Positions 1 through 64,000 of a stretch of 64,000 nt of DNA are shown in pieces; position 1 is the stretch's first letter, and the number at the start of each line of letters is the position of its first letter. The position numbers and the translations under genes were made by a program. Under the pieces are notes generated by a model. It did not search any database, was not told the DNA's origin, and saw nothing but the letters and a program-made list of their open reading frames with translations. The DNA is from Lachnospiraceae bacterium (GTDB taxonomy: Bacteria > Bacillota > Clostridia > Lachnospirales > Lachnospiraceae): the NCBI GenBank assembly GCA_017450065.1, contig JAFSYI010000063.1, positions 1-64,000 of the forward strand, written 5' to 3'.

Positions 1-108
1 GTAGAGCAGGTAGAGATATCAACAAAACTTCGCAGACGCAGATGGAACACGGAAGTAACTGCTTGTGATACTTTATATCTACAGAAAATCGGTGTATCTC
101 AAGAGTAA
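1..108 (+). CDS. C-terminal end of an unidentified protein (partial)
   Basis: An open frame runs from the left edge to a TAA at 106-108, giving 35 residues rich in arginine (a run of four Arg) and ending KIGVSQE. The stop lies directly against the stop codon of the opposite-strand ABC ATPase gene, so the two would be convergent with no spacer. The fragment is too short to assign. It could equally be a chance open frame. Confidence 0.3.
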   Translation, partial: VEQVEISTKLRRRRWNTEVTACDTLYLQKIGVSQE

Positions 109-936
109 TTAATTGAGTACATATTTCACGACTTTAGAGGTTGCAAGGAAGCTGAATATTCTTTTTTGAGATGAAGAGGATTTCTCGTCCATTTTTAATC
201 TATATATATTCCCAGATAGTTTCTCATAAGATATTTTTTCTGAATCCAGTATCTTGTCATAATTACCACCCTTCTCAAATATAACTCTAATATATGTTGC
301 ATCTGTATCCAATTCGGATATACACATATTTTTTTTAATAATGCCGCCCGATAAAAACCCTACTCGATCGCATACTCTTTCCATATCAGTCAGTATATGT
401 GTAGACAGAATAATAGCCTTTCCCTCTTTTTTAAGTTCACAAAGAATTCGCATAACATCAGCTCTACCACCGGGATCCAAGGCCGAAGTAGGTTCATCTA
501 AGAGCAGTATCTCCGGATCGTTAACTATAGATGCTGCAATACCAAGCCGTTGTCTCATCCCTCTTGATAACGTGGATATCCTGTCTTTTTCTGAAAGTTC
601 AACAAGTTGCAATAATTGTTTTTTTCTTTCAGGATTTTTATTCATCAATAGATAATTCAAATATTCACCGATTGACAAGTATTCAAAAAAAGAAGGTAAA
701 TCTGGAAGGTAACCTATTCTTATAGTGTTCTTATAGAAATCACGATTCTTTCCGCCAATCATAAATGTACCGCTGTCAGCGGATGACAATCCAGCCAAAA
801 TGTTCATAAGAGTTGTTTTGCCGGCACCGTTTTTTCCAATCAAGCCGTATACTTCGCCTTTTTCTACTGAAAACGAAATACCTTTTAGAACCTTGTGGTT
901 GTCAAAAATTTTCTCAATCTTGTCAACTACGATCAT
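109..936 (-). CDS. ABC transporter ATP-binding protein
   Basis: ATPase subunit of an ABC transporter, 275 aa from the chosen start. A complete nucleotide-binding domain is visible: Walker A GKNGAGKTT near residue 40, signature LSRGMRQRL, Walker B EILLLDEPTSALDP and a switch histidine in LSTHI. The layout is that of ABC-2 exporter ATPases (drug, peptide or Na+ export types). The internal ATG at 936 is preferred over 948 because GGTGGTAAG precedes it. It overlaps the upstream VanZ-like gene by 14 bp, so the two are probably cotranslated. No classical six-helix permease is visible in the window, so the transported substrate and membrane partner are unknown. Confidence 0.9.
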   Translation of the reverse strand: MIVVDKIEKIFDNHKVLKGISFSVEKGEVYGLIGKNGAGKTTLMNILAGLSSADSGTFMIGGKNRDFYKNTIRIGYLPDLPSFFEYLSIGEYLNYLLMNKNPERKKQLLQLVELSEKDRISTLSRGMRQRLGIAASIVNDPEILLLDEPTSALDPGGRADVMRILCELKKEGKAIILSTHILTDMERVCDRVGFLSGGIIKKNMCISELDTDATYIRVIFEKGGNYDKILDSEKISYEKLSGNIYRLKMDEKSSSSQKRIFSFLATSKVVKYVLN

Positions 937-1330
937 TCTTACCACCATCCAGTTTAATTCTGCTTTTTAAAAGACTCCAATAGGCTATCGCCCCAAAGAT
1001 ATAACATAGAAAATCAATAGGATCTGTAACTGCTCCAGATTTAAGGTACGGCGATGCAAATTCCCAAACACATCCGGCTACCAAAGACAATAATAATAAT
1101 GTTTTAAGATATATTACTTCTCTGCCGCACGTTATCAACAATAAGTTTGTATATGCTAAAAATAGACATGGACAGAGCAAGTCATTAAAATAGGACACAA
1201 AGAAAACATGAATCAATCCCTTTGTATTTGGTTTGATGAATTTGTTATTTACTAAGTATAACGAAGCCACAGATAGAATCGATAAAATATTAATTGGTCT
1301 GTATTTGATACTTGCAACAAGCTTATGCAA
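923..1330 (-). CDS. VanZ-like small membrane protein
   Basis: A 135-aa protein with about four hydrophobic segments. The end of the protein resembles the VanZ-like pattern: a tryptophan-glutamate pair (VWEF), then a TDPIDFLCYIFGAIAYW segment, similar to the family's E...D..D...N..G pattern. VanZ-like proteins are integral membrane proteins with a role in glycopeptide resistance in one case and unknown roles in most others. It overlaps the ABC ATPase gene downstream, so the two may work together. The family call rests on this motif and on topology only. It might instead be a short membrane partner of the ATPase. Confidence 0.55.
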   Translation of the reverse strand: MHKLVASIKYRPINILSILSVASLYLVNNKFIKPNTKGLIHVFFVSYFNDLLCPCLFLAYTNLLLITCGREVIYLKTLLLLSLVAGCVWEFASPYLKSGAVTDPIDFLCYIFGAIAYWSLLKSRIKLDGGKNDRS

Positions 1331-1359
1331 TAGGCTCCACCATCCTCATGTAATGTAAG

Positions 1360-1390
1360 AGAGTGACATCCCTTTGCAGGAAGTCACTCT
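1360..1390 (-). other. Hairpin upstream of the VanZ-like gene
   Basis: Perfect 8-bp inverted repeat, AGAGTGAC at 1360-1367 and GTCACTCT at 1383-1390, with a 15-nt loop. There is no U-tract after it on either strand, so it is not a canonical terminator. It lies between the tiny peptide gene and the VanZ-like gene and could be an attenuator or a processing site. Confidence 0.45.
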
Positions 1391-1436
1391 AAATAATGCA
1401 TATCCAGAATAATACCACTTTCTTGACACATGGCAT

Positions 1437-1499
1437 TTAAAAAAAACATAAGATTAATACCGCAACGATAATTGCACCTACTATTCCCCAAAAACTCAC
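1437..1499 (-). CDS. Tiny hydrophobic peptide (20 aa)
   Basis: A GTG-initiated frame of 20 residues, read as MSFWGIVGAIIVAVLILCFF. It is almost entirely one transmembrane segment. The reason to take it seriously is a consensus AAGGAGG ribosome site at 1508-1514, eight bases before the start, in an otherwise AT-rich gap. It is too short for usual gene callers. Such single-helix peptides can be toxins, regulators of membrane proteins or leaders. Nothing in the sequence decides between these, and no antisense RNA promoter is evident. Confidence 0.5.
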   Translation of the reverse strand: MSFWGIVGAIIVAVLILCFF

Positions 1500-1590
1500 T
1501 ATCTGTACCTCCTTAATTTGGAAAATGAATAAAATACGTTTGTAAATACTTACACCAATTAACAGAATCGAAATACCATTTAAGAAAAAA

Positions 1591-1803
1591 TTATTTATAA
1601 ATCAAACCAACTACTGCTGTGTATGCAGCCAAGGCAATTATTAATAAGGTGACCACAATAACAGTAAGAGATATACAATGAGTAAAGAATATGTAAGTAA
1701 ATAGAATCCCAGATGCTATAACCAATAATGTGATACTTATCACTGCAGCCATCTCAAAAAACTCCCTAAAAGTAAATTGATAGTTTGATTTATTTTGTTG
1801 CAT
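1591..1803 (-). CDS. Small membrane protein, unknown function
   Basis: About 70 aa from the ATG at 1803, with a polar N-terminus (MQQNKSNYQF) followed by two long hydrophobic segments. A longer frame reaches 1908 but would run through the lipoprotein gene in another frame. The start at 1803 leaves only a 14-bp overlap with that gene. No good ribosome site precedes it, so translation may be coupled to the lipoprotein gene. No family recognised. Confidence 0.45.
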   Translation of the reverse strand: MQQNKSNYQFTFREFFEMAAVISITLLVIASGILFTYIFFTHCISLTVIVVTLLIIALAAYTAVVGLIYK

Positions 1804-1984
1804 CGGCCCAATGTTTATCACAATATCCATAATTCGATGTCTTGTGTGTAGCAGGCTTTCCGCATATGGTACATTTGCTTGTATTACCATATCCAGGGGC
1901 ATGATCACTTGAACAGCCTGCGACAGAAAATATCATAGTCATAATAAGCACTGTTACAATCATAATTCTATATGCTTTTGTCAT
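1790..1984 (-). CDS. Small lipoprotein with CxxC...CxxH zinc-ribbon-like motif
   Basis: A 64-aa predicted lipoprotein. Start 1984 is chosen because AAAGGA lies about 11 bases upstream; the longer frame to 2011 has no such site. A hydrophobic signal segment ends in the lipobox VAGC, so the mature protein would be membrane-anchored from its first cysteine. The mature part contains CTICGKPA and, 11 residues after the second cysteine, CDKHW: a CxxC plus CxxH arrangement able to bind zinc. It follows another small lipoprotein gene in the same direction. No function is assigned. Confidence 0.65.
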   Translation of the reverse strand: MTKAYRIMIVTVLIMTMIFSVAGCSSDHAPGYGNTSKCTICGKPATHKTSNYGYCDKHWADATK

Positions 1985-2010
1985 AATTGACTCTGTCCTT
2001 TCTTTTATCA

Positions 2011-2172
2011 TTATCTGCCTTTATAAATCTTTTCTGCGTCTTTAACTCCTTTTTCCACCTGTTTGTTATGCCAGGAATTATAATCATTTCCATCATCACA
2101 AGCCGTACACACAAAAGTGAGCGCTCCTAATATCATAGCTAAGATTATCGTTCTGAATACTTTTTTCTTCAT
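2011..2172 (-). CDS. Small lipoprotein (53 aa)
   Basis: A 53-aa frame starting MKKKVFRTII, with a hydrophobic stretch ending FVCTACDDG. The cysteine before the aspartates is a plausible lipidation site, although the -3 position is atypical. An AGAGGAAAGG ribosome site precedes the ATG. It has the same size class and direction as the next lipoprotein and is probably cotranscribed with it from the promoter at 2269-2297. Function unknown. Confidence 0.55.
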   Translation of the reverse strand: MKKKVFRTIILAMILGALTFVCTACDDGNDYNSWHNKQVEKGVKDAEKIYKGR

Positions 2173-2268
2173 AACCCTTTCCTCTCTAAATGATATTTTT
2201 TAATCTTTCCAAAGCGATTCAATACTTTTTTTTCAAATCAAATTAAACAATACCCTTTGTTTGTAAAA

Positions 2269-2297
2269 ATTATACATCAAAGCTGCTATATACGCAA
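2269..2297 (-). promoter_or_regulatory. Sigma-A-type promoter for the small lipoprotein genes
   Basis: On the minus strand, TTGCGT (2297-2292), a 17-bp spacer and TATAAT (2274-2269). The -35 hexamer lies inside the palindromic block at 2291-2318, so a repressor bound there would be expected to shut this promoter. Confidence 0.6.
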
Positions 2298-2318
2298 GTG
2301 CGTATACGCAGCTGCGCA
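2291..2318. promoter_or_regulatory. Palindromic operator candidate (repeated TGCGYA)
   Basis: Three overlapping or adjacent dyads are visible: TACGCAAGTGCGTA (2291-2304), the perfect palindrome TGCGTATACGCA (2299-2310) and TGCGCA (2313-2318). The block sits in the divergent space between the lipoprotein genes and the XRE gene at 2361. An XRE-type repressor binding its own divergent promoter region is the usual arrangement. Confidence 0.6.
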
Positions 2319-2360
2319 CTATTTTATACAATTTATTAAATAATATAAGGAGATATGTGG

Positions 2361-2603
2361 ATGGGTATTAAAGACGCTGTTGTAGAACGCTTTAATAAAT
2401 TGTGTATAGAGAGAAATATCCGGATCAATGAATTAGCAAATCGATCCGGAGTAACACCATCTACGGCTTATAGTATGTTTGATAAAACCCGTCGGGATAT
2501 CTCGATAATTACAATAAAAAAATTCTGTGATGGCCTTGATATATCCCTAAAGGACTTCTTCGATGATATGATTTTTTATGAATTGGATCAAGAAATCAAA
2601 TGA
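2361..2603 (+). CDS. XRE-family helix-turn-helix regulator
   Basis: An 80-aa single-domain DNA-binding protein. The helix-turn-helix covers about residues 15-45 (INELANRSGVTPSTAYSMF) and the remainder (GLDISLKDFF) is the usual end of an XRE/Cro domain. The ATG at 2361 is chosen over 2355 because AAGGAG then has an 8-base spacing. It is divergent from the small lipoprotein genes across the palindromes at 2291-2318, which suggests autoregulation. It probably controls the neighbouring cargo or the mobile element. Confidence 0.85.
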   Translation: MGIKDAVVERFNKLCIERNIRINELANRSGVTPSTAYSMFDKTRRDISIITIKKFCDGLDISLKDFFDDMIFYELDQEIK

Positions 2604-2630
2604 CAGCTGACTATTGCTGAGATGCATCAT

Positions 2631-3323
2631 TTATATGATTTCTCCATCATTCATCCCATCCCGCAGTTCGTTAAGTGTTTTCCTCTTGAGCGATCGCAGG
2701 TATCGTTCCGCAAGATGGAAGTGTTCTGCTGTTTCTGCATCGGTGCGCTCATCCTGAGTCTCCAACCCATACAGATATGTGATCAGACGATACTTCCTTG
2801 GTGAAAGTCTCATTAGCCGGTTTTTCATTTTTTCTATCATAACTCTCAGTACAGCAAGATTTCCCGTCGGATCTTTGCCGCCATTTCCATATTTTTCAAT
2901 AATCGGCACTCCGTCATCATCCACGGGATTATCATTGAGAAATATCCTTGAAAATCCCTTGTGTATCATATTAAGCTCATATTTAGCCGTATTATTTCTG
3001 ATATAATCTATCAGGGCATTTCTTATAACCTTGTATGCATATGTAGAGAAGTTTATGTTCCTGTCATCCTCATAGCTCATTGCCGAATTGATCAGTGCAA
3101 GACCTCCCACCTGCATAAGATCATCATGGTCGATATTGCTTATACTCATCACAAAGGATATCGCTCCCTTATCAACATCTTTTATTACAGACAGTATAAA
3201 CTTTTCATTTTCTTTTATGATACAGTCAGCAGCATTAAGATCATTATCCTTGATTCGGGCACAGAGATACCGGTTCCTTTTTTCCTGTCTTTGTTTATGC
3301 TTTTCTTCAATCCCATTACTCAT
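2631..3323 (-). CDS. Sigma-70-family RNA polymerase sigma factor carried by the mobile element
   Basis: About 230 aa. Region 2 is clear (DDLMQVGGLALINSAM, then NFSTYAYKVIRNALIDYIR), followed by a C-terminal region 4-like segment (LSPRKYRLITYLYGL, AEHFHLAERYLRSLKRK). The overall form is like small alternative sigma factors of the sporulation/phage type. The start at 3323 gives ATGAGTAA overlapping the stop of the upstream XRE gene, so the two are translationally coupled. It lies in the mobilizable element, so it may direct transcription of element genes. Longer starts at 3350 or 3332 are possible. Confidence 0.8.
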   Translation of the reverse strand: MSNGIEEKHKQRQEKRNRYLCARIKDNDLNAADCIIKENEKFILSVIKDVDKGAISFVMSISNIDHDDLMQVGGLALINSAMSYEDDRNINFSTYAYKVIRNALIDYIRNNTAKYELNMIHKGFSRIFLNDNPVDDDGVPIIEKYGNGGKDPTGNLAVLRVMIEKMKNRLMRLSPRKYRLITYLYGLETQDERTDAETAEHFHLAERYLRSLKRKTLNELRDGMNDGEII

Positions 3324-4182
3324 CTGCTGCATTACCCTTTCCGTAATCAACAGTGACGGACGCTATCTTAGACAAACCATCCTGCAGATCGGTTATCTGT
3401 CCGGGTGTAAGGTTTGGATCAAGCGAAAGCGCATTTGATAAAACCTTTGACAGCACATTCTCCATGGCTTTCTTTTTTTCTTCGGGAGAAAGGTTTCTGC
3501 CTTTTGCCTTTTCAAATATTTCAGCCTTGACAGTCTCAAGAGTCTCCTTTGTTAATCTCTGCATCTCTGTATCGATTTCATCTGAGACCTTTTTCTTTAT
3601 CTCCCTGATCGATCTTGTAAACATGCTCTCTATCTTTTTAAGCTCATAGGCTCCGATAGGCTCCTTGGAAGCCTTTAATCCATCCCTGATATCCTTGATG
3701 GTGTCATCATCCGGAAGCTCTCCGCTTTCAGTAAGCTCCATTATCATCTGGTATTTAAACTCCTGTATGGCATTAAATGTCCGGGTTGCCATTTCGGTTT
3801 CACCCGACAGGTATGAAGCGATAAGTCTTGTGAGTTTGCAGAAGCTGTCATTTATGAGAAGTTCATTTACCACTCTTGGGTCTATTTTCTTTGAATAAAG
3901 GTTCCCGGCGGCTTCGACCGATAATCCGAGCTGTCCGATCTCATAATAGGTCTTATCCGGCGTATCGTTTATACCCATGATAAAATCAGACGTCACATCA
4001 TAAACATCTGCCAGCTTCTTTAAAATGTGGCTGCCTATAGTTTTGGTTCTCCCGCTTTCGATCTTTGAATATGTGGATCTGTCTATTCCTATTTTATCCG
4101 CAACTTCTTTTTGGCTGTATCCGTGTGAAGTCCTTAATTCAACAAGACGGTCGATTGCCTCTCCGGGTAAGTATTCCTTCAT
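3316..4182 (-). CDS. XRE-family regulator with long C-terminal domain
   Basis: A 288-aa protein. An N-terminal helix-turn-helix of Cro/C1 type spans about residues 10-65 (GYSQKEVADKIGIDRSTYSKIESG). It is followed by about 220 mostly helical residues rich in Lys and Glu, with heptad-like stretches (ETLETVKAEIFEKAKGR), suggesting dimerisation or protein contact. It is cotranslated with the sigma factor gene through an 8-bp overlap. Homologous regulator and sigma pairs are common in Clostridial integrative elements. A role in repressing transfer genes is inferred from context. Confidence 0.8.
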   Translation of the reverse strand: MKEYLPGEAIDRLVELRTSHGYSQKEVADKIGIDRSTYSKIESGRTKTIGSHILKKLADVYDVTSDFIMGINDTPDKTYYEIGQLGLSVEAAGNLYSKKIDPRVVNELLINDSFCKLTRLIASYLSGETEMATRTFNAIQEFKYQMIMELTESGELPDDDTIKDIRDGLKASKEPIGAYELKKIESMFTRSIREIKKKVSDEIDTEMQRLTKETLETVKAEIFEKAKGRNLSPEEKKKAMENVLSKVLSNALSLDPNLTPGQITDLQDGLSKIASVTVDYGKGNAADE

Positions 4183-4387
4183 CGTTTCGCTCCATAAGAA
4201 TCTGACTGTAACAACGTTTCCTATTCTATCACAGGGTGGGGAAAATTTGCACCATATCCGGGAATAATTTCAGTTTTGATACCGTATCGGGGCAAGCCGG
4301 ACACAAAACTCTGATATCGGGAATTTCCTACGTAGAATAGAGTAGGAGCGAAACGAAGGGAGGGATGCGCTATGAGCGTGCCTGGAT

Positions 4388-4416
4388 GAGCTGTCACCAA
4401 CGTGGCAGCTCTTTTT
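4388..4416 (+). terminator. Rho-independent terminator or attenuator upstream of mob
   Basis: A 10-bp stem GAGCTGTCAC (4388-4397) and GTGGCAGCTC (4402-4411), loop CAAC, followed by five T. Just before it lies AGGGAGG and a five-codon frame (ATG at 4374, peptide MSVPG) whose stop overlaps the first bases of the stem. This looks like a leader-peptide attenuator in front of the mobilization genes. Confidence 0.65.
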
Positions 4417-4690
4417 ATGATTCACAAATCTGAGCTGCCTGATACACAGCGAGGATTTGTAAATCATGCAGCCGGACAAACGGCTGCCAAAAAAAAATGC
4501 GTAGAGCATTTTTGTAACGAGGGTCAAGGGAGCGGAGCGCCATTGTCGGGTCCAGGGCGAAGCGCCTGGGCAGATCCAAGGTGCAACCTTGGCCCAGTTA
4601 TGCGTTCGCTTGCGACGCATAGTACTGGGTATTATTTGTCGCCCTGTGCAACAATCCGCTCCGCGGCGGAACCCCAACGAACCCCCAAAA
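4417..4690. other. Candidate origin of transfer (oriT) region
   Basis: Non-coding, GC-rich and dense in inverted repeats: ATGATTCACAAATC (4417-4430) with GATTTGTAAATCAT (4454-4467), then CCAGGGCGAAGCGCCTGG, CCAAGGTGCAACCTTGG and ATGCGT...ACGCAT between about 4550 and 4621. It also holds GAGGGTCAAGGGAGCG, a type of sequence seen near nick regions of mobilizable elements. It sits directly upstream of the relaxase gene, the usual oriT position. The exact nick site cannot be read. Two open frames across this region show no protein-like composition. Confidence 0.55.
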
Positions 4691-4722
4691 ACGAATGAAA
4701 ATCAAATAAGAAGGAGGAATTT

Positions 4723-5940
4723 ATGAGAGTATCACGCCACAACGGGAGATCAGGTTCCCACGGAACCTATAATCCCAAACACAACGACAGGGAATTTGAT
4801 GTCGATAAGGCTGACGGTGTCAAGGATGAAATGACGCCCTACAACGTCTATTGGAACTGTATCGACAACCGGCTGGTCAGGCATAAGGATCTATCCGAAA
4901 ATGACTTGAGCTTTACGGAAGCTGAGCGGCAGTTCTATGAGATCGCTTACGGGGATTTCCTTTTAAAGCAGAACGAACGGCACATCGCATCAAGACATAA
5001 AGAACGATGCCGAACAATGGATGATATAAGAGAGAATCCAAAGACCTGTCCCGAGGAGACCATATACCAGATAGGCGATAAGGACAGTCATGTCAATCCG
5101 GATATCCTTACAAAGGTAGCAGTTGAATTCTTCAGCGAACATCAGAAACGGTATGGCGATCATGTCCATATCCTTAACTGGGCGCTGCACCTGGATGAGA
5201 GTACGCCCCACATCCACGAACGCCATGTATTCGATGTCATCAATCAGCATGGTGAGCGCTGCCCCAAACAGGAGCAGGCATGTAAGGAGATGGGCTTTGA
5301 ACTTCCGGATCCGGGTGCCAAACAGGGCAGATATAACAACAGGAAGATGAGCTACGACAGGGAATGCCGTCAGCTGCTTTTGGACATTTGCTGGAAGCAT
5401 GGCCTATCGATAGAGGAGGAACCCATCTACGGCGGCAAGGAATATCTGGAAAAGCAGGAATATATAAGCGATAAACTTAATTCCGAGATAGAAAACAAGC
5501 AGAAAAAACTTGATGACATTGACGCTCTTGTCAAAGAAGTATCGGATATAGCCTATGAGAAAGCCTGCGAAGCTATGGTCGAGCCTATTGTGGAAGAATC
5601 ACATAAAGAAAACAATAAAGTGATAGAAGAATACAAGAAATGGCTCATGTCAGATGAACGTAAAGCCCCTAAGGAAAAAAGGACTTACGCATCAGATCGT
5701 ATATCCAAAATACAGGATAAACTTACAAACGCAAAAGCAACTGTAATATCAGCTATCAAAAAGGCATTCAGACTGCCTGACAGGAAGAAGGTATACACTG
5801 CCGAGATAGCTAAGGCGGTAAAGCCGAGCATCATGGAAAGATTGCGTTTGGCAAAAGAAAGAGCTGATAAGGAAAATGCAGCCCGTTCTGCTGTAAACAT
5901 TGAAAGGAAAAGAAACAACATATCAGATTTGGAAAGATAA
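4723..5940 (+). CDS. mobV: MobV/Pre-family relaxase (mobilization protein)
   Basis: DNA relaxase, 405 aa, expected to nick one strand at oriT and stay attached during conjugal mobilization. The family signature HxDExxPHxH is present at residues 156-165 (HLDESTPHIH), forming the metal site. The N-terminal motif with KHNDREFDVDKAD and VYWN matches motif I of the Mob_Pre family. The C-terminal third is charged and helical with coiled-coil character. AAGGAGGAATTT precedes the ATG. No type IV secretion genes are visible, so the element would rely on a helper conjugation system. Confidence 0.9.
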   Translation: MRVSRHNGRSGSHGTYNPKHNDREFDVDKADGVKDEMTPYNVYWNCIDNRLVRHKDLSENDLSFTEAERQFYEIAYGDFLLKQNERHIASRHKERCRTMDDIRENPKTCPEETIYQIGDKDSHVNPDILTKVAVEFFSEHQKRYGDHVHILNWALHLDESTPHIHERHVFDVINQHGERCPKQEQACKEMGFELPDPGAKQGRYNNRKMSYDRECRQLLLDICWKHGLSIEEEPIYGGKEYLEKQEYISDKLNSEIENKQKKLDDIDALVKEVSDIAYEKACEAMVEPIVEESHKENNKVIEEYKKWLMSDERKAPKEKRTYASDRISKIQDKLTNAKATVISAIKKAFRLPDRKKVYTAEIAKAVKPSIMERLRLAKERADKENAARSAVNIERKRNNISDLER

Positions 5941-5955
5941 GGAGGAACAACACAA

Positions 5956-6519
5956 TTGAATATTTTTAAAAGTGTTAAGGAGGCCGTATCCGTTAAGGAT
6001 GCGGCTTCTTTTTATGGGATCAAAGTTAACAGGAACGGCATGTGCATATGTCCGTTCCACAATGACAGGAACCCGAGCATGAAGGTAGATCATCGTTTTC
6101 ATTGTTTCGGGTGCCAGGAGGACGGCGATGTTATCGACTTTGTCGGTAAGCTGTTTTCTCTTAAGCCGTTAGAAGCAGCAAGGAAACTTGCGGATGATTT
6201 TCATATCCGGACAGAGAATCTCGATACTCCCCTCGGGATAAAAAAGAGAATGAACAGCACAGAAAGAATTATGTCAGCGAAGATACGAGAGGAAAGGGAT
6301 TTTAAGGAGCTTACAGACTATGCCATTTCCGTTATCTGTGATTTTCACAGGTATTGGTGGAAGGTTAGAGAAGCCGAACTGCCCGACAGGGACGGTGAAT
6401 GGTCGGATCTTTTCTGCACCGCAGTAGAAAACATAAATCTTGCAACGGAATGGCTTAAGGTTTTGGAAAACGGAGAGGAGGATGAAAAACGTGAACTGCT
6501 TAACCACATATGCAACTGA
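5956..6519 (+). CDS. CHC2 zinc-finger (primase-like) protein
   Basis: A 187-aa protein with a DnaG-type zinc-binding domain at about residues 30-60: CICPFHNDRNPS, then FHCFGCQEDGDVIDFV, giving the C-x2-H and C-x2-C ligands of CHC2 domains. The TOPRIM catalytic domain of full primases is missing, so alone it may load or recognise DNA rather than synthesise primers. The start is TTG at 5956, 12 bases after AAGGAGG. It overlaps the following VapE-like gene, a pairing usual in mobile-element replication modules. Confidence 0.85.
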   Translation: MNIFKSVKEAVSVKDAASFYGIKVNRNGMCICPFHNDRNPSMKVDHRFHCFGCQEDGDVIDFVGKLFSLKPLEAARKLADDFHIRTENLDTPLGIKKRMNSTERIMSAKIREERDFKELTDYAISVICDFHRYWWKVREAELPDRDGEWSDLFCTAVENINLATEWLKVLENGEEDEKRELLNHICN

Positions 6520-7831
6520 TAAAGAAAATACAGACATGATTGCGGGGATTAGGGAAACCCTGGCAAAAACAGGAAAGGGATATGTTAAACAGAATATTCC
6601 CAACATCCTCCATATTTTTGAGAACGATCCTTTCTTTGCCGGTAAGTTTCGCTTTAATGAACTTACCGAGAGGATCGATCTTGTGGGTGATTTTGACTGG
6701 AAACGGTCAGGGACATCCGTAACAGACACGGATATGAACTATATAAATATGTATCTTGACGCTCACTATGACTTAAACAGCGACAAGCGTATCATGCAGG
6801 CCCTCACGATAGCCGCCAATAATAACAGATACCATCCGATAAGGGAACTTCTTAAGACACTTGTCTGGGACGGAACCCCAAGACTTAGATATGCATTACA
6901 TCATTTTCTTGGGGGAGATATGTCCGACCTTACCTGTGAGTCGCTTAAGCTTTTCATGCTCGGAGCAGTGTCACGTGTGTTCAATCCCGGCTGTAAGTTC
7001 GAGTATATGCTCTGCCTTGTCGGAGGACAGGGAGCAGGAAAGTCTTCCTTCTTCCGCCTGTTGGCCATTAAAGATGAATGGTTCTCCGATGATATCAGGA
7101 AACTTGATGATGATAATGTTTATCGTAAGCTCCAGGGACACTGGATCATAGAGATGTCGGAAATGATTGCCACAAGCAGTGCCAAGAGCATCGAAGAGAC
7201 AAAGTCATTCATAAGCCGGCAGAAAGAAACCTATAAGGTCCCGTATGAAACCCATCCGGCTGACAGACCAAGACAGTGTGTTTTCGGTGGCACTTCCAAT
7301 AAGAAGGAGTTCCTGCCGGGTGACAGATCGGGAAACAGACGTTTTCTTCCTATTGTGTGCCATCCGGAGGAAGCCGAGGTTCATATTCTTGAGGACGAAG
7401 ATGCTTCAAGAGCATATATCCTGCAGATGTGGGCCGAGATCATGGATATCTACAGGAAGGGTGACTTTAAGTTATGCCTGCCGGATGAGATGTCCGAACA
7501 GATGAAGGAACATCAGCAGGAGTTCATACCTGAGGATTCAGACGCCACAGCTATTCTTGGATTCCTTGATGAAACCACTGAAGAGTATGTATGTTCAAAG
7601 ATGCTCTATCACGAGGCTCTTGGTCATCCTGAATATGATATGCCCCAGAAATGGGAATTAAATGCCATAAACGATATCATGATCACATCAGCTGCCGGTT
7701 GGGAGCAGGGTCCCCAGCACAGGTTTAGTAAATATGGACAGCAGAGGTCATGGGTACGTAAGGGACATGATGAGGATGACGGTTTTATCCGTATCCCGGA
7801 GGAAGCCTTAAAAGACATCCCCTTCATATAG
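6482..7831 (+). CDS. VapE-type P-loop ATPase / replication protein of mobile element
   Basis: About 449 aa. The P-loop GGQGAGKS is at residues 181-188, followed by a Walker B-like stretch (WIIEMSEM) and the DRPRQCVFGGTSN segment typical of virulence-associated E (VapE) proteins, which are superfamily 3-like helicases. With the CHC2 protein it forms a primase and helicase-like pair. The ATG at 6482 directly follows GGAGAGGAGG; another possible start is 6536. It overlaps the CHC2 gene by 38 bp. The GTTTAC repeats just downstream may be the sequence it acts on. Confidence 0.85.
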   Translation: MKNVNCLTTYATDKENTDMIAGIRETLAKTGKGYVKQNIPNILHIFENDPFFAGKFRFNELTERIDLVGDFDWKRSGTSVTDTDMNYINMYLDAHYDLNSDKRIMQALTIAANNNRYHPIRELLKTLVWDGTPRLRYALHHFLGGDMSDLTCESLKLFMLGAVSRVFNPGCKFEYMLCLVGGQGAGKSSFFRLLAIKDEWFSDDIRKLDDDNVYRKLQGHWIIEMSEMIATSSAKSIEETKSFISRQKETYKVPYETHPADRPRQCVFGGTSNKKEFLPGDRSGNRRFLPIVCHPEEAEVHILEDEDASRAYILQMWAEIMDIYRKGDFKLCLPDEMSEQMKEHQQEFIPEDSDATAILGFLDETTEEYVCSKMLYHEALGHPEYDMPQKWELNAINDIMITSAAGWEQGPQHRFSKYGQQRSWVRKGHDEDDGFIRIPEEALKDIPFI

Positions 7832-7846
7832 GAATCCGGATATGGC

Positions 7847-8020
7847 TGTTTACAGCTCGTTTACACTGCAAAGCCGCTTATTTACTGGCTTTACTGCCAT
7901 TTGTAAACGTGTAAACAGGAATTTTATAAAAAAAGAATAAATGAATAATATAAAGCATTCCCTGCAGGGATAAAAAGTTTTACCCCTCGTTTACAGGTTG
8001 GTTTACAAATCTCGTTTACA
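7847..8020. repeat. GTTTAC iteron-like array, candidate replication origin
   Basis: Seven copies of an octamer close to CGTTTACA: 7847-7854 and 7858-7865 direct, 7902-7909 and 7910-7917 inverted, then 7988-7995, 8000-8007 and 8013-8020 direct. An AT-rich stretch (about 7918-7985) separates the two groups. Iterons beside an AT-rich unwinding region and next to primase and helicase-like genes are the layout of a replication origin of an excised element. Confidence 0.55.
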
Positions 8021-8065
8021 TCAACCCTTTTATGAAAGGAATGCAAAATGCAACCACAAACGACA

Positions 8066-8089
8066 CTCTCGGACTTCCGGGAGTTTTTT
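8066..8089 (+). terminator. Rho-independent terminator after the replication module
   Basis: Stem CTCTCGG (8066-8072) with CCGGGAG (8077-8083), short loop, then six T. It closes the relaxase, CHC2 and VapE transcription unit. Confidence 0.75.
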
Positions 8090-8092
8090 ATT

Positions 8093-8132
8093 GCCCGTCA
8101 GCAGGTCTATCCGGCCTTCTGTCGGGCTTTTT
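8093..8132 (+). terminator. Second hairpin with U-tract before the integrase gene
   Basis: A longer imperfect stem beginning GCCCGTCAGCAGG and ending CCTTCTGTCGGGC, then TTTTT, 17 bases before the integrase start. It may be a back-up terminator or an attenuator that keeps integrase expression low. Confidence 0.6.
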
Positions 8133-8149
8133 ACCTATAAGGAGAAAAT

Positions 8150-9433
8150 ATGAACGATACGATACATAACAGAATCAGCGCTTCCGAGCAGTTAGAAGCA
8201 ATAAAATACCTGGCAGAAAGCGGAACCCTATCGAATTATCTTTTGGAAGATGGTAAAATGGATACGGACGCTATTTGGGGTGCGGTGAACGAAATGAATA
8301 AACGTAAGCTGCTGGAGCAGCATCCATATACCATAACTCAGCTGGCAAATGGACGTTGGCAGACATTTCTTCCTGCTGACGGCAAACAGAAAAAGAAACA
8401 GATAAGGAGGGTTGACAAGGACGACCTTGAAGCAGTTGTAGTAGCATACTATGTAAAAAAGAATACTGTGCATACCATTGAGAAAGTCGCCTATGAATGG
8501 CTTGACTTCAAAGCATCGGAACCGGGATTCAAACGGGCTTCTTATGACCGATATGAAAACAACTATCTAAGGATACTTGGTGATTGCAGTGATATAAACA
8601 TCGCGAAACTGTCTGAATTTGATCTCGAAGACTATCTTATAAAAAAGATTGTCGAAAAACAGATAACTTACAGGGCATGGTCGGATATAAAGATAGTGTT
8701 AAAGGGTATATTTAAATACGCCAAGCGTCACCAGTACACAGATATCGCAATTGATGATGTTCTTGACTATGTTGACAGTGAGAAGAAGGTTTTTGCCAAG
8801 CCTAAGATAAAGAATGACAGTGACGATGTATTCACGGAGGATGAGGTCAGGAAGATTGAAGAGTATATCGATGGCAGGAAGAAGCTGTCCTTAGTAGATC
8901 TTGGGATCAAGCTCGCATTGAGAACGGGATTACGCGCAGGAGAGTTGGCAGCCCTTAAGTATTCGGATCTTGATAGCGGAGCTAAAGCGATAAGGATAAG
9001 CCGGACTGAGCAGCATAGCAAGAACAGCGAGGGACACATAGAGTATTATTTTTCTGACGAAGGAACTCTTAAGTGTGAGCACCCGGCCGAGGATCTGTAT
9101 ATTGACAATGGCGCCATTGAGCTGATACAGGAGATAAATTCCAGATACCCTGAAAGCGATTTCCTGTTCTTTGATGGACATTTCATAAGATCCCAGGCTT
9201 TTTCCAAAAGGCTCAGCCACATTTGTAAGACTATAGGCATACCTTCAAGAACGCTGCATAAGGCTCGCAAGACCTATGCCACAAGGCTTATCAATGCCGG
9301 AGTAGATCAGATGCTTGTAAAGACACAGTTAAGGCATAAGGACATCACTACAACGCTTAAACACTATTACAGGGATAATAAATCCGCCGCCGAAAAGGCA
9401 GCTAAAATAGAGGCGGTTTTAAGTGCTTATTGA
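8150..9433 (+). CDS. int: Tyrosine site-specific recombinase (integrase)
   Basis: A 427-aa phage-type integrase. The catalytic set is complete: Arg262 in RTGLRAGEL, H370-x-x-R373 (HKARKT), His396 (RHKD) and the nucleophile Tyr406 ten residues later (KHYYRD). The N-terminal part (about 1-200) holds the arm-binding and core-binding regions. TAAGGAGAAAAT precedes the ATG. Its 3' end lies about 105 bp from tRNA-Trp, the likely attachment target. It is the right-end gene of the mobilizable element. Confidence 0.95.
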   Translation: MNDTIHNRISASEQLEAIKYLAESGTLSNYLLEDGKMDTDAIWGAVNEMNKRKLLEQHPYTITQLANGRWQTFLPADGKQKKKQIRRVDKDDLEAVVVAYYVKKNTVHTIEKVAYEWLDFKASEPGFKRASYDRYENNYLRILGDCSDINIAKLSEFDLEDYLIKKIVEKQITYRAWSDIKIVLKGIFKYAKRHQYTDIAIDDVLDYVDSEKKVFAKPKIKNDSDDVFTEDEVRKIEEYIDGRKKLSLVDLGIKLALRTGLRAGELAALKYSDLDSGAKAIRISRTEQHSKNSEGHIEYYFSDEGTLKCEHPAEDLYIDNGAIELIQEINSRYPESDFLFFDGHFIRSQAFSKRLSHICKTIGIPSRTLHKARKTYATRLINAGVDQMLVKTQLRHKDITTTLKHYYRDNKSAAEKAAKIEAVLSAY

Positions 9434-9485
9434 CCCTCAAAAGTGGAACATGTGGAACATCTATGGAACATATGATTTTTTGAAG

Positions 9486-9527
9486 AAATAAAAACCCCGG
9501 AAAGCCGCATAAAATGGGCATTCCGGG
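9486..9527 (-). terminator. Terminator of tRNA-Trp
   Basis: Read on the minus strand: CCCGGAA stem (9527-9521), a loop with an inner GCC/GGC pairing, TTCCGGG, then TTTTTATTT (9494-9486). It lies 12 bp after the tRNA 3' end. Confidence 0.75.
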
Positions 9528-9538
9528 ATATCGTGAAA

Positions 9539-9609
9539 CAGGGGATGAGAGAATCGAACTCCCGCTAAAGGTTTTGGAGACCCTTGTCATACCATTTGAC
9601 CAATCCCCT
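9539..9609 (-). tRNA. tRNA-Trp (anticodon CCA)
   Basis: Full cloverleaf by hand folding: acceptor AGGGGAT/ATCCCCT, D-arm GTCA/TGAC, anticodon stem AGGGT/ACCTT with loop CTCCAAA (anticodon CCA), T-arm GGGAG/CTCTC with loop TTCGATT, discriminator G. CCA is not encoded. The integrase gene points at its 3' end, making this gene the probable integration site. Confidence 0.93.
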
Positions 9610-9747
9610 AGGATGGTTTAAAATATTATTTTAATAATGCTTTAAACCGACCTAATATTTATATCACAGCTACAAGCTCTTTGTCAATAATTTTGTAGGA
9701 CGGTTTTTATTCGAAGTATTCTGGGCATTACAGAAGCATCCGGAGGG

Positions 9748-9987
9748 GCTGAAGAAGCAACCGATGGGTAGCAGGAATACCAGGAAGGCTGAAGAAGCAA
9801 CCGGAGAGTAACGGGGAAATCCGGAAGGATGAAGAAGCAACCGGAGAGTAACGGGGAAATCCGGAGGGGCTGAAGAAGCAACCGATGGGTAGCAGGAATA
9901 CCAGGAAGGCTGAAGAAGCAACCGGAGAGTAACGGGGAAATCCGGAAGGCTGAAGAGGCAACCGATGGATAGCAGGGATATCCGGAA
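9748..9987. repeat. Six tandem 40-bp repeats of two alternating types
   Basis: Each unit starts GCTGAAGAAGCAACCG and is 40-41 bp. Type A continues ATGGGTAGCAGGAATACC, type B GAGAGTAACGGGGAAATCC. The order is A B B A B A-variant, with a partial unit before. Frames across it carry stops in the direction of the next gene, so it is probably non-coding. It lies in the leader of the YfhO-family gene and ends 27 bp before its ATG. Confidence 0.85.
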
Positions 9988-10014
9988 GGCTTTAAATTAT
10001 TCGGGAGACGGACT

Positions 10015-13000
10015 ATGCGGGATACTGTGTTCTACAGGATGAAGGGTATATTTAAACATATGAAGGAATTTGCAGGATACCTGATTCCTTCATGTGTTAC
10101 GCTTGTAATATACTGTATCATACTTTCAGTAAAGGGAATTTATCCGTTCGGCAGCAATACGATCGATTATTATGATATGGCGCAGCAGATTGCGGCATTC
10201 TATTATCATGTTTACGATATGCTTCATGGAACAAAGGCGTATTTCTACGACTGGTATTCCGCACTGGGTACTAACATGGCGATGAGTACTTCGGGCTGCT
10301 CTAATCTGTCACCGTTCAATCTTTTCTTCCTATTAATAAACAGAAGCTCACTGCTTAAAAGCCTGTCTGTATTTAACGGACTTAAGCTTATGTGTATGAG
10401 CCTCAGCATGTATTTCTATCTTAATAAAACTCACGAAAAAACCCCCTTTTTCTTTAAATTGGCGGCCTCGGTCGGCTACTCCTTCTGCGGTTTTGTTCTG
10501 GTTCTTTATATAACAAATCAGTGGGTGGATATTGCGGCGATGTTTCCGCTCATCATGTACTTTTATGACAGGCTTATAGAGACGGGAAGGATAAGAGGCT
10601 ATGTGATAACACTTACGATAACGCTTATCGCAAGCTATTATCTTGGCTTTATGATACTGATATTCATTTTCCTTTATACAGGTTTGAAGCTGGCTGAGAA
10701 TCTGTATGAATCCATGCCCGGCAGGAAAGGAAGTGCCGGGAGAGGAGGTCTTGGGTATATTTTTACAGGTGCTAACAGGACTGAAGAGTCAAAGGGAGAG
10801 AAGAGTGAAGATGGGCCGGAACAGTCGTATGAGACGGGATCTTCCGGTGATGCTTCAGCTATGGATACGGCGGAAAGTGGAGGAACGGAGAGTGAATCCG
10901 GAGACGGGACCGGTATTAGAAGTGAGCTGCATTTAACCCGTCTTGGTATAGGAACGTTCATGTCACTTGCATTATCGGCGTGGATACTGATACCGCAGAT
11001 CGCCCAGATGCTTCATTCGGCGCGGTTTAAGAATGGAAACGAGGGCGAAGCCTCAGGGCTGTTTGGAAGATATTTAGAAATCATATCCCATGTAAGGGGA
11101 GATTATACGACACGCTGGTGGTCGCTGCTTGGCATTTCCTTTGCAGCCGCGATCATACTGACCGGAATGGTCAAATTCAGAAAAGACAGAAAAGCGATAT
11201 TTACAACGATATCTCTGATCGCGATGATGGTTCTTGAACTGTTTTTCGAGAGCATCAATCTGATCTGGCATTTTGGTTCATATGTTCAGTATCCCATAAG
11301 AAACGGATTTATTATTTATTTTGTTTTTGCATATCTTTCATGTTATTACGCCGCGCGTTTGTACGGAGAAGAGGAAGCATCGGGGAAGTCATATTTAAGC
11401 TTTATCATAACTGTTATAGGCTTTCTTGTTTTTATAGGATTCTACCGTAATCATACCGGGATGCCGCTGCGAAGGGTATTCCATATAACCTCGGGCATGA
11501 TGGCAGCCGGATTTGTGTATTATATGGTTATATTAAACCGGGAAGGGCTGCTGAATATACCTTCGAAAGCCGGGGAAGGGCTGTTCCGCAGAAAACAGGG
11601 AAGGACTGAAGATGCAGAAGCGCCTGTACAGGAAGGCGGAAGCAAATATGGAAATAAGCGGATAAATAATAGTCTGAACGATTACAGGTGGGCAGCAGGC
11701 GTGTTGGTTCTTGAACTGTTGTGTTACGGATTTCTTCTGTTTGGCAAGCCTGATTTTATTACAGGATACAGTGAGGAACCGGAGCAGAACGGGCAGTACA
11801 TTTATCTTTGTGAACAGCTTAAAGATAAGTTCGGATTGGAAAATGAATTTCTTTACCGTGTCAAGAATCCTGATGAGAGCCTTAACGCCAATTATGGATT
11901 TGTACTGATGCAGCCTGCTCTTTCGAACTGGACTCATATGATTGCGCCGGGTGAGCAGGAGGGTGCAGCGGCCTGGGGCTACAGTATTCAGTTCACAAGA
12001 CTGCTTGATGCCGGCGGAACTGTCTTTTCCGATGCGCTTATTGGCGTGCGCAAAATAATAAGCCGCGTACCGATGGATGAGAAACTGTATACTGAAATAA
12101 ACAGAGCTGAAATAAACGTTGATCCCGTAACAGATGAAACGGTGACCTACTATCTGTATGAGCCGGTATATAAGCTTCCGTTTGGTGAGGTTATCAGGAA
12201 TGAAACGATAAGCGACGGAGAGGAGGATCCGACCAGGAAGAGTTTAGGGAAGAAGAGTTCAAAGAAGATTTACGCTGCTGCGGATGATCAGGCTGTCGGG
12301 CAGGCTGTCAATGAGCAGGATACAGTAAAACTACACAATATGATCTATCATTCCATAGTCAGAGCGCGTGAGGATACAGGAGCTGATACCGGTACAGCTT
12401 CCTTTGATCAGTATAAAACGGCAGGTGAATCCGATATGGCCGTATGGTATTTAAGGGATAACAAGCCTGTTTCTGATAATACTGAAGCCTATGTTGATAT
12501 ATCGGCATCCGATAAGATAGTAAGCTCAAAAATAAGAGTCAGTGGTGAAATGGCACTGTATGTATCGGGCAGCGGAGGAGATCTTGAATACGCCAACTGT
12601 ACGATCGAAGAAGGAAACGGGGATGATATGCATATGATAACTGTTCCGACGATCGGAAATTATGCTAATATATATTATCCGGCACATTTTAACAATAATT
12701 CGGTATATATTGGCTGTTATAAGGATGAGACCGTTGAAGTAAGAGTAACCATGGACGGAGATAAGGGTGATTACTTCGATGTTGATATAATGGGTGTCAG
12801 CGTTGACGCCATGAAGACACTGTGCGCCGGGGACAGAACAGCGGATGATGCCGGGGTCAAAGCCGATGGAAGCGGACTGACTCTTAACAGGCCGGTATCC
12901 CGGGGTGCTCAGGAAACACATGATTATGTAAACCGGCTTCTTCTGCCGGTAACGTTTGACAAGGGCTTCGGGATATCGGTTAACGGTAAGAAGGTAAAGG

Positions 13001-13311
13001 GATCCTCGTATGCCGGACTGTTTACCGTTATACCGCTTGAAGATGGTGATAACACGATCAGCATGAGATTCGTTCCGCCCGGGATGACAGCCGGAATTGT
13101 GATAACCCTTATTACGGCCGCACTGATCCTGGCCTATGCCATTATTATGCATACAAATAAGGAAAGCCTGCAGGAACTGGTGACAGAGCCGGAGAGCCGT
13201 ATTGAACCGTTGCTTGTAAAGCTTTATGCATGTGTATTTGCGGCAGTGATTCTGTTTATGTATATCATTCCGGTCGTTTATGGACTGTTTGCGCTTGTAT
13301 CAGGCAGGTAG
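10015..13311 (+). CDS. YfhO-family polytopic membrane protein (GT-C-type)
   Basis: A 1098-aa integral membrane protein. The N-terminal SNTIDYYDMAQQIAAFYY and later SGCSNLSPFNL are typical of the YfhO family, whose studied members add sugars to teichoic acid or other cell-surface polymers from polyprenyl-phosphate donors. Many transmembrane helices cover about residues 20-230, 310-510 and 550-590. They are followed by a large extracytoplasmic domain (about 590-1030) and two more helices near the C-terminus. A hydrophilic insert rich in Glu, Ser and Gly (about 235-305) interrupts the helices. It heads a run of four membrane protein genes. The exact substrate is unknown. Confidence 0.85.
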   Translation: MRDTVFYRMKGIFKHMKEFAGYLIPSCVTLVIYCIILSVKGIYPFGSNTIDYYDMAQQIAAFYYHVYDMLHGTKAYFYDWYSALGTNMAMSTSGCSNLSPFNLFFLLINRSSLLKSLSVFNGLKLMCMSLSMYFYLNKTHEKTPFFFKLAASVGYSFCGFVLVLYITNQWVDIAAMFPLIMYFYDRLIETGRIRGYVITLTITLIASYYLGFMILIFIFLYTGLKLAENLYESMPGRKGSAGRGGLGYIFTGANRTEESKGEKSEDGPEQSYETGSSGDASAMDTAESGGTESESGDGTGIRSELHLTRLGIGTFMSLALSAWILIPQIAQMLHSARFKNGNEGEASGLFGRYLEIISHVRGDYTTRWWSLLGISFAAAIILTGMVKFRKDRKAIFTTISLIAMMVLELFFESINLIWHFGSYVQYPIRNGFIIYFVFAYLSCYYAARLYGEEEASGKSYLSFIITVIGFLVFIGFYRNHTGMPLRRVFHITSGMMAAGFVYYMVILNREGLLNIPSKAGEGLFRRKQGRTEDAEAPVQEGGSKYGNKRINNSLNDYRWAAGVLVLELLCYGFLLFGKPDFITGYSEEPEQNGQYIYLCEQLKDKFGLENEFLYRVKNPDESLNANYGFVLMQPALSNWTHMIAPGEQEGAAAWGYSIQFTRLLDAGGTVFSDALIGVRKIISRVPMDEKLYTEINRAEINVDPVTDETVTYYLYEPVYKLPFGEVIRNETISDGEEDPTRKSLGKKSSKKIYAAADDQAVGQAVNEQDTVKLHNMIYHSIVRAREDTGADTGTASFDQYKTAGESDMAVWYLRDNKPVSDNTEAYVDISASDKIVSSKIRVSGEMALYVSGSGGDLEYANCTIEEGNGDDMHMITVPTIGNYANIYYPAHFNNNSVYIGCYKDETVEVRVTMDGDKGDYFDVDIMGVSVDAMKTLCAGDRTADDAGVKADGSGLTLNRPVSRGAQETHDYVNRLLLPVTFDKGFGISVNGKKVKGSSYAGLFTVIPLEDGDNTISMRFVPPGMTAGIVITLITAALILAYAIIMHTNKESLQELVTEPESRIEPLLVKLYACVFAAVILFMYIIPVVYGLFALVSGR

Positions 13312-13348
13312 ACGTGGCAGCAGGGGCGGAGTGAGTTAACTCAGGGTA

Positions 13349-15199
13349 ATGATTATTATGGAAAAGCTAAGGAAATTCCTGAATATTCCTATCGTCTTTT
13401 CGGTGGTGCTAAATGCGGCAGTACTGCTTATTTCTGTTACCCTTTTTAAACCCTTCTTTGAAGAAAACGATGACGCCTTTATCAGCATGATAGCCGAGGG
13501 CGCATACGGTGCAAAAGAGGTGCATCTTATCTATACAAATGTGATACTCGGAAGCGTATATAAATATCTTTATTCCGCATATCCTGCAATCCGCTGGCAT
13601 TCGGTTCTTCAGTATGTTTTCCTGTTTATCGCATTTACTTCGCTGACTTATATAATTCAATATACCGGATGTGACGGTGGTAAAAACGGAATCCAAGGTG
13701 AGCATAAGGGTGAAATACCTCACGGGATCAAAAACAGAATAAATAAACCGGTGGCTGTGATTCTTGCATTGAGTACGTTCCATGAGGTATATGTGTCTGT
13801 ACAGTATTCAAAAACTGCTGCGTTTGTGTGCACTATAGGATATGTTTTGCTGCTTTATGGAGCAGGGGTAAGAGCGGAGGAGAGAGGTTCTGTTAAACGG
13901 GGAGCCCTTAATATGCTTGAGGCAACGGGATTCATTCTCCTTATTTATGGGATGCTGCTTCGGGATTCGTCATTTCTGCTGGCAAGCCTTCTTATGCTGC
14001 CTGTGTGCCTGTATGAATTTGTAACCTCGGTCAGCCTAAAAACAAAGTGTTGCGGGGACGCCACGAACAGCCGCAAACTCAGGATTTATATTTTTGCATT
14101 TGCACCTGTTTTGATATGGTTTGTTGCCACGAAGGCTTTTAATTCGCAGGCTTATAATGCGGATGAGGGATGGAAGAGCTTCATGGAGTACAATGACACC
14201 CGGATGGAGCTTCTGGATTACAGATACGATCTTCTTGACCGGAATAAATACGCCGACAGGCTTGAGTCCATAGATATCAGCGAGAATGATGTGCTACTGT
14301 ATCTTACCTGGCAGTTCGGTGATGACTCGGTGCTGGATACGGCTAAGATGACGGAAATCCTTAAGGATGCCCCGTCAAGATGGTCGGTACTGTCGTGTCT
14401 TAAGGCGCTGGCCAGGCATATATATGAGGATGTGCTGATCCTTGATCCGATGATCGTGGGGACACTGTTTTTCCTGATGTATGCGATGACTGCTTTATGC
14501 AGGCGCAGGAACAGGGGACTGATGTTTGCCATGGCATCGCAGCTGATTGTTTTTTGCGGTATTCTTGTGTATTATGAATACTGTGGCCGCTGGAGCCACA
14601 GGATCGTGTTTGCGGCAATGCTCGCAGTTACTGTGGGCCTCTTGCGGATATGGATGGTATCCTGTGATGCTGAGGAAGATATGGCTGCAGGTAAATACAC
14701 ATATGCTTATGCGGTCGTTATAATGTCATGCGTATCCGTTCTTCTGGGTAACCGCCTGGATTATAACATGTATGTAAGGGAAATGCCGGATTACGGCGGA
14801 TTCTTTGAAGACATGGCAAAGGATAAAGATACGCTGTACATTGGTGATACCTTCACCTTCCAGTATGCATATAAGTATGATGTATTTAAGGCTTATAAGG
14901 AAGGAAGCCTTGATAATTTCGTTACAGTGGGGAGCTGGTTTGTTAATTCACCGGTGACACGCGGGATTACGACAAAATACGGTTATAATAATCCTTTTCA
15001 TGCACTGGGTCTGATCGATGATGTACAGGCAGACGGCAGAATAACAGAACGAGTGGTTCTTGTTGACAATATGTATCCCGAAGAGAAGCTTCTTTATATA
15101 AATGAACACTATGGCGATCTTAGCGGGAAGCATCATATAGAGCGGACATTTGCGGAAGGGTCGGATGATCACGGTCTGCAACGGTATATTGTGAAATGA
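13349..15199 (+). CDS. Polytopic membrane protein, GT-C glycosyltransferase-like
   Basis: 616 aa with about ten or more hydrophobic helices and an extracytoplasmic C-terminal part. The first loop has an acidic motif, FFEENDDAFISMIAEGAYG, in the position where GT-C transferases place their catalytic acidic residues. A soluble tail follows the last helix. No named family is recognised with certainty. It follows the YfhO-family gene by 37 bp and is probably in the same operon, so a role in surface glycan building is inferred. The ATG at 13358 is an alternative start. Confidence 0.6.
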   Translation: MIIMEKLRKFLNIPIVFSVVLNAAVLLISVTLFKPFFEENDDAFISMIAEGAYGAKEVHLIYTNVILGSVYKYLYSAYPAIRWHSVLQYVFLFIAFTSLTYIIQYTGCDGGKNGIQGEHKGEIPHGIKNRINKPVAVILALSTFHEVYVSVQYSKTAAFVCTIGYVLLLYGAGVRAEERGSVKRGALNMLEATGFILLIYGMLLRDSSFLLASLLMLPVCLYEFVTSVSLKTKCCGDATNSRKLRIYIFAFAPVLIWFVATKAFNSQAYNADEGWKSFMEYNDTRMELLDYRYDLLDRNKYADRLESIDISENDVLLYLTWQFGDDSVLDTAKMTEILKDAPSRWSVLSCLKALARHIYEDVLILDPMIVGTLFFLMYAMTALCRRRNRGLMFAMASQLIVFCGILVYYEYCGRWSHRIVFAAMLAVTVGLLRIWMVSCDAEEDMAAGKYTYAYAVVIMSCVSVLLGNRLDYNMYVREMPDYGGFFEDMAKDKDTLYIGDTFTFQYAYKYDVFKAYKEGSLDNFVTVGSWFVNSPVTRGITTKYGYNNPFHALGLIDDVQADGRITERVVLVDNMYPEEKLLYINEHYGDLSGKHHIERTFAEGSDDHGLQRYIVK

Positions 15200-15224
15200 T
15201 AATGGATATAAGCAGGTTTATGAA

Positions 15225-16331
15225 ATGATAGCACCGGTTAATATTTTGCTGATTATATTATGGGCGATCATTGTTCCCTACATATTGGGCAGTCTTGTGA
15301 CTCGTATTAACGGTTCGGGTAAGGGAAGTATGGCTGCGGCGAAAAACATATCATATGGATTTATGCTTATGTGTGTGATCTTTATTGTGCCGGCAATACC
15401 CATGATCCTTATCCATGTGCCTTTCCATATCCTCAGCATAACATGGCAGGCAGCGGTATGCATACTGTCTGTGCTGTCAATAGCTGTTGCATTAAGGGAA
15501 AGGAAGTCTGTATCACAGAACGGCAGGGAGACAGAGGATAAGGTACAGCCGTACAAAGAACGGAAAAGCATTGTCCTTTTTGTGTGGGCTGCGGCGCTTA
15601 TCGTTATAGCTTTTGAAACAGGCCTGCCTGTACTGAGAATGCATGTTGATACGGATGATGCGAGATTCCTGGTGGATGCGATGGAGGCACTAAAAAAAGA
15701 CACGCTTCTTGAGTACAATCCGATAACCGGGATCCACCATGGCGTACCTGTAGGAGAGCAGATAAAGGACGTTACCGCCCCGTTTCCCATATTTATTGCA
15801 CTGGTAAGCGATCTGTTTAAGCTCCATCCTGCGATAACCGCCCATACAGTCATGCCAATGCTGTTTATTCCCCTAAGCTATACGGTATTTATGCTTATCG
15901 GAGACCATGTATTTAAGGGAAACATGAAGGATACCGGGCTGTTTATGCTTTTCCTGTCGCTTATACATCTTTTTTCCTTTGAGACCATTTATTCAGCGGG
16001 ATATACGCTTCTTACGATAATATGGCAGGGGCGGTCCGTTGCGGCCATGATAATGCTGCCGTTTCTTTGGTACCTTCTTCTTGTTCTTTCGGATAAAGAT
16101 TCTCCGGCTGCCGGGGATTATATAATGGTTATGATGGCATCTGTTGCCTGCGCAATGCTCAGCAACATGGGATCGCTGTTCGCATTTATCCTCTGCATGG
16201 CATATGCCCTGTCGTTTTCAATAAGGGGAAAATCAATAAAACCCCTTGTTTTCATGGGATTGAGCATGATACCGGATGTGGCGGTCATAGTAACAAGCAG
16301 AATACTCTATACCGGAATACTGTACAGATAG
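15225..16331 (+). CDS. Membrane protein, DUF6077-like N-terminal half
   Basis: 368 aa with about ten hydrophobic helices. After the third helix lies a soluble loop with VDTDDARFLVDAMEA and a HHGVPVGEQIKDVTAPFP segment, again an acidic loop near the N-terminus as in GT-C enzymes. The protein stops abruptly after a helix (ILYTGILYR). The next gene begins with helices of similar style, so the two may be halves of one ancestral gene. The family name is from memory of similar Lachnospiraceae proteins and is tentative. Confidence 0.55.
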   Translation: MIAPVNILLIILWAIIVPYILGSLVTRINGSGKGSMAAAKNISYGFMLMCVIFIVPAIPMILIHVPFHILSITWQAAVCILSVLSIAVALRERKSVSQNGRETEDKVQPYKERKSIVLFVWAAALIVIAFETGLPVLRMHVDTDDARFLVDAMEALKKDTLLEYNPITGIHHGVPVGEQIKDVTAPFPIFIALVSDLFKLHPAITAHTVMPMLFIPLSYTVFMLIGDHVFKGNMKDTGLFMLFLSLIHLFSFETIYSAGYTLLTIIWQGRSVAAMIMLPFLWYLLLVLSDKDSPAAGDYIMVMMASVACAMLSNMGSLFAFILCMAYALSFSIRGKSIKPLVFMGLSMIPDVAVIVTSRILYTGILYR

Positions 16332-16485
16332 ACGGGACAGGTACCTGTCTGAACGCATTCTGTGTACGGCTTGCGATTGTGCCGTAAGAGAAGGGATAAT
16401 GATATATATGATCGTGATGGCGGATGATGATCATCTGTTATTGGAGTAAGAGTAAATTGAGTTATGGATATGGCGGGTTGGATGA

Positions 16486-17430
16486 ATGAAGGACTATATT
16501 CTTGATATAGTACATTTGAATAATGATTTTACCGGAAACGGGATGTACATGGCTCTGTATCTCATCACATTGCTGTTTATTGCTTTTTATCTTAAGGATA
16601 AAGGGCTGAAAAATGCGATCTTGTATCCCGCCATGATACTGCTGGCAGGGATATACATATGCGCACCTGCCGTAAACAGATTTGTTTTCCCGTTTTATGA
16701 TGATGAGGTAAGGGGACGCTTCGCCTGGCTGTTCATGGCACCTGCCGTTGCGGCTGCGGGATGCGTCTTTATGGTTAAGGGAGTTAAGGAAAAGAAGCAG
16801 CAGATACTGCTGACAATGGCCATAGTTCCCGTTATATTCCTGTGCGGTGTGTTCCAGATAAACGATTACAGATTCCCAAAGGCGGAGAACCTGTACAAGC
16901 TGCCGCAGGTATGTATAGATATAGCGGATGATATACTTGACGAGCAGAGAAGCGAAGGAGATGGAGTGGCCAGGCTGATAGTTCCGTATGAAATAGCCTA
17001 TGCGTTCAGACAGTATGATACAGATATTGAGCTTATGTTTGGAGAGGATGCTACCTACGGCAGGATATGGGATTTAAGACAGGCGGCACTTGACAGCGTG
17101 GCAGCGTGCGAGACCATGACTACCTCATGCCCGGATATGGATGTTATAAATATCGCTGCAGATCATTACGGTATGGAATATATCGTTTTCGACCGTACAT
17201 ATACCGATTTCGGTCTGGAAAGCATAAATGATATGGGATATACGGAGGATGAGAACTTCGTTGGCAGCAGGGAGCCCGACCCGGATGCGGTCAGGAGGAT
17301 GAGTGAAAGTATTTCTGTCGTGGATGGGAACGGAAGTGAAGGATCCGAAGGCCGGTATTGGGATCTTGGCGCATACGGACTGGAATACATGGGGAGCTAT
17401 GAGAGGTATCTGGTGTACAGATATAAATAA
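16486..17430 (+). CDS. Membrane protein with soluble C-terminal domain, possible continuation of the preceding gene
   Basis: 314 aa: four hydrophobic helices in the first 130 residues, then a soluble extracytoplasmic domain of about 180 residues rich in Asp and Glu. The ribosome site is weak (TTGGATGA) and an in-frame stop lies directly before the ATG. Many single-chain GT-C-like proteins end with such a soluble domain, so this could be the C-terminal half of the protein encoded at 15225, separated by a 154-bp gap and frame change. It may also be a genuine separate subunit. Confidence 0.5.
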   Translation: MKDYILDIVHLNNDFTGNGMYMALYLITLLFIAFYLKDKGLKNAILYPAMILLAGIYICAPAVNRFVFPFYDDEVRGRFAWLFMAPAVAAAGCVFMVKGVKEKKQQILLTMAIVPVIFLCGVFQINDYRFPKAENLYKLPQVCIDIADDILDEQRSEGDGVARLIVPYEIAYAFRQYDTDIELMFGEDATYGRIWDLRQAALDSVAACETMTTSCPDMDVINIAADHYGMEYIVFDRTYTDFGLESINDMGYTEDENFVGSREPDPDAVRRMSESISVVDGNGSEGSEGRYWDLGAYGLEYMGSYERYLVYRYK

Positions 17431-17474
17431 TGACGGCACAAAAATTGCATATCAGGTAAATATATATAAATTGT

Positions 17475-17502
17475 GGCTATAATCTGATGGTTATAGCCTT
17501 TA
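17475..17502 (+). terminator. Weak terminator hairpin after the GT-C cluster
   Basis: GGCTATAA (17475-17482) pairs with TTATAGCC (17491-17498), followed by TTTAAT. The U-tract is short, so termination may be partial. Confidence 0.5.
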
Positions 17503-17630
17503 ATATTGAATGAGATATCATTTTGTGCTAAAATTGTGATGAATTGTTTCGTGAAATATGTAGAATTGTGATTGAAAAGACAAGTAAAGACTTGTTTGAA
17601 ATATTTATTTCAGGATATAGGAGGAAAAAA

Positions 17631-20600
17631 ATGAAAGGTACTAAAAGAAAATTGGCGTTTGTACTCTCGATTGCTATGATCTTGAATTCGTTATCATTAG
17701 GGAGCATCCCTGCTTTTGCGGCAGAGGAGGATCAGCTGCTTGTTGATGCGGTTCAGTCGTCTGAATCTGTGGGAGAGATTGATACGATCGGAACTGACGG
17801 GGATGGGTTTTCAAAAGATGATGCGGATTTAAAAGATAATGCGGATTTAAAAGATAATACGGATTTAAAAGATGATACCGTTTTAAAAGATGATACGATC
17901 TCAAAGGATGGGGAGCAGATTATTTCGGAAGATGGATCGGGTGCTGTTCCGGCTGAAGATCCGGCGGATAATGTTTTAGTCTCAGAAGATGGGAAAGGCT
18001 CCGGCGATGATGGTGCTGCCGTTGCAAACGTGGGATTTGTCAATGAATATGATAATGATGGACTTCCGCCGCAGTCTATTATTGTGAATGATGATAAATA
18101 TAACCTGGAGGTCAGAGTCGGTGATTTTATCTATGATATATACGACGGAACACACTTTGCCATTTTAAGAAAATGGGCTCCTGTGGCACCTACAGAAGAA
18201 ATGGATGTGGTAATTCCCAGGGAGCTCGATCTTAACACGGATTATGAAGGTGTTTACGATTCCGGACTGATCGATGACAATAAAATAAGAAAGGTTGTGG
18301 GTATTAATGCAGCTGCATTCGCAGAGGACGAAGTACACAGGCTTAAATCGGTTGTGATCCCGGATACGGTGAGGATGATAGATGCCGGAGCGTTCGCTGA
18401 TTGTACAGGGCTTACATCGGTGCAGTTCCCTGAAAGTATGGAAACATCGGCCAAGGAAATCTACGGAGACGGATTTATCGGAGACAATGCTTTTATTGGT
18501 TGTACCTCTCTTGCGACGGTAACTCTGCCTAAGAAGCTGGATGAGGTAGGAACTGGAATTTTTGCAGAATGTACTTCTCTTACTTCGATTGAGATACCGA
18601 GGGATTGGGACTCAACTGTAGTGCAGAAAGGTAAAAAAGAGTATACGATCCGCGAGGATACTGTTGTCAGCGGGCCGTTTTCATTCTGTGACAGTCTGAC
18701 TACGATCACTTTCGCACCGGGAACATCGAAAATTGCCGACTGTATGCTTGCGGATTGTGATTCCATAGTGAATATAGATATTCCGGCCACTATGACTAAT
18801 ATTGGTAAAAAGGCATTTTACGGGTGCGCTTCTTTGGAGTCTTTGAATATAGACGGTAATTCATCGCTTGTCAATATCGGCGACTGGGCATTCCAGAAGT
18901 GTGGAAAGCTCACCGGCGCAGAACTGCCGCGGTATACGAAAACGATCGGCCAGGGCGCATTTATTGATTGTGTAGCGCTGACAAAAACCGTTATTCCGTA
19001 TAGTATAAGCAAGATAGGAGATAAGGCATACTATAACTGTGTTGAGCTGGAAAGTCTTTCGTTTGAGGATGGTGATCCGCAGAATATATCAGGCGGCACC
19101 ATAGGATACTATGCTTTTGGTGATAACACATATAAAAAAGACATCGGTTATTCGCATCCTTTGGCTAAGCTTAAGACCGTAACCATACCAAACAGTATCA
19201 TATCAATAGGAGAAGGGGCATTTGAGGGTTGTATAGGTCTTGAGAGTCTGACTACCGAGAATGTATATGCAACCTTTACCGGAAGCCAGAAGATTGGCAA
19301 AAGAGCATTTTACAGGTGTACAGCCTTGTTGACTGCTGTTTTCTCCGACACGGTTGAGTCGGTTGGTGAATCCGCTTTCGAGGAATGCAGCTCACTCAGG
19401 ACTGTCAGGTTCGACGATAAGGAAGACAGTGCCGTTGAGAGTCAGAGCATAGGATTGAAGGCGTTTTATAACTGCACTGCTTTGGATGATTTAAAACTTT
19501 CGGATAAGCTTACATCGATTGGTCAGTCTGCATTCGAGAACTGCAGCAGTCTGGCAACGCTTACCATGACAAATAACATTCAGACTATAGGCAGAACGGC
19601 ATTTAAATCATGCACCGCGCTGTTGGATCTGAAGCTTCCGGAAAAGCTTGAGACGATCGGAGAGGCTGCGTTCAGTGATTGCAGCTTGCTTGAGAGTGTT
19701 GTTATACCGATGAGTATAAAGAAAGTAGATATTTCGATCAAAAACAACAGGCTCGAAGATTCAGATAAAGAAAAAGGAATATTCTATAAAACAAAGCTTA
19801 CAAATGTTGAGTTTAGAAGATTTAATGCAGATGACGGCGTAAAGATACCGGATAAAATTCTGATCGGAGCTTCATGGGTGCAGAATGTTACAATGCCTAA
19901 AGGTGAGGTAACGGAGATCGGTGAGTTCGCTTTCGCGCTCTGTACGGCATTAAAGGAGATAGAAATACCGGAGTCGGTAGTGACCATATGTGGAGGAGCC
20001 TTCGCCGGATGTATTCGTCTGGGTGAAAGCAAAGCGGACAAATCTGAGAATCCCCTGATCATTCCTGGAAAGGTTACTTCTATAGGAAGATCTGCTTTTA
20101 AGGATTGCAGTGCTTTGGTGCATGTTCAGCTTCCCGATAGTCTGGAAACTCTGGGTTACGGCTCGGGAGACGGTGCGTTTGAGAACTGTACTTCGCTTGT
20201 GGAAATGGATATCCCCGACAATGTTACCGTAATCGGAGCATCCACTTTTGCCGGCTGCGAGAGTCTGGAGAGGGTAAAGCTTCCGGTCAGCACCAAAGAC
20301 AAGTACATAAAGAAGATAGATGATCAGCTGTTTATGGGATGTATGAAACTGGCCGTTGTGGAAAATGTGTCTCAGGACTATCTTGAAGAAATAGGTAACA
20401 AATCATTCTATAAGTGCCGTGTATTAACCGGAATGAACGGTGCGGAGAAAATGGATTTCTCCGAGTATAAGAAGCTTAAAAGGATAGGCGATGAGGCCTT
20501 CTACGGGTGTGATGCGATAACGGAGGTGGTATTGTCGGCAGCTACCGAGACATTGGGAGTTTCGGCCTTTGATACATGTAAGGGTCTGGCAACGCTGACT

Positions 20601-22916
20601 ATAGGAACAGGTCCCAGGGTAATCCCCGAGAACGCTTTTGCCAACGATCCGGGACTGACAAGCGTAACAATACCAAGAAACGTTCTTGTGATAAAGACCG
20701 GTGCGTTTTCTTTTGACATCGGACTGAAGGAAATACGTATCCCCAAAGAAACAAATATAGAAGATAATGTATTTTCATATTTAAACACACTTACAATATA
20801 CGGAATTAACGGAAGTCCGGCTCAGAAATATGCAGATGAAAAAGGCATTAAATTCGTAGATGAAAGTGTTATATACGCAAAAACAATAAAATTTACGGAT
20901 AACACTCCGATCCTGCTTAAACTGAGAGGTAAAAACAATACGGACAGAGCGGATGTTCCGAGTCTTGACATCTCACCGGTGGATTATTCGGTTGATGTTG
21001 AATACACCTCGAGTAATACCGAAGTATTTATCGTTGAGGAATATGAATACAACAATCCGGCTACAAAGCTGAAGGAAAAAAGGCACAGGGTAATAGCAAC
21101 GGGTGTAGGAACAGCCGAGCTTAAAGCGCAGGTTCCCAAGGATGAGAATGATATGATATCGGCTTCCATTACGGTCACCGTAAAGAAACCGGTTGAAAGA
21201 ATAAGTATACCTGCAGGTATGTCAAGAGAGAATACAATAATCATACCTGATACGCTCCAGCTGGATGTTGTGGTTACTCCCGAGGATGCAACCGATAAAA
21301 CGTACACGTGGAAATCAGGAGATGAGAATATATGTTATGTGGATAAAAACGGTAAGGTATTTTCCAAGGGCGTCGGAACCACCAAGGTATATGCGGTTTC
21401 GAATGATGATCCGACTGTATTGTGTGTTTTCGATATTACGGTAATAATCAATTGGGGTGATATCACGGAATCCATGCAGGAGGAGCTGTTTGATAATAAG
21501 AGAGAAAAAATCCCGCAAAGGATATGGTATGCATTCAAGGGTGATAATACCGTATATTACCCGTCCTCCGCGCCTCAGATTACAAAAGTAAGTAAGTACT
21601 ATACCGGCGGAAGGATCATGTTCAACGGTGATATCTGGGTATACTACGGTATCAATAAGCTTGTTGAAGGCAGAGATTATACGGTTAAGTATTATAACAA
21701 TATTAATCCGGCCAAGGCAGATGCAGCCAAAGCGCCAACAGTCAGAATATCGGGAAAGGGCAGTTATTATAAAGGAAGAGAAGACTTCAGATTTAATATA
21801 GAAGAGGGAGAAAAAGCTAACTCCGAAGTTAAAATAGCATGCCTTAACAGGAAACCCGAATATACAGGTGATGTTCTTACGCTGCAGGATTTATATCTGC
21901 CCAACACCAAACTGGGATATGATAAGGTAACCCTCTATACCGAGAAAAACGGAAAGAGAGTAGAGCTTATTGAAGGAAAAGACTATAAGTTTGACGAGTC
22001 ACAGCTTAGAGACACAGGTACTTTCGCTCTCAGGTTCGATCTTATCGGAGACGACTATAAGGGCGTTGTGATAAGTGACAGTATCACTGTTAAACAATAT
22101 GATGTTAAAAAGCATTCCGATGAAGTGAAATTAGAGTATCCATCCGCAGTAGAGTTCAGTAAAGCGGGAGCGACTCCTGATATTGTCGTGAAATGCGGAA
22201 CCAAAGAACTGAAGGAAGGCGTTGATTATAAAGTAACCTACAGCGCAAACAAGAAGCTTGGAACAGCCGCAAAGATGAGAGTAGGATTTCTCGGAAACTA
22301 TAAAGGCGCACTGACCGTCATGTTTGGGATAGGCCAAAAAGATGTTTCGAAGCTGAAGGTATTTGCAAAGGATATAAAATATAAGAATAAAAAGGGTAAT
22401 TTTAAAGTATTGCCCGTTATCTGGGATGACGGATTGGCAGTATCGAAATCAAAAGACATCGAGAAATTCAGTAAAACACAGGGATGTACATATTATTATG
22501 CATCAGGCGATAATATAGGAATGCCGATAGATGATAATGCGATCCTGGAGCCGGATCAGGTTGTTGAAGTCAGGGTAGCGGTGACGGCCAGGGCCAACGG
22601 TTTATACAAGGGAGCTGCAACTCTCAGCGGGTATTACAGAGTATATTCATCTGAGAAGGATATAAAGAAGGCTGTGCTGATACCCAAGAACCCGACGATG
22701 GATTATGGCGCGGGAAATTATGTGAATCCTGTTTACGGAAATGATTTTGAATTGAAGATGCCCAAGGAAGATAAAACACTTACGGAAGATAATATCGAGA
22801 TATTCTCGATATCGAAGAACCGCTTTATCGGAACTGCGACGGTTCAGGTACGTGGTAAGAACGGTTACGGCGGGGTGAAGAAGTTCAAACTTAAAATTAA
22901 AGCCAGAAGTATTTAA
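17631..22916 (+). CDS. BspA-like leucine-rich repeat surface protein
   Basis: 1761 aa, exported. The start at 17631 is set by AGGAGGAAAAAA. The signal peptide ends PAFA before AEED. A tandem acidic repeat (xLKDDT, xLKDNA) lies near residues 60-90, a nucleotide-level repeat. From about 235 to 1090 there are many LRR_5-type repeats (pattern IGxxAFxxCxxLxxVxLPxxLxxI). They are followed by a bacterial Ig-like (Big_2) domain about 1110-1280 (ITVTVKKPVERISIP, DATDKTYTWKS) and further beta-rich domains to the end. There is no LPXTG and no C-terminal helix, so cell attachment must be otherwise. BspA-like proteins bind host or polymer surfaces. Confidence 0.9.
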   Translation: MKGTKRKLAFVLSIAMILNSLSLGSIPAFAAEEDQLLVDAVQSSESVGEIDTIGTDGDGFSKDDADLKDNADLKDNTDLKDDTVLKDDTISKDGEQIISEDGSGAVPAEDPADNVLVSEDGKGSGDDGAAVANVGFVNEYDNDGLPPQSIIVNDDKYNLEVRVGDFIYDIYDGTHFAILRKWAPVAPTEEMDVVIPRELDLNTDYEGVYDSGLIDDNKIRKVVGINAAAFAEDEVHRLKSVVIPDTVRMIDAGAFADCTGLTSVQFPESMETSAKEIYGDGFIGDNAFIGCTSLATVTLPKKLDEVGTGIFAECTSLTSIEIPRDWDSTVVQKGKKEYTIREDTVVSGPFSFCDSLTTITFAPGTSKIADCMLADCDSIVNIDIPATMTNIGKKAFYGCASLESLNIDGNSSLVNIGDWAFQKCGKLTGAELPRYTKTIGQGAFIDCVALTKTVIPYSISKIGDKAYYNCVELESLSFEDGDPQNISGGTIGYYAFGDNTYKKDIGYSHPLAKLKTVTIPNSIISIGEGAFEGCIGLESLTTENVYATFTGSQKIGKRAFYRCTALLTAVFSDTVESVGESAFEECSSLRTVRFDDKEDSAVESQSIGLKAFYNCTALDDLKLSDKLTSIGQSAFENCSSLATLTMTNNIQTIGRTAFKSCTALLDLKLPEKLETIGEAAFSDCSLLESVVIPMSIKKVDISIKNNRLEDSDKEKGIFYKTKLTNVEFRRFNADDGVKIPDKILIGASWVQNVTMPKGEVTEIGEFAFALCTALKEIEIPESVVTICGGAFAGCIRLGESKADKSENPLIIPGKVTSIGRSAFKDCSALVHVQLPDSLETLGYGSGDGAFENCTSLVEMDIPDNVTVIGASTFAGCESLERVKLPVSTKDKYIKKIDDQLFMGCMKLAVVENVSQDYLEEIGNKSFYKCRVLTGMNGAEKMDFSEYKKLKRIGDEAFYGCDAITEVVLSAATETLGVSAFDTCKGLATLTIGTGPRVIPENAFANDPGLTSVTIPRNVLVIKTGAFSFDIGLKEIRIPKETNIEDNVFSYLNTLTIYGINGSPAQKYADEKGIKFVDESVIYAKTIKFTDNTPILLKLRGKNNTDRADVPSLDISPVDYSVDVEYTSSNTEVFIVEEYEYNNPATKLKEKRHRVIATGVGTAELKAQVPKDENDMISASITVTVKKPVERISIPAGMSRENTIIIPDTLQLDVVVTPEDATDKTYTWKSGDENICYVDKNGKVFSKGVGTTKVYAVSNDDPTVLCVFDITVIINWGDITESMQEELFDNKREKIPQRIWYAFKGDNTVYYPSSAPQITKVSKYYTGGRIMFNGDIWVYYGINKLVEGRDYTVKYYNNINPAKADAAKAPTVRISGKGSYYKGREDFRFNIEEGEKANSEVKIACLNRKPEYTGDVLTLQDLYLPNTKLGYDKVTLYTEKNGKRVELIEGKDYKFDESQLRDTGTFALRFDLIGDDYKGVVISDSITVKQYDVKKHSDEVKLEYPSAVEFSKAGATPDIVVKCGTKELKEGVDYKVTYSANKKLGTAAKMRVGFLGNYKGALTVMFGIGQKDVSKLKVFAKDIKYKNKKGNFKVLPVIWDDGLAVSKSKDIEKFSKTQGCTYYYASGDNIGMPIDDNAILEPDQVVEVRVAVTARANGLYKGAATLSGYYRVYSSEKDIKKAVLIPKNPTMDYGAGNYVNPVYGNDFELKMPKEDKTLTEDNIEIFSISKNRFIGTATVQVRGKNGYGGVKKFKLKIKARSI

Positions 22917-23014
22917 TAAGTAAATAGATAAGTGCATTGACAGTTATATTAATTGATATCTGAATAAGTACATTAATAAGTATATCAACAAATATATCAA
23001 GAGATGTAATAAAG

Positions 23015-23042
23015 GAAGGGCGCTGTTTAAGGCGCTCTTCTG
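23015..23042 (+). terminator. Terminator after the BspA-like gene
   Basis: Stem GAAGGGCGC (23015-23023) with GCGCTCTTC (23032-23040), one G-U pair, loop TGTTTAAG, followed by TGTATTGT. The remaining 22917-23458 interval is AT-rich and otherwise holds only the promoter region of the next gene. Confidence 0.6.
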
Positions 23043-23320
23043 TATTGTATACATAAAATGACGAATTGGATTATTATGTAAATAAATATCCGAAGAAATA
23101 TTGACTACTACGGTCAAAATGTTCTTGTGCATTTTTACTAAATATAAAGGTACAATTAAACTTTGCCCGAATTCTATGGTTTCAATAATGACTGATTATG
23201 TAAATTGAATATATTTTTGGACGGTATATTGACATCGAAAAGGCCACAAAATTAGGCTATTGTGTAATATTCTTGCGATTTACCGTTAAATGATTGGTAA
23301 AAATCACGAATAATTGGTTA

Positions 23321-23349
23321 TTGTGTTAAAGGGAAAAATAGAGTACAAT
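23321..23349 (+). promoter_or_regulatory. Promoter of the sortase-substrate gene
   Basis: TTGTGT (23321-23326), 17-bp spacer, TACAAT (23344-23349), about 110 bp before the ATG. The long leader contains a spaced inverted repeat TCAGTGC (23365-23371) and GCACTGA (23412-23418). Confidence 0.5.
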
Positions 23350-23458
23350 ATCTGGTAGTTAGGTTCAGTGCTATTCTACATCGCATTTAACTGTGTTTTT
23401 TTGCGTATGTGGCACTGATAATAATGTTTTATAGGATGTTTGAATGGAGGAAAGCAAA

Positions 23459-25594
23459 ATGAAGATCTTTAAGAAACTCCTTCTTGCATCAGGACTTATC
23501 GGACTGATAGGTTCGTTTGGTCTTGGACAGAAGGTAAGCGCAGCATCGGATGTCAATCCGGTAACTGTAACGGTCACGGTTGATGGAACCGAAGTCAGCT
23601 GGGAATGGGAATCAGAAGCAGGAGAGGCTGAATACGATTATGAGGAAGTGACCAAAGCGGTTATTTCCACTTCACAGGGAACTGTGTGCACGATCACCGA
23701 AGAGGACTTACTGGATGGGGGCCCGGTTGATCTGCTGGACTATATTAATGTAAGTGCAGGTTCTCCGAATGAGTACTCAGGCAAAGTGACTGTTACACTT
23801 TCGCTTAAGTACGTAGACGCAGATGACCATGAACGTCCCGGAACAGCCAAAGGCACATCTCAGGAGTCTATGACAAGCTTATATAAGCAGACCGTTACTT
23901 CGGGTGATTTCTCTAAAGGCACGATCTATGCTGATGGTGAGGTTTGGACATCTCCTTATATTGCATATTATCCTGCAGGCGATATATTAGGACTCGAAGC
24001 TGATCCTTTAGGAGTATATTCTTTTATAAATTGGAAAGAGGATCCGACCAAGAAACAGGTTGATACGGTGACTGTACGTGGTTCTGCAACATATACTGCT
24101 GTTTTTGGTGCAAAGGCAACTTCGGTATCGATTCTTGCTAAAGGTCCCAGAGATTCGTCTTACATGGGAGAAGGCGATACGGTTGAGCTGTATGTAGGAG
24201 AGAAGCTTACAACGGATAAGATTCTTGTACCGACTGATGCAGATGCATTTACAGGAAGCTGGAAGGTTTCAAGTGCAGGTTATATTAACTCAAACTTTGT
24301 TGCGGTAAAAGCAACTACAACACCTGTTGAACTTTATTACGAATTAAAAAACTCAGGTGAGACAACATCGATTAAGAGTGGCGTTATTTACGTTAAGATA
24401 TTGGATAATTCAGTTAAGGTTACAACAAAGGGAAAGAAACCGGATAAGGATGAGGAAACAGATTTCGTTAATTACCTGACAACAGGTTACGAAATGAAGT
24501 TCTATGCTACCAACTCTGCTGATGCCGATAATATGAAGTGGACGATCGTAGAAGGTGGCGATTACGCCGAGATCACAAATCAGTCGTGGAGCTCAAGCAA
24601 TAAGAAGCAGACTGTAACGATCAAGGGTAAGGGCGATATTGATGCCGGCGAGAAGAAAGAAGTTAAGCTTGCCTGCACGGTAAACGGAGTTTACGCTTAT
24701 ATCGACAGTGATGATAAGAGCGTGCTGACAAAGACCATCTATATTTACAGCAAGCCTTCACTTTCATATAGTGACAGAACTCTCAGGTATAAGGCACCTG
24801 AGAAGGTTAATTCAGGTACAACGAGTGGAAAAGATAGCAGCCTGTCAGATTCTACAGAGACACCCATCGACAGCGTTAAGGGTGTGAAGATACAGGTTCT
24901 CGTTGACGGAACATCTCTTGGATTCACAAGCTCAGCCAAGGATAAGGGATCGGGAACAAGCGAGTATACAATAGAAGCTTCTACTGTTGAAAATATCATA
25001 ACAAATCTTAACAATAAGTTTTCCAAGACCTGTGATGTTGAGTTCAGAGCATATCCTTGCAACAGCGATGGTAAGTTCAATAAGAACATCTATAAGTCAG
25101 TAACAGTTAAGGTTTACAAGGTTAATGTAATAGTAGAGTCAGCTTCATCCAAGACTTCAGGCGGCGGCACAGCCAAGGCATATGCACTTCCCGTTGCTGC
25201 AATCGCACCTGTTGGTAATCTTGTAGGTACCGCTACAACAACAGCATCATCAAAGGATTATGTATATTACGGACTTGAAGGACAGACAATAGATCTTGCA
25301 TCTCAGGCAGATGCTTCAGGTGACAAGGGTATAATGACTGCTCAGTTTAAGACCCTTACCAATAATGTTGTTGATGTAGCAACAACAAAGAGAATAGTTG
25401 TAAGCTCAACAGAAGGTCTTAATACATACAGAGGTGTACTTGGAACCAAGACAGCTACTGATGAGGCAGGATATGATAAAGTTCCCAAGACAGGACAGAG
25501 CAATGTATTTGTTCTTCTGATGGCAGCAGTTGTTGTTGCAGCAGTATTCGGTGGTCTGTATGTATACAACAAGAAGAATAAGGAAAACATCTAA
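23459..25594 (+). CDS. Sortase-anchored surface protein (VPKTG)
   Basis: 711 aa. The ATG at 23459 has GGAGGAAAGCAAA in front; the earlier ATG at 23444 lies within that site. A signal peptide ends VSAA. The body is beta-rich, Thr/Ser/Lys-rich and probably made of Ig-like modules (a VTVTVDGTEVSWEW start, TYTAVFG near 215). The C-terminus carries VPKTG at about 675-679, a hydrophobic helix (VFVLLMAAVVVAAVFGGLYV) and a KKNK tail: a complete cell-wall sorting signal. The class B sortase gene follows after 43 bp, making this its likely dedicated substrate. Only two N-X-S/T sequons occur. Confidence 0.9.
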   Translation: MKIFKKLLLASGLIGLIGSFGLGQKVSAASDVNPVTVTVTVDGTEVSWEWESEAGEAEYDYEEVTKAVISTSQGTVCTITEEDLLDGGPVDLLDYINVSAGSPNEYSGKVTVTLSLKYVDADDHERPGTAKGTSQESMTSLYKQTVTSGDFSKGTIYADGEVWTSPYIAYYPAGDILGLEADPLGVYSFINWKEDPTKKQVDTVTVRGSATYTAVFGAKATSVSILAKGPRDSSYMGEGDTVELYVGEKLTTDKILVPTDADAFTGSWKVSSAGYINSNFVAVKATTTPVELYYELKNSGETTSIKSGVIYVKILDNSVKVTTKGKKPDKDEETDFVNYLTTGYEMKFYATNSADADNMKWTIVEGGDYAEITNQSWSSSNKKQTVTIKGKGDIDAGEKKEVKLACTVNGVYAYIDSDDKSVLTKTIYIYSKPSLSYSDRTLRYKAPEKVNSGTTSGKDSSLSDSTETPIDSVKGVKIQVLVDGTSLGFTSSAKDKGSGTSEYTIEASTVENIITNLNNKFSKTCDVEFRAYPCNSDGKFNKNIYKSVTVKVYKVNVIVESASSKTSGGGTAKAYALPVAAIAPVGNLVGTATTTASSKDYVYYGLEGQTIDLASQADASGDKGIMTAQFKTLTNNVVDVATTKRIVVSSTEGLNTYRGVLGTKTATDEAGYDKVPKTGQSNVFVLLMAAVVVAAVFGGLYVYNKKNKENI

Positions 25595-25637
25595 TTAAAA
25601 ACATTCATTTTGCTTAAAATATAAAGAGTAATATATT

Positions 25638-26549
25638 ATGAGTAATACTACCAACCGATATTTCTTAGGTGTAGTAAAACTAAATGTACCTTTTCGGGTG
25701 GAGCAGGTTGAACTTGCTCCACTCGTTTTTGTACCGGTTTTTATTGTCACAATATATATTTTGGCCGGAATAGCATCATTGTTACACAAACCTGAGCCTG
25801 TTAAAGAAGTTGCCGAAGAAACAAAGATGGAAGCTCCCACTGGTATCCAGGTGAATAACACCTTAAAAGGATCGGTATCGGGAGAACTTGATGAAGATGA
25901 TATTTTGTTCGGTACTGACACAGGTGAGGATATGATGCCTGATATGGCCGAGCTTCATGAAAAGAACCCCGATGTTATAGGCTGGCTTAAGGTTGACGGG
26001 ATGGTAATAGATTATCCTGTCATGCAGAGGATGGATAATGAAGACTATTATCTGGACAGGGATTTTGACGGTAATCCGAGTACTGCCGGAAGTCTGATCA
26101 TGGATACTGATTCGGTAGTAGGTGATGGCACAAAAGCCAATGATTATAATGATGGAACAAAACCAGGCACAAATCTTATAATACATGGTCATAATATGCG
26201 GAATGGCTCGATGTTTGGTGATCTTGACAAGTACAGGAAGCAGGATTTTGAGAAACAGCACAGCATTATAAAATTCAAGAGTCTGTATGAGGAAAGGGAA
26301 TATGAGATCGTATCGGTTTTTCTCTCGCAGGTATATCTTGCGAAGCAGACGGATGTGTTTAAATATTATAAATTTTTTGAAGCAGAGAATAAGGATCAGT
26401 TTGATTACTTCTATAATAATATAAAGAAGCTTCAAATGTATGATACTGGAGTTACGGCAGAGTATGGTGATGAATTTATTACACTGTCCGTATGTGCATA
26501 TCATGTTGAAAACGGTAGACTGGTAGTAGTAGGAAAGAGGATAAAGTGA
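25638..26549 (+). CDS. srtB: Class B sortase
   Basis: 303-aa membrane-anchored transpeptidase that cleaves a sorting motif and links the protein to the cell wall. One N-terminal helix lies at about residues 26-48. The catalytic residues are visible: His185 in IIHGHNM, Cys286 in LSVCAY and Arg294 in NGRLVVVGKR. The segment DVIGWLKVDGMVIDYPV is characteristic of class B. It is placed directly downstream of a VPKTG protein, its probable substrate. The ribosome site is poor (TAAAGAG), so it may be made in low amount or be coupled to the upstream gene. Confidence 0.93.
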   Translation: MSNTTNRYFLGVVKLNVPFRVEQVELAPLVFVPVFIVTIYILAGIASLLHKPEPVKEVAEETKMEAPTGIQVNNTLKGSVSGELDEDDILFGTDTGEDMMPDMAELHEKNPDVIGWLKVDGMVIDYPVMQRMDNEDYYLDRDFDGNPSTAGSLIMDTDSVVGDGTKANDYNDGTKPGTNLIIHGHNMRNGSMFGDLDKYRKQDFEKQHSIIKFKSLYEEREYEIVSVFLSQVYLAKQTDVFKYYKFFEAENKDQFDYFYNNIKKLQMYDTGVTAEYGDEFITLSVCAYHVENGRLVVVGKRIK

Positions 26550-26550
26550 G

Positions 26551-26564
26551 CTGTTCTGAATAGT
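26551..26564. repeat. Copy of dispersed 14-bp repeat arm
   Basis: CTGTTCTGAATAGT, identical to the first 14 bases of the right arm of the MITE-like element at 60893-61037. It lies directly after the sortase stop codon. No matching left arm is visible here. Confidence 0.5.
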
Positions 26565-26576
26565 ATAAGATGCATA

Positions 26577-26605
26577 TTGACAAAATGTATATATCAAGAT
26601 ATGAT
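26577..26605 (+). promoter_or_regulatory. Strong promoter of the fatty-acid cluster
   Basis: TTGACA (26577-26582), 17-bp spacer, TATGAT (26600-26605), about 70 bp before the acpP start. This is the best consensus promoter in the region and suits a highly expressed carrier protein gene. Confidence 0.75.
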
Positions 26606-26676
26606 TTGAAAGTCGGGATAAAATACCGGTGAAATAAATATCAATTAAGGACTAAATGATAGTAAGGAGATTAATC

Positions 26677-26907
26677 ATGTTAGAGAAATTAGCGGAAATG
26701 ATCAAGGAACAGCTGAATACAGATGCAGCAATCACTGAGGATACTTCTTTCAAGGATGACCTTGGTGCTGATTCACTGGATCTGTTTGAACTTATAATGG
26801 GTCTTGAGGAGGAGTTCGGTGTTGAGATACCTACTGATGACCTTGAGAACATCCAGACTGTTGGAGATGTGATCAATTACCTCAAGGAGCATGTCGCAGA
26901 GGAGTAA
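26677..26907 (+). CDS. acpP: Acyl carrier protein
   Basis: 76 aa, the usual ACP size. Ser33 in [10 protein letters not shown] is the phosphopantetheine attachment site. Helix II ([15 protein letters not shown]) and the acidic surface are typical. The start at 26677 is chosen because AAGGAG lies 8 bases upstream; a longer frame begins at 26656. It is the first gene of the fatty-acid cluster and carries the growing acyl chain between the enzymes encoded downstream. Confidence 0.97.
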
Positions 26908-27026
26908 GTGTGGATTACCCGCTGAGTTTTAATGAGCTAAAGTGTGAACCCTGCAAACGTATCCGGTTATATTATTTCGGATATTATGTGTTTGAGGAGT
27001 AATCAACATATGTATTATATACAATA

Positions 27027-27053
27027 ATGCTCTCACCAAAAAGGTGGGAGCAT
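27027..27053 (+). other. Intra-operon hairpin between acpP and fabK
   Basis: ATGCTCTCACC (27027-27037) pairs with GGTGGGAGCAT (27043-27053), loop AAAAA. There is no T-run, so it is not a full terminator. It may stabilise the short acpP message 3' end or reduce read-through, letting ACP be made in excess over the enzymes. Confidence 0.55.
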
Positions 27054-27096
27054 AATGATGTATAGCAGTATATGGATATAAAGAGGAAGCAGATAT

Positions 27097-28029
27097 ATGA
27101 AAACAAGAATTACTGACCTTCTTGGAATAGAATATCCCATTATCCAGGGAGGTATGGCATGGGTGGCTACTCATGAGCTTGCAAGCGCAGTATCAAATGC
27201 CGGCGGACTGGGTATAATAGGGGCAGGCGGTGCTCCGGCATCATGGGTAAGGGAGCAGATTCAGGCATGTAAGAAAGAGACAGATAAGCCTTTTGGCGTT
27301 AATCTGATGCTCATGAATCCTGAGGCAGATGAGATAGCTAAGGTAATAGCAGAGGAAAAGGTTAAGGTGGTAACTACCGGAGCAGGAAATCCCGGTAAGT
27401 ATATAGAGATGTGGAAGGAAGCCGGTACGGTCATAATACCCGTAGTGGCTTCAGTTGCTTTGGCAAAGCTTATGGAAAGAAGCGGAGCAGGCGCAGTGAT
27501 AGCTGAGGGTACAGAATCAGGCGGACATATTGGTTCTGCAACAACGATGACTCTGGTTCCGCAGGTCGTTGATGCAGTTAGTATTCCGGTTATCGCAGCC
27601 GGTGGTATTGCAGACGGACGTGGAATGGCAGCAGCCTTTATGCTCGGAGCCGAAGCGGTTCAGATGGGAACGAGATTTGTAGTGGCTAAGGAATCCATCG
27701 CACATCAGAATTACAAGGACAGGATAGTAAAAGCGAAGGATATAGATTCAGAGGTAACAGGTCTGTCATACGGACATCCTGTAAGGGTGCTTCGGAATCA
27801 GATGACGAAGGAATACCTTGAGATGGAAAAGAAGGGTGTTCCGTTTGAAGAGGTAGAGCATCTTACCCTGGGATCTCTTAAAGCAGCTGTTGTGGACGGT
27901 GATACCAAGCGGGGTTCCATGATGGCAGGACAGATAGCGGGGCTGATTTCCAGGAACGATATGTCCTGCGAGGAGATCATACAGGAGATTGTTGGAGATG
28001 CAGTACATCTTCTAAAGATGGATCTTTAA
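27097..28029 (+). CDS. fabK: Enoyl-ACP reductase II (FabK)
   Basis: 310-aa FMN-dependent enoyl-ACP reductase that performs the last reduction of each elongation cycle. The N-terminus (IEYPIIQGGMAWVAT), AGGLGIIGAGGAP, the phosphate-binding IPVIAAGGIADGRG and GAEAVQMGTRFVVAKES are the standard FabK/nitronate monooxygenase-fold elements. The position between acpP and fabD separates FabK from other members of the fold. This type replaces FabI and is insensitive to triclosan in studied bacteria. Confidence 0.95.
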   Translation: MKTRITDLLGIEYPIIQGGMAWVATHELASAVSNAGGLGIIGAGGAPASWVREQIQACKKETDKPFGVNLMLMNPEADEIAKVIAEEKVKVVTTGAGNPGKYIEMWKEAGTVIIPVVASVALAKLMERSGAGAVIAEGTESGGHIGSATTMTLVPQVVDAVSIPVIAAGGIADGRGMAAAFMLGAEAVQMGTRFVVAKESIAHQNYKDRIVKAKDIDSEVTGLSYGHPVRVLRNQMTKEYLEMEKKGVPFEEVEHLTLGSLKAAVVDGDTKRGSMMAGQIAGLISRNDMSCEEIIQEIVGDAVHLLKMDL

Positions 28030-28123
28030 TCATTTTTAAGTCGAATAAGTGAGCGGAAGCATGACATTTCCATAAGCAAACCGTTGGAAGTTGCATGAAG
28101 AAGCGGAGGAGAGAGGAGATAAG

Positions 28124-29113
28124 ATGGGAAAAACAATGTTTATGTTCCCGGGACAGGGAGCACAGTATGTCGGAATGGGCAAGGCTCTGTACGATGAGTA
28201 CGAAAAAGCCCGTGAGATATTTGATACAGCAAGCAGGGTAACGGGACTCGATATTCCCGCATTGTGCTTTGATGAGGACAGGGAAAAATTCCTGACAGGG
28301 GACGATGGAAGTAATGACAAGATCAATATCACAGAATACACACAGATCGCTATGCTGACGGTAGAAGCAGCCATTTATGCAGTGATGGAAGAGAAAGGTC
28401 TTAAGTGCGATTATACTGCAGGACTCTCACTTGGAGAGTATGGTGCGCTTATAGCGGCAGGTGTGTTAAGCTATGAGGATGCCTTCAAGGTGGTAAGACA
28501 GCGTGGTATATTCATGCAGGAAGCAGTTCCTACGGGAGGTGCAATGGCTGCAGTGCTTGGAATGGATGCTCAGACGATCGAAAAGGTCTGCGAAGAGACC
28601 GAAGGGTATGTTGCGATAGCCAATTATAACTGCCCGGGACAGATAGTCATCACAGGCGAAGAGGCAGCGGTTAACAGAGCATCGGAAGCACTTAAGGAAT
28701 CGGGAGCAAAGAGAGTGGTTCCGCTTAACGTAAGCGGTTCTTTCCATTCAAAGCTGTTAGAGCCTGCAGGAGAGCGTCTTGGAAAGGTAATAGATGAAAC
28801 CAGTATCAATGAAGTCAGGGTTCCATATGTTGCCAATACCACGGCAGAGATAGTGACTGATTCGGTCGACATAAGAAATCTGCTTGTAAAACAGATATCT
28901 TCATCCGTACGCTGGCAGCAGACCATAGAGCTTATGATAAAGGAAGGCGTGGATACATTCGTGGAGATAGGTCCGGGAAAGACGCTTGCAGGTTTTATGA
29001 AGAAGATCACCAAGGCCGTAGCAGATAGTACCGGAAATGCTGAGGCGGTTGCAGGAATAACGACTTATCATATAGAAACACCGGAGGAATTAGAGGCATA
29101 TGTTAACAGGTAA
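28124..29113 (+). CDS. fabD: Malonyl-CoA:ACP transacylase
   Basis: 329 aa. It loads malonyl groups onto ACP. The N-terminal FMFPGQGAQYVGMG motif and the nucleophile Ser102 in GLSLGE are clear; SGSFHSKLLEPA holds the catalytic His region. The start at 28124 follows AGAGGAGATAAG; an upstream ATG at 28091 would add 11 unlikely residues. The 3' end overlaps fabG by 14 bp, showing translational coupling. Confidence 0.97.
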   Translation: MGKTMFMFPGQGAQYVGMGKALYDEYEKAREIFDTASRVTGLDIPALCFDEDREKFLTGDDGSNDKINITEYTQIAMLTVEAAIYAVMEEKGLKCDYTAGLSLGEYGALIAAGVLSYEDAFKVVRQRGIFMQEAVPTGGAMAAVLGMDAQTIEKVCEETEGYVAIANYNCPGQIVITGEEAAVNRASEALKESGAKRVVPLNVSGSFHSKLLEPAGERLGKVIDETSINEVRVPYVANTTAEIVTDSVDIRNLLVKQISSSVRWQQTIELMIKEGVDTFVEIGPGKTLAGFMKKITKAVADSTGNAEAVAGITTYHIETPEELEAYVNR

Positions 29114-29840
29114 GACAGCTCTTGTGACAGGAGCATCAAGAGGCATAGGAGCAGCCGTGGCAAGGAAGCTGGCTGAGAACGGAGCATTTGTTTATGTGAA
29201 TTATAACGGTTCCCAGTCAAGAGCGGATGAAGTGGTTGCTGCCATAAAGGAAGCGGGAGGAGATGCTGAGGCTGTTAAATGCGATGTGGCAGATTTTAAC
29301 TCCTGTAAGGAAATGATCGATAAGATCATCGCAGATAAGGGAAGGCTTGATATCCTTGTAAATAATGCGGGGATAACAAGAGATGATCTCCTTATGAAGA
29401 TGAGCGAGGAAGCCTTCGATGCAGTTATAAGTACCAATCTGAAAGGATGCTTTAATACCATAAGACATGCATCAAGATATTTCCTTAAACAGCGAAGCGG
29501 TAAGATCATAAATATGTCATCCGTGTCGGGGGTGGCAGGAAATGCCGGACAGGCCAATTATTCATCGGCCAAGGCAGGAGTGATAGGTCTTACCAAGAGC
29601 GTGGCAAAAGAGCTTGGAAGCAGAGGGATCAACTGTAATGCGATAGCTCCGGGCTTTATAGAGACTGAAATGACGGAAGCCATGACAGACAAGGCTAAGG
29701 AAGCAACGATTGCAATGATCCCATTCGGCCGTACAGGAAAGACAGAGGACATTGCGAAGGCAGTACTGTTCCTGGCATCGGATATGTCTGATTACATTAC
29801 CGGACAGATACTGAATGTCGATGGCGGGATGTGTATCTGA
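29100..29840 (+). CDS. fabG: 3-oxoacyl-ACP reductase
   Basis: 246-aa short-chain dehydrogenase that reduces the 3-keto group with NADPH. It has the GASRGIGAAVA cofactor motif, NNAGITRDDLLMKM, the catalytic Ser in SSVSG and the YSSAKAG Tyr-Lys pair, and ends LNVDGGM as FabG proteins do. It overlaps fabD. A spaced inverted repeat (AAACGAC 29848-29854 and GTCGTTT 29872-29878) follows its stop. Confidence 0.97.
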   Translation: MLTGKTALVTGASRGIGAAVARKLAENGAFVYVNYNGSQSRADEVVAAIKEAGGDAEAVKCDVADFNSCKEMIDKIIADKGRLDILVNNAGITRDDLLMKMSEEAFDAVISTNLKGCFNTIRHASRYFLKQRSGKIINMSSVSGVAGNAGQANYSSAKAGVIGLTKSVAKELGSRGINCNAIAPGFIETEMTEAMTDKAKEATIAMIPFGRTGKTEDIAKAVLFLASDMSDYITGQILNVDGGMCI

Positions 29841-29847
29841 ATATAGC

Positions 29848-29880
29848 AAACGACAGAGATATCTTTACTCAGTCGTTTAT
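29848..29880 (+). terminator. Possible partial terminator after fabG
   Basis: AAACGAC pairs with GTCGTTT across a 17-nt loop, ending in TTTATT. It is weak, and the 181-bp gap to fabF suggests a separate control point here. Confidence 0.4.
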
Positions 29881-29974
29881 TAAATCCGTGCACATCGATT
29901 TATTATATCAAACGGATTAATTTCGTTTACTATAGTTACATTTGTATAAACATTATAGTCGTAAGGGAGAAAGC

Positions 29975-30025
29975 ATGATCATGGAACCGATAACCTTACG
30001 GCAGATAAGCAGGAGGAAAGGATGA
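29975..30025 (+). CDS. 16-aa leader peptide upstream of fabF
   Basis: ATG at 29975 after AAGGGAGAAAGC, peptide MIMEPITLRQISRRKG. Its TGA overlaps the fabF ATG as ATGA, so ribosomes finishing the leader could restart on fabF. A 7-bp inverted repeat, CGTAAGG (29960-29966) and CCTTACG (29994-30000), would enclose its ribosome site and start. The peptide sequence itself suggests no sensor. It could be fortuitous. Confidence 0.4.
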   Translation: MIMEPITLRQISRRKG

Positions 30026-31263
30026 GCAAGAGAAGAGTAGTGGTGACCGGAATGGGAGCAATTACGCCTATAGGTCTTTCGGTAGATGAATTCTGGTCAT
30101 CGGTAAAGGAAGGGAAGCTGGGTTTCGCGCCGATCACAAGATTTGATACCTCGGAATACAAATGTCATGTGGCAGCCGAGGTTAAAGATTTTGACGGCAA
30201 GAATTACATGGATTTCAAGTCCGCAAAGAGGATGGAGCTGTTTTCGCAGTATGCCGTGGCTGCTACAAAAGAAGCCATGGAGGACTCAGGCATTGATATG
30301 GAGAAGGAGGATGCTTACCGGGTAGGATGTGCCATAGGTTCCGGCATCGGGTCATTGCAGAGCATAGAGCGTGAATATACAAGGCTTACCGAGAAGGGAC
30401 CGGGCAAGGTAAATCCCCTGTTCATTCCCATGCTCATAGGCAATATGGCTGCCGGAAACGTATCGATAGCGTTCGGACTTAAGGGAAAGAGCATAGATGT
30501 GGTAACAGCCTGTGCTACAGGTACCAATAATATAGGAGAGGCTTACAGGACGATCCAGTACGGTGATGCGGACATTATGGTTGCCGGGGGTTGTGAGGCA
30601 TCCGTTACGCCTACGGGAGTGGCAGGATTTACCGCTCTTACCGCTCTGTCCAATGAAGACGATCCGGAGAAATGTTCACTTCCGTTCGATAAAAGAAGGA
30701 GCGGCTTTGTTATGGGAGAGGGAGCCGGAATAGTTATACTGGAGGAGCTTGAACATGCCAAAGCCCGCGGAGCAAAGATATACGCAGAGGTAACGGGATA
30801 TGGCTGTTCATCGGATGCCTTCCATATAACCTCACCTGCAGAGGATGGATCAGGTGCGGCGAAGGCAATGCTTAATGCTCTTAACGACGGCGGATTAGAT
30901 CCGTCTGAACTGACATATATCAATGCACACGGCACCGGAACCCACCACAATGATCTCTTCGAAACAAGGGCAATAAAGCTTGCATTCGGAGATCATGCAA
31001 AGGATATAAAAGTCAATTCGACCAAATCAATGATAGGACACCTTCTCGGGGCAGCAGGCGCAGTAGAGTTCATTACCTGCATAAAGGAGATACAGGAAGG
31101 TTATATTCATAAGACAGCAGGCTACAGCGAGCAGGATGAAGAAATGGATCTTGATTACTGTAAAGAAGCATACGAAAATGTCGACCTTAAGCATGCTCTG
31201 TCGAATTCACTCGGGTTCGGAGGACATAACGCTTCATTACTCGTAAGCCGTTATAGTGAATAA
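30022..31263 (+). CDS. fabF: 3-oxoacyl-ACP synthase II
   Basis: 413-aa condensing enzyme that elongates acyl-ACP with malonyl-ACP. The catalytic triad is Cys164 (VTACATGTN), His303 (NAHGTGT) and His340 (MIGHLLGAAG). The C-terminal SNSLGFGGHNASL is the standard KAS signature. GCAGGAGGAAAGG precedes the ATG. Downstream of this gene many relatives carry accB before fabZ; here it is absent. Confidence 0.97.
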   Translation: MSKRRVVVTGMGAITPIGLSVDEFWSSVKEGKLGFAPITRFDTSEYKCHVAAEVKDFDGKNYMDFKSAKRMELFSQYAVAATKEAMEDSGIDMEKEDAYRVGCAIGSGIGSLQSIEREYTRLTEKGPGKVNPLFIPMLIGNMAAGNVSIAFGLKGKSIDVVTACATGTNNIGEAYRTIQYGDADIMVAGGCEASVTPTGVAGFTALTALSNEDDPEKCSLPFDKRRSGFVMGEGAGIVILEELEHAKARGAKIYAEVTGYGCSSDAFHITSPAEDGSGAAKAMLNALNDGGLDPSELTYINAHGTGTHHNDLFETRAIKLAFGDHAKDIKVNSTKSMIGHLLGAAGAVEFITCIKEIQEGYIHKTAGYSEQDEEMDLDYCKEAYENVDLKHALSNSLGFGGHNASLLVSRYSE

Positions 31264-31312
31264 AGACAGATATCCGGGGTTCCGGAATAACATTGGCGGG
31301 CATACGAAAATA

Positions 31313-31342
31313 TTGACACAGAATCAGAATACGTAATGTAAT
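31313..31342 (+). promoter_or_regulatory. Internal promoter before fabZ
   Basis: TTGACA (31313-31318), 18-bp spacer, TGTAAT (31337-31342), about 70 bp before the fabZ start. It would allow separate expression of fabZ, accDA and fabH. Confidence 0.55.
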
Positions 31343-31409
31343 GGTAATGGTAACAGCAACAGTAACAGAAATACAGTACAAACAGGTAATAATGGATAGG
31401 TAGTAATAA

Positions 31410-31850
31410 ATGGAGAAAAAAGATTTACTGACAGCAAAGGAAATAATGGACATAATACCGCACCGTCAGCCCTTTATGCTGATAGATGCGATCGAAGAGA
31501 TGGAAGAAGGCAAGTCGGTAAGGGCAAGGAAATGCGTAAGCTATAACGAACCCTTCTTCGGCGGACACTTTCCGGCAGAGCCTGTAATGCCCGGCGTACT
31601 TATTGTAGAAGCCATGGCGCAGGCAGGAGCAGCAGCAGTCCTGTCAATGCCCGAGATGAAGGGAAAGACAGCCTACTTTGCAGGAATTGACAAGGCACGC
31701 TTCAAACGCAAGGTCGTACCCGGTGACGTACTTACCCTCGAGGTAGAGATAACCAAATTAAAGGGACCCATCGGGATCGGTCAGGGACGAGCAACCGTAG
31801 ACGGCGAACTCGCATGTTCAGCAGAGATCATGTTCGCAATTGGGAACTAA
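31410..31850 (+). CDS. fabZ: 3-hydroxyacyl-ACP dehydratase
   Basis: 146-aa hot-dog-fold dehydratase. The catalytic His is in [13 protein letters not shown] and the Glu in [25 protein letters not shown] is the family signature. The length is usual for FabZ. It is followed after 26 bp by the fused carboxyltransferase gene. Confidence 0.97.
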
Positions 31851-31876
31851 ATATTGAAGGTATTAAGGAGAACATC

Positions 31877-33574
31877 ATGTGGCAGGGAATAAAAAGCGCC
31901 AAAAACTACTTTACTTTAAAGAAACAGGTAAACGACAAAGAAGAAACAGTCACCTGTAAGCTCTGCGGCGCAGTGCTTAATAAACAGGAAACCATAGAGA
32001 ATAAGTATATCTGCGGCAAGTGCGGATACTACTTCAGGGTCAGGACTCACAACAGGATAAAGATGGTGGCAGATCCCGATTCCTTCGAGGAATGGTTCAC
32101 GGATATCGAAGATTCGAACCCGCTTGATTTCCCGGGATATGAAGAAAAGCTTAAGGAAGTTCAGGAAAAGACCGGGCAGAAGGAAGGCATGACCATAGGA
32201 CGTGCGACCATAAACGGACTGCCTGTAGTGCTCGGTATATGCGATTCCAGATTCCTGATGGGATCCATGGGTCATGTATATGGAGAGAAGGTAACCGCAG
32301 CCGTTGAAAGAGCAACAAAGGAAAGGCTTCCGGTAGTTCTGTTCTGCTGCTCGGGAGGAGCCAGGATGCAGGAAGGAATAATGTCCTTAATGCAGATGGA
32401 GAAGACCTCGGCAGCGCTTAAGAGACACTCTGACGCAGGACTTCTGTATATTCCGGTTCTGACAGATCCTACAACCGGCGGTGTTACGGCCAGCTTCGCA
32501 ATGCTCGGAGACGTGATACTGGCAGAGCCGGGAGCACTAATTGGTTTTGCGGGTCCGAGAGTCATAGAGAAGACAATAGGCGAGAAGCTTCCTGCAGGTT
32601 TCCAGAGTGCAGAGTTCCAGCTGGAGCATGGTTTTGTGGATGCCATAGTAGAGAGAAAGCATTTAAGGAAAACACTGTATAAGATAATAAAGCTCTACAC
32701 CGGAGTCCGCGGATATGCTGATTTTACCGAAAGTGAAGCAGATACGGCAGAACCTGAAGAGGTGGCAAGAGAGCAGGAGGTAAAGTCACTGCCTCTGACT
32801 GCATGGGAGAAGGTCAAGGCTGCAAGAAACGTAGACAGACCTTCAGCCATGGATTACATGGATATAATATTCGATGATTTCTTTGAACTTCACGGAGACA
32901 GACTGTTCAGAGACGATCACGCGGTTGTAGGCGGAATAGCATATCTGGACGGACAGCCCGTTACCGTAATAGGAATACAGAAGGGCAAGAGCTTCGAGGA
33001 GTGCGCGTACAGGAACTACGGCATGTGCTCACCTGAAGGATACAGAAAGGCACTAAGACTTATGAAGCTTGCGGAGAAGTTCGGAATGCCTGTCATAACC
33101 TTTGTAAATACTTCAGGAGCATATCCCGGAAAGGAAGCCGAGGAGAACGGACAGGGCGAAGCGATCGCGCGTAATCTGTACGAAATGTCAGCTCTTGCAA
33201 CGCCGGTCATCTGTCTTATGATAGGAGAAGGCGGAAGCGGCGGAGCGCTTGGACTGGCTGTTGGAAATGAAGTATGGATGATGGAGAATGCTACCTATTC
33301 GATACTTTCCCCGGAAGGCTTCTCGTCGATCCTCTGGAAGTCATCAGACCGTGTGGAAGAAGCAGCAGGCGTTATGAAGCTTACCGCAGCGGATCTGAAG
33401 AAGCTTGGGATAATCGAGAAGATAATTCCCGAGTACGGCGGGGCAAATGAGTGGACGCTCCGTTCGATAGCTATGTATATGAAGAGGAACCTTAAGGAGT
33501 ATCTCAAGGCAGGAGCAAACAAGAGTGGCGCAAGATGGGCTGAGGAGAGATACGAAAGATTCCGTAAATTCTAA
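31877..33574 (+). CDS. accDA: Fused acetyl-CoA carboxylase carboxyltransferase beta-alpha
   Basis: 565 aa. Transfers CO2 from biotin to acetyl-CoA, forming malonyl-CoA. The N-terminal half is AccD: zinc ribbon Cys27, Cys30, Cys46, Cys49, then [10 protein letters not shown] and [13 protein letters not shown]. The C-terminal half, from about 310, is AccA ([45 protein letters not shown]). In most bacteria these are separate genes; here one frame encodes both. The start at 31877 follows AAGGAGAACATC. The partner genes accB (biotin carrier) and accC (biotin carboxylase) are not in the window. Confidence 0.95.
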
Positions 33575-33658
33575 ACGGTTTCATTAACAAAGAACAGAGA
33601 ACTTCATCAGAAAGTCATATATTACAGTACATAAAAGAAAAATAAGCAGGAGAAAGAA

Positions 33659-34621
33659 ATGTTAGCACGTATAATGGGTACGGGAATGTCTATTCCCGAA
33701 TTAAGGGTAACAAATGACGATCTGGCAAAGATCATGGACACCTCGGATGAGTGGATCACCGAAAGAACAGGTGTGAAAGCAAGACACCTCGCAGTAAACG
33801 AGGGAACGACATCACTTGCTATAGAAGCATGTAAAAAGGCGCTTGACAATGCAGGAATGGATGCTCATGAGCTTGATCTGATCATAGCGGCAACCGTAAC
33901 GCCCGATCATCTGCTGCCCTTCCTTTCGGGTGAGGTACAGGCAGGACTTGATGCCATGCAGGCGGCGGCCTTTGACATGGTAGTGGGTTGCTCCGGTTAT
34001 CTGTATGCGATAAGCGTTGCCAACGCATATGTCAAATCAGGAATGTATAAGAATATCCTTGTATTCGGAGCCGAGACTCTGAGCCGCATTATGAACTGGG
34101 AAGACAGGGCTTCATGTATCCTCTTCGGGGACGGAGCCGGTGCAACCGTAATAAAGGCGGACGAGGAAGGTATCATCTGCTCGGTGCTTGGAACAGACGG
34201 TAAGGCCGGTCCGGCACTTGGATGCGAAGCAAGGCCGCTGCAGAATCCCTATGTTCATAATGAATGGGATTATCCTTACGTGAAGATGGCGGGCCAGGAG
34301 GTGTACAAGTTCGCAGTGCGTACGGTGCCCAAAAGCATAAATGAGGTGCTTGAAAAGGCAGGAGTATCAGCAGATGAGATTAAGTATTTCGTTATACATC
34401 AGGCTAACTTAAGGATGATAGAGGCCATAGCCAAGAGGCTCGGACAGCCTATGGAGAAATTCCCGGCATGTATTCAGGAGACAGGAAATGTTTCGGCCGC
34501 TTCGATTCCCATGGTACTTGATAAGATAAACAGGGCAGGACAGCTGACACGGGGAGACAAGCTGGTATTTGCAGGCTTCGGAGCAGGACTTACCTGGGGA
34601 GCAAGTGTACTTACCTGGTAA
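33659..34621 (+). CDS. fabH: 3-oxoacyl-ACP synthase III
   Basis: 320-aa initiating condensing enzyme using acyl-CoA primers. Catalytic Cys111 (VVGCSGYLYA), His247 (VIHQANLRM) and Asn277 (TGNVSAASIP) are all present. The N-terminus (MGTGMSIPE, TSDEWITERTGVK) is typical. It lies at the end of the cluster instead of the common leading position. GCAGGAGAAAGAA precedes the ATG. Confidence 0.96.
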   Translation: MLARIMGTGMSIPELRVTNDDLAKIMDTSDEWITERTGVKARHLAVNEGTTSLAIEACKKALDNAGMDAHELDLIIAATVTPDHLLPFLSGEVQAGLDAMQAAAFDMVVGCSGYLYAISVANAYVKSGMYKNILVFGAETLSRIMNWEDRASCILFGDGAGATVIKADEEGIICSVLGTDGKAGPALGCEARPLQNPYVHNEWDYPYVKMAGQEVYKFAVRTVPKSINEVLEKAGVSADEIKYFVIHQANLRMIEAIAKRLGQPMEKFPACIQETGNVSAASIPMVLDKINRAGQLTRGDKLVFAGFGAGLTWGASVLTW

Positions 34622-34659
34622 ATCCGGATGTTTTTCGGAGCAGGAGGATACACAGAGTA

Positions 34660-34740
34660 ATGATCAAAGAATACCCGGGATACAGAAAAGAACATATGGA
34701 AATGTTCCGGGTATTGCCTGAAAGAGAGAGGGCAGATTAA
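34660..34740 (+). CDS. Possible 26-aa ORF in a hairpin region after fabH
   Basis: ATG at 34660, 12 bases after AGGAGG, with no recognisable family. The same DNA forms an inverted repeat, AATACCCGG (34670-34678) and CCGGGTATT (34707-34715), which may instead be a weak terminator for the fatty-acid cluster. The two readings cannot be separated here. Confidence 0.25.
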   Translation: MIKEYPGYRKEHMEMFRVLPERERAD

Positions 34741-34790
34741 GCAGAAGACAGAAGACAGACGACAGGATAAGTTACAGGGGGATACAGCAC

Positions 34791-37700
34791 ATGATCGATA
34801 ATCTCAGACCATTGTCGTTTCCACATCTGATGAAGTGGATACTGAATGAACAGAAGAAATCAGGTTCCATATTCGGGGTGCGTGATTTCTATCAGGCCAA
34901 TCCGTTTAAGACGCTTGATATAATCGGAGAGAAGATGGAGACTCCCTTCGGTCCCGCAGCAGGACCGCATACCCAGTATGCGCAGAGTATAATTGCTGCA
35001 TATGCCGCAGGCTGCCGCTTCTTCGAACTTCGTACGGTTTGCCCGAGACAGCTTGACCAGGACCCTGAAATAACCGCCGGATCGGAAGGGTATAACGTAG
35101 AGGGCGCTGCCAATCTGACTTTTGATCAGTCCTATGCCGAGTATTGCAAGGCGTGGGTAGCCATCAAGGTTCTGTCTGTTGAATACGAGATGGGCGGCAT
35201 GGACGGATTTATCTTCAATATGTCTGCAGGATACACATATGATGATTTCACATCTCCCGAGATGAAGCTGTTCTTTGAGCATATGAGGGATGCCACCCAA
35301 TCGGAGATATTCGGTGAGTGCCTTGATTTCTTAAGAGAGAATATCGGTATGTTCGAGAATTTAACGCTCGAGGATATAGATGATATCTCGCCTGTGATAT
35401 CATCTTCGGTTTCCGTATGTACTCCGCTGGATATTCCGCTGAAGGAGCTTGAAAATATAGCAAGATACCTCATGTGCGACCTTAAGCTTAACATAGGTAT
35501 CAGGATAAACGCTACGCTCCTTGGATACGAGTACTGCCGGAACACCCTGGATTCCATGGGATATTACGATATTGAGATAAACCGTGAGGCAGTAGAAAAA
35601 AGTGCCAGGTATTACGATATGATCCCTCTTATAAATAAGCTTATGGGAATGGCGGGAAAGGAAGGCAGACTCTTCGGAGTGAAGCTGACCGGATCGTTCC
35701 CCGTTATCAGCAGAGGTGACAGAAGTAAGGAATTGAAGCTTTCCGGCAAGGCTCTTTTCCCGCTTTCCGTGGCTTTGGCAGCCCGTATCAGCGAGGATTT
35801 TGACGGACGATTAAGGATAGGCTTTTCGGGCGGCGCGGACGCCAATAACGTGGAAGACATTTTTGAGGCGGGCGTATGGCCGATAACGATGAATACGACC
35901 ATATTAAAGCCGGGCGGATATAACCGGTTTAAGCAGTTCTCATATACCTTTAATGAGTGGTCATATAATGATTTCTACGGAACCCGTACGGGACTTTTAA
36001 GACGTATGTCCGAGAGGGTAAGGCTTAACAACCATTACACCAAACCACTTAAATCAGATATCCAGATAAGACGAAAGGGGAGGATACCGCTTAACGACTG
36101 TTTTATAGCACCCTGCGTTGAGGGCTGTCCCATAGGCCAGGATATAACAGGATATTTAAGCCTTATAGATGAGGAAAAATACACTGCGGCTCTTAAGGTT
36201 ATCATCAGGAATAATCCTCTTCCTTTTACTACAGGCTCAATTTGTACCCATGAGTGCATGAACAACTGCACCAGAATATTTTATGAAAAATCAGTCAAGA
36301 TAAGAGAAGCAAAGCTGATCGCCGCGCAGAACGGTTTTGACGGAGTACTGGAAGAGCTTCATCCGGGACTGCCCGTTGGCAGACGGCTTAATATAGCTGT
36401 TATCGGAGGAGGTCCGGCAGGAATGTCTGCAGCATTCTTCCTTGCAAGAGAAGGTCATAAGGTTACCATATACTGTAAGAAGGAAAAGCTGGGAGGTATT
36501 GTAAGACACACTATTCCCGATTTCCGTATTCCGGGAGACAGGGTGGATAAGGATGCTGCACTGCTTAAGAAGTTAAATGTTGACATTATACGTGAGCACA
36601 GTATTGAGAAGCTTGAAGAGCTTGAAGGCTTTGATAAGATAATAATTGCCATTGGGTCACAGGATATTAAGCTTAAGGATATTCCGGGTATAAATACACA
36701 GGCGGCTGTTAATTTTCTTACAGATTACAAGAAGAACAGGGGCAAGCTTCCCATGACGGGAAGCGTGGCCATCATAGGCGGAAATAATGCAGCCGTTGAT
36801 GCTGCCAGGGCAGCCAAGAGGATCAAGGGCGTTGAGAATGTATATATGATTTACAGACGTACCAGGCAGTACATGATGGCCAATGATGAAGAGCTGCAGA
36901 CAGCTCTGAGTGAAGGCATAGAGCTCCTGGAGCTTCTCAGTCCGTTTGAATATTCGGCAGGTCACCTCAAATGTTATGTAAACGAACTCGGAGCCAGAGG
37001 TGAGGACGGTCGCAGGCTTCCCGTAAATACAAATGAGATCATGTCTGTTCCCATTGACCATCTGCTCGCAGCAGTAGGGTATGAGGAGAGCAACGATTTC
37101 TATGAACGAAACGGAATAGAAGTAAATGAAAAGGGATATCCCGTGCTAAATCCGGATACCTATGAAACAAGCATACATAATGTGTTTGTTGTGGGAGATG
37201 CGAGAGAGGGTATGCATTCGGTGGTAGATGCCATAGCGGATGCGAAGAGGGTGAGTGAAGCCATACTGAGGGAATTCAAGGATATGGTGGCAGAGGAACC
37301 CGGCAGTGAATATCCCGGAGTAGGATACGGTTCACACGGATATCATAACTTAAAGCAGATAGAAGAGCGAAGGAACGCCGGAAGAAGAAGCAGTGACAAC
37401 AGGCTGAGCGGTCTGTATGCAAGGAAGGGAATACTGAGGGAGCCTCATTACAGAAATGACGGAAGCCGCTGCCTTGACTGTGCCAGGCTGTGTGAGAACT
37501 GTGTGGATGTATGTCCGAACAGGGCAAATGTTGAGATCAAGGTGCCCGGAAATCCTGTTCCGCAGGTCATTCATCTTGACAGACTGTGTAATGAATGCGG
37601 CAACTGTGATACCTTCTGCCCATATGAAGGAGCTCCTTATAAAGAAAAATTCACACTTTACGATACGCTGGAGGATTTCCGCGCGGGAAATAATGAAGGA

Positions 37701-37922
37701 CTGGTATTCACGCACGACGGTTCGGCGTTTACGATACGGCTCAGAAAGAAGAAGAGGGTGTTTGATACCGTGACTAACAGGGTGGAAACGATCGAAACCG
37801 ATGAAATGAGTGTGTTCAGCGTAAGCCGTATTGAGGCAGCGGAGTTCAACGGTATCAGTACGGATCTGTGTAACCTGATAGCCACGATCTACCAGAATTA
37901 TAAGTATCTGATCCTGTGTTAA
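34791..37922 (+). CDS. ygfK: YgfK-like flavin/iron-sulfur oxidoreductase
   Basis: 1043 aa, matching the unusual size and domain order of YgfK (called putative selenate reductase subunit). The N-terminal third is a dihydroorotate-dehydrogenase-like barrel (METPFGPAAGPHTQYA, KLTGSFPVISRGD). The middle is a glutamate-synthase-small-subunit-like NAD(P)H/FAD part with CVEGCPIGQDITGYL, IAVIGGGPAGMSAA and a second Rossmann site VAIIGGNNAAVDAA. A C-terminal ferredoxin domain has two 4Fe-4S motifs (CLDCARLCENCVDVCPN; CNECGNCDTFCPYEG). The enteric gene sits with purine and selenium-molybdenum hydroxylase genes, none of which are seen here. Substrate unknown. Confidence 0.85.
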   Translation: MIDNLRPLSFPHLMKWILNEQKKSGSIFGVRDFYQANPFKTLDIIGEKMETPFGPAAGPHTQYAQSIIAAYAAGCRFFELRTVCPRQLDQDPEITAGSEGYNVEGAANLTFDQSYAEYCKAWVAIKVLSVEYEMGGMDGFIFNMSAGYTYDDFTSPEMKLFFEHMRDATQSEIFGECLDFLRENIGMFENLTLEDIDDISPVISSSVSVCTPLDIPLKELENIARYLMCDLKLNIGIRINATLLGYEYCRNTLDSMGYYDIEINREAVEKSARYYDMIPLINKLMGMAGKEGRLFGVKLTGSFPVISRGDRSKELKLSGKALFPLSVALAARISEDFDGRLRIGFSGGADANNVEDIFEAGVWPITMNTTILKPGGYNRFKQFSYTFNEWSYNDFYGTRTGLLRRMSERVRLNNHYTKPLKSDIQIRRKGRIPLNDCFIAPCVEGCPIGQDITGYLSLIDEEKYTAALKVIIRNNPLPFTTGSICTHECMNNCTRIFYEKSVKIREAKLIAAQNGFDGVLEELHPGLPVGRRLNIAVIGGGPAGMSAAFFLAREGHKVTIYCKKEKLGGIVRHTIPDFRIPGDRVDKDAALLKKLNVDIIREHSIEKLEELEGFDKIIIAIGSQDIKLKDIPGINTQAAVNFLTDYKKNRGKLPMTGSVAIIGGNNAAVDAARAAKRIKGVENVYMIYRRTRQYMMANDEELQTALSEGIELLELLSPFEYSAGHLKCYVNELGARGEDGRRLPVNTNEIMSVPIDHLLAAVGYEESNDFYERNGIEVNEKGYPVLNPDTYETSIHNVFVVGDAREGMHSVVDAIADAKRVSEAILREFKDMVAEEPGSEYPGVGYGSHGYHNLKQIEERRNAGRRSSDNRLSGLYARKGILREPHYRNDGSRCLDCARLCENCVDVCPNRANVEIKVPGNPVPQVIHLDRLCNECGNCDTFCPYEGAPYKEKFTLYDTLEDFRAGNNEGLVFTHDGSAFTIRLRKKKRVFDTVTNRVETIETDEMSVFSVSRIEAAEFNGISTDLCNLIATIYQNYKYLILC

Positions 37923-37960
37923 GCGTAAAGAAAAGGATATATTTTATAAAAAACAATAAA

Positions 37961-38767
37961 TCAGTATGAGAATGTGAAGCCTGCGATAACGAAGTTCCCG
38001 TTTACAAACCATACGGCACCGACCTGTGTATATTCGGGATGCATCATGATATTGCGGGCTTCTCTTATTTCCATAAGTCCTTCAACTATGACCTTGGGGC
38101 TGTAGGTATCGGTCGGATGTGAGAAGTTCTCGCTGTTCCAGTATCCCGGTCTTGCTTCCCAGACGGGAATTACGGAATTTCTTACCGGAATACAGTAGTA
38201 TTCATTCTCAACATAACCCTGGGGACTGACGGTTGTGAATGGACGGCCGTCAGGCCTTATTTTGTATACGGGATATACCGCATATTCTTTGGCACGTACT
38301 TCAGCGGCAACGCAGAGACTGGAATTCTTGGCCAGATTTCCCGTGGCGAAGCTGGCTCTGTTCTCATTAAGCGCTGCTATGAGCTCATCGCACATATCCA
38401 CATCGCAGTAACCCATTACCGGTTCAACGGAATCCTCGACATCAAAGAACTGCGGAGCTGCTTCATAGGGATCTTCGCTGTCCGGGAAGGGAGTGGGAGT
38501 GGGATTGACGGTCGGTACGGGCGTAGGAAGGGTATCAGGTTCATATTCGCTTCTTATGATGTTGAGCTGTCGTCCCCCGACTGTGTTCCCGCTTACGGAT
38601 ATGGTATTATTGGTATCATCTGAAGCCATGGTCGGTGCATTTTCAGCTGCTCCTGCAGCTTCATCCGCAGCACCTGCAGCTGCATCTGCATTTCTGTTGC
38701 AGCCCGACATTATCACGGAAGCACCTAAAAGTATGGCGGTCAGTAGCCGCAATTGTCGTATCTTCAT
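37961..38767 (-). CDS. CAP-domain lipoprotein
   Basis: 268 aa. The signal peptide ends in lipobox MSGC. An Ala-rich and Pro/Thr-rich linker (TPVPTVNPTPTPFP) spans about residues 25-100. The C-terminal part, about 130-268, fits a CAP/SCP domain: LIAALNENRASF at its start, VRAKEYAV, the RPDGRPFTTV signature and FVIAGFTFSY at the end. Bacterial CAP proteins are secreted and mostly of unknown action. It is convergent with the ygfK gene. Confidence 0.8.
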   Translation of the reverse strand: MKIRQLRLLTAILLGASVIMSGCNRNADAAAGAADEAAGAAENAPTMASDDTNNTISVSGNTVGGRQLNIIRSEYEPDTLPTPVPTVNPTPTPFPDSEDPYEAAPQFFDVEDSVEPVMGYCDVDMCDELIAALNENRASFATGNLAKNSSLCVAAEVRAKEYAVYPVYKIRPDGRPFTTVSPQGYVENEYYCIPVRNSVIPVWEARPGYWNSENFSHPTDTYSPKVIVEGLMEIREARNIMMHPEYTQVGAVWFVNGNFVIAGFTFSY

Positions 38768-38886
38768 AATGTATTACACTCCCCGTATTATTCCCTCTGA
38801 TCTGATCCTGCTCTGTAATTATATACTTCTTATTTTCGTTCGTTTAATTTAAGCTTCTTCCTGCTGTATATCCGGCACGGAATTCT

Positions 38887-40050
38887 TTAATGAAGTCTGT
38901 TATATAAAAACGTGACCAGCCTGAACAGCGGATTCTCAAAGCGTCTTTTGACACGCTTCAATTCCTGACGGATGGCAATTCCCTGAGGGCAGTGCTGCTC
39001 ACATCTGCCGCATTCCTTACAAAGGGATGCCATGCTCTGCTGGGTCTTAAGCGCCGTACACATGGCATATTCCTTGATGCCTACGGCGTAGTTGTCCGTA
39101 TATGAGGTGTTCAGACAATGGAAGGAACCCGGAATATCGACTCCGAACGGACAGGGCATGCAGTATGAACAGCCCGTACACGGTACCTTTGTCTTTTGGT
39201 TTATTGCTTTTCTGACTTTTTCGATGGTCCTGAAATCTTCGGGTGTGAAGGAACCCACTGTAACTTCCGAAGCGATCCGGATGTTTTCACGGACCATTTC
39301 CATAGAGTTCATTCCCGACAGTATAACAGATATACCAGGCTGCTCCCAGAGCCATCTGAGCCCCCATTCCGCAGGTGTATATCTGCGGGGGGATGCATCG
39401 AAGGCTGCCTGTGCTTCCCTGGGAAGATTGTTTACCAGACGCCCGCCCTTAAGAGGCTCCATTATGATAACGGGAATCCCCTTTTCGTAAGCTGCTTCAA
39501 CGCCTTTTCTGCCGGCCTGTGAGTGCTCATCCACGTAATTGTACTGAACCTGGCAGAAATCCCAGCTGTACGCATTAAGGATCTCCAGGAAAAGGGTGGT
39601 ATTTCCATGGAAGGAAAATCCCAGCTTTCTGATCTTCCCTTCATCTTTAAGCTTGTTAAGCCAGTCGAGGGCTCCGTGTTCTGTAAGTGTGTTCCAGGTC
39701 TTAAGGTCCGGAAGCATATGCATCAGATAATAATCGACGTGATCGGTTCTTAAGCGCCTTAACTGCTCGTCGAAATGCTTCTGCATATCGGCTGTATCCT
39801 TCATCATATAGTGGGGCAGCTTGGTGGCGATATTTATCTTATCGCGGAAGTCGCACTGCTCCATGACACGGCCGAATACTTCTTCTATCCCCGGATAGAT
39901 GTAGGCCATGTCAAAGTAATTGACCCCTGAGTCTATGGCATAAAGAAGCTCCCGTTTGATCTCTTCTTCATCAAACGAGTTGCCCTTCTTCGGAAAGCGC
40001 ATACATCCAAAGCCAAGTATTGAGAGGTTATCTTCAGTTCTGTAGTTCAT
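38887..40050 (-). CDS. Aldo-keto reductase with C-terminal ferredoxin domain
   Basis: 387 aa. The N-terminal aldo-keto reductase barrel has SILGFGCMRFP, the catalytic Asp and Tyr in YFDMAYIYPG, Lys in ATKLP and the VDYYLMH strand. The C-terminal ferredoxin-like part has CTGCSYCMPCPFGVD and CKECGRCEQHCPQGI, two likely 4Fe-4S clusters. Such fused enzymes are common in anaerobes; the substrate is not known. The reading direction is opposite to the fatty-acid cluster. Confidence 0.92.
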   Translation of the reverse strand: MNYRTEDNLSILGFGCMRFPKKGNSFDEEEIKRELLYAIDSGVNYFDMAYIYPGIEEVFGRVMEQCDFRDKINIATKLPHYMMKDTADMQKHFDEQLRRLRTDHVDYYLMHMLPDLKTWNTLTEHGALDWLNKLKDEGKIRKLGFSFHGNTTLFLEILNAYSWDFCQVQYNYVDEHSQAGRKGVEAAYEKGIPVIIMEPLKGGRLVNNLPREAQAAFDASPRRYTPAEWGLRWLWEQPGISVILSGMNSMEMVRENIRIASEVTVGSFTPEDFRTIEKVRKAINQKTKVPCTGCSYCMPCPFGVDIPGSFHCLNTSYTDNYAVGIKEYAMCTALKTQQSMASLCKECGRCEQHCPQGIAIRQELKRVKRRFENPLFRLVTFLYNRLH

Positions 40051-40113
40051 CGTGTCTCCTCAGGTATAGAATAGCGAATTTCATCAGAAATTCGGCATTC
40101 GTACTGGACCAGG

Positions 40114-40186
40114 CTCTGCTGAAAGCAGAGACGTGTCATGCGGAACGCATGATTTCTGAATGCATTTCATTGTTTGCATTCAGAAA
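40114..40186. other. Three consecutive hairpins
   Basis: CTCTGCT/AGCAGAG (40114-40130), TCATGCG/CGCATGA (40136-40152) and TTTCTGAATGCA/TGCATTCAGAAA (40153-40164 and 40175-40186). They lie between two minus-strand genes and directly after the stop of the 40201 gene. There is no strong U-tract, so they may terminate, stabilise or process the message. Confidence 0.55.
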
Positions 40187-40200
40187 GTCATACACAACAT

Positions 40201-40770
40201 TTAGGGAAGGCTGCTCTTTTTGTATTCATTAACTGCATTGATATTGCCCTGCTCGATCGAGTATGCACCTACCTGTCCTATTATACCATTATAAGCGGCC
40301 TGATTGACAAGTTCCGAATGTGAGTATGATCTTTCCTTCCATGCATTGTCATATTTGGACTTGTTGGTAAACATTGCCCAGCTGGTCGGTTCGGTCATAA
40401 GAGACGGATCCTTCGGTATCAGGTTATCGATATACTGAGTGGGATTACCTGAGGCTATGGCTCTGTTCATAAGATCGGTGGCCTGGGACTGTGCCCATAT
40501 GCGGTTGTTTGCCGCGGCTACACATTCATTCCATGCATTGGCAATGGCCTTCTGGGATGCTCCTTTGTTTACAAGGTCACGCCATTTGTTGATTGCGGCG
40601 GCGTGAACCTGATCGTAGTAGTCTATCCTGTAGAAATCCCAGATTATCTGTCTTACCACAGCCTGATCGTATTGGGAATTGGCTGCCTTAACCTCGGCTG
40701 CCGGAATGATCATGATCGCGGAAGCAATCGCTGTTGCTATACATAAGGATATGATTTTTCTGCCCTTCAT
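40201..40770 (-). CDS. Small secreted protein, unknown function
   Basis: 189 aa from the ATG at 40770, which follows CAGGGGGAATTTATA; the longer frame to 40821 lacks a ribosome site. A signal peptide ends VKAANS. The mature part (about 160 aa) is helical, rich in Ala, Asn, Gln and Trp, with NKWRDLVNKG and IWAQSQATDLMNRAIASG. No family recognised. It may be a released or wall-associated helical protein. Confidence 0.7.
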   Translation of the reverse strand: MKGRKIISLCIATAIASAIMIIPAAEVKAANSQYDQAVVRQIIWDFYRIDYYDQVHAAAINKWRDLVNKGASQKAIANAWNECVAAANNRIWAQSQATDLMNRAIASGNPTQYIDNLIPKDPSLMTEPTSWAMFTNKSKYDNAWKERSYSHSELVNQAAYNGIIGQVGAYSIEQGNINAVNEYKKSSLP

Positions 40771-40957
40771 TATAAATTCCCCCTGAATTAGTGTTTTCCA
40801 ATGTTGCAAACGTATCCACATACGTTATCGGACAGGTGAGGGGAAATATTTAGAAAAAAAAGAAAAATCACGAATTTTTGTGAAATATATTCTTATGCCG
40901 GATCGGATTATCATGGAGAATGAGGACCGACATCAGACTGATGCGGATGTGTTTCCC

Positions 40958-40986
40958 TTGTAGTAAGAACATCGTAGTGTTAAAAT
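40958..40986 (+). promoter_or_regulatory. Promoter candidate for the glycan operon
   Basis: TTGTAG (40958-40963), 17-bp spacer, TAAAAT (40981-40986), about 140 bp before the first glycosyltransferase gene. The 40771-41126 gap also contains a direct repeat AAAAGTCAGTAAAA at 41073-41086 and 41088-41101. No other gene is seen in it. Confidence 0.5.
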
Positions 40987-41126
40987 ACTTGTATCTGTCC
41001 GGAACAGGTGCTGTAGCTTTAAGAATACACATGATATAAAAGTAACACGCGCCGGCCGGATTGTTAAAGAGAAAAAGTCAGTAAAAGAAAAGTCAGTAAA
41101 AAAGGCGGCAAGAGAGGAAGACATTA

Positions 41127-42179
41127 ATGGCGGATGGACCGGGCGACGGGGTAAAGCTCAGTATAATCATACCCTGCTACAGAGTAGAGAAATATCTTGC
41201 AAGATGTCTTGATTCCCTGCTTGCTCAGACAATTGAAGGAATCGAGCTTGTATGTATAAATGACGGATCTGATGATAGCTGCCCGGAAATACTTAAAGAA
41301 TACGGGGAACGTTACCCCGACAGGTTTCTGATCATCAATAAGGAAAATGAAGGTGTATGGAAAGCACGCAAAGACGGAATAGCGGCAGCGCATGGCAAAT
41401 ATATAGGTTTTATCGATCCGGATGATCATGTACATAAGGATTACGCACAGAAGCTGTATCAGGCAGCCTTGGATCATGATGCTGATGCAGCCTGCTGCGG
41501 ATTTGAACGCATAGAGGATGAAACCGGAAGGATTTATTCAACGGAGATGACAGGATTTAAGTATGAAACTGTTGACATCCGAAAAGATCCGGGGCTTCTT
41601 CTTGAAGTAAATGCCGCAATCTGGAATAAGATATACAGAGCGGATGTATTAAAGAACATGAAGGATGCCGCGAGCATTCCAAGAGCCATGGATGACCTGA
41701 TCTTTGGCCATATCATCTATCTTAACATAAAAAGGATTGCCTTTGTCAGGGAACCGCTGATCTTTTATACGGTGAGGGCGGACTCAATAGTCAGCAGCAT
41801 ACGTCAGGAGTATGTTCCGGGCATATACAGAGCCATGACAGAGCTTCGCCGTATCTATGAGACAGACGCGCCGGAAATGCTGGCTTATCTTGATTCTGCA
41901 GCCTTTCTCCACCTTGGTATAGCGCTGATGCACAGGCTTTCTTCGGATCCCGGTACGGATCTTACGGGGGCTATAGCCGGTAATACGGCTCACCTTGATA
42001 AGGAACATCCGCTTTGGAGAAAGAGTCCGTACATAAAGCTGTCATATGTACTGAGCCACAGAGGAGCCAACCTTAAGCTGTACACAGTCCGCAGACTGTA
42101 CAGCTTACATCTGTTCAGACTGTTTCTGATCATTTACGGCCGGATGATAAGGCGCCTGGGTATAGATATCAAATGGTAG
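41127..42179 (+). CDS. Family 2 glycosyltransferase
   Basis: 350 aa. A GT-A fold transferase: SIIIPCYRVEKYLARCLDSL at the N-terminus, VCINDGSDD and the metal-binding FIDPDD motif near residue 95. It adds a sugar from a nucleotide donor to an acceptor, here probably a lipid-linked glycan on the cytoplasmic side. The C-terminal half is less conserved and ends with a basic amphipathic stretch. It is the first gene of a six-gene operon with overlapping ends; it overlaps the next gene by 7 bp. Confidence 0.92.
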   Translation: MADGPGDGVKLSIIIPCYRVEKYLARCLDSLLAQTIEGIELVCINDGSDDSCPEILKEYGERYPDRFLIINKENEGVWKARKDGIAAAHGKYIGFIDPDDHVHKDYAQKLYQAALDHDADAACCGFERIEDETGRIYSTEMTGFKYETVDIRKDPGLLLEVNAAIWNKIYRADVLKNMKDAASIPRAMDDLIFGHIIYLNIKRIAFVREPLIFYTVRADSIVSSIRQEYVPGIYRAMTELRRIYETDAPEMLAYLDSAAFLHLGIALMHRLSSDPGTDLTGAIAGNTAHLDKEHPLWRKSPYIKLSYVLSHRGANLKLYTVRRLYSLHLFRLFLIIYGRMIRRLGIDIKW

Positions 42180-42871
42180 AGCACAAGAAGCTGGTGATAA
42201 TACCTGCCTTCAATGAAGAGGAGAGTATTATCGGACAATATAATGAAGTGAAGGAAAAGGCAGAGGGCTACGATATCCTTGTGATCAATGACTGCTCGAA
42301 GGATATGACACACAGGCTATGTGTGGATAACCATGTTAAGGTACTGGATCTTGCCGTTAATCTTGGGATTGGCGGGGCAATGCAGACAGGATACAGGTAT
42401 GCCCTGCTTAACGGATATGACGTGGCTGTACAGATAGACGGAGACGGACAGCACGATCCGGCTTATATAAATAAAATGTATGATGCTCTTGTGTCAGATG
42501 GAGCGGACATGGTAATTGGCTCCCGTTTTATCGATAAAGAAGGATATCAGTCGACATTTTTAAGGAGGCTGGGCATAGGTTATTTCAGCGCGATAATACG
42601 TCTTCTTACCGGACATACGGTGACAGATCCCACTTCGGGACTGCGGATGGTGCGAAGGAAGCTGATAGAAGAGTTCGCGTCAGATTATCCGCAGGACTAT
42701 CCTGAGCCGGAGAGCGCAGTGAGACTTCTTCAGCATGGGAATAAGGTTGTGGAAGTGTCTGTCAGGATGAGGAGAAGAAGTGGGGGAAGATCGTCGATCC
42801 ACCCTGTAGCATCTGTTTATTACATGACAAAAGTAACGATTGCGATCATATTGGAGAGGATGAGAAAGTGA
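42173..42871 (+). CDS. Polyprenyl-phosphate sugar synthase-like glycosyltransferase (DPM1-like GT2)
   Basis: 232 aa. GT2 fold with VIIPAFNEEESI, VINDCSKD, NLGIGGAMQTGYRYA and QIDGDGQHDP, then IGSRF and PTSGLRM. This arrangement is that of dolichol/polyprenyl-phosphate mannose or glucose synthases, which load a sugar onto a lipid phosphate for use outside the membrane by GT-C enzymes. There is no C-terminal membrane helix pair; the small DUF2304 protein encoded next may supply the membrane part. The sugar identity is unknown. Confidence 0.88.
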   Translation: MVEHKKLVIIPAFNEEESIIGQYNEVKEKAEGYDILVINDCSKDMTHRLCVDNHVKVLDLAVNLGIGGAMQTGYRYALLNGYDVAVQIDGDGQHDPAYINKMYDALVSDGADMVIGSRFIDKEGYQSTFLRRLGIGYFSAIIRLLTGHTVTDPTSGLRMVRRKLIEEFASDYPQDYPEPESAVRLLQHGNKVVEVSVRMRRRSGGRSSIHPVASVYYMTKVTIAIILERMRK

Positions 42872-43212
42872 GCATAAGGCTTAAGATTTTTCTGTTTGTT
42901 ATCTGGATACTCATATTCCTGTTTATGATGATGAAATTAAAGTCCAAAAAAGCAGACATTAAATACATACTGCCATGGCTTTTTGTGGATTTGGGTCTGA
43001 TGGTAATAACCGTTTTCCCGGGGATACTTAACTTCTTCTGCAGCCTTTTCGGCATAGAGACGCCGAGCAACATGCTATTCTTCTTCGGTCTTGTTTTTCT
43101 TGCCATGATAGTCTTCTCCATAACTCTTGTGCTGTCTAAGCAGAACAGTCAGATTAGGGATCTGACGCAGAGGCTTGCACTGTATGAGGATAAGGAGGGA
43201 GAGAAGAAGTAA
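42868..43212 (+). CDS. DUF2304 membrane protein
   Basis: 114 aa with three hydrophobic helices (about 5-22, 32-55, 67-90) and a polar end (LTQRLALYEDK), as in DUF2304 proteins. These are very often encoded next to polyprenyl-phosphate glycosyltransferases and are thought to be their membrane partners. It starts with GTG overlapping the previous stop (GTGA), so it is translationally coupled to the DPM1-like gene. Confidence 0.8.
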   Translation: MSIRLKIFLFVIWILIFLFMMMKLKSKKADIKYILPWLFVDLGLMVITVFPGILNFFCSLFGIETPSNMLFFFGLVFLAMIVFSITLVLSKQNSQIRDLTQRLALYEDKEGEKK

Positions 43213-43225
43213 GGTGGGGGTATTT

Positions 43226-44131
43226 ATGTTTCGTAATCTGTTGCAACCGGGGAAGACTGTTTATTCGCAGTGGTTTAATGAATATCGGCTGGATGATAAA
43301 GAGATTAAGGCACTTCAGACCTGTCTTCTCGGAATATTTGCCGATTTCAGGAAACTGTGTGATGATCACGGCATCGGTTATATGATGTGGGGAGGAAGTC
43401 TTCTGGGAACTGTACGTCATGAAGGATTTATACCATGGGATGACGATATTGATGTAATGATGTTTCGTGAAGACTTTGACAGATTTGTCGGAATTATGAA
43501 AGAACAGCAGAGTCTGGGAAAGCTGAGCAGACTTTTACTTGCGATCCCGTTTGAGTCGAAGGGTTATTATTTTAAGATTCCCAAGTTATATGATATAAAT
43601 ACTCTTTATGAATCCATTAATTATATGGGTAACCCTGATTACAATATGGCTGGCATTGATATTTTTATTCTGGAGCGCGTGCCTGAGATTTTTCTGCACA
43701 GAAAAATTAGATATGCCTTATATAATTTTGCGTACTATGCTTCTGCCTTATGTCTTGATCAGGTATTTCCGTCTCCGGTAATTATGGAAAAGAGCAGGAA
43801 GATAAAGGATGTAAAGCGCTTTTATTCATTCAGGAGATTTCTGGGAGCTTTCTTTGGCGGCCGTGCGGGAATGAAATTCTATCTCAATATATGTAAAGGA
43901 CTGTCGGAATATAAGAAGGCATCGCCCTTACGCGGGATTCCTTCCGGAACGATCAGAGAAATATTCAGGGCTGAGGATCTTTCAGAACCGGAAAAAGGCA
44001 GATTCTGCGGTTATACGGTCAATATTCCTAAAAAATATGACAGGTATCTGACCTATCTGTACGGAGATTATATGAAGATACCGCCGAAGGAGAAAAGGGA
44101 GATCCATGTTGCGTACAGGGTAAGGGTTTAG
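43226..44131 (+). CDS. LicD-family protein
   Basis: 301 aa. The LicD signature is complete: YMMWGGSLLGTVRHEGFIPWDDDIDV near residue 55-80, with the DDDID nucleotidyltransferase-like acidic motif. LicD proteins transfer phosphocholine or other phosphodiester groups to surface glycans. ATG 43226 follows GGTGGGGGTATTT; the open frame begins earlier at 43175. In this operon it probably decorates the lipid-linked glycan. Confidence 0.9.
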   Translation: MFRNLLQPGKTVYSQWFNEYRLDDKEIKALQTCLLGIFADFRKLCDDHGIGYMMWGGSLLGTVRHEGFIPWDDDIDVMMFREDFDRFVGIMKEQQSLGKLSRLLLAIPFESKGYYFKIPKLYDINTLYESINYMGNPDYNMAGIDIFILERVPEIFLHRKIRYALYNFAYYASALCLDQVFPSPVIMEKSRKIKDVKRFYSFRRFLGAFFGGRAGMKFYLNICKGLSEYKKASPLRGIPSGTIREIFRAEDLSEPEKGRFCGYTVNIPKKYDRYLTYLYGDYMKIPPKEKREIHVAYRVRV

Positions 44132-44144
44132 GTGAAGACATACC

Positions 44145-45599
44145 ATGAAGGACAAAGCAGACAGCGGTGCTGATCTACAGCCGGATCTTAGGAAAAACTA
44201 TATATACAGACTTATAAACGAGATTCTGACATTCGCTCTTCCTTTGATAGCCATGCCGTATATATCAAGAGTACTTGGTGCCGGCGGTGTCGGTGAGTAC
44301 AGCTATACCTATTCCGTTATCACATACTTTATTATGTTCGGCGCAATGGGAACAGCAAGTTATGGAGCAAGGGAAATAGCCATAAACCGCGATGATAGGC
44401 AGACGTGTTCACGGCTGTTCTGGGAGATCGAGCTTATGAGCATATTATTGTGTCTTGTAAGTCTGATGATGTGGCTGCTCCTGATAATGACAGATACCGC
44501 GCACAGGATGGTCTTTATAGCGCTGACTCCATATATCCTTGGAACGATGTTTGATATTTCGTGGTTATTTACCGGGTTGGAACGTATCGGCTTCATGGTG
44601 ACCGCCAATGCTGTTGTAAGGATAGCGGGCATGATGCTGTTGTTCCTGATGGTGCGCTCGGTGGACGATCTGGCAATTTACTGTATCATTAATTCCATGA
44701 CCATGCTGACAGCAAATCTGTCCATGTGGTTGTGCCTTCCCCGATTCCTTGTACGAGTCAGCATCAGGGGATTCAGGTTCGGAAATCATTTCCGTGCGAT
44801 GCTTGTATATTTTATCCCGAATATTGCGCGGTCTATATATACCGTATTGGACAAAACACTGATAGGCCTTATTACCGGCAGTCCCTTCCAGAACGGATAT
44901 TACGAACAGGCGTCCAAAATGATAGGGGTGGCTGACGGGCTTTCGTTTGTAGTATTCAATTCGGCATTATATGCCAGAATGTCATATCTGTTTGCCATGG
45001 GAAAACATGAGGAGGTTAAGAACAGGATCGCTGAAAATGCAGATTATATCATGTTTATGTGTTTTGGGACGGCTTTCGGACTTGCGGGGATAAGCCATAC
45101 GCTGGTGCCTGTTTTCTTCGGTAAGGGATATGAGCCTGTAGAAGGGCTTATATATATGATGCTTCCGCTTGTTCCCGTGATAGGAATAAGCAACTGCCTG
45201 GGGACACAGTACTATACGCCGGCCGGCAGACGGGCACAGAGCGCAGGATATATTGTTGTGGGAGCAGTAACGAATCTTATATTCAATCTGTGTTTAATAC
45301 CGGTCTATGAAGCACGTGGCGCTGTGGCCGCATCGGTAGCAGCGGAATTGCTTATAACAGGATTATATCTCAGAAACTGTGATGGATATCTGACAATAAA
45401 GCAGATCATGGATTCATCAGGCAGAAAGATAGCTGCAGGTATCTGTATGGCGGTTATCGTCCGTCTGCTTGGAGGGCTTAAGCTGAACGGAGTGTACGTG
45501 ATAATTATACAGATATTTACGGGAATTATAACTTATGTTGCGATACTGATCATTCTGAAGGACAGCTTTTTACGGAATCTGAGGGAAAGGGCTTTGTGA
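44145..45599 (+). CDS. Wzx-type oligosaccharide flippase
   Basis: 484 aa with about 12-14 hydrophobic helices, of the MOP/polysaccharide-transport superfamily. The start (YIYRLINEILTFALPLIAMPYISRVLG) and GVGEYSYTYSV are characteristic. It would move the lipid-linked glycan from the cytoplasmic to the outer face, where the STT3-like enzyme acts. It starts 13 bp after the LicD gene and overlaps the next gene by 4 bp. Confidence 0.92.
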   Translation: MKDKADSGADLQPDLRKNYIYRLINEILTFALPLIAMPYISRVLGAGGVGEYSYTYSVITYFIMFGAMGTASYGAREIAINRDDRQTCSRLFWEIELMSILLCLVSLMMWLLLIMTDTAHRMVFIALTPYILGTMFDISWLFTGLERIGFMVTANAVVRIAGMMLLFLMVRSVDDLAIYCIINSMTMLTANLSMWLCLPRFLVRVSIRGFRFGNHFRAMLVYFIPNIARSIYTVLDKTLIGLITGSPFQNGYYEQASKMIGVADGLSFVVFNSALYARMSYLFAMGKHEEVKNRIAENADYIMFMCFGTAFGLAGISHTLVPVFFGKGYEPVEGLIYMMLPLVPVIGISNCLGTQYYTPAGRRAQSAGYIVVGAVTNLIFNLCLIPVYEARGAVAASVAAELLITGLYLRNCDGYLTIKQIMDSSGRKIAAGICMAVIVRLLGGLKLNGVYVIIIQIFTGIITYVAILIILKDSFLRNLRERAL

Positions 45600-47923
45600 A
45601 ATTTATGAGTAATAACAATATAAAAAACAGCAATAAGATCATCAAAATAACTGTTCTGATCATACTGATCATGCTGATGTCGTTTGGCTTCAGGTTACTG
45701 GTAAATCATAGGGTTAATACCGAGCTTGGTGAAGCTTATACAGATCCCGAAACAGGGGTACCGTACCTGACGGAGATGGACTCTTATTACCATCTGAGGA
45801 TGACGAGGGATATTGAGGTGTACGGGCATGCAGGCGAGACTGTTAAGGATGGAGAACCATGGGATGCCTTGAGTTATGCGCCTTATGGAAGAAGTGCGGA
45901 TAATTACCGTCCTCTTATGGCCTATATTGCCATTTTTGTATACAGGATACTGTCTGCAGCAGGCATGGTGACACTGGAACAGGTTGCATATTGGCAGGGA
46001 GCGGTTCTGTCAGCTCTGGTCGTAATACCTGTATTTATTATGGCATACCGTATGCAGGGTATGATCGCTGCAGTCACAGCGGCAGTACTATCGGCGGTCA
46101 ATTACGGATATTTTGTTCATACTGTACCGGGCTTCTATGATACGGATATGGTTATTTCATGGACTTCATGTTTCTTCTTTTGCTTCGGATGTCTGCTGGT
46201 ATCCTGTATGGAGCCGGATAGTGAAGAAGGGGGAAGTAACATATCGGGACGACGTATTAAGATTGCGGTATATTCATTCTTATTTGGTTTGAGCCTGCTT
46301 CTTCTTATAGGTTCATGGTATATCTTTTATATGTTTGCCGGTATATTTGCCGGTACTGTATTACTGTTTATTCTTATGAGGACGGTTATGGCAGGAAAGA
46401 GGAATGGAGCAGCAGTGGTGAAAGGATCGGCACCTTTGATGCTTCTTATCGCAGGATTGTGCATTGCCGTGTTTATTGCAAGACCTGATATCATAAACAG
46501 TGTAATAGTAAATATAAAGGGTGTATTCTCTCAGGGGAAGGGTAGTATATTTCCGAATGCGCTTGTTTCGGTTTCCGAAATGCGTAAGCCTTCTCTTATT
46601 GCCGGAGGGCTGACCGGTCTGTTCCAGATGCGTGTTCTGTCTGATACAAATATAGGCATCATCAATGCAGTAGGAGGACTGGTTCCGTGTCTTGCGGCAT
46701 TGATCATGTGTGTTATGCTTGTTATGCGTATTGTAAAAAAGAATGTGAAGTTCGAATATATACTGCTGATCATCTGGTTTCTGATAACTGCGATACTGGC
46801 AGTAAGGAGCTGGCGTTTTATTATGCTGTTTGCTTTTCCTGTTGCGATATTGGCCGGTATGTTTACCGGCAATATATGTTCGCTTATGGAAGAGAAGAAG
46901 ATGATGGACCGGAAGGTGTTTGAAGGAATGATCATAACTCTCATGCTCTTTCCCGCACTCTACGGTGCCTATCGTTCTTCGGCCGATTCAATGCCTTCGG
47001 TAAACAGGGGGATGCATGATTCACTGACATATATAAGGGATAACACGGACGAGGATACGATCTTAGCCGGATGGTGGGATTACGGATATTTCTTTGAAGA
47101 AAAAGCTGTAAGACGTACACTGTTTGACGGAGGTTCACAGGACGGAGCCAGGATATACTGGGTTGCGAGGGCGTTCGCAACGAAGGATGAGGTATTGTCA
47201 TCCAATATATTCCGTATGATCGCAGGCTCAGGTAATGAGGCGGTGGACAGGATGCTTGAGCTGTTCGGAGAAGATAAGGAAACGCTCAGACTTATGGATG
47301 AACTGCTTTCGGGAGACAGGGAGACTGCAATTGCAAGGCTTAAAAGTGAGAATATAGGTGATGAAGAAGCTGAAGAACTCTCTATGCTGCTGTTTCCTGA
47401 TGTTAAGGAGGATGTGCTGTGCATTATAACCCGGGAGATGCCGGGTGTTGCAGGGTGGTTTGCGAGATTCGGGTATCCCGATGAAGAAGACGGGTACAGT
47501 GATGACGCATACGCAGTGATAATGGATCATGAGGATTTCGTATCATATGACGGCAAGGCAGGCTGGCAGATAGCAAGGGATGACGGTAAGATCAACCTGA
47601 TCATTGAGAACGAGGACGGGATGTACAACGCATATACTACACCTGAAGATTCGGAGGATGAGAAGACTCCGGTTGACAGACTGCTAATAGCGGAGAACGG
47701 TACCATGAGAGAGTACCGCTCCAATACAGAGCCGGATGAAAATACCCCGGGATTTGTTGTTTTTGTGCAGAACGATCTTGAGGTGCCCCAGGTGACCGTA
47801 ATAACATCGCTTATGGCCGATTCCGTTTTTGGCAGGCTGTATTACCTGGGCGGTTCAGGCCTGGAGCGCTATACTTCGATAGACAATGTACCCGGCAATG
47901 TGGCATTGTACAGGATTGAATAG
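45596..47923 (+). CDS. STT3/PglB/AglB-family oligosaccharyltransferase
   Basis: 775 aa. The catalytic motifs of the N-glycosylation enzyme are all visible: first-loop acidic motif TEMDSYYHLR (Asp62), second metal motif GFYDTDM (Asp182, Asp184), external-loop SVSE (325-328, followed by MRKPS) and WWDYG at 493-497. About 11-13 helices fill residues 15-460, and a soluble catalytic domain of about 300 residues follows. Length and order match PglB (about 710 aa) and archaeal AglB. The enzyme moves a lipid-linked glycan to Asn in N-X-S/T. It starts with GTG overlapping the flippase stop; ATG at 45605 is possible. Such enzymes are uncommon in Gram-positive bacteria. Confidence 0.88.
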   Translation: MKFMSNNNIKNSNKIIKITVLIILIMLMSFGFRLLVNHRVNTELGEAYTDPETGVPYLTEMDSYYHLRMTRDIEVYGHAGETVKDGEPWDALSYAPYGRSADNYRPLMAYIAIFVYRILSAAGMVTLEQVAYWQGAVLSALVVIPVFIMAYRMQGMIAAVTAAVLSAVNYGYFVHTVPGFYDTDMVISWTSCFFFCFGCLLVSCMEPDSEEGGSNISGRRIKIAVYSFLFGLSLLLLIGSWYIFYMFAGIFAGTVLLFILMRTVMAGKRNGAAVVKGSAPLMLLIAGLCIAVFIARPDIINSVIVNIKGVFSQGKGSIFPNALVSVSEMRKPSLIAGGLTGLFQMRVLSDTNIGIINAVGGLVPCLAALIMCVMLVMRIVKKNVKFEYILLIIWFLITAILAVRSWRFIMLFAFPVAILAGMFTGNICSLMEEKKMMDRKVFEGMIITLMLFPALYGAYRSSADSMPSVNRGMHDSLTYIRDNTDEDTILAGWWDYGYFFEEKAVRRTLFDGGSQDGARIYWVARAFATKDEVLSSNIFRMIAGSGNEAVDRMLELFGEDKETLRLMDELLSGDRETAIARLKSENIGDEEAEELSMLLFPDVKEDVLCIITREMPGVAGWFARFGYPDEEDGYSDDAYAVIMDHEDFVSYDGKAGWQIARDDGKINLIIENEDGMYNAYTTPEDSEDEKTPVDRLLIAENGTMREYRSNTEPDENTPGFVVFVQNDLEVPQVTVITSLMADSVFGRLYYLGGSGLERYTSIDNVPGNVALYRIE

Positions 47924-47982
47924 GGCAGGCTTCTGCATTGGAAGCTTTAAAAAGTTATGATAACTTTATGGAGCCTCATGTG

Positions 47983-48058
47983 GTTATGAAGAGTTTACAG
48001 TACAATGGGTAGTTATGAAGAGTTTGCGATATATGGATAAGTTATGAAGAGTTTACAG
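47983..48058. repeat. Three 29-bp-spaced direct repeats (GTTATGAAGAGTTT)
   Basis: Copies start at 47983, 48012 and 48041, each GTTATGAAGAGTTTACAG or GTTATGAAGAGTTTGCGA, separated by 11-bp unlike sequence. Regular 29-bp spacing suggests a protein-binding array in front of the ATPase gene. A dyad AAAGTTATGATAACTTT lies just upstream (around 47951-47967). Confidence 0.7.
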
Positions 48059-48140
48059 AGACTTGTTAATGTGTTATCATATAGATGGAGTAATTGATAA
48101 AAAGGATACATCTCATCCCATGCAGATACGGAGGACCGGA

Positions 48141-49181
48141 ATGCATACAGAGAACCCATTCACCATAACCTTCGGCAAACAGCCGAATAAGCTTATTTCA
48201 AGGTATGAAGATACCGATGAAATAGTCAGTACATTCAGTGCGGATAATGCCGTAAGCCAGACATTTCTTATTGAAGGCATCCGTGGCAGCGGTAAAACGG
48301 TGCTAATGACTACCGTGTCCAAAATTCTTGGTGAAAAAAAAGACTGGATAGTTATTAATCTGAATCCGACTATGGATTTACTGGAGAGCTTTGCAGTAAG
48401 GCTCAATGATGCATGCAATTCCAAGCCTGAATTATTAAGCAAGGGATTCAATATTTCAGCAGCCGGTTTTGGCATAGGAGTGAATGGTGAGGAAAGAAGT
48501 ACCGATCATGTCGGTATGATAGATAAGCTGTTCAAATCACTTATCAGAAAAGACCGAAAGGTTCTTATAACAATAGATGAAGTGGTACACAACAACAATA
48601 TGAAGGTATTTGCCAGCCAATTTCAGATTTTCATCAGGCAGGATTATCCTCTGTTTCTTATTATGACCGGTCTTCATGAGAATATCTATGAAATCCAAAA
48701 TGATCCTGCTCTCACTTTTCTCCTGAGGTCACCTAAGATAATAACGGGACCGCTCAGTATTCTTCAGATCACGAAACAGTATAAAAATATTTTTGGAACG
48801 GATGAAATAAAGGCCCGTGAGCTGGCTTATCTTACCAGGGGATTTGCTTTCGCATTTCAGGCATTGGGTGTATCCTATTGGAACAACAGAGAAGCAGGAA
48901 TGGAGGCGGTTCTTGAGGAGTTTGATGAGCTGCTGGATGATTTTGTATATAAAAAAATATGGTCGTCGCTGACCACACGTGAACGTGAAATAGTCAGGGC
49001 GATAAATACAGATGAGGTAAAGGCATCTGAAATATGTGTCCGTACCGGGATTAGTAACAGTTCCTGGTCTCAATACAGAGAAATGCTTGTGGATAAGGGA
49101 ATTATAGAGACACCCCGATATGCTTACGTATCCTTGACACTGCCACGGTTTAATGAGGTGACTGCAAATTACAGGATTTGA
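48141..49181 (+). CDS. AAA-type ATPase with C-terminal winged helix
   Basis: 346 aa. The P-loop GIRGSGKTVL lies near residue 45, a Walker B-like LITIDEV near 145, and the sensor-like segment LFLIMTGLHENIY at about 175. The C-terminal 80 residues contain a helix-turn-helix of winged type (LTTREREIVRAI, ASEICVRTGISNSSWSQY). This ORC1/Cdc6-like layout is seen in bacterial ATPases of unknown role. ATG 48141 is preferred because GGAGGACCGGA precedes it. The repeats upstream may be its own binding sites. Link to the glycan operon unknown. Confidence 0.75.
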   Translation: MHTENPFTITFGKQPNKLISRYEDTDEIVSTFSADNAVSQTFLIEGIRGSGKTVLMTTVSKILGEKKDWIVINLNPTMDLLESFAVRLNDACNSKPELLSKGFNISAAGFGIGVNGEERSTDHVGMIDKLFKSLIRKDRKVLITIDEVVHNNNMKVFASQFQIFIRQDYPLFLIMTGLHENIYEIQNDPALTFLLRSPKIITGPLSILQITKQYKNIFGTDEIKARELAYLTRGFAFAFQALGVSYWNNREAGMEAVLEEFDELLDDFVYKKIWSSLTTREREIVRAINTDEVKASEICVRTGISNSSWSQYREMLVDKGIIETPRYAYVSLTLPRFNEVTANYRI

Positions 49182-49243
49182 ATTTGCCTATATCTGTCCA
49201 ATTACCGGATAAACACAAAAAACGACCGAATATACAAAAAAAG

Positions 49244-49272
49244 TTGTTGCATATGACAAGATATGTTATAAC
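49244..49272 (+). promoter_or_regulatory. Promoter of the sequon-rich surface protein gene
   Basis: TTGTTG (49244-49249), 17-bp spacer, TATAAC (49267-49272), about 90 bp before the ATG. A hairpin (GCATA...TATGC, about 49278-49302) lies in the leader. Confidence 0.55.
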
Positions 49273-49363
49273 TATCTGCATAGGCATAACTATGTGTATT
49301 TATGCGGTTTGGAAATTTTACGGATTAATTTGAATACATTTTGGCGATGAAGGAGGATGAGTT

Positions 49364-52300
49364 ATGTTAGGAAGACGGTTACTTAAGAGGCTGACGCGTC
49401 TTGGACTTGCTACATATGCAATGACTTACTGCATGGCGTTTACCGTCTGCGCGTCCGAGAATCCGATAGCCGATCTTGCGGTTGCGGACACTGTTCAGGT
49501 TCTGGAAGTAGAGGCCGGAAGAGACAGTGGGCTTAATTCAGATTTACTGTCGAAGGATTTAATAAAGGAATCTGAAGACGGTGAGATTATTGGAGCAGAC
49601 GGCCTGTTGGAAGATGGGGCTGTTTCTGCCGGTGAGGAGCCGGATAAGCTTCAGGCAGAAGATCTGTTAGTGACACACGAAGGAGAAGAGGGTGAGGCTT
49701 TCTTCACTGAGACTCCCAAGCTGCCACCTGCAGTTGATGACGAAGGAGAGGCAGTTGATCCCGATTATGTTGAATTTAACTGCAGCGCACTTACGGTCAC
49801 TGATTTGAATCAAAGTTATCCGTTCACAGTTTATAAGGGTGGCAACCCCATCGAGAATATTTCGCAGATAAGCTTCGGACTGGCGGATAATAAGAATGGT
49901 ACAGGTGCAAGTCCTTCATTCAGAGGTGCAAGTATCAGTGAATACGGTATCCTTAATTTCTCTTCAAGCACCGAATCCATGACATTCTATGTGATCGCAG
50001 ATGTCGGAGGAAGGATCGCATCATGTAAGGTCGTGGTATATGTTCCCATAGAAGAGATCGAATTCGTATGTGATACAGATTCCGGGCATGAGCACGGCAA
50101 AAATATTAATATGACAGTTAATGAAACCGCCGAATGGAGACAGGCCAAGGCTAACATTATTCCGGTGGGACAGAGTTATAAACTGTTAAATATCAGCAGA
50201 ATATCCTATGAATTACTGGAGAACGGAGAGCAGATCGATAAAAATCGCGGAATAAATATGACTGTTGATGAAGGGGGTCTTGCCCATATCGATTTCCTGA
50301 ATCTTACACGTTCCGGACTTTTTGAAATAAGAGCAAAATACAATAATGCATATGTAGATGCTGAGGGTGTCAACCGTACGTATGCAAATAATCCTGAAGC
50401 TGTCTGCAGGCTTAATATATCAGTCAAGGGAGATGTTCTCCTTGATGATTACGAAGCACATCTGTCAGATAAGTCTCTTAAGGTGCAGATGTATAAATCG
50501 AAGAATCCTCTTACAGTTACGTTCCGAAATGCAAATACAGGTTCAACGGCTGAAGTGGATGATTATGTAATAACCAATTGCAGCTTTACCAATAGTAAAC
50601 TCAATGATTTTAGCAGTTCCGATTTGCTCAATCTGGGAGTCCTTGAAGACGGTAAGACCGTAAACATTAATGCATCAAAATCATTTGTTGACGCCGGTTC
50701 GGTACCGAGCTTCATTAAGGAATTTAAGAAAGGCATATCAACAGGGCTTGAAGTCTCCGTTAAGGCAACGATTAACGGAACCAGGGTTGAGGATACATTT
50801 ACGACCAATGAGAATGTGACCATTACCTTCGGTGATACAAAACCTACGGCAAAGGATATCAAGGCAGTGGGAACTCTTGAGTTCAATTCCTATAAAGCAG
50901 GTCGGGAAGGACACGGAATAACGTTCCAGGGACCTGAGGTGGGAAGGATTATGACTCCCCCTGCAAAAAAGGACAAAGAAGCATATTTTAAGGCCGGTCT
51001 GGACGCAGATTCAGATGCGATTGCTTTCAACAGTACTTCTTCAATGCCGGCAAAGGGAAGCGGTAAGCTGAATGTGCTCGTATTCCTGAATGATACGGAA
51101 TACAATCTCCCTTCCAATTATAATATTTCTGTTCCGGTAAGCTATAAGATAACGAATGGCGCGCCTGTACTGACGCTTGATCAGTCATCGGCACTGCTGA
51201 ATTGCGCATCATCGGATTTTCTTCTGGTAAGCTTTGGCATTAAAGGAATGACCAGTGATACATCGGTTATGTGTGATGTTAAGGATTCCAAGGGTCATGC
51301 AATAAACGGAACGGCTCCGATCACCGCATATGCATCTCCATATCCATCTGGTACATCGGGATATGTTTATCTGGGCGCCAACTATGGCATTGAATACGGA
51401 ACGTCATATAAGGTGGAAATATATCCTCAAAACGTTGACAGCGGCAGGAAGGGTGTAAAAAAGGTAATCACTGTCAAAACACCGGCTGAGAAGGCAGTAC
51501 AGAGCTTTACGACCAAGCAGAAGGGAACGATAGATGCAGGCATACCCATGTCGGCTGTTTACCTTACTCTTAGCGGCAAGAATGTTAATCTGCTTCTGAA
51601 AACACCGGTTAATGTTACAACGACCTTAAAGAACGGTGAAGATATATCGGATCTGCTGACTTATTATGCTTTTCCCGATGAAAAGCTTAATCCTGTCTTT
51701 ATACTGTATGAGAAGTCACCCTTCCTCCTTCTTGAAAAGGGACTGGGAGGGCAGCAATATGTAACGAAGATTACATATAATATCAGCGGTAATACTATAA
51801 CAACAGAATATAAGGGTAAGATAAGCAATTCGGTGGTGACACCCAAGCTGGAAGAGTCCAGGATAAGCATTAATCCTGATGCCAATTTCAATCAGACTAT
51901 CAGGATCCCGGTTACCAATCTTCCCGGTGGGGAATATAAATATGATATAAAAAATAACTCGCCGTTCGGGATCAATGTCACATCTGAGCTTGCCAGGGAT
52001 TATGTTGAAATATCCACAGATACGATACCCGATTCGGCATACGGAAAGACATTTGAAATTGCGATCACTCCCAAAGCTCCGGAAAAGTACAATGCAACCT
52101 TAAGTGCCAAGGCGGCAACGCTTAAGATAGCTGTACTCAATCCTAAAAAGAATGCCGCAGCTATGTCTGCACAGGTGAAAGGAAGCATCGATGCCGTAAG
52201 GGATGATACAAATGCAACGGCTGTGATATCATTTAAGAATATATATGACGCAGAAAGCATGATCGAGGATATAGTATGTAAAGATATCGTTCTGAAGGGG

Positions 52301-52837
52301 AAGGGAAAGAGTACACCTTTGCCGTGTTATGATAATTTCAATTGTACAACAGATGGAAATAAGGTCATATTTACACGTATGCCGGGTAAGAATATCCAGG
52401 CAGGGACTTATGTGGCCACGGTAGAAGCATTTTTATATAATGGCGGACATGTGACGGGCACCGTAGAATTCAAGGTTGTACGTGGAAAGACCAATACGGT
52501 TGTCAATCCTGCGACGGCTGTCCTTATAAACCGTGACAATGCAAGATATACAACGGTTTACTTCAGCCCTAAAAAGAACGATGCCAATGCCATTATAAAT
52601 GCAACGATCGTAGCAGATAAGAATAAGTTCGACGAGTATTTCAGCCTCGAGCAGATTAAAGATAAGCCGGGCACATACAGGCTGAGAGTACAGAAGGGAT
52701 ATTACGAGAAGCAGGTTAAAAAGAGCATTGTTTCCCTGATCACCAAAGAAGTAAGCAAGAACGTTAAGGTTAATGTGTACTATAATGGAAGTACCGAGTG
52801 TGAAACGGTTACGATGAAGGTTAAGATCAAGCCGTAA
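49364..52837 (+). CDS. Exported protein extremely rich in N-glycosylation sequons
   Basis: 1157 aa. The N-terminus is a signal peptide with a twin-arginine-rich start (LGRRLLKRLTRLG) and a cut site near VCASE. An acidic linker (about 45-135) follows, then a long beta-strand-rich body resembling repeated Ig-like folds. No anchor motif is seen. By eye it has 84 Asn, of which 30 lie in N-X-S/T (X not Pro), spread evenly from residue 139 to the end. No extended acidic D/E-X-N-X-S/T bias is present. It lies 1.4 kb downstream of the STT3 gene and is its best substrate candidate. The ribosome site is AAGGAGGATGAGTT. Confidence 0.85.
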   Translation: MLGRRLLKRLTRLGLATYAMTYCMAFTVCASENPIADLAVADTVQVLEVEAGRDSGLNSDLLSKDLIKESEDGEIIGADGLLEDGAVSAGEEPDKLQAEDLLVTHEGEEGEAFFTETPKLPPAVDDEGEAVDPDYVEFNCSALTVTDLNQSYPFTVYKGGNPIENISQISFGLADNKNGTGASPSFRGASISEYGILNFSSSTESMTFYVIADVGGRIASCKVVVYVPIEEIEFVCDTDSGHEHGKNINMTVNETAEWRQAKANIIPVGQSYKLLNISRISYELLENGEQIDKNRGINMTVDEGGLAHIDFLNLTRSGLFEIRAKYNNAYVDAEGVNRTYANNPEAVCRLNISVKGDVLLDDYEAHLSDKSLKVQMYKSKNPLTVTFRNANTGSTAEVDDYVITNCSFTNSKLNDFSSSDLLNLGVLEDGKTVNINASKSFVDAGSVPSFIKEFKKGISTGLEVSVKATINGTRVEDTFTTNENVTITFGDTKPTAKDIKAVGTLEFNSYKAGREGHGITFQGPEVGRIMTPPAKKDKEAYFKAGLDADSDAIAFNSTSSMPAKGSGKLNVLVFLNDTEYNLPSNYNISVPVSYKITNGAPVLTLDQSSALLNCASSDFLLVSFGIKGMTSDTSVMCDVKDSKGHAINGTAPITAYASPYPSGTSGYVYLGANYGIEYGTSYKVEIYPQNVDSGRKGVKKVITVKTPAEKAVQSFTTKQKGTIDAGIPMSAVYLTLSGKNVNLLLKTPVNVTTTLKNGEDISDLLTYYAFPDEKLNPVFILYEKSPFLLLEKGLGGQQYVTKITYNISGNTITTEYKGKISNSVVTPKLEESRISINPDANFNQTIRIPVTNLPGGEYKYDIKNNSPFGINVTSELARDYVEISTDTIPDSAYGKTFEIAITPKAPEKYNATLSAKAATLKIAVLNPKKNAAAMSAQVKGSIDAVRDDTNATAVISFKNIYDAESMIEDIVCKDIVLKGKGKSTPLPCYDNFNCTTDGNKVIFTRMPGKNIQAGTYVATVEAFLYNGGHVTGTVEFKVVRGKTNTVVNPATAVLINRDNARYTTVYFSPKKNDANAIINATIVADKNKFDEYFSLEQIKDKPGTYRLRVQKGYYEKQVKKSIVSLITKEVSKNVKVNVYYNGSTECETVTMKVKIKP

Positions 52838-52871
52838 GGTACAGGCTGCAAAAAGGAATATTGAGCTAATG

Positions 52872-52903
52872 ATCGGGACGGTTAAGACCGTCCCGATTTT
52901 TTT
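52872..52903 (+). terminator. Strong rho-independent terminator
   Basis: Perfect stem ATCGGGACGGT (52872-52882) with ACCGTCCCGAT (52887-52897), loop TAAG, then a run of seven T. It ends the sequon-rich protein gene. Nothing further is seen up to 53139 apart from a ribosome site (AAGGGAGG). Confidence 0.9.
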
Positions 52904-53139
52904 GAAAAAATTTTTTAAATTTTCCATAAAAACCATAAACCTCTCACGTATCTATATCAGAGTTAAGAAAATGAGGAATCCGGAAATCCTGAAATTAAAG
53001 CATATGAACAGCTAATCTGAAGAAACAGTAAACGGAAAGTAAGGCTGGAAGAAAGTGAAACACGAAGAAAGCGGATGGCGTGGAATGTTAAAGGCGTAAG
53101 TAAACAAAATGAAAAGATACGAAAGGGAGGACGTGTATT

Positions 53140-55167
53140 ATGAAGAGGAGAAGGATCACAGGTTTATTAACAGCAATGACAGTATTATCAATGTGTGTAA
53201 CAGGCTGCGGAGGAACGGCAACGGCTAATGCGCCGGCAGCGACTAAGGAAGCTGCATCGGCCGAGGCTGGATACACTGAAGCAGCTCCGGCACAGGAGAG
53301 CTATGATGATATGTATGATGATGAGTGGGCAGAGGCGGCAGCAGAGGAATACGGTTACGATGAGAAGGAGTACGAGGCTGCGGATACGGAAGCAGGCGAG
53401 TATACATATGACGGAGCAGCGGCCGAGGCTTATATAAATACTCCGGGTGCTACTCTGCAGGCATCGGCAGCTTCCTATGACAGCAGTGCAGATTATGATG
53501 AGACGGCAGGAGAGGAAGCTTATTATGATGATGTATACGGTGATGAGAACAGCGAAGAGACGGTTTCGTGGGACAGGAACGAAGACAGAAAGAGTGCTGG
53601 CTCTGAAGAGACATACCGTGAAAGCAGAAAAGATAAGAGTGGGAAGAAAGCGAAAACAGCAGGAAGAGATGACTATCTTGGGCAGATATATGATTACAGC
53701 TGTTTCCCGGCAGGATTTAACACTGAAGAATATTCAAAGCTTGAGGAGCAGGGCTACAGATCGGTACTTAACAGACCTCTCTCGACCTTTGCCGCAGATG
53801 TTGATACGGCAAGCTACAGTAACCTTCGCAGGATGCTTAATGACGGATATTCGGTATATGATCTTCCGAGCGGAAGCGTAAGAGTAGAGGAGCTGCTTAA
53901 TTATTTCAATTATAACTATGATGGTCCCAAGGGAAGTGATCCCTTCGGCGTGAACTTTGAGATGTCTGAGTGCCCGTGGAACAGGGAAGCGAAGCTTATG
54001 AGCATCGGCCTTAAGACAGAGGATATCGATTTCGAAGAGACACCGGCATCCAACCTTGTATTTCTTATCGATGTTTCGGGATCGATGTCTGATCCGGATA
54101 AGCTGCCTCTGCTTCAGGAAGCCTTCTGTATGCTGGCAGACCAGCTCACTGATAAGGACAGGGTAAGCATCGTTACCTACGCAAGCGGAGTTAAGACTGT
54201 GCTTAAAGGCGCAAAGGGAAATGAAAGCCGCAGGATCAAGGAAGCTATCAATGATCTGAGGGCTTCGGGCGGAACCAACGGAGGCAAGGGAATCGAGCTG
54301 GCTTACGAACTGGCTGAGAAGAATTTCATTAAGGGCGGCAACAACCGTGTGCTCCTTGCTACGGACGGAGATCTTAATCTTGGCATCACTTCGGTAGGCG
54401 GACTTGAAAAGCTTATAACAGATAAGAAGGAATCGGGTGTATTCCTTTCGGTGCTTGGATTCGGAACAGGGAATATCAAGGATAACAGGATGGAAACACT
54501 GGCTGACAAGGGTAACGGCAATTACTCATACATCGATTCGGTGAAGGAGGCAAAGAAGGTTCTGGTTGATGAGCTTTCATCCAATATGCTGACTGTCTGC
54601 AAGGACGTTAAGCTTCAGGTGGAATTCAACCCCGCAGTTGTTAAGGGATACCGTCTTGTAGGTTATGCGAACAGGACAATGAAGGCTAAGGATTTCAATG
54701 ATGATAAGAAGGACGGTGGTGAGATAGGTGCAGGACATGAGGTTACGGCACTGTATGAGCTGATCCTGACAGAGGATATGGATGCATCGGATGATGACAC
54801 GGCTGATGTCAGTGAGCTCCGCTACGCAGATGAGTTCAGAAAAGCCGGAAAGTCATCAAAGAAGAACGGATCCGGCATGAGCTATACAGGAAATGAGGAA
54901 ATAATGACTCTGAGCGTTCGTTATAAGAAGCCGTCGGAGGATAAGAGCAATCTCCTTACATATCCTGTAACCTTTAAATGCTATGAGGCTTCTCCGTCGG
55001 ATAACTTTATCTTCCAGAGTGCTGTTGCGGAATTCGGACTTATCGCATCACACAGCGAATATCAGGGGAATGCGGATCTTGACCGTGTGGCCGACGAGCT
55101 TGAATCCATCAGACTTAACGATGAGTACAAGAGGGAGTTCAGGGATATGGTTGAGGAAGCGTACTGA
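53140..55167 (+). CDS. VWA-domain lipoprotein (YfbK-like)
   Basis: 675 aa. Lipobox VTGC follows a 20-residue signal. An acidic, Tyr- and Ala-rich linker occupies about 35-175. The conserved part begins NRPLSTFAADVDTASYSN; the von Willebrand A fold holds the metal site DVSGSMS at about 312-318. A DUF3520-like C-terminal domain ends the protein. YfbK-like proteins are envelope proteins of unknown exact role. The next two genes encode a sigma factor and its likely anti-sigma partner, a frequent neighbourhood for VWA lipoproteins. Confidence 0.88.
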   Translation: MKRRRITGLLTAMTVLSMCVTGCGGTATANAPAATKEAASAEAGYTEAAPAQESYDDMYDDEWAEAAAEEYGYDEKEYEAADTEAGEYTYDGAAAEAYINTPGATLQASAASYDSSADYDETAGEEAYYDDVYGDENSEETVSWDRNEDRKSAGSEETYRESRKDKSGKKAKTAGRDDYLGQIYDYSCFPAGFNTEEYSKLEEQGYRSVLNRPLSTFAADVDTASYSNLRRMLNDGYSVYDLPSGSVRVEELLNYFNYNYDGPKGSDPFGVNFEMSECPWNREAKLMSIGLKTEDIDFEETPASNLVFLIDVSGSMSDPDKLPLLQEAFCMLADQLTDKDRVSIVTYASGVKTVLKGAKGNESRRIKEAINDLRASGGTNGGKGIELAYELAEKNFIKGGNNRVLLATDGDLNLGITSVGGLEKLITDKKESGVFLSVLGFGTGNIKDNRMETLADKGNGNYSYIDSVKEAKKVLVDELSSNMLTVCKDVKLQVEFNPAVVKGYRLVGYANRTMKAKDFNDDKKDGGEIGAGHEVTALYELILTEDMDASDDDTADVSELRYADEFRKAGKSSKKNGSGMSYTGNEEIMTLSVRYKKPSEDKSNLLTYPVTFKCYEASPSDNFIFQSAVAEFGLIASHSEYQGNADLDRVADELESIRLNDEYKREFRDMVEEAY

Positions 55168-55282
55168 ACCATACAGAGCCGTGTGTTAGAGGTAAATATT
55201 CTGAACAGATGATTTTGCAAGGAATCAGTCACGAAGGATTTGCCATAAGAGATAACCGTTATAGAGAATAGGCATTAAAAAG

Positions 55283-55318
55283 AGGCCGCAGGAGCTATGA
55301 GAACAGGTTCTGCGGCCT
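55283..55318 (+). terminator. Hairpin between the VWA and sigma factor genes
   Basis: AGGCCGCAG (55283-55291) with CTGCGGCCT (55310-55318). A U-tract is lacking (TAGAT follows). The 320-bp gap otherwise holds a short sequence ATTCTGAACAG at 55198-55208 resembling the dispersed repeat arm seen at 26551 and 60893. Confidence 0.45.
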
Positions 55319-55487
55319 TAGATAAAAGAGCATTAAAAGGCGGCAGAAGCTTGCATATGCTTACGGTTCACTGTACAATCATACAGGTAACGTATCTGTC
55401 GGGAACGGGAAGAACCGTTTCCTGTAAAAGGATGTGTGGCTGCGATGAGCTGCTTACACATTATAATATCTGTATGAAAGGAAAGAC

Positions 55488-56060
55488 ATGACTGACGAAC
55501 AATTCAATAATGCCATGGAACGCCTTCGGGACAGGGAGAAGCCGGCGGACAGAGCGAAGGAGGCACTTAAGGAGATATATGAGGAGTACAGCGCTTTCAT
55601 ATATCATGTGATCCTGGATGTGGTCGGTACACGTGAAAACGCCGAAGATATCACATCGGATTTCTTCATAAAGCTGTGGGAGAAGGCAGGACAGTATAAG
55701 CCCGGCAACGGGCATCGCGGGTATCTGGCAACAATAGCGCGGAATATGGCGGTAGATCATATAAGGAAGTACAGAAAAGAGGAGCTTGAGGGTGGCCGGG
55801 ATGAGCAGGATGAAGCACCTGATGATATAGGCCGGGCGGTATCCGGTGAACCTTCACCGGAGGAAAGCACAGTAGCTTCTCTCAGCGTCGAGCAGGCGCT
55901 TGAACGATTAAAACCCGTATACCGGCAGATAGTAACGATGAAGGTTCTCGGGGAAATGACTTTTGCTGAGATAGCGGAGTCGATGAGCATGCCAATGGGC
56001 ACAGTCACGTGGAATTACCGTGAAGCGATAAAACAGTTAAGGAGGTTCGGATATGAATAA
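55488..56060 (+). CDS. ECF-type RNA polymerase sigma factor
   Basis: 190 aa. Region 2 is ENAEDITSDFFIKLWEKAGQY with YLATIARNMAVDHIRK, and region 4 ends with LKPVYRQIVTMKVLGEMTF, AEIAESMSMPMGTV and a DNA-recognition helix. The size and missing regions 1 and 3 place it in the extracytoplasmic function group. The start follows GAAAGGAAAGAC. It overlaps the next gene by 8 bp; that gene encodes a membrane protein that probably restrains it. Confidence 0.9.
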   Translation: MTDEQFNNAMERLRDREKPADRAKEALKEIYEEYSAFIYHVILDVVGTRENAEDITSDFFIKLWEKAGQYKPGNGHRGYLATIARNMAVDHIRKYRKEELEGGRDEQDEAPDDIGRAVSGEPSPEESTVASLSVEQALERLKPVYRQIVTMKVLGEMTFAEIAESMSMPMGTVTWNYREAIKQLRRFGYE

Positions 56061-57324
56061 GATGCTTAATTTCGAAGACGAATACCGAAAATATGCGAAA
56101 AGTTCCGCTCCGGATCTCTGGGACAGGATCGAAGCGGGTATAGATGCGATAAGTACGGAAGAAATATCTTCTGATGACAAGATGCAGAAGCAGACAGATA
56201 CAGAGGCGGAAGCAGACAGTAAAGTTATTAGTATAACTGCATCCGAAAGCTATAGAGATTACGGGATCGCGGAATCAGAGGATACCGAAATAGAAGATAC
56301 CTATAATAGGGTGGCTGAGCCCCCGGTAAATAATGCTGTTGAGGAAACCGGGGATCCGGCCAGGGCTGGTGGCAGAGAACCATCGGAAATCAGGGAAGAT
56401 AAGATATCAGATATAAACAAGGCGAAAAAGCGGATTCATATAACAAGATATACCGGAATAATCGCTGCAGCTGCATGCGGACTTATCGTGATATCGGCTG
56501 CGGGGTGGATATCGGGATCATCCAAGTCGAATTCAGCTGCGGAATCGGCCTCCTATGCGCCGGCAGCACCGGCAGCCGAAGCGGCATATGAAGCATCAGC
56601 CGAAGCATCAGCCGAAGAAGCAGCTGAAGCAGAAGCACCGGCAGAGAAGGCAGGCAGTTCATATGATTACGAAGCCACATCTGAGGCGGCGGATGATTCA
56701 TATGTGGAGTATGAAGAGGCAGCGGAACCGTCTGCAGAAAACACAACATATGCAGAAGAGTCAGCTGATGAAAGTACATATGCCGGTGAGAGCACATATG
56801 CTGAAGAGGAAGCAGCAGATGAAGCTCCGTCAGCAGCCGGAGCATATGCTGATAATTCCAAACAGAGCGAAAGCAACGATGAAGCTGTAATGATGTCCGA
56901 AGCGGATGATTCTTCCTATGATGCTGCTGAAAGCGAGTATTCCGCCGATGAAAGTGAGATGAGCGATATGACGTTGGCTGCGGATAAGGCTCAAGATCTT
57001 AAGGCAAGCAGGGATCAGTCGGTTGCAGCCGGTAAAAAGAAGACTTCCGATAAATACAGACAGAAGGAACAGAGCCTCACTGTGAAGCTTGATTTACTGA
57101 AGGAAGAAGACGGGAAGCTTATCTGCACGATGACTGTGACCGATCCGGGTATTACGAAGCATAAGCAGGACGAAGTAATTACGGCGGTGATCAATGAGCC
57201 GATAAAGGGAAAGGTATCGAAATTCTATGAAAAGTCAAGGAGTTCTAAGGATGATACCTATGTGGTCATACTGCTTCCGACAGAGCCGGGTTTTATTGTT
57301 ACGGATATCCGGAGGGAATTATAA
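56053..57324 (+). CDS. Membrane protein, likely anti-sigma factor
   Basis: 423 aa. A cytoplasmic N-terminal part (about 1-135) starts LNFEDEYRKYAKSSAPDLW, a segment style found in anti-sigma proteins. One transmembrane helix is at about 137-157 (GIIAAAACGLIVISAAGW). A long extracellular stretch (160-320) follows, almost only Ala, Glu, Ser, Tyr and Asp, and then a compact C-terminal domain of about 90 residues. GGAGG precedes the ATG, which overlaps the sigma gene. Function is inferred from context and topology. Confidence 0.75.
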   Translation: MNKMLNFEDEYRKYAKSSAPDLWDRIEAGIDAISTEEISSDDKMQKQTDTEAEADSKVISITASESYRDYGIAESEDTEIEDTYNRVAEPPVNNAVEETGDPARAGGREPSEIREDKISDINKAKKRIHITRYTGIIAAAACGLIVISAAGWISGSSKSNSAAESASYAPAAPAAEAAYEASAEASAEEAAEAEAPAEKAGSSYDYEATSEAADDSYVEYEEAAEPSAENTTYAEESADESTYAGESTYAEEEAADEAPSAAGAYADNSKQSESNDEAVMMSEADDSSYDAAESEYSADESEMSDMTLAADKAQDLKASRDQSVAAGKKKTSDKYRQKEQSLTVKLDLLKEEDGKLICTMTVTDPGITKHKQDEVITAVINEPIKGKVSKFYEKSRSSKDDTYVVILLPTEPGFIVTDIRREL

Positions 57325-57390
57325 GCCGTGCCGATGCGATGCTGAAATGAAAATTCGTTAAAAATTCACAAAAACCGGTGATAAAATGTG

Positions 57391-57419
57391 TTGTGAGTGG
57401 TCTATTTTTCATGTATAAT
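57391..57419 (+). promoter_or_regulatory. Promoter upstream of the secreted hydrolase-like gene
   Basis: TTGTGA (57391-57396), 17-bp spacer, TATAAT (57414-57419), about 105 bp before the start. Confidence 0.65.
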
Positions 57420-57524
57420 ATATTCTGACTCTTGAAACATGATGTGCCGTGGGCTGTGTTTGCCAATATAAAGAGTTGATCATTTCGGATGATGATAAAG
57501 ACTTGGGAAAAGGAATTACAGTGA

Positions 57525-58931
57525 ATGAGAAATAAGATCATATGCGCAATAACCGTTACGTCACTGCTGGCCGGTGGAATATGGTTTACACCTAAGGCAA
57601 ATGAAACAGAGATATCACTTATGGATCAGCCGGGATCAGAGCAGAGTGATGTTTTGTTGGGTGTGGGTGAAGGAATGCCGGGCGCTGATATTGAGCTTAC
57701 GGCCGGGGATGGGCTGATCATGGATGGCGGCATCGATATTTCCGGAGGTTCTTCGGATGAACTTCTGGGTAACGGTTCGGGTCCGGCCGCCGATATAATC
57801 GCTCAGGATACATCGAACGGGGAAATTGGTGCAGATGACAGTGATATACTTTTGGATGACGAGGATATCGAAGATGCGGTACCTGATGAACCGGATAATG
57901 CCGTGGATACGGAAGAGGATGATTATTTCGAGACGGATGCCGCATATATATATGATGACAGACCTTTTGATGCCTCGTATATAACGGGTAAGGGGGTTGA
58001 CCGTATAAGAAGAGTGATAGTGGCATATGCCGAGTCATTGGGAGGTACTTTCAGAAGTCCTTATTATAAGGGCGGCCAGCCTGTCAGCATCCAGTGCTGT
58101 GCTTATGTCAATCAGGTATGGAAGCATGTATTCGGAAAGGATATTTATGATACCGGCGTTATGACCACGACGAGTCATGAGGGTGAAACCATTTATAATT
58201 TCCTCGACCGCACCGGTGCAAGAGCGGGAGACATTTTGTATGTGCGTTACTGGAAGGTTAAGAAGAATGACTGGTCGTCGCATTTCATGATCTTGCTTGA
58301 TTATGATAAGACGGGTGTATATGTAACGGACGGATATGAAACAGATGACGGTGAGTTCCTTGTATGGCGTATAGACAAGAAGGCAATTTACAGTCAGTCG
58401 AACTTCTTTAAGAAAACAGGAAGCGACCGGGATAAGCCGAACAGTGTACACTGGACCGGCAAGGACGGAAGCTTCTTCAAGCTGTACCGTATGAGGCAGG
58501 AGGAGTGGTGCAGCGTAGCCAATTCAACATATGATGAGTATGAGACCGATCCGATGGTCCGTTCATCATTTGCAAGGATAAACAGAGCCGGGGGAACATA
58601 TACGATCACATCAATTATCCATTCGGTTAACGGTCTTGACAGGGTTCAGTTCCCCGTATGGACGGTGGCGGACGGACAGGATGACCTGATGGCGGATTAT
58701 GAGACGGACGAAGCGGCTTCAGGCGAAATAGAACCGCTTGATGATGATCTGTACAGGGTTACCTATACGGTTAACATTGCGGATCACAACAACGAATGCG
58801 GTAATTACATGGCCGAGATGTATATGTATGATACGATGGGTGTGCTTATCACTTACCAGTGCGATGCGGTTAATATGGACGGAGCAGCCGGCAGCGTCTG
58901 TGTCGATCCCATACCCTGGTCGTTGGAGTAA
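57525..58931 (+). CDS. Secreted cysteine-hydrolase-like protein with GBS Bsp-like repeat
   Basis: 468 aa. A short hydrophobic N-terminus (ICAITVTSLLAGGIW) likely exports it. An acidic linker extends to about 145. Then comes a domain with CCAYVNQVW (candidate catalytic Cys) and, about 55 residues later, SSHFMILLDYD (candidate His), as in NlpC/P60- or CHAP-like peptidoglycan hydrolases. The C-terminus (about 340-450) has VQFPVWTVADGQDDLMADY and HNNECGNYMAEMYMYD, typical of GBS Bsp-like repeats. Probable role: cell-wall hydrolysis or remodelling. The exact peptidase class is uncertain. Confidence 0.65.
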   Translation: MRNKIICAITVTSLLAGGIWFTPKANETEISLMDQPGSEQSDVLLGVGEGMPGADIELTAGDGLIMDGGIDISGGSSDELLGNGSGPAADIIAQDTSNGEIGADDSDILLDDEDIEDAVPDEPDNAVDTEEDDYFETDAAYIYDDRPFDASYITGKGVDRIRRVIVAYAESLGGTFRSPYYKGGQPVSIQCCAYVNQVWKHVFGKDIYDTGVMTTTSHEGETIYNFLDRTGARAGDILYVRYWKVKKNDWSSHFMILLDYDKTGVYVTDGYETDDGEFLVWRIDKKAIYSQSNFFKKTGSDRDKPNSVHWTGKDGSFFKLYRMRQEEWCSVANSTYDEYETDPMVRSSFARINRAGGTYTITSIIHSVNGLDRVQFPVWTVADGQDDLMADYETDEAASGEIEPLDDDLYRVTYTVNIADHNNECGNYMAEMYMYDTMGVLITYQCDAVNMDGAAGSVCVDPIPWSLE

Positions 58932-58976
58932 TATAAGGATTTTTGGGTAGAGTGAAGCGATTGGAGGAGTATTATT

Positions 58977-59231
58977 ATGTCTGAAATAGCGAGATTTTAT
59001 GGTTTTGTAGTTTTTATGGACAATAATTTCGGCGGTTCTCCCAATGTGTTTATTGATTATGAAGAAGATGATATTAAAGGTCATTACGATCTGGTTAAGG
59101 GGGAATTTACAGATGTGGAATTTCCCAATTACTTAATCCGGGTTATAGCCGAATGGATAAATGATCATATTCAGGTTCTTAATGCTATGTGGAATGAGAA
59201 GATGATAACTAAGTTACCGGATTGGGAGTGA
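58977..59231 (+). CDS. Small protein, distantly DUF4160-like
   Basis: 84 aa. The end (IRVIAEWINDHIQVLNAMWNE) resembles the C-terminus of DUF4160 proteins, and the start ARFYGFVVFM is also similar, but the PHFH motif of that family is replaced by SPNVFIDY. GGAGGAGTATT precedes the ATG. It is followed within 6 bp by another small gene. Role unknown. Confidence 0.55.
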   Translation: MSEIARFYGFVVFMDNNFGGSPNVFIDYEEDDIKGHYDLVKGEFTDVEFPNYLIRVIAEWINDHIQVLNAMWNEKMITKLPDWE

Positions 59232-59237
59232 TACATT

Positions 59238-59510
59238 ATGGCAGTACTGAAGAGGGTTCTTGATTATGAAATATGTTTGTGGGAGATAGAGGGGAATGCT
59301 CTTAGGGGTATTCCTTTACTTCTTATAAGGAAGAATGGGTTTACAGAGATTGTGTCTTTTGAAGAGGGAACCGTAGTTCATGAAATGGGTGATAAAATAT
59401 TGAGAGAATCTGTAAAGGATGCCGTGTTTGGTTGGATAACAGAGAATAAGGATTATCTTCTGGAAGAATATAATAAAGCAAGCAGTTACAGCCGTGAGTA
59501 TGAGGGATAG
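59238..59510 (+). CDS. Small protein related in form to its neighbour
   Basis: 90 aa, cytoplasmic. The end VFGWITENKDYLLEEYNKA aligns by eye with the neighbour's AEWINDHIQVLNAMWNEK, so the two may be diverged duplicates forming a pair. There is no ribosome site of note; the gene begins 6 bp after the previous stop. Function unknown. Confidence 0.5.
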   Translation: MAVLKRVLDYEICLWEIEGNALRGIPLLLIRKNGFTEIVSFEEGTVVHEMGDKILRESVKDAVFGWITENKDYLLEEYNKASSYSREYEG

Positions 59511-59513
59511 TGA

Positions 59514-59900
59514 ATGATAGAAAACAGTAATATACTACAATTCGCAGAAGCACTGTGTAAATACAGTAATAAGGATGAAGAGTTCTGCAGGGAATTCATA
59601 CGGAGGCTTGAGGAGTCTCCTGCGCTGTATAAGGAGTTCGCATACTATCTTGAGCATCAGGACTTCCTGTGTGAGATGAACATACAGGGGATAACTGTTC
59701 CCGATATCCTGGTATGGCAGGTGGATAAGTTCAAGGCCGGGATAGATGAAGGACGTTTCGAGCTTAAGTATAATGCTGACGCCATGCTTCTTATGGCTTT
59801 TAACACCATGTATGAGGTGGAAAAGGATCCGTCGAAGTATCTTGAGAATTTCAGAACCGTAACGGGTTCGGATTACGAGGATAAGATCAAAGGATATTAA
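59514..59900 (+). CDS. Hypothetical cytoplasmic protein
   Basis: 128 aa, mostly helical and acidic, beginning IENSNILQFAEALCKYSN and ending TGSDYEDKIKGY. No family recognised. It starts 3 bp after the previous stop and is probably cotranscribed with it. A small hairpin (CACC/GGTG around 59905-59918) follows. Confidence 0.65.
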   Translation: MIENSNILQFAEALCKYSNKDEEFCREFIRRLEESPALYKEFAYYLEHQDFLCEMNIQGITVPDILVWQVDKFKAGIDEGRFELKYNADAMLLMAFNTMYEVEKDPSKYLENFRTVTGSDYEDKIKGY

Positions 59901-59928
59901 ATATCACCGCATATGGTGTGTCAAGACC

Positions 59929-59957
59929 TTGCTAACCACTAAGTTTTGTGCTAACAT
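59929..59957 (+). promoter_or_regulatory. Promoter of the Mrp antiporter operon
   Basis: TTGCTA (59929-59934), 17-bp spacer, TAACAT (59952-59957), 26 bp before the first antiporter gene. Confidence 0.45.
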
Positions 59958-59982
59958 AGGTGGGTAGACGAAAGGTGAGAGC

Positions 59983-60459
59983 ATGTACGCGGCATTATTT
60001 ATTTTATGGATAATATTTAACGGAAGGTTAACGCCGGAGGTGGCCATTATAGGGCTTATCGTATCGGCAGCAATCTTCCTTTTTATATGCAGATTTATGG
60101 ATTACAGCATTCGTAAAGAGAAGATGCTGTATATCCTTATCCCGTGGATGATCAAATACTTCTTTATATTGTTGACTGAAATAGTCAAAGCTAATTTTGC
60201 CACAGCGCGTTTCGTGCTGGATCCGAAGATAGAGGTGGAACCGAGGATCGTTACCTTCAAGCCGGAGCTTCATTATGATTTCCTTAAGGTGGTACTTGCG
60301 AATTCGATCACGCTTACGCCGGGAACGATCACAATAGAAATAGAAGACGGTGTATATACTGTGCACTGTCTGGATATGGAGCTGGCAACCGACATAGGTT
60401 CGTCAGTATTCGTGAAGGAATTAACCAAGGCACAGGAAAGGATGGACAGGGTCAGATGA
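59983..60459 (+). CDS. mrpE: Mrp antiporter subunit E
   Basis: 158 aa: two or three N-terminal helices (residues 1-70), then the conserved ILLTEIVKANFATARFVLDP and the soluble NSITLTPGTITIEIEDG signature of MrpE/MnhE. It belongs to the multi-subunit Na+(K+)/H+ antiporter in the cytoplasmic membrane. It overlaps mrpF by 4 bp. Confidence 0.95.
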   Translation: MYAALFILWIIFNGRLTPEVAIIGLIVSAAIFLFICRFMDYSIRKEKMLYILIPWMIKYFFILLTEIVKANFATARFVLDPKIEVEPRIVTFKPELHYDFLKVVLANSITLTPGTITIEIEDGVYTVHCLDMELATDIGSSVFVKELTKAQERMDRVR

Positions 60460-60878
60460 GCGGCGTTATGTCAGCACAGAATGTGCTCCTGACGGGAATA
60501 ATGTTTTTATATGCCGGTCTTGTGGTCCTTGTACTTATCAGGGCAGTCTCGGGACCGAGGATAGCCGACAGGCTTATGGCAATAAATATGATAGGTACCA
60601 TAGGTATCTTCCTTATGGCTGTTACGGCGGTCAAGCTGGATGAGGAATACCTGCTGGATATCTGCGTGATTTATGCAATGATCAGCTTCCTTTCTGTTGT
60701 GATACTGACGAAGGTTTATATGGGAGTCCATCTTGAGAATGAAATGAAGCGGCAGAAACAGGAAAGGCTGAGGCGTGAGAGCGAAGAGGCAAACGGAAAC
60801 AGGGATAAGGAAGAGGATGAGCTTGACAGACTGCTGAAGGGTCTTGAAGAGCTTTCGGACGGGGCTGCAGGTAATTGA
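60456..60878 (+). CDS. mrpF: Mrp antiporter subunit F, extended C-terminus
   Basis: 140 aa. Three helices contain RAVSGPRIADRLMAINMIGT and DICVIYAMISFLSVVI, the MrpF core. MrpF is usually about 90 aa; here a charged tail of about 45 residues, rich in Arg, Lys and Glu, follows. Next comes a 244-bp gap with a MITE-like element, which separates this gene from mrpG. Confidence 0.92.
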   Translation: MSGVMSAQNVLLTGIMFLYAGLVVLVLIRAVSGPRIADRLMAINMIGTIGIFLMAVTAVKLDEEYLLDICVIYAMISFLSVVILTKVYMGVHLENEMKRQKQERLRRESEEANGNRDKEEDELDRLLKGLEELSDGAAGN

Positions 60879-60892
60879 GAACATAAAATAAA

Positions 60893-61037
60893 TGTAACTA
60901 TTCAGAACAGGCTCAAAATACTGCGTATTTTTCGCTGTTTTGGATTCATCCAATACATAAATTTATAAAATACAGTTCTTACAAGCAAGCTTGACGCCCT
61001 GTATTTTAAAATTTATGTGCTGTTCTGAATAGTTACA
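60893..61037. mobile_element. MITE-like inverted-repeat element
   Basis: 145 bp bounded by a perfect 18-bp inverted repeat: TGTAACTATTCAGAACAG (60893-60910) and CTGTTCTGAATAGTTACA (61020-61037). A second nested repeat lies inside, ACATAAATTTATAAAATACAG and CTGTATTTTAAAATTTATGT, with one base inserted. It has no coding capacity. Similar short arms occur at 26551 and about 55198. A target duplication is unclear because both flanks are AAATAAA-like. Confidence 0.7.
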
Positions 61038-61122
61038 AATAAATAAAAGACAAAAGAAAGCAGTGAATAAAAGTCAGAGGAAACAGAAAACGGGCACAGG
61101 ATTATAAACGGGAGATATCTGT

Positions 61123-61440
61123 ATGGAATGGGTAAGATTTATCGCGGCTGCCATATGCCTGATATTTGCAGCCGTCATGGAATGTATAGCGGTATTCGGA
61201 GTATATAAGTTTAAGTTCGTCATGAACAGGATGCATTCGGCAGCCATTGGGGATACCATGGGGCTTATGCTTGGGGCACTGGGACTTATGCTCCTTAAGG
61301 GCAGCAGGTGGTTTTCGTATAAGATGGCTTTGGTTGTACTGTTTTTGTGGATGACTTCCACCATATCATCTCATGTGATCATGAGGATGGAGTACAATAT
61401 CGATCAGAAAGCTGTAGAGGAGGAGACGGGAGGAAGATGA
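61123..61440 (+). CDS. mrpG: Mrp antiporter subunit G
   Basis: 105 aa with three helices; FGVYKFKFVMNRMHSAAIGDTMG is the MrpG signature. It overlaps the next gene as ATGA. It belongs to the same antiporter complex as mrpE and mrpF. Confidence 0.93.
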   Translation: MEWVRFIAAAICLIFAAVMECIAVFGVYKFKFVMNRMHSAAIGDTMGLMLGALGLMLLKGSRWFSYKMALVVLFLWMTSTISSHVIMRMEYNIDQKAVEEETGGR

Positions 61441-61733
61441 CAGTATTTGCATGTTTATTGCTGGGCTTTCTTATAGCCTGCGCGATTGCCACGTGTCTTC
61501 ATAAGACACTGCTTACATCGATAATCATTTTCATGGCATACAGTACGGTCATGAGCGTTATATGGGCTCTGCTGGAATCACCGGATCTTGCCATCACCGA
61601 GGCAGCGGTGGGTGCCGGGGTAACGTCCATACTTTTCTTTGTAACGCTTAAGAAGATCAAGGCCGTGGAGGCCTTCGAGATAAATACGGTAAGTGATGAC
61701 GGCAGTGATGACAGTACACATGGCACCGTATAG
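61437..61733 (+). CDS. Mrp/Mbh-type DUF4040 subunit
   Basis: 98 aa from the ATG at 61437, overlapping the mrpG stop. Three helices with MSVIWALLESPDLAITEAAVGAGV, the pattern of DUF4040 proteins (hydrogenase MbhD-like), which equal the part of MrpA that is split off in some operons. The longer frame from 61347 would run through mrpG and is not used. Confidence 0.85.
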   Translation: MTVFACLLLGFLIACAIATCLHKTLLTSIIIFMAYSTVMSVIWALLESPDLAITEAAVGAGVTSILFFVTLKKIKAVEAFEINTVSDDGSDDSTHGTV

Positions 61734-61786
61734 CATCCCAAAGATATATAAACCAACAGTCATAAGAGAAAAGAACGCACAGATAA

Positions 61787-62758
61787 ATGAGCAGGAAAAG
61801 AAGAGATTACAAATCAACATTTTACAGCAGAATAGAGAACTTCGTTAACGGCAAAGAGGAGTTTCTGCTTTACAGGGAAAAAAAGGAATCGGATGTCCAG
61901 AGGCTTGAGACGCTCGAAGAGGAGCTTACCGAGGCTGCCGATCTTCTTGAAATGCGGGAGGAGCTGCAGTGGATGAGGGATCACACGGAGCCTCTTGATT
62001 TCCTCAAGAGATTCCACAGGCTTTACGGCGTTATTGCAGCACTTGTATGTTTTACAATGATGGTACTGCTGCTTGTCACCGTATCGTGGCTGCCCAGATT
62101 CGGAAATGCAGACAATCCTGCCAATAATGAGGTTATAAAGAGATATATCGAGAAGGGTGAGGAAGAAACGGGAGCCGTAAACATAGTTACCGGTCTTATC
62201 CTTAATTACCGTGGCTTTGATACCATGGGCGAGACCCATGTGCTTTTTATTGCGGCCAGTTGTGTCATGATCCTGCTCCTTATTGCCGAGGGTGAGGAAA
62301 AGAGAGCGGGCTATGCCTTTGACAGATATCTTGAACCGAAGAACGACATCATAATCCAGAAGGTGGCGGCCTTTTTAGTCCCCATGGTTTTTGTACTTGG
62401 GATATACGTTATACTTAACGGTCATCTGTCACCCGGAGGAGGATTCTCGGGAGGAGCCATCATAGGAGCGGGACTTATCATGTACGTATCGGCGTACGGC
62501 TTCCGCAAGACGGAGCGCTTTTTCAACGAGCATGTATATAAAGTAGCCAAGGTGAGCGCACTGTGCTTCTATGTGTGCTGCTTAAGCTATTATTTCTATA
62601 TGGGCGCACACGGGTATGATAACCATATTTCACTGGGCACACCCGGAAACATTATTAGCAGCGGCCTCATTCTGTTTATAAATATTTTTGTCGGAACCGA
62701 GGTGGCATGTACCATGTATGCATTCTATGCCCTGTTCAGAAAGGGGGGACTCGAATGA
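61787..62758 (+). CDS. mrpB: Fused MbhE-like and MrpB-type antiporter subunit
   Basis: 323 aa. A charged, helical N-terminal extension of about 80 residues (LETLEEELTEAADLLEMREE) is followed by an MbhE-like part (NVVTG-like NIVTGLILNYRGFDTMGE) and the MnhB domain (GHLSPGGGFSGGAIIGAGL). The fusion joins two subunits that are separate in many operons. Its end overlaps mrpC by 4 bp. Confidence 0.88.
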   Translation: MSRKRRDYKSTFYSRIENFVNGKEEFLLYREKKESDVQRLETLEEELTEAADLLEMREELQWMRDHTEPLDFLKRFHRLYGVIAALVCFTMMVLLLVTVSWLPRFGNADNPANNEVIKRYIEKGEEETGAVNIVTGLILNYRGFDTMGETHVLFIAASCVMILLLIAEGEEKRAGYAFDRYLEPKNDIIIQKVAAFLVPMVFVLGIYVILNGHLSPGGGFSGGAIIGAGLIMYVSAYGFRKTERFFNEHVYKVAKVSALCFYVCCLSYYFYMGAHGYDNHISLGTPGNIISSGLILFINIFVGTEVACTMYAFYALFRKGGLE

Positions 62759-63264
62759 TTGGTCCCAATCTTTTCTATAACGTATTTTCTGTGGCGGCGG
62801 TGATACTCTTTTCGGTCGGATTCACAACACTTATGCTTCACCGGAACATGATAAAGAAGATAATCGGATTCAATATAATGGATACTGCCGTATATCTCTT
62901 GCTTGCCAGCAAGGGCTATATTTTCGGCAGGAAGGCTCCGATCATCGTTAACGGTATTAAGAGTACGGAAGCCTACATTAATCCCATTCCCGCGGGACTT
63001 GTGCTTACGGGTATAGTTGTTTCCGTATCGGTTACGGCGCTTATGCTGGCCATAACGATAAGGCTGTATGAACGTTATCATTCGCTTGATATTGATGAAA
63101 TATCATTAAAGGCAAGGATGGATGCTCCGGGAAGAAACAAATACAGGAAGAAGGAGCCCAATCGAAACGTTGATGCACAAGCAGCCGCAAAGAACGGAGG
63201 TATTAAAGGTAAGGACGCCGTTAATAAAGGTAAGGATAAAACAGTCACGGAGGGCAGGAAATGA
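62755..63264 (+). CDS. mrpC: Mrp antiporter subunit C (NuoK-like)
   Basis: 169 aa from the ATG at 62755 (ATGA overlap with the previous gene). Three helices with GFTTLMLHRNMIKKIIGFNIMD and PAGLVLTGIVVSVSVTALML, the MrpC/NuoK pattern. A Lys- and Gly-rich tail of about 50 residues follows, longer than usual. It overlaps mrpD by 4 bp. Confidence 0.92.
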   Translation: MIGPNLFYNVFSVAAVILFSVGFTTLMLHRNMIKKIIGFNIMDTAVYLLLASKGYIFGRKAPIIVNGIKSTEAYINPIPAGLVLTGIVVSVSVTALMLAITIRLYERYHSLDIDEISLKARMDAPGRNKYRKKEPNRNVDAQAAAKNGGIKGKDAVNKGKDKTVTEGRK

Positions 63265-64000
63265 GCTGGATAGAAAACTGTGTCCCTCTGTCGATAATCA
63301 TATGTCTTATGGGCGGCATCATAAGCTCGGCGATAAAGGGCGAGGCGGCAAGAAAACTTACAGTAACTCTTATAACGGCAGTGGCCTTGATGAACGCTTT
63401 GGTACTTGGTTATACTGTGCGGCTGGGTCATGAGTTCGTATATGTTATGGGCAGGTTTCCGGCACCATGGGGAAATGAGCTCCGTGCGGGATGCCTTGAG
63501 GGACTGATGGGGCTGTTCTTTTCCGTGATAATGCTCCTGTCTGTCCTAGGCGGTGTGAGAGGGCAGAATGATGATATCAGGCCGGGCAGGATGAACCTTT
63601 ATTTCATCATGATAAACCTTATGATGAGCTCGCTGATGGCGCTGGTTTATACCAACGACCTGTTCACGGCATATGTGTTCGTTGAGATTAATACAATGGC
63701 TGCCTGTGCTCTTATTATGATCAGGGATAACGGTCATACACTTGTGGCTGCTACCAAATACATGATAATGAGTCTGCTTGGCTCCGGTCTTCTGCTTATC
63801 GGGATAAGCATGCTGTATTCGATAACCGGACAGCTTCTTATGCCGAACATCAGGGACGCGGTTGACAGGCTGGCGGAATCGGGTGAATATGCGATACCGC
63901 TTACGGTTATAATCGGACTTCTGAGCGTTGCTCTTGCCATCAAGAGTGCACTGTATCCCTTCCACAGCTGGCTGCCGGAGGCGTACGGCTTCTCAACTGC
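63261..64000 (+). CDS. mrpD: Mrp antiporter subunit D (NuoM/N-like), cut by the window edge
   Basis: The first 246 codons are present, the rest lies beyond the window. The start ATGAGCTGG at 63261 overlaps the mrpC stop. It is a membrane protein with several helices; AYVFVEINTMAACAL holds the key Glu, and AIKSALYPFHSWLPEAY is the proton-channel signature of complex I-like antiporters. It is the proton-translocating core of the complex. Confidence 0.93.
   Translation, partial: MSWIENCVPLSIIICLMGGIISSAIKGEAARKLTVTLITAVALMNALVLGYTVRLGHEFVYVMGRFPAPWGNELRAGCLEGLMGLFFSVIMLLSVLGGVRGQNDDIRPGRMNLYFIMINLMMSSLMALVYTNDLFTAYVFVEINTMAACALIMIRDNGHTLVAATKYMIMSLLGSGLLLIGISMLYSITGQLLMPNIRDAVDRLAESGEYAIPLTVIIGLLSVALAIKSALYPFHSWLPEAYGFST

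Follow-up and report, generated by a model that had tools for sequence, protein, structure and literature searches.

The gene cluster described here, from a Gram-positive Lachnospiraceae bacterium (genome G000 in the counts below), is very probably a dedicated N-linked protein glycosylation cassette, judging from its sequence. It lies in a 64,000-nucleotide stretch of DNA (the window), and all features given below are on the forward strand. The preliminary description had read it as an N-glycosylation locus; sequence comparisons support that reading and correct it on two points, the initiating enzyme and the scope of the system. A wider proposal, put forward tentatively and at slightly less than an even chance, is that of a self-contained N-glycosylation system, patchily distributed in Lachnospiraceae and using polyprenyl-monophosphate donors like that of euryarchaea, in which a single conserved signal peptide brands unrelated linked and unlinked surface proteins for a private STT3.

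Six genes form a tightly coupled operon (41127-47923) in the order GT2, DPM1-like GT2, DUF2304, LicD, Wzx and STT3, with overlaps of 7, 4 and 4 nt and two gaps of 13 nt at the gene junctions. Their places and strand are as first described, and profile searches assign each to its named family. The first gene (41127..42179; PF00535, Glycos_transf_2, 1.9e-35) encodes a GT2 glycosyltransferase probably responsible for glycan extension, with relatives of 55-56% identity in the G009, G234 and G847 loci. It is followed by a DPM1/GacI/AglJ-like GT2 (42173..42871; PF00535, 3e-22), a probable polyprenyl-monophosphate sugar synthase for the first step, and by a DUF2304 membrane protein (42868..43212; PF10066, 2.9e-26), its GacJ-like partner. 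The LicD-family protein (43226..44131; PF04991, 2.4e-34) probably transfers a phosphate-linked group to the glycan; the list of open reading frames starts it at TTG 43175, and the ATG at 43226, used for the gap given above, is likelier since a G-rich stretch precedes it. In G234 LicD is fused to a Wzx-like domain. A Wzx/MurJ-type flippase (44145..45599; PF01943, Polysacc_synt, 1.4e-24) and an STT3/AglB/PglB-type oligosaccharyltransferase (45596..47923) complete the operon.

The second and third genes bear on the identity of the lipid carrier. The DPM1-like GT2 matches PpgS (2.2e-21) and AglJ (1.7e-20), both far under the NCBI cut-offs, and dolichol-P-mannose synthase in the PDB (5mlz, 1.8e-12). 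A search of the whole genome with PF10066 returned a single DUF2304 match, the operon copy. According to PMC8327497, DUF2304 is typical of GacJ-like proteins, and a GacI/GacJ pair is recognised as a GacI-like GT2 with a DUF2304 gene immediately downstream; by gene order and families the same arrangement is found here, with the DUF2304 gene directly after the DPM1-like GT2 and overlapping it by 4 nt. GacI/GacJ are described as making undecaprenyl-P-GlcNAc. By analogy, the two proteins look like a polyprenyl-monophosphate-sugar synthase of GacI/GacJ type, AglJ-like, and because of this resemblance a monophosphate-linked glycan is likely.

Having no initiating phosphoglycosyltransferase in the window, the preliminary description had placed one elsewhere. 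Candidates do exist, since PF02397 matches the genome at six places and PF00953 at one, all off the window contig, but a PglC/WecA-type initiator need not take part, because the DPM1-like GT2 with DUF2304 resembles a polyprenyl-monophosphate-sugar synthase. If one of these candidates did begin the glycan on a pyrophosphate carrier, the DPM1-like GT2 would provide only a side sugar. This alternative keeps a substantial, though minor, share of the probability; against it, the DPM1-like GT2 and DUF2304 adjoin STT3 in seven of the eight loci with an enriched partner, and also in G234. In G032, neither of these genes nor LicD occurs in the 1.6 kb upstream of Wzx.

The STT3, a candidate member of the GT66 family, scores above the cut-offs of PF02516 (5.8e-39; 135.2 bits, cut-off 24.5) and PF21436 (STT3-PglB_core, 6.1e-8; 33.7 bits, cut-off 23), and its profile matches in the PDB include STT3A (4.9e-20), PglB (1e-15) and an AglB-type enzyme (2.2e-14). 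It falls under the cut-offs of the PglB equivalog NF050801 (50.5 bits vs 1300) and of the archaeosortase-associated archaeal STT3 TIGR04154 (80.9 bits vs 450). Invariant in 12/12 sequences are Asp62 in the first external loop (45779..45781), Asp182-Thr-Asp184 of the DxD-type motif GFYDTD (46139..46147; aligned with GYYDTD of PglB), the EL5-type Glu328 of SVSE (46577..46579) and Arg407 (46814..46816; aligned with an Arg of PglB). We assume for Asp62 the role it has in PglB/AglB and take Glu328 to be the Glu of the TIxE/SVSE motif, which the PglB alignment does not line up; Arg407 is presumably equivalent to the phosphate-contacting Arg. The WWDYG signature (47072..47086) aligns with that of PglB and STT3A, and WWDxG is present in all 18 STT3s examined. 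An AlphaFold model of the enzyme, calculated from 4 sequences, is poor (pLDDT 49.2, pTM 0.33). The set of STT3s leaves out sub-cut-off PF02516 matches (G015, G401, G107, G267, G347) and weak partial matches from a search of the class, the best of which outside the own genome was 2.5e-8. No relative was found on the viral contigs or plasmids searched.

Downstream lies the gene for the exported acceptor candidate, a protein of 1157 aa (49364..52837). A count gives exactly the 30 N-X-S/T sequons first claimed for it, against 12.9±3.2 (maximum 25) in 2000 shuffles of its own residues and a dipeptide-based expectation of 14.5; the reversed motif occurs 10 times. In nine partner proteins, pooled so as to leave out G032 (95% identical to the partner in the window), G846 and G234, Ser or Thr follows Asn 239 times at +2, whereas 15 other offsets give 58-118 each. 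Position X excludes proline (N-P-[ST] 2/239 vs N-P-other 26/348, Fisher 1e-4). An acidic residue at -2 precedes only 24 of 247 pooled sequons, whereas Campylobacter PglB requires one; in G003 it is found at 4/6 sequons. Sequon positions turn over, with 7 of 23 alignable G000 sequons also sequons in G009, and their number is steady at 27-30 across G000, G032, G009 and G030. When open reading frames sampled from three genomes are ranked by sequon enrichment, the partners come first (rank 1 among 283, rank 1 among 200, and ranks 1 and 2 among 189), the samples being parts of each genome and the reading frames longest-ORF choices instead of gene predictions.

The enzyme and the sequon-rich protein also travel together. 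The reading would have been refuted had such STT3s never stood beside sequon-rich neighbours in relatives; of 11 clade members in the genomes sampled, 8 adjoin a sequon-rich exported protein. One of these neighbours, in G846, was predicted beforehand (30 sequons vs 11.0). The partner family occurs in 7 of 37 genomes of the genus, namely six with this STT3 and G027, where the acceptor has 22 sequons vs 12.2 (dipeptide P 0.03); no STT3 was found in the 59%-complete G027 genome, which may reflect the start of the gene lying at the end of a contig. The excess in G234 is weak (10 vs 6.1 in the tagged protein, 43 vs 33.4 in another neighbour). No sequon-rich neighbour was seen in 60 kb of G366, nor, against prediction, on the 14 kb contig of G847, and in both no DPM1-like or DUF2304 relative stands beside STT3; a signal-peptide match is absent from the whole G366 genome. 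Neighbours of the more divergent STT3s of G008, G021 and G036 lack sequon enrichment, and the stretches examined beside weaker STT3-family matches (G867, G263, G325, G380, G354) hold no strongly enriched neighbour.

The partners have in common a signal peptide of about 30 aa (L.RLTR..L...CM.FTVCA; 49364..49453 in the acceptor), with 12 positions invariant among 8 sequences from 3 genera, while the mature parts are 29-45% identical or without similarity. Strong matches occur only in genomes with this STT3. Its profile also retrieved an unlinked G126 protein of different architecture with 27 sequons vs 10.0. Weak matches in G252 (4e-4) and G341 (6e-4, with an in-frame stop) were taken as chance.

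The system might instead glycosylate exported proteins in general, in the manner of Campylobacter and archaea, the neighbour being its densest substrate. STT3 enzymes of other organisms usually act generally, a general system would need only a few sequons in each protein and leave no statistical trace, and another exported G000 protein has 13 sequons vs 5.3, with the reversed motif also high at 11. However, in a sample of 115 exported proteins from G000, G009 and G126, tagged partners removed, Ser/Thr is not in excess at +2 (448 vs 341-459 at other offsets). Forward/reverse ratios of exported proteins (1.15, 1.15 and 1.38, the last including one partner) resemble those of STT3-negative siblings (1.19, 1.17) in these partial genome samples, whose class totals are approximate because the export classifier was crude, assigning the window acceptor to the cytoplasmic and that of G009 to the membrane class. 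A general system is considered unlikely, although not negligibly so. Since the sampled exported proteins are otherwise without excess, the system seems to serve only those proteins that carry the one conserved signal peptide.

A further possibility is that the STT3-like GT-C enzyme belongs to a Gac-type multi-component transmembrane glycosylation system (GacI/GacJ/GacK/GacL) and modifies a polysaccharide of the cell wall, the sequon-rich neighbour being unrelated. The DPM1-like GT2, DUF2304, Wzx and GT-C genes follow the operon logic of the streptococcal GacI-J-K-L side-chain system. This explanation is very unlikely, as the terminal enzyme here is an STT3 with WWDxG and a PglB_core domain, N-X(not P)-S/T is specifically in excess in the proteins beside it, the acceptor travels with STT3, and the likely acceptor is a protein instead of a rhamnan. 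That fold or composition alone produces the excess (through beta-helix Asn ladders or Ig-like strands) is hardly credible. Asn and Ser/Thr are indeed abundant in the partners, G126a/b carry PMP-type repeats, and the incomplete G027 genome would be a possible case of excess in a homologue without STT3, but the excess is common to three mature architectures without detectable similarity, is confined to +2 and absent at -2, excludes Pro, and is missing from a protein in the same genome with a domain in common but without the conserved signal peptide (7 sequons vs 9.3 expected).

Dedicated N-glycosylation, the explanation that fits best, would proceed in five steps. The DPM1-like GT2 with DUF2304 would put the first sugar on polyprenyl monophosphate, after which the other GT2 would extend the glycan and LicD would add a phosphate-linked group. 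Wzx would then turn the lipid-linked glycan outward. Transfer by STT3 onto Asn of N-X-S/T in the neighbouring exported protein, where X is not Pro and an acidic -2 residue shows no sign of being needed, is strongly supported by sequence. Finally, the conserved signal peptide may mark out the acceptors, in which case dense glycosylation would be limited to a few proteins and spare the remaining exported proteome.

N-glycosylation is well established for archaea, animals and Campylobacter; no report of STT3-type N-glycosylation in Gram-positive bacteria was found in searches of open-access literature. Euryarchaeal AglB systems (Haloferax, Methanococcus) are similar in their STT3-family enzyme and in using GT2 enzymes for the first and second steps (AglJ/AglG, AglK/AglC), on a monophosphate lipid according to PMC8993221, the monophosphate being predicted here. 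In the present locus, by contrast, the host is bacterial, Wzx serves as flippase, LicD and a DUF2304 partner are present, the acceptor appears dedicated and bears the conserved signal peptide, and STT3 scores far under the NCBI cut-off for the archaeal subfamily. An archaeal origin by horizontal transfer is conceivable, as the PMP-like repeats resemble those of methanogen adhesins. With Campylobacter Pgl it would have in common STT3-family transfer to Asn after flipping, with WWDYG and DTD aligned, but the operon has no PglC-like gene, and Campylobacter Pgl is a general system. Serine-rich repeat adhesins with accessory Sec likewise combine one adhesin, adjoining dedicated glycosylation enzymes and a special signal peptide; they are O-glycosylated in the cytoplasm, whereas lipid-linked transfer to Asn outside the cell would operate here. 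If true, the dedicated enzyme-substrate pair extends N-linked glycosylation to Lachnospiraceae, offers glycoengineering an oligosaccharyltransferase that shows no clear need for an acidic residue and may use monophosphate donors, and suggests that signal peptides can choose substrates for glycosylation.

Between STT3 and the acceptor lies a separate gene for an AAA-type ATPase, which the preliminary description leaves out (48063..49181; weak sub-cut-off ATPase matches). A comparison of 13 loci gave a single relative at 1e-5, in G032 and in the same position, which is without it in G009, G030, G006 and G003; the gene is probably an insertion outside the system. Downstream of the acceptor gene, a consensus scan located a terminator-like hairpin with a T run (52871..52898), its 12-pair stem containing 7 GC pairs.

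The gene identities proposed in the preliminary description (GT2, DPM1-like GT2, DUF2304, LicD, Wzx-type flippase, STT3 and an exported, sequon-rich acceptor) were borne out by ORF calls and family matches. The contig carrying them has 94,709 bases in a genome of 3.22 Mb. The operon (41127-47923, forward strand) has three overlapping junctions of 7, 4 and 4 nt and two gaps of 13 nt, and a terminator-like hairpin lies 3' of the acceptor gene (49364-52837, forward strand). An AAA-type ATPase gene (48063-49181) separates STT3 from the acceptor only here and in the congeneric genome G032. The window also encodes a YfhO-family protein (10015-13308; PF09586, 2.2e-65), a family that includes known GT-C transferases for teichoic acids, and a 1790-aa BspA-type leucine-rich repeat surface protein (17544-22913) whose sequon count is unremarkable (11 against 11.5; here and below, observed against expected, the expectation for the window acceptor being the mean after shuffling its own residues).

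The STT3 protein (775 aa) reaches 135 bits against the STT3 profile and 34 bits against that of the STT3/PglB/AglB core. A profile built from 12 relatives matched the solved structures of STT3A (4.9e-20), the PglB-type chain 3rce (1e-15) and the archaeal-type chain 3waj (2.2e-14), and its WWDYG and YDTD motif align with PglB in the profile alignment. No substitution occurs among the 12 aligned sequences at the acidic residues, the arginine or WWD-G, and WWDxG is present in all 18 STT3s examined. A predicted structure of the enzyme was of too low quality to serve as evidence. By NCBI's own cut-offs the window enzyme falls short of PglB and does not qualify as the archaeosortase-type archaeal form.

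Of 99 relatives, the nine genomes scoring above the STT3 cut-off all belong to the 37 from the own genus; the 62 from outside it gave none. Eight of 397 family genomes and six of 391 class genomes did so, own genome counted; the class sample minus the own genome gave weak partial matches only (best 2.5e-8). In a tree of 18 STT3s, eleven form a single clade (support 100/100), comprising six from the own genus (the window genome G000, G032, G009, G030, G006 and G003), two from a second genus (G126 and G846) and a subclade of three (G234, G847 and G366; 100/98). The enzyme occurs in three of four genomes sampled from the genus of G126 and in two of 61 from that of G234, one of the two being divergent.

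Clear sequon enrichment beside STT3 was found in eight of the eleven clade members, exactly those outside the G234-G847-G366 subclade. The window acceptor has 30 sequons against 12.9 (sd 3.2), and the partners in G032, G009 and G030 have 30 against 12.4, 27 against 11.4 and 27 against 9.4. Partners cut by contig ends have 13 against 4.5 (G006) and 6 against 2.0 (G003), the cut gene of G846 has 30 against 11.0, and the tandem pair of G126 has 41 against 14.2 and 45 against 13.9. The two G234 neighbours have 10 against 6.1 and 43 against 33.4, and no sequon-rich neighbour was seen in G366 (60 kb) or G847 (14 kb). A sequon-rich partner had been predicted in advance for G846 and G847, and was found in the former and not within the 14-kb contig of the latter. 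With a dipeptide-based expectation the observed/expected ratio was 2.1 to 3.2 for partners of the eight enriched genomes (P is 0.04 for the truncated G003 partner and at most 4e-4 for all others), 1.95 for the G234 protein with the conserved signal peptide (P 0.04) and 0.7 to 1.4 for six control proteins.

The tandem acceptors of G126 (L155:672-4298 and 4418-8158) carry Chlamydia-PMP-type repeats and NGTIPDNGTIPDNGT-like linkers, a combination suggestive of the adhesin-like proteins known from gut methanogens. The STT3-flanking proteins of G234 (694 and 2382 aa; G234:C34, L066 with L133) have C-termini in which a TGD motif is followed by a hydrophobic segment and then a basic tail, sortase-like on visual inspection, whereas the window acceptor has no evident anchor.

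The signal is specific to the sequon. Pooled over nine partner proteins, Ser/Thr stands two residues after Asn (+2) 239 times, compared with 58 to 118 at each of the fifteen other offsets between -8 and +8, and N-P-[ST] accounts for 2 of 239 against 26 of 348 for N-P followed by another residue. An acidic residue at -2 was found in 24 of 247 sequons of ten proteins, no more often than the acidic share of these proteins would give, with G003 as an exception (4 of 6). Of the G000 sequons, 23 can be aligned with G009, where 7 of them are also sequons; non-sequon Asn was retained at 21 of 50. Sites turn over at a steady sequon number, the pattern expected of selection on density.

The first approximately 30 residues of the partners are also conserved (L-x-R-(L/I)-T-R ... 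C-M-x-F-T-V-C-A): 12 positions are identical throughout the eight sequences compared, which come from three genera. The mature parts of the partners have 29-45% identity or no similarity at 1e-3. A profile of these eight sequences, which matches its own rows by construction, found 6 of 37 genomes of the genus, the six with this STT3, and gave strong matches in 3 of 397 family genomes (G000, G126 and G234) and none in G366; what it adds is the lack of matches elsewhere and two further hits, in G032 and in a G126 gene unlinked to STT3. The product of the latter is built differently (Big_3_5), and its signal peptide departs slightly from the others. It has 27 sequons against 10.0, a count reached in none of 2000 shuffles (reversed motif 15), its sites not being independent owing to repeats. 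An ATPase of a kind similar to that in the window lies near this gene (L154:5013-6068).

STT3 neighbours top the ranking by sequon excess in G000 (z 4.8, 283 ORFs), G009 (4.7, 200 ORFs) and G126 (8.5 and 7.1, 189 ORFs), each sample including the STT3 region by design; they were not first among 80 ORFs of G234. In samples of 122 and 144 ORFs from two STT3-negative siblings the highest z was 3.1 (8 against 2.8) and 2.9 (6 against 1.9). With tagged partners left out, 115 sampled exported proteins showed no sequon excess, and a G000 protein with an acceptor-related domain (45% over 66 aa) shows 7 against 9.3 over the 1150 aa covered. An exported 646-aa G000 protein lacking the shared signal peptide (G000:C2, L047:5818-7758) has 13 against 5.3, but also 11 reversed motifs.

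On these sequence comparisons the enzyme-acceptor association is real and specific, and a dedicated Gram-positive N-glycosylation cassette is its best and a very probable reading, in which the glycan, its linkage and the part played by the signal peptide are predictions. Confidence is slightly reduced because of two exceptions. In G032 neither DPM1-like GT2 nor DUF2304 was found within 1.6 kb upstream, where an IspD-like gene lies, and in G027, a 59%-complete genome of the genus, an acceptor relative (dipeptide-based ratio 1.6, P 0.03) is present and STT3 was not found.

DPM1-like GT2 and DUF2304 adjoin STT3 in the window, G009, G030, G006, G003, G126, G846 and G234, and are missing from the compared stretches of G847 and G366, which lack a sequon-rich neighbour. 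LicD occurs in the window, G009, G030 and G006 and, fused with a Wzx-like domain, in G234; no LicD gene turned up in the stretches compared from G003, G126 and G846, and GT4-type glycosyltransferases border the G126 and G846 loci. Since this content varies while DPM1-like GT2, DUF2304 and STT3 recur, a lipid-priming pair, flippase and STT3 look like the core, with variable decorating enzymes.

DUF2304 has one match in the whole genome, and the window DPM1-like GT2 matches structures of dolichol-P-mannose synthase and of sll0501 (GtrB). PMC8327497 and PMC8035078 describe streptococcal GacI, which makes GlcNAc-P-undecaprenol with stimulation by GacJ, the DUF2304 domain being typical of GacJ-like proteins, with GacK as a Wzx-type flippase and GacL as a GT-C transferase; PMC8993221 describes a monophosphate link in euryarchaea, the first two steps being performed by GT2 enzymes. 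Because of these precedents and the structure matches, a monophosphate-linked donor is preferred. A pyrophosphate carrier started by a PglC/WecA-type enzyme is the less favoured alternative, for which the rest of the genome offers candidates: six matches to PF02397 and one to PF00953.

A divergent STT3 in G008 (L014, G008:C149:4000-23255) lies with DPM1-like GT2, DUF2304 and a small protein that resembles EamA/SMR only by a weak match below the cut-off. Its 827-aa neighbour has no sequon excess. Type IV pilin-like leaders mark several proteins next to this locus, of which the one tested matched N_methyl at 2.1e-7.
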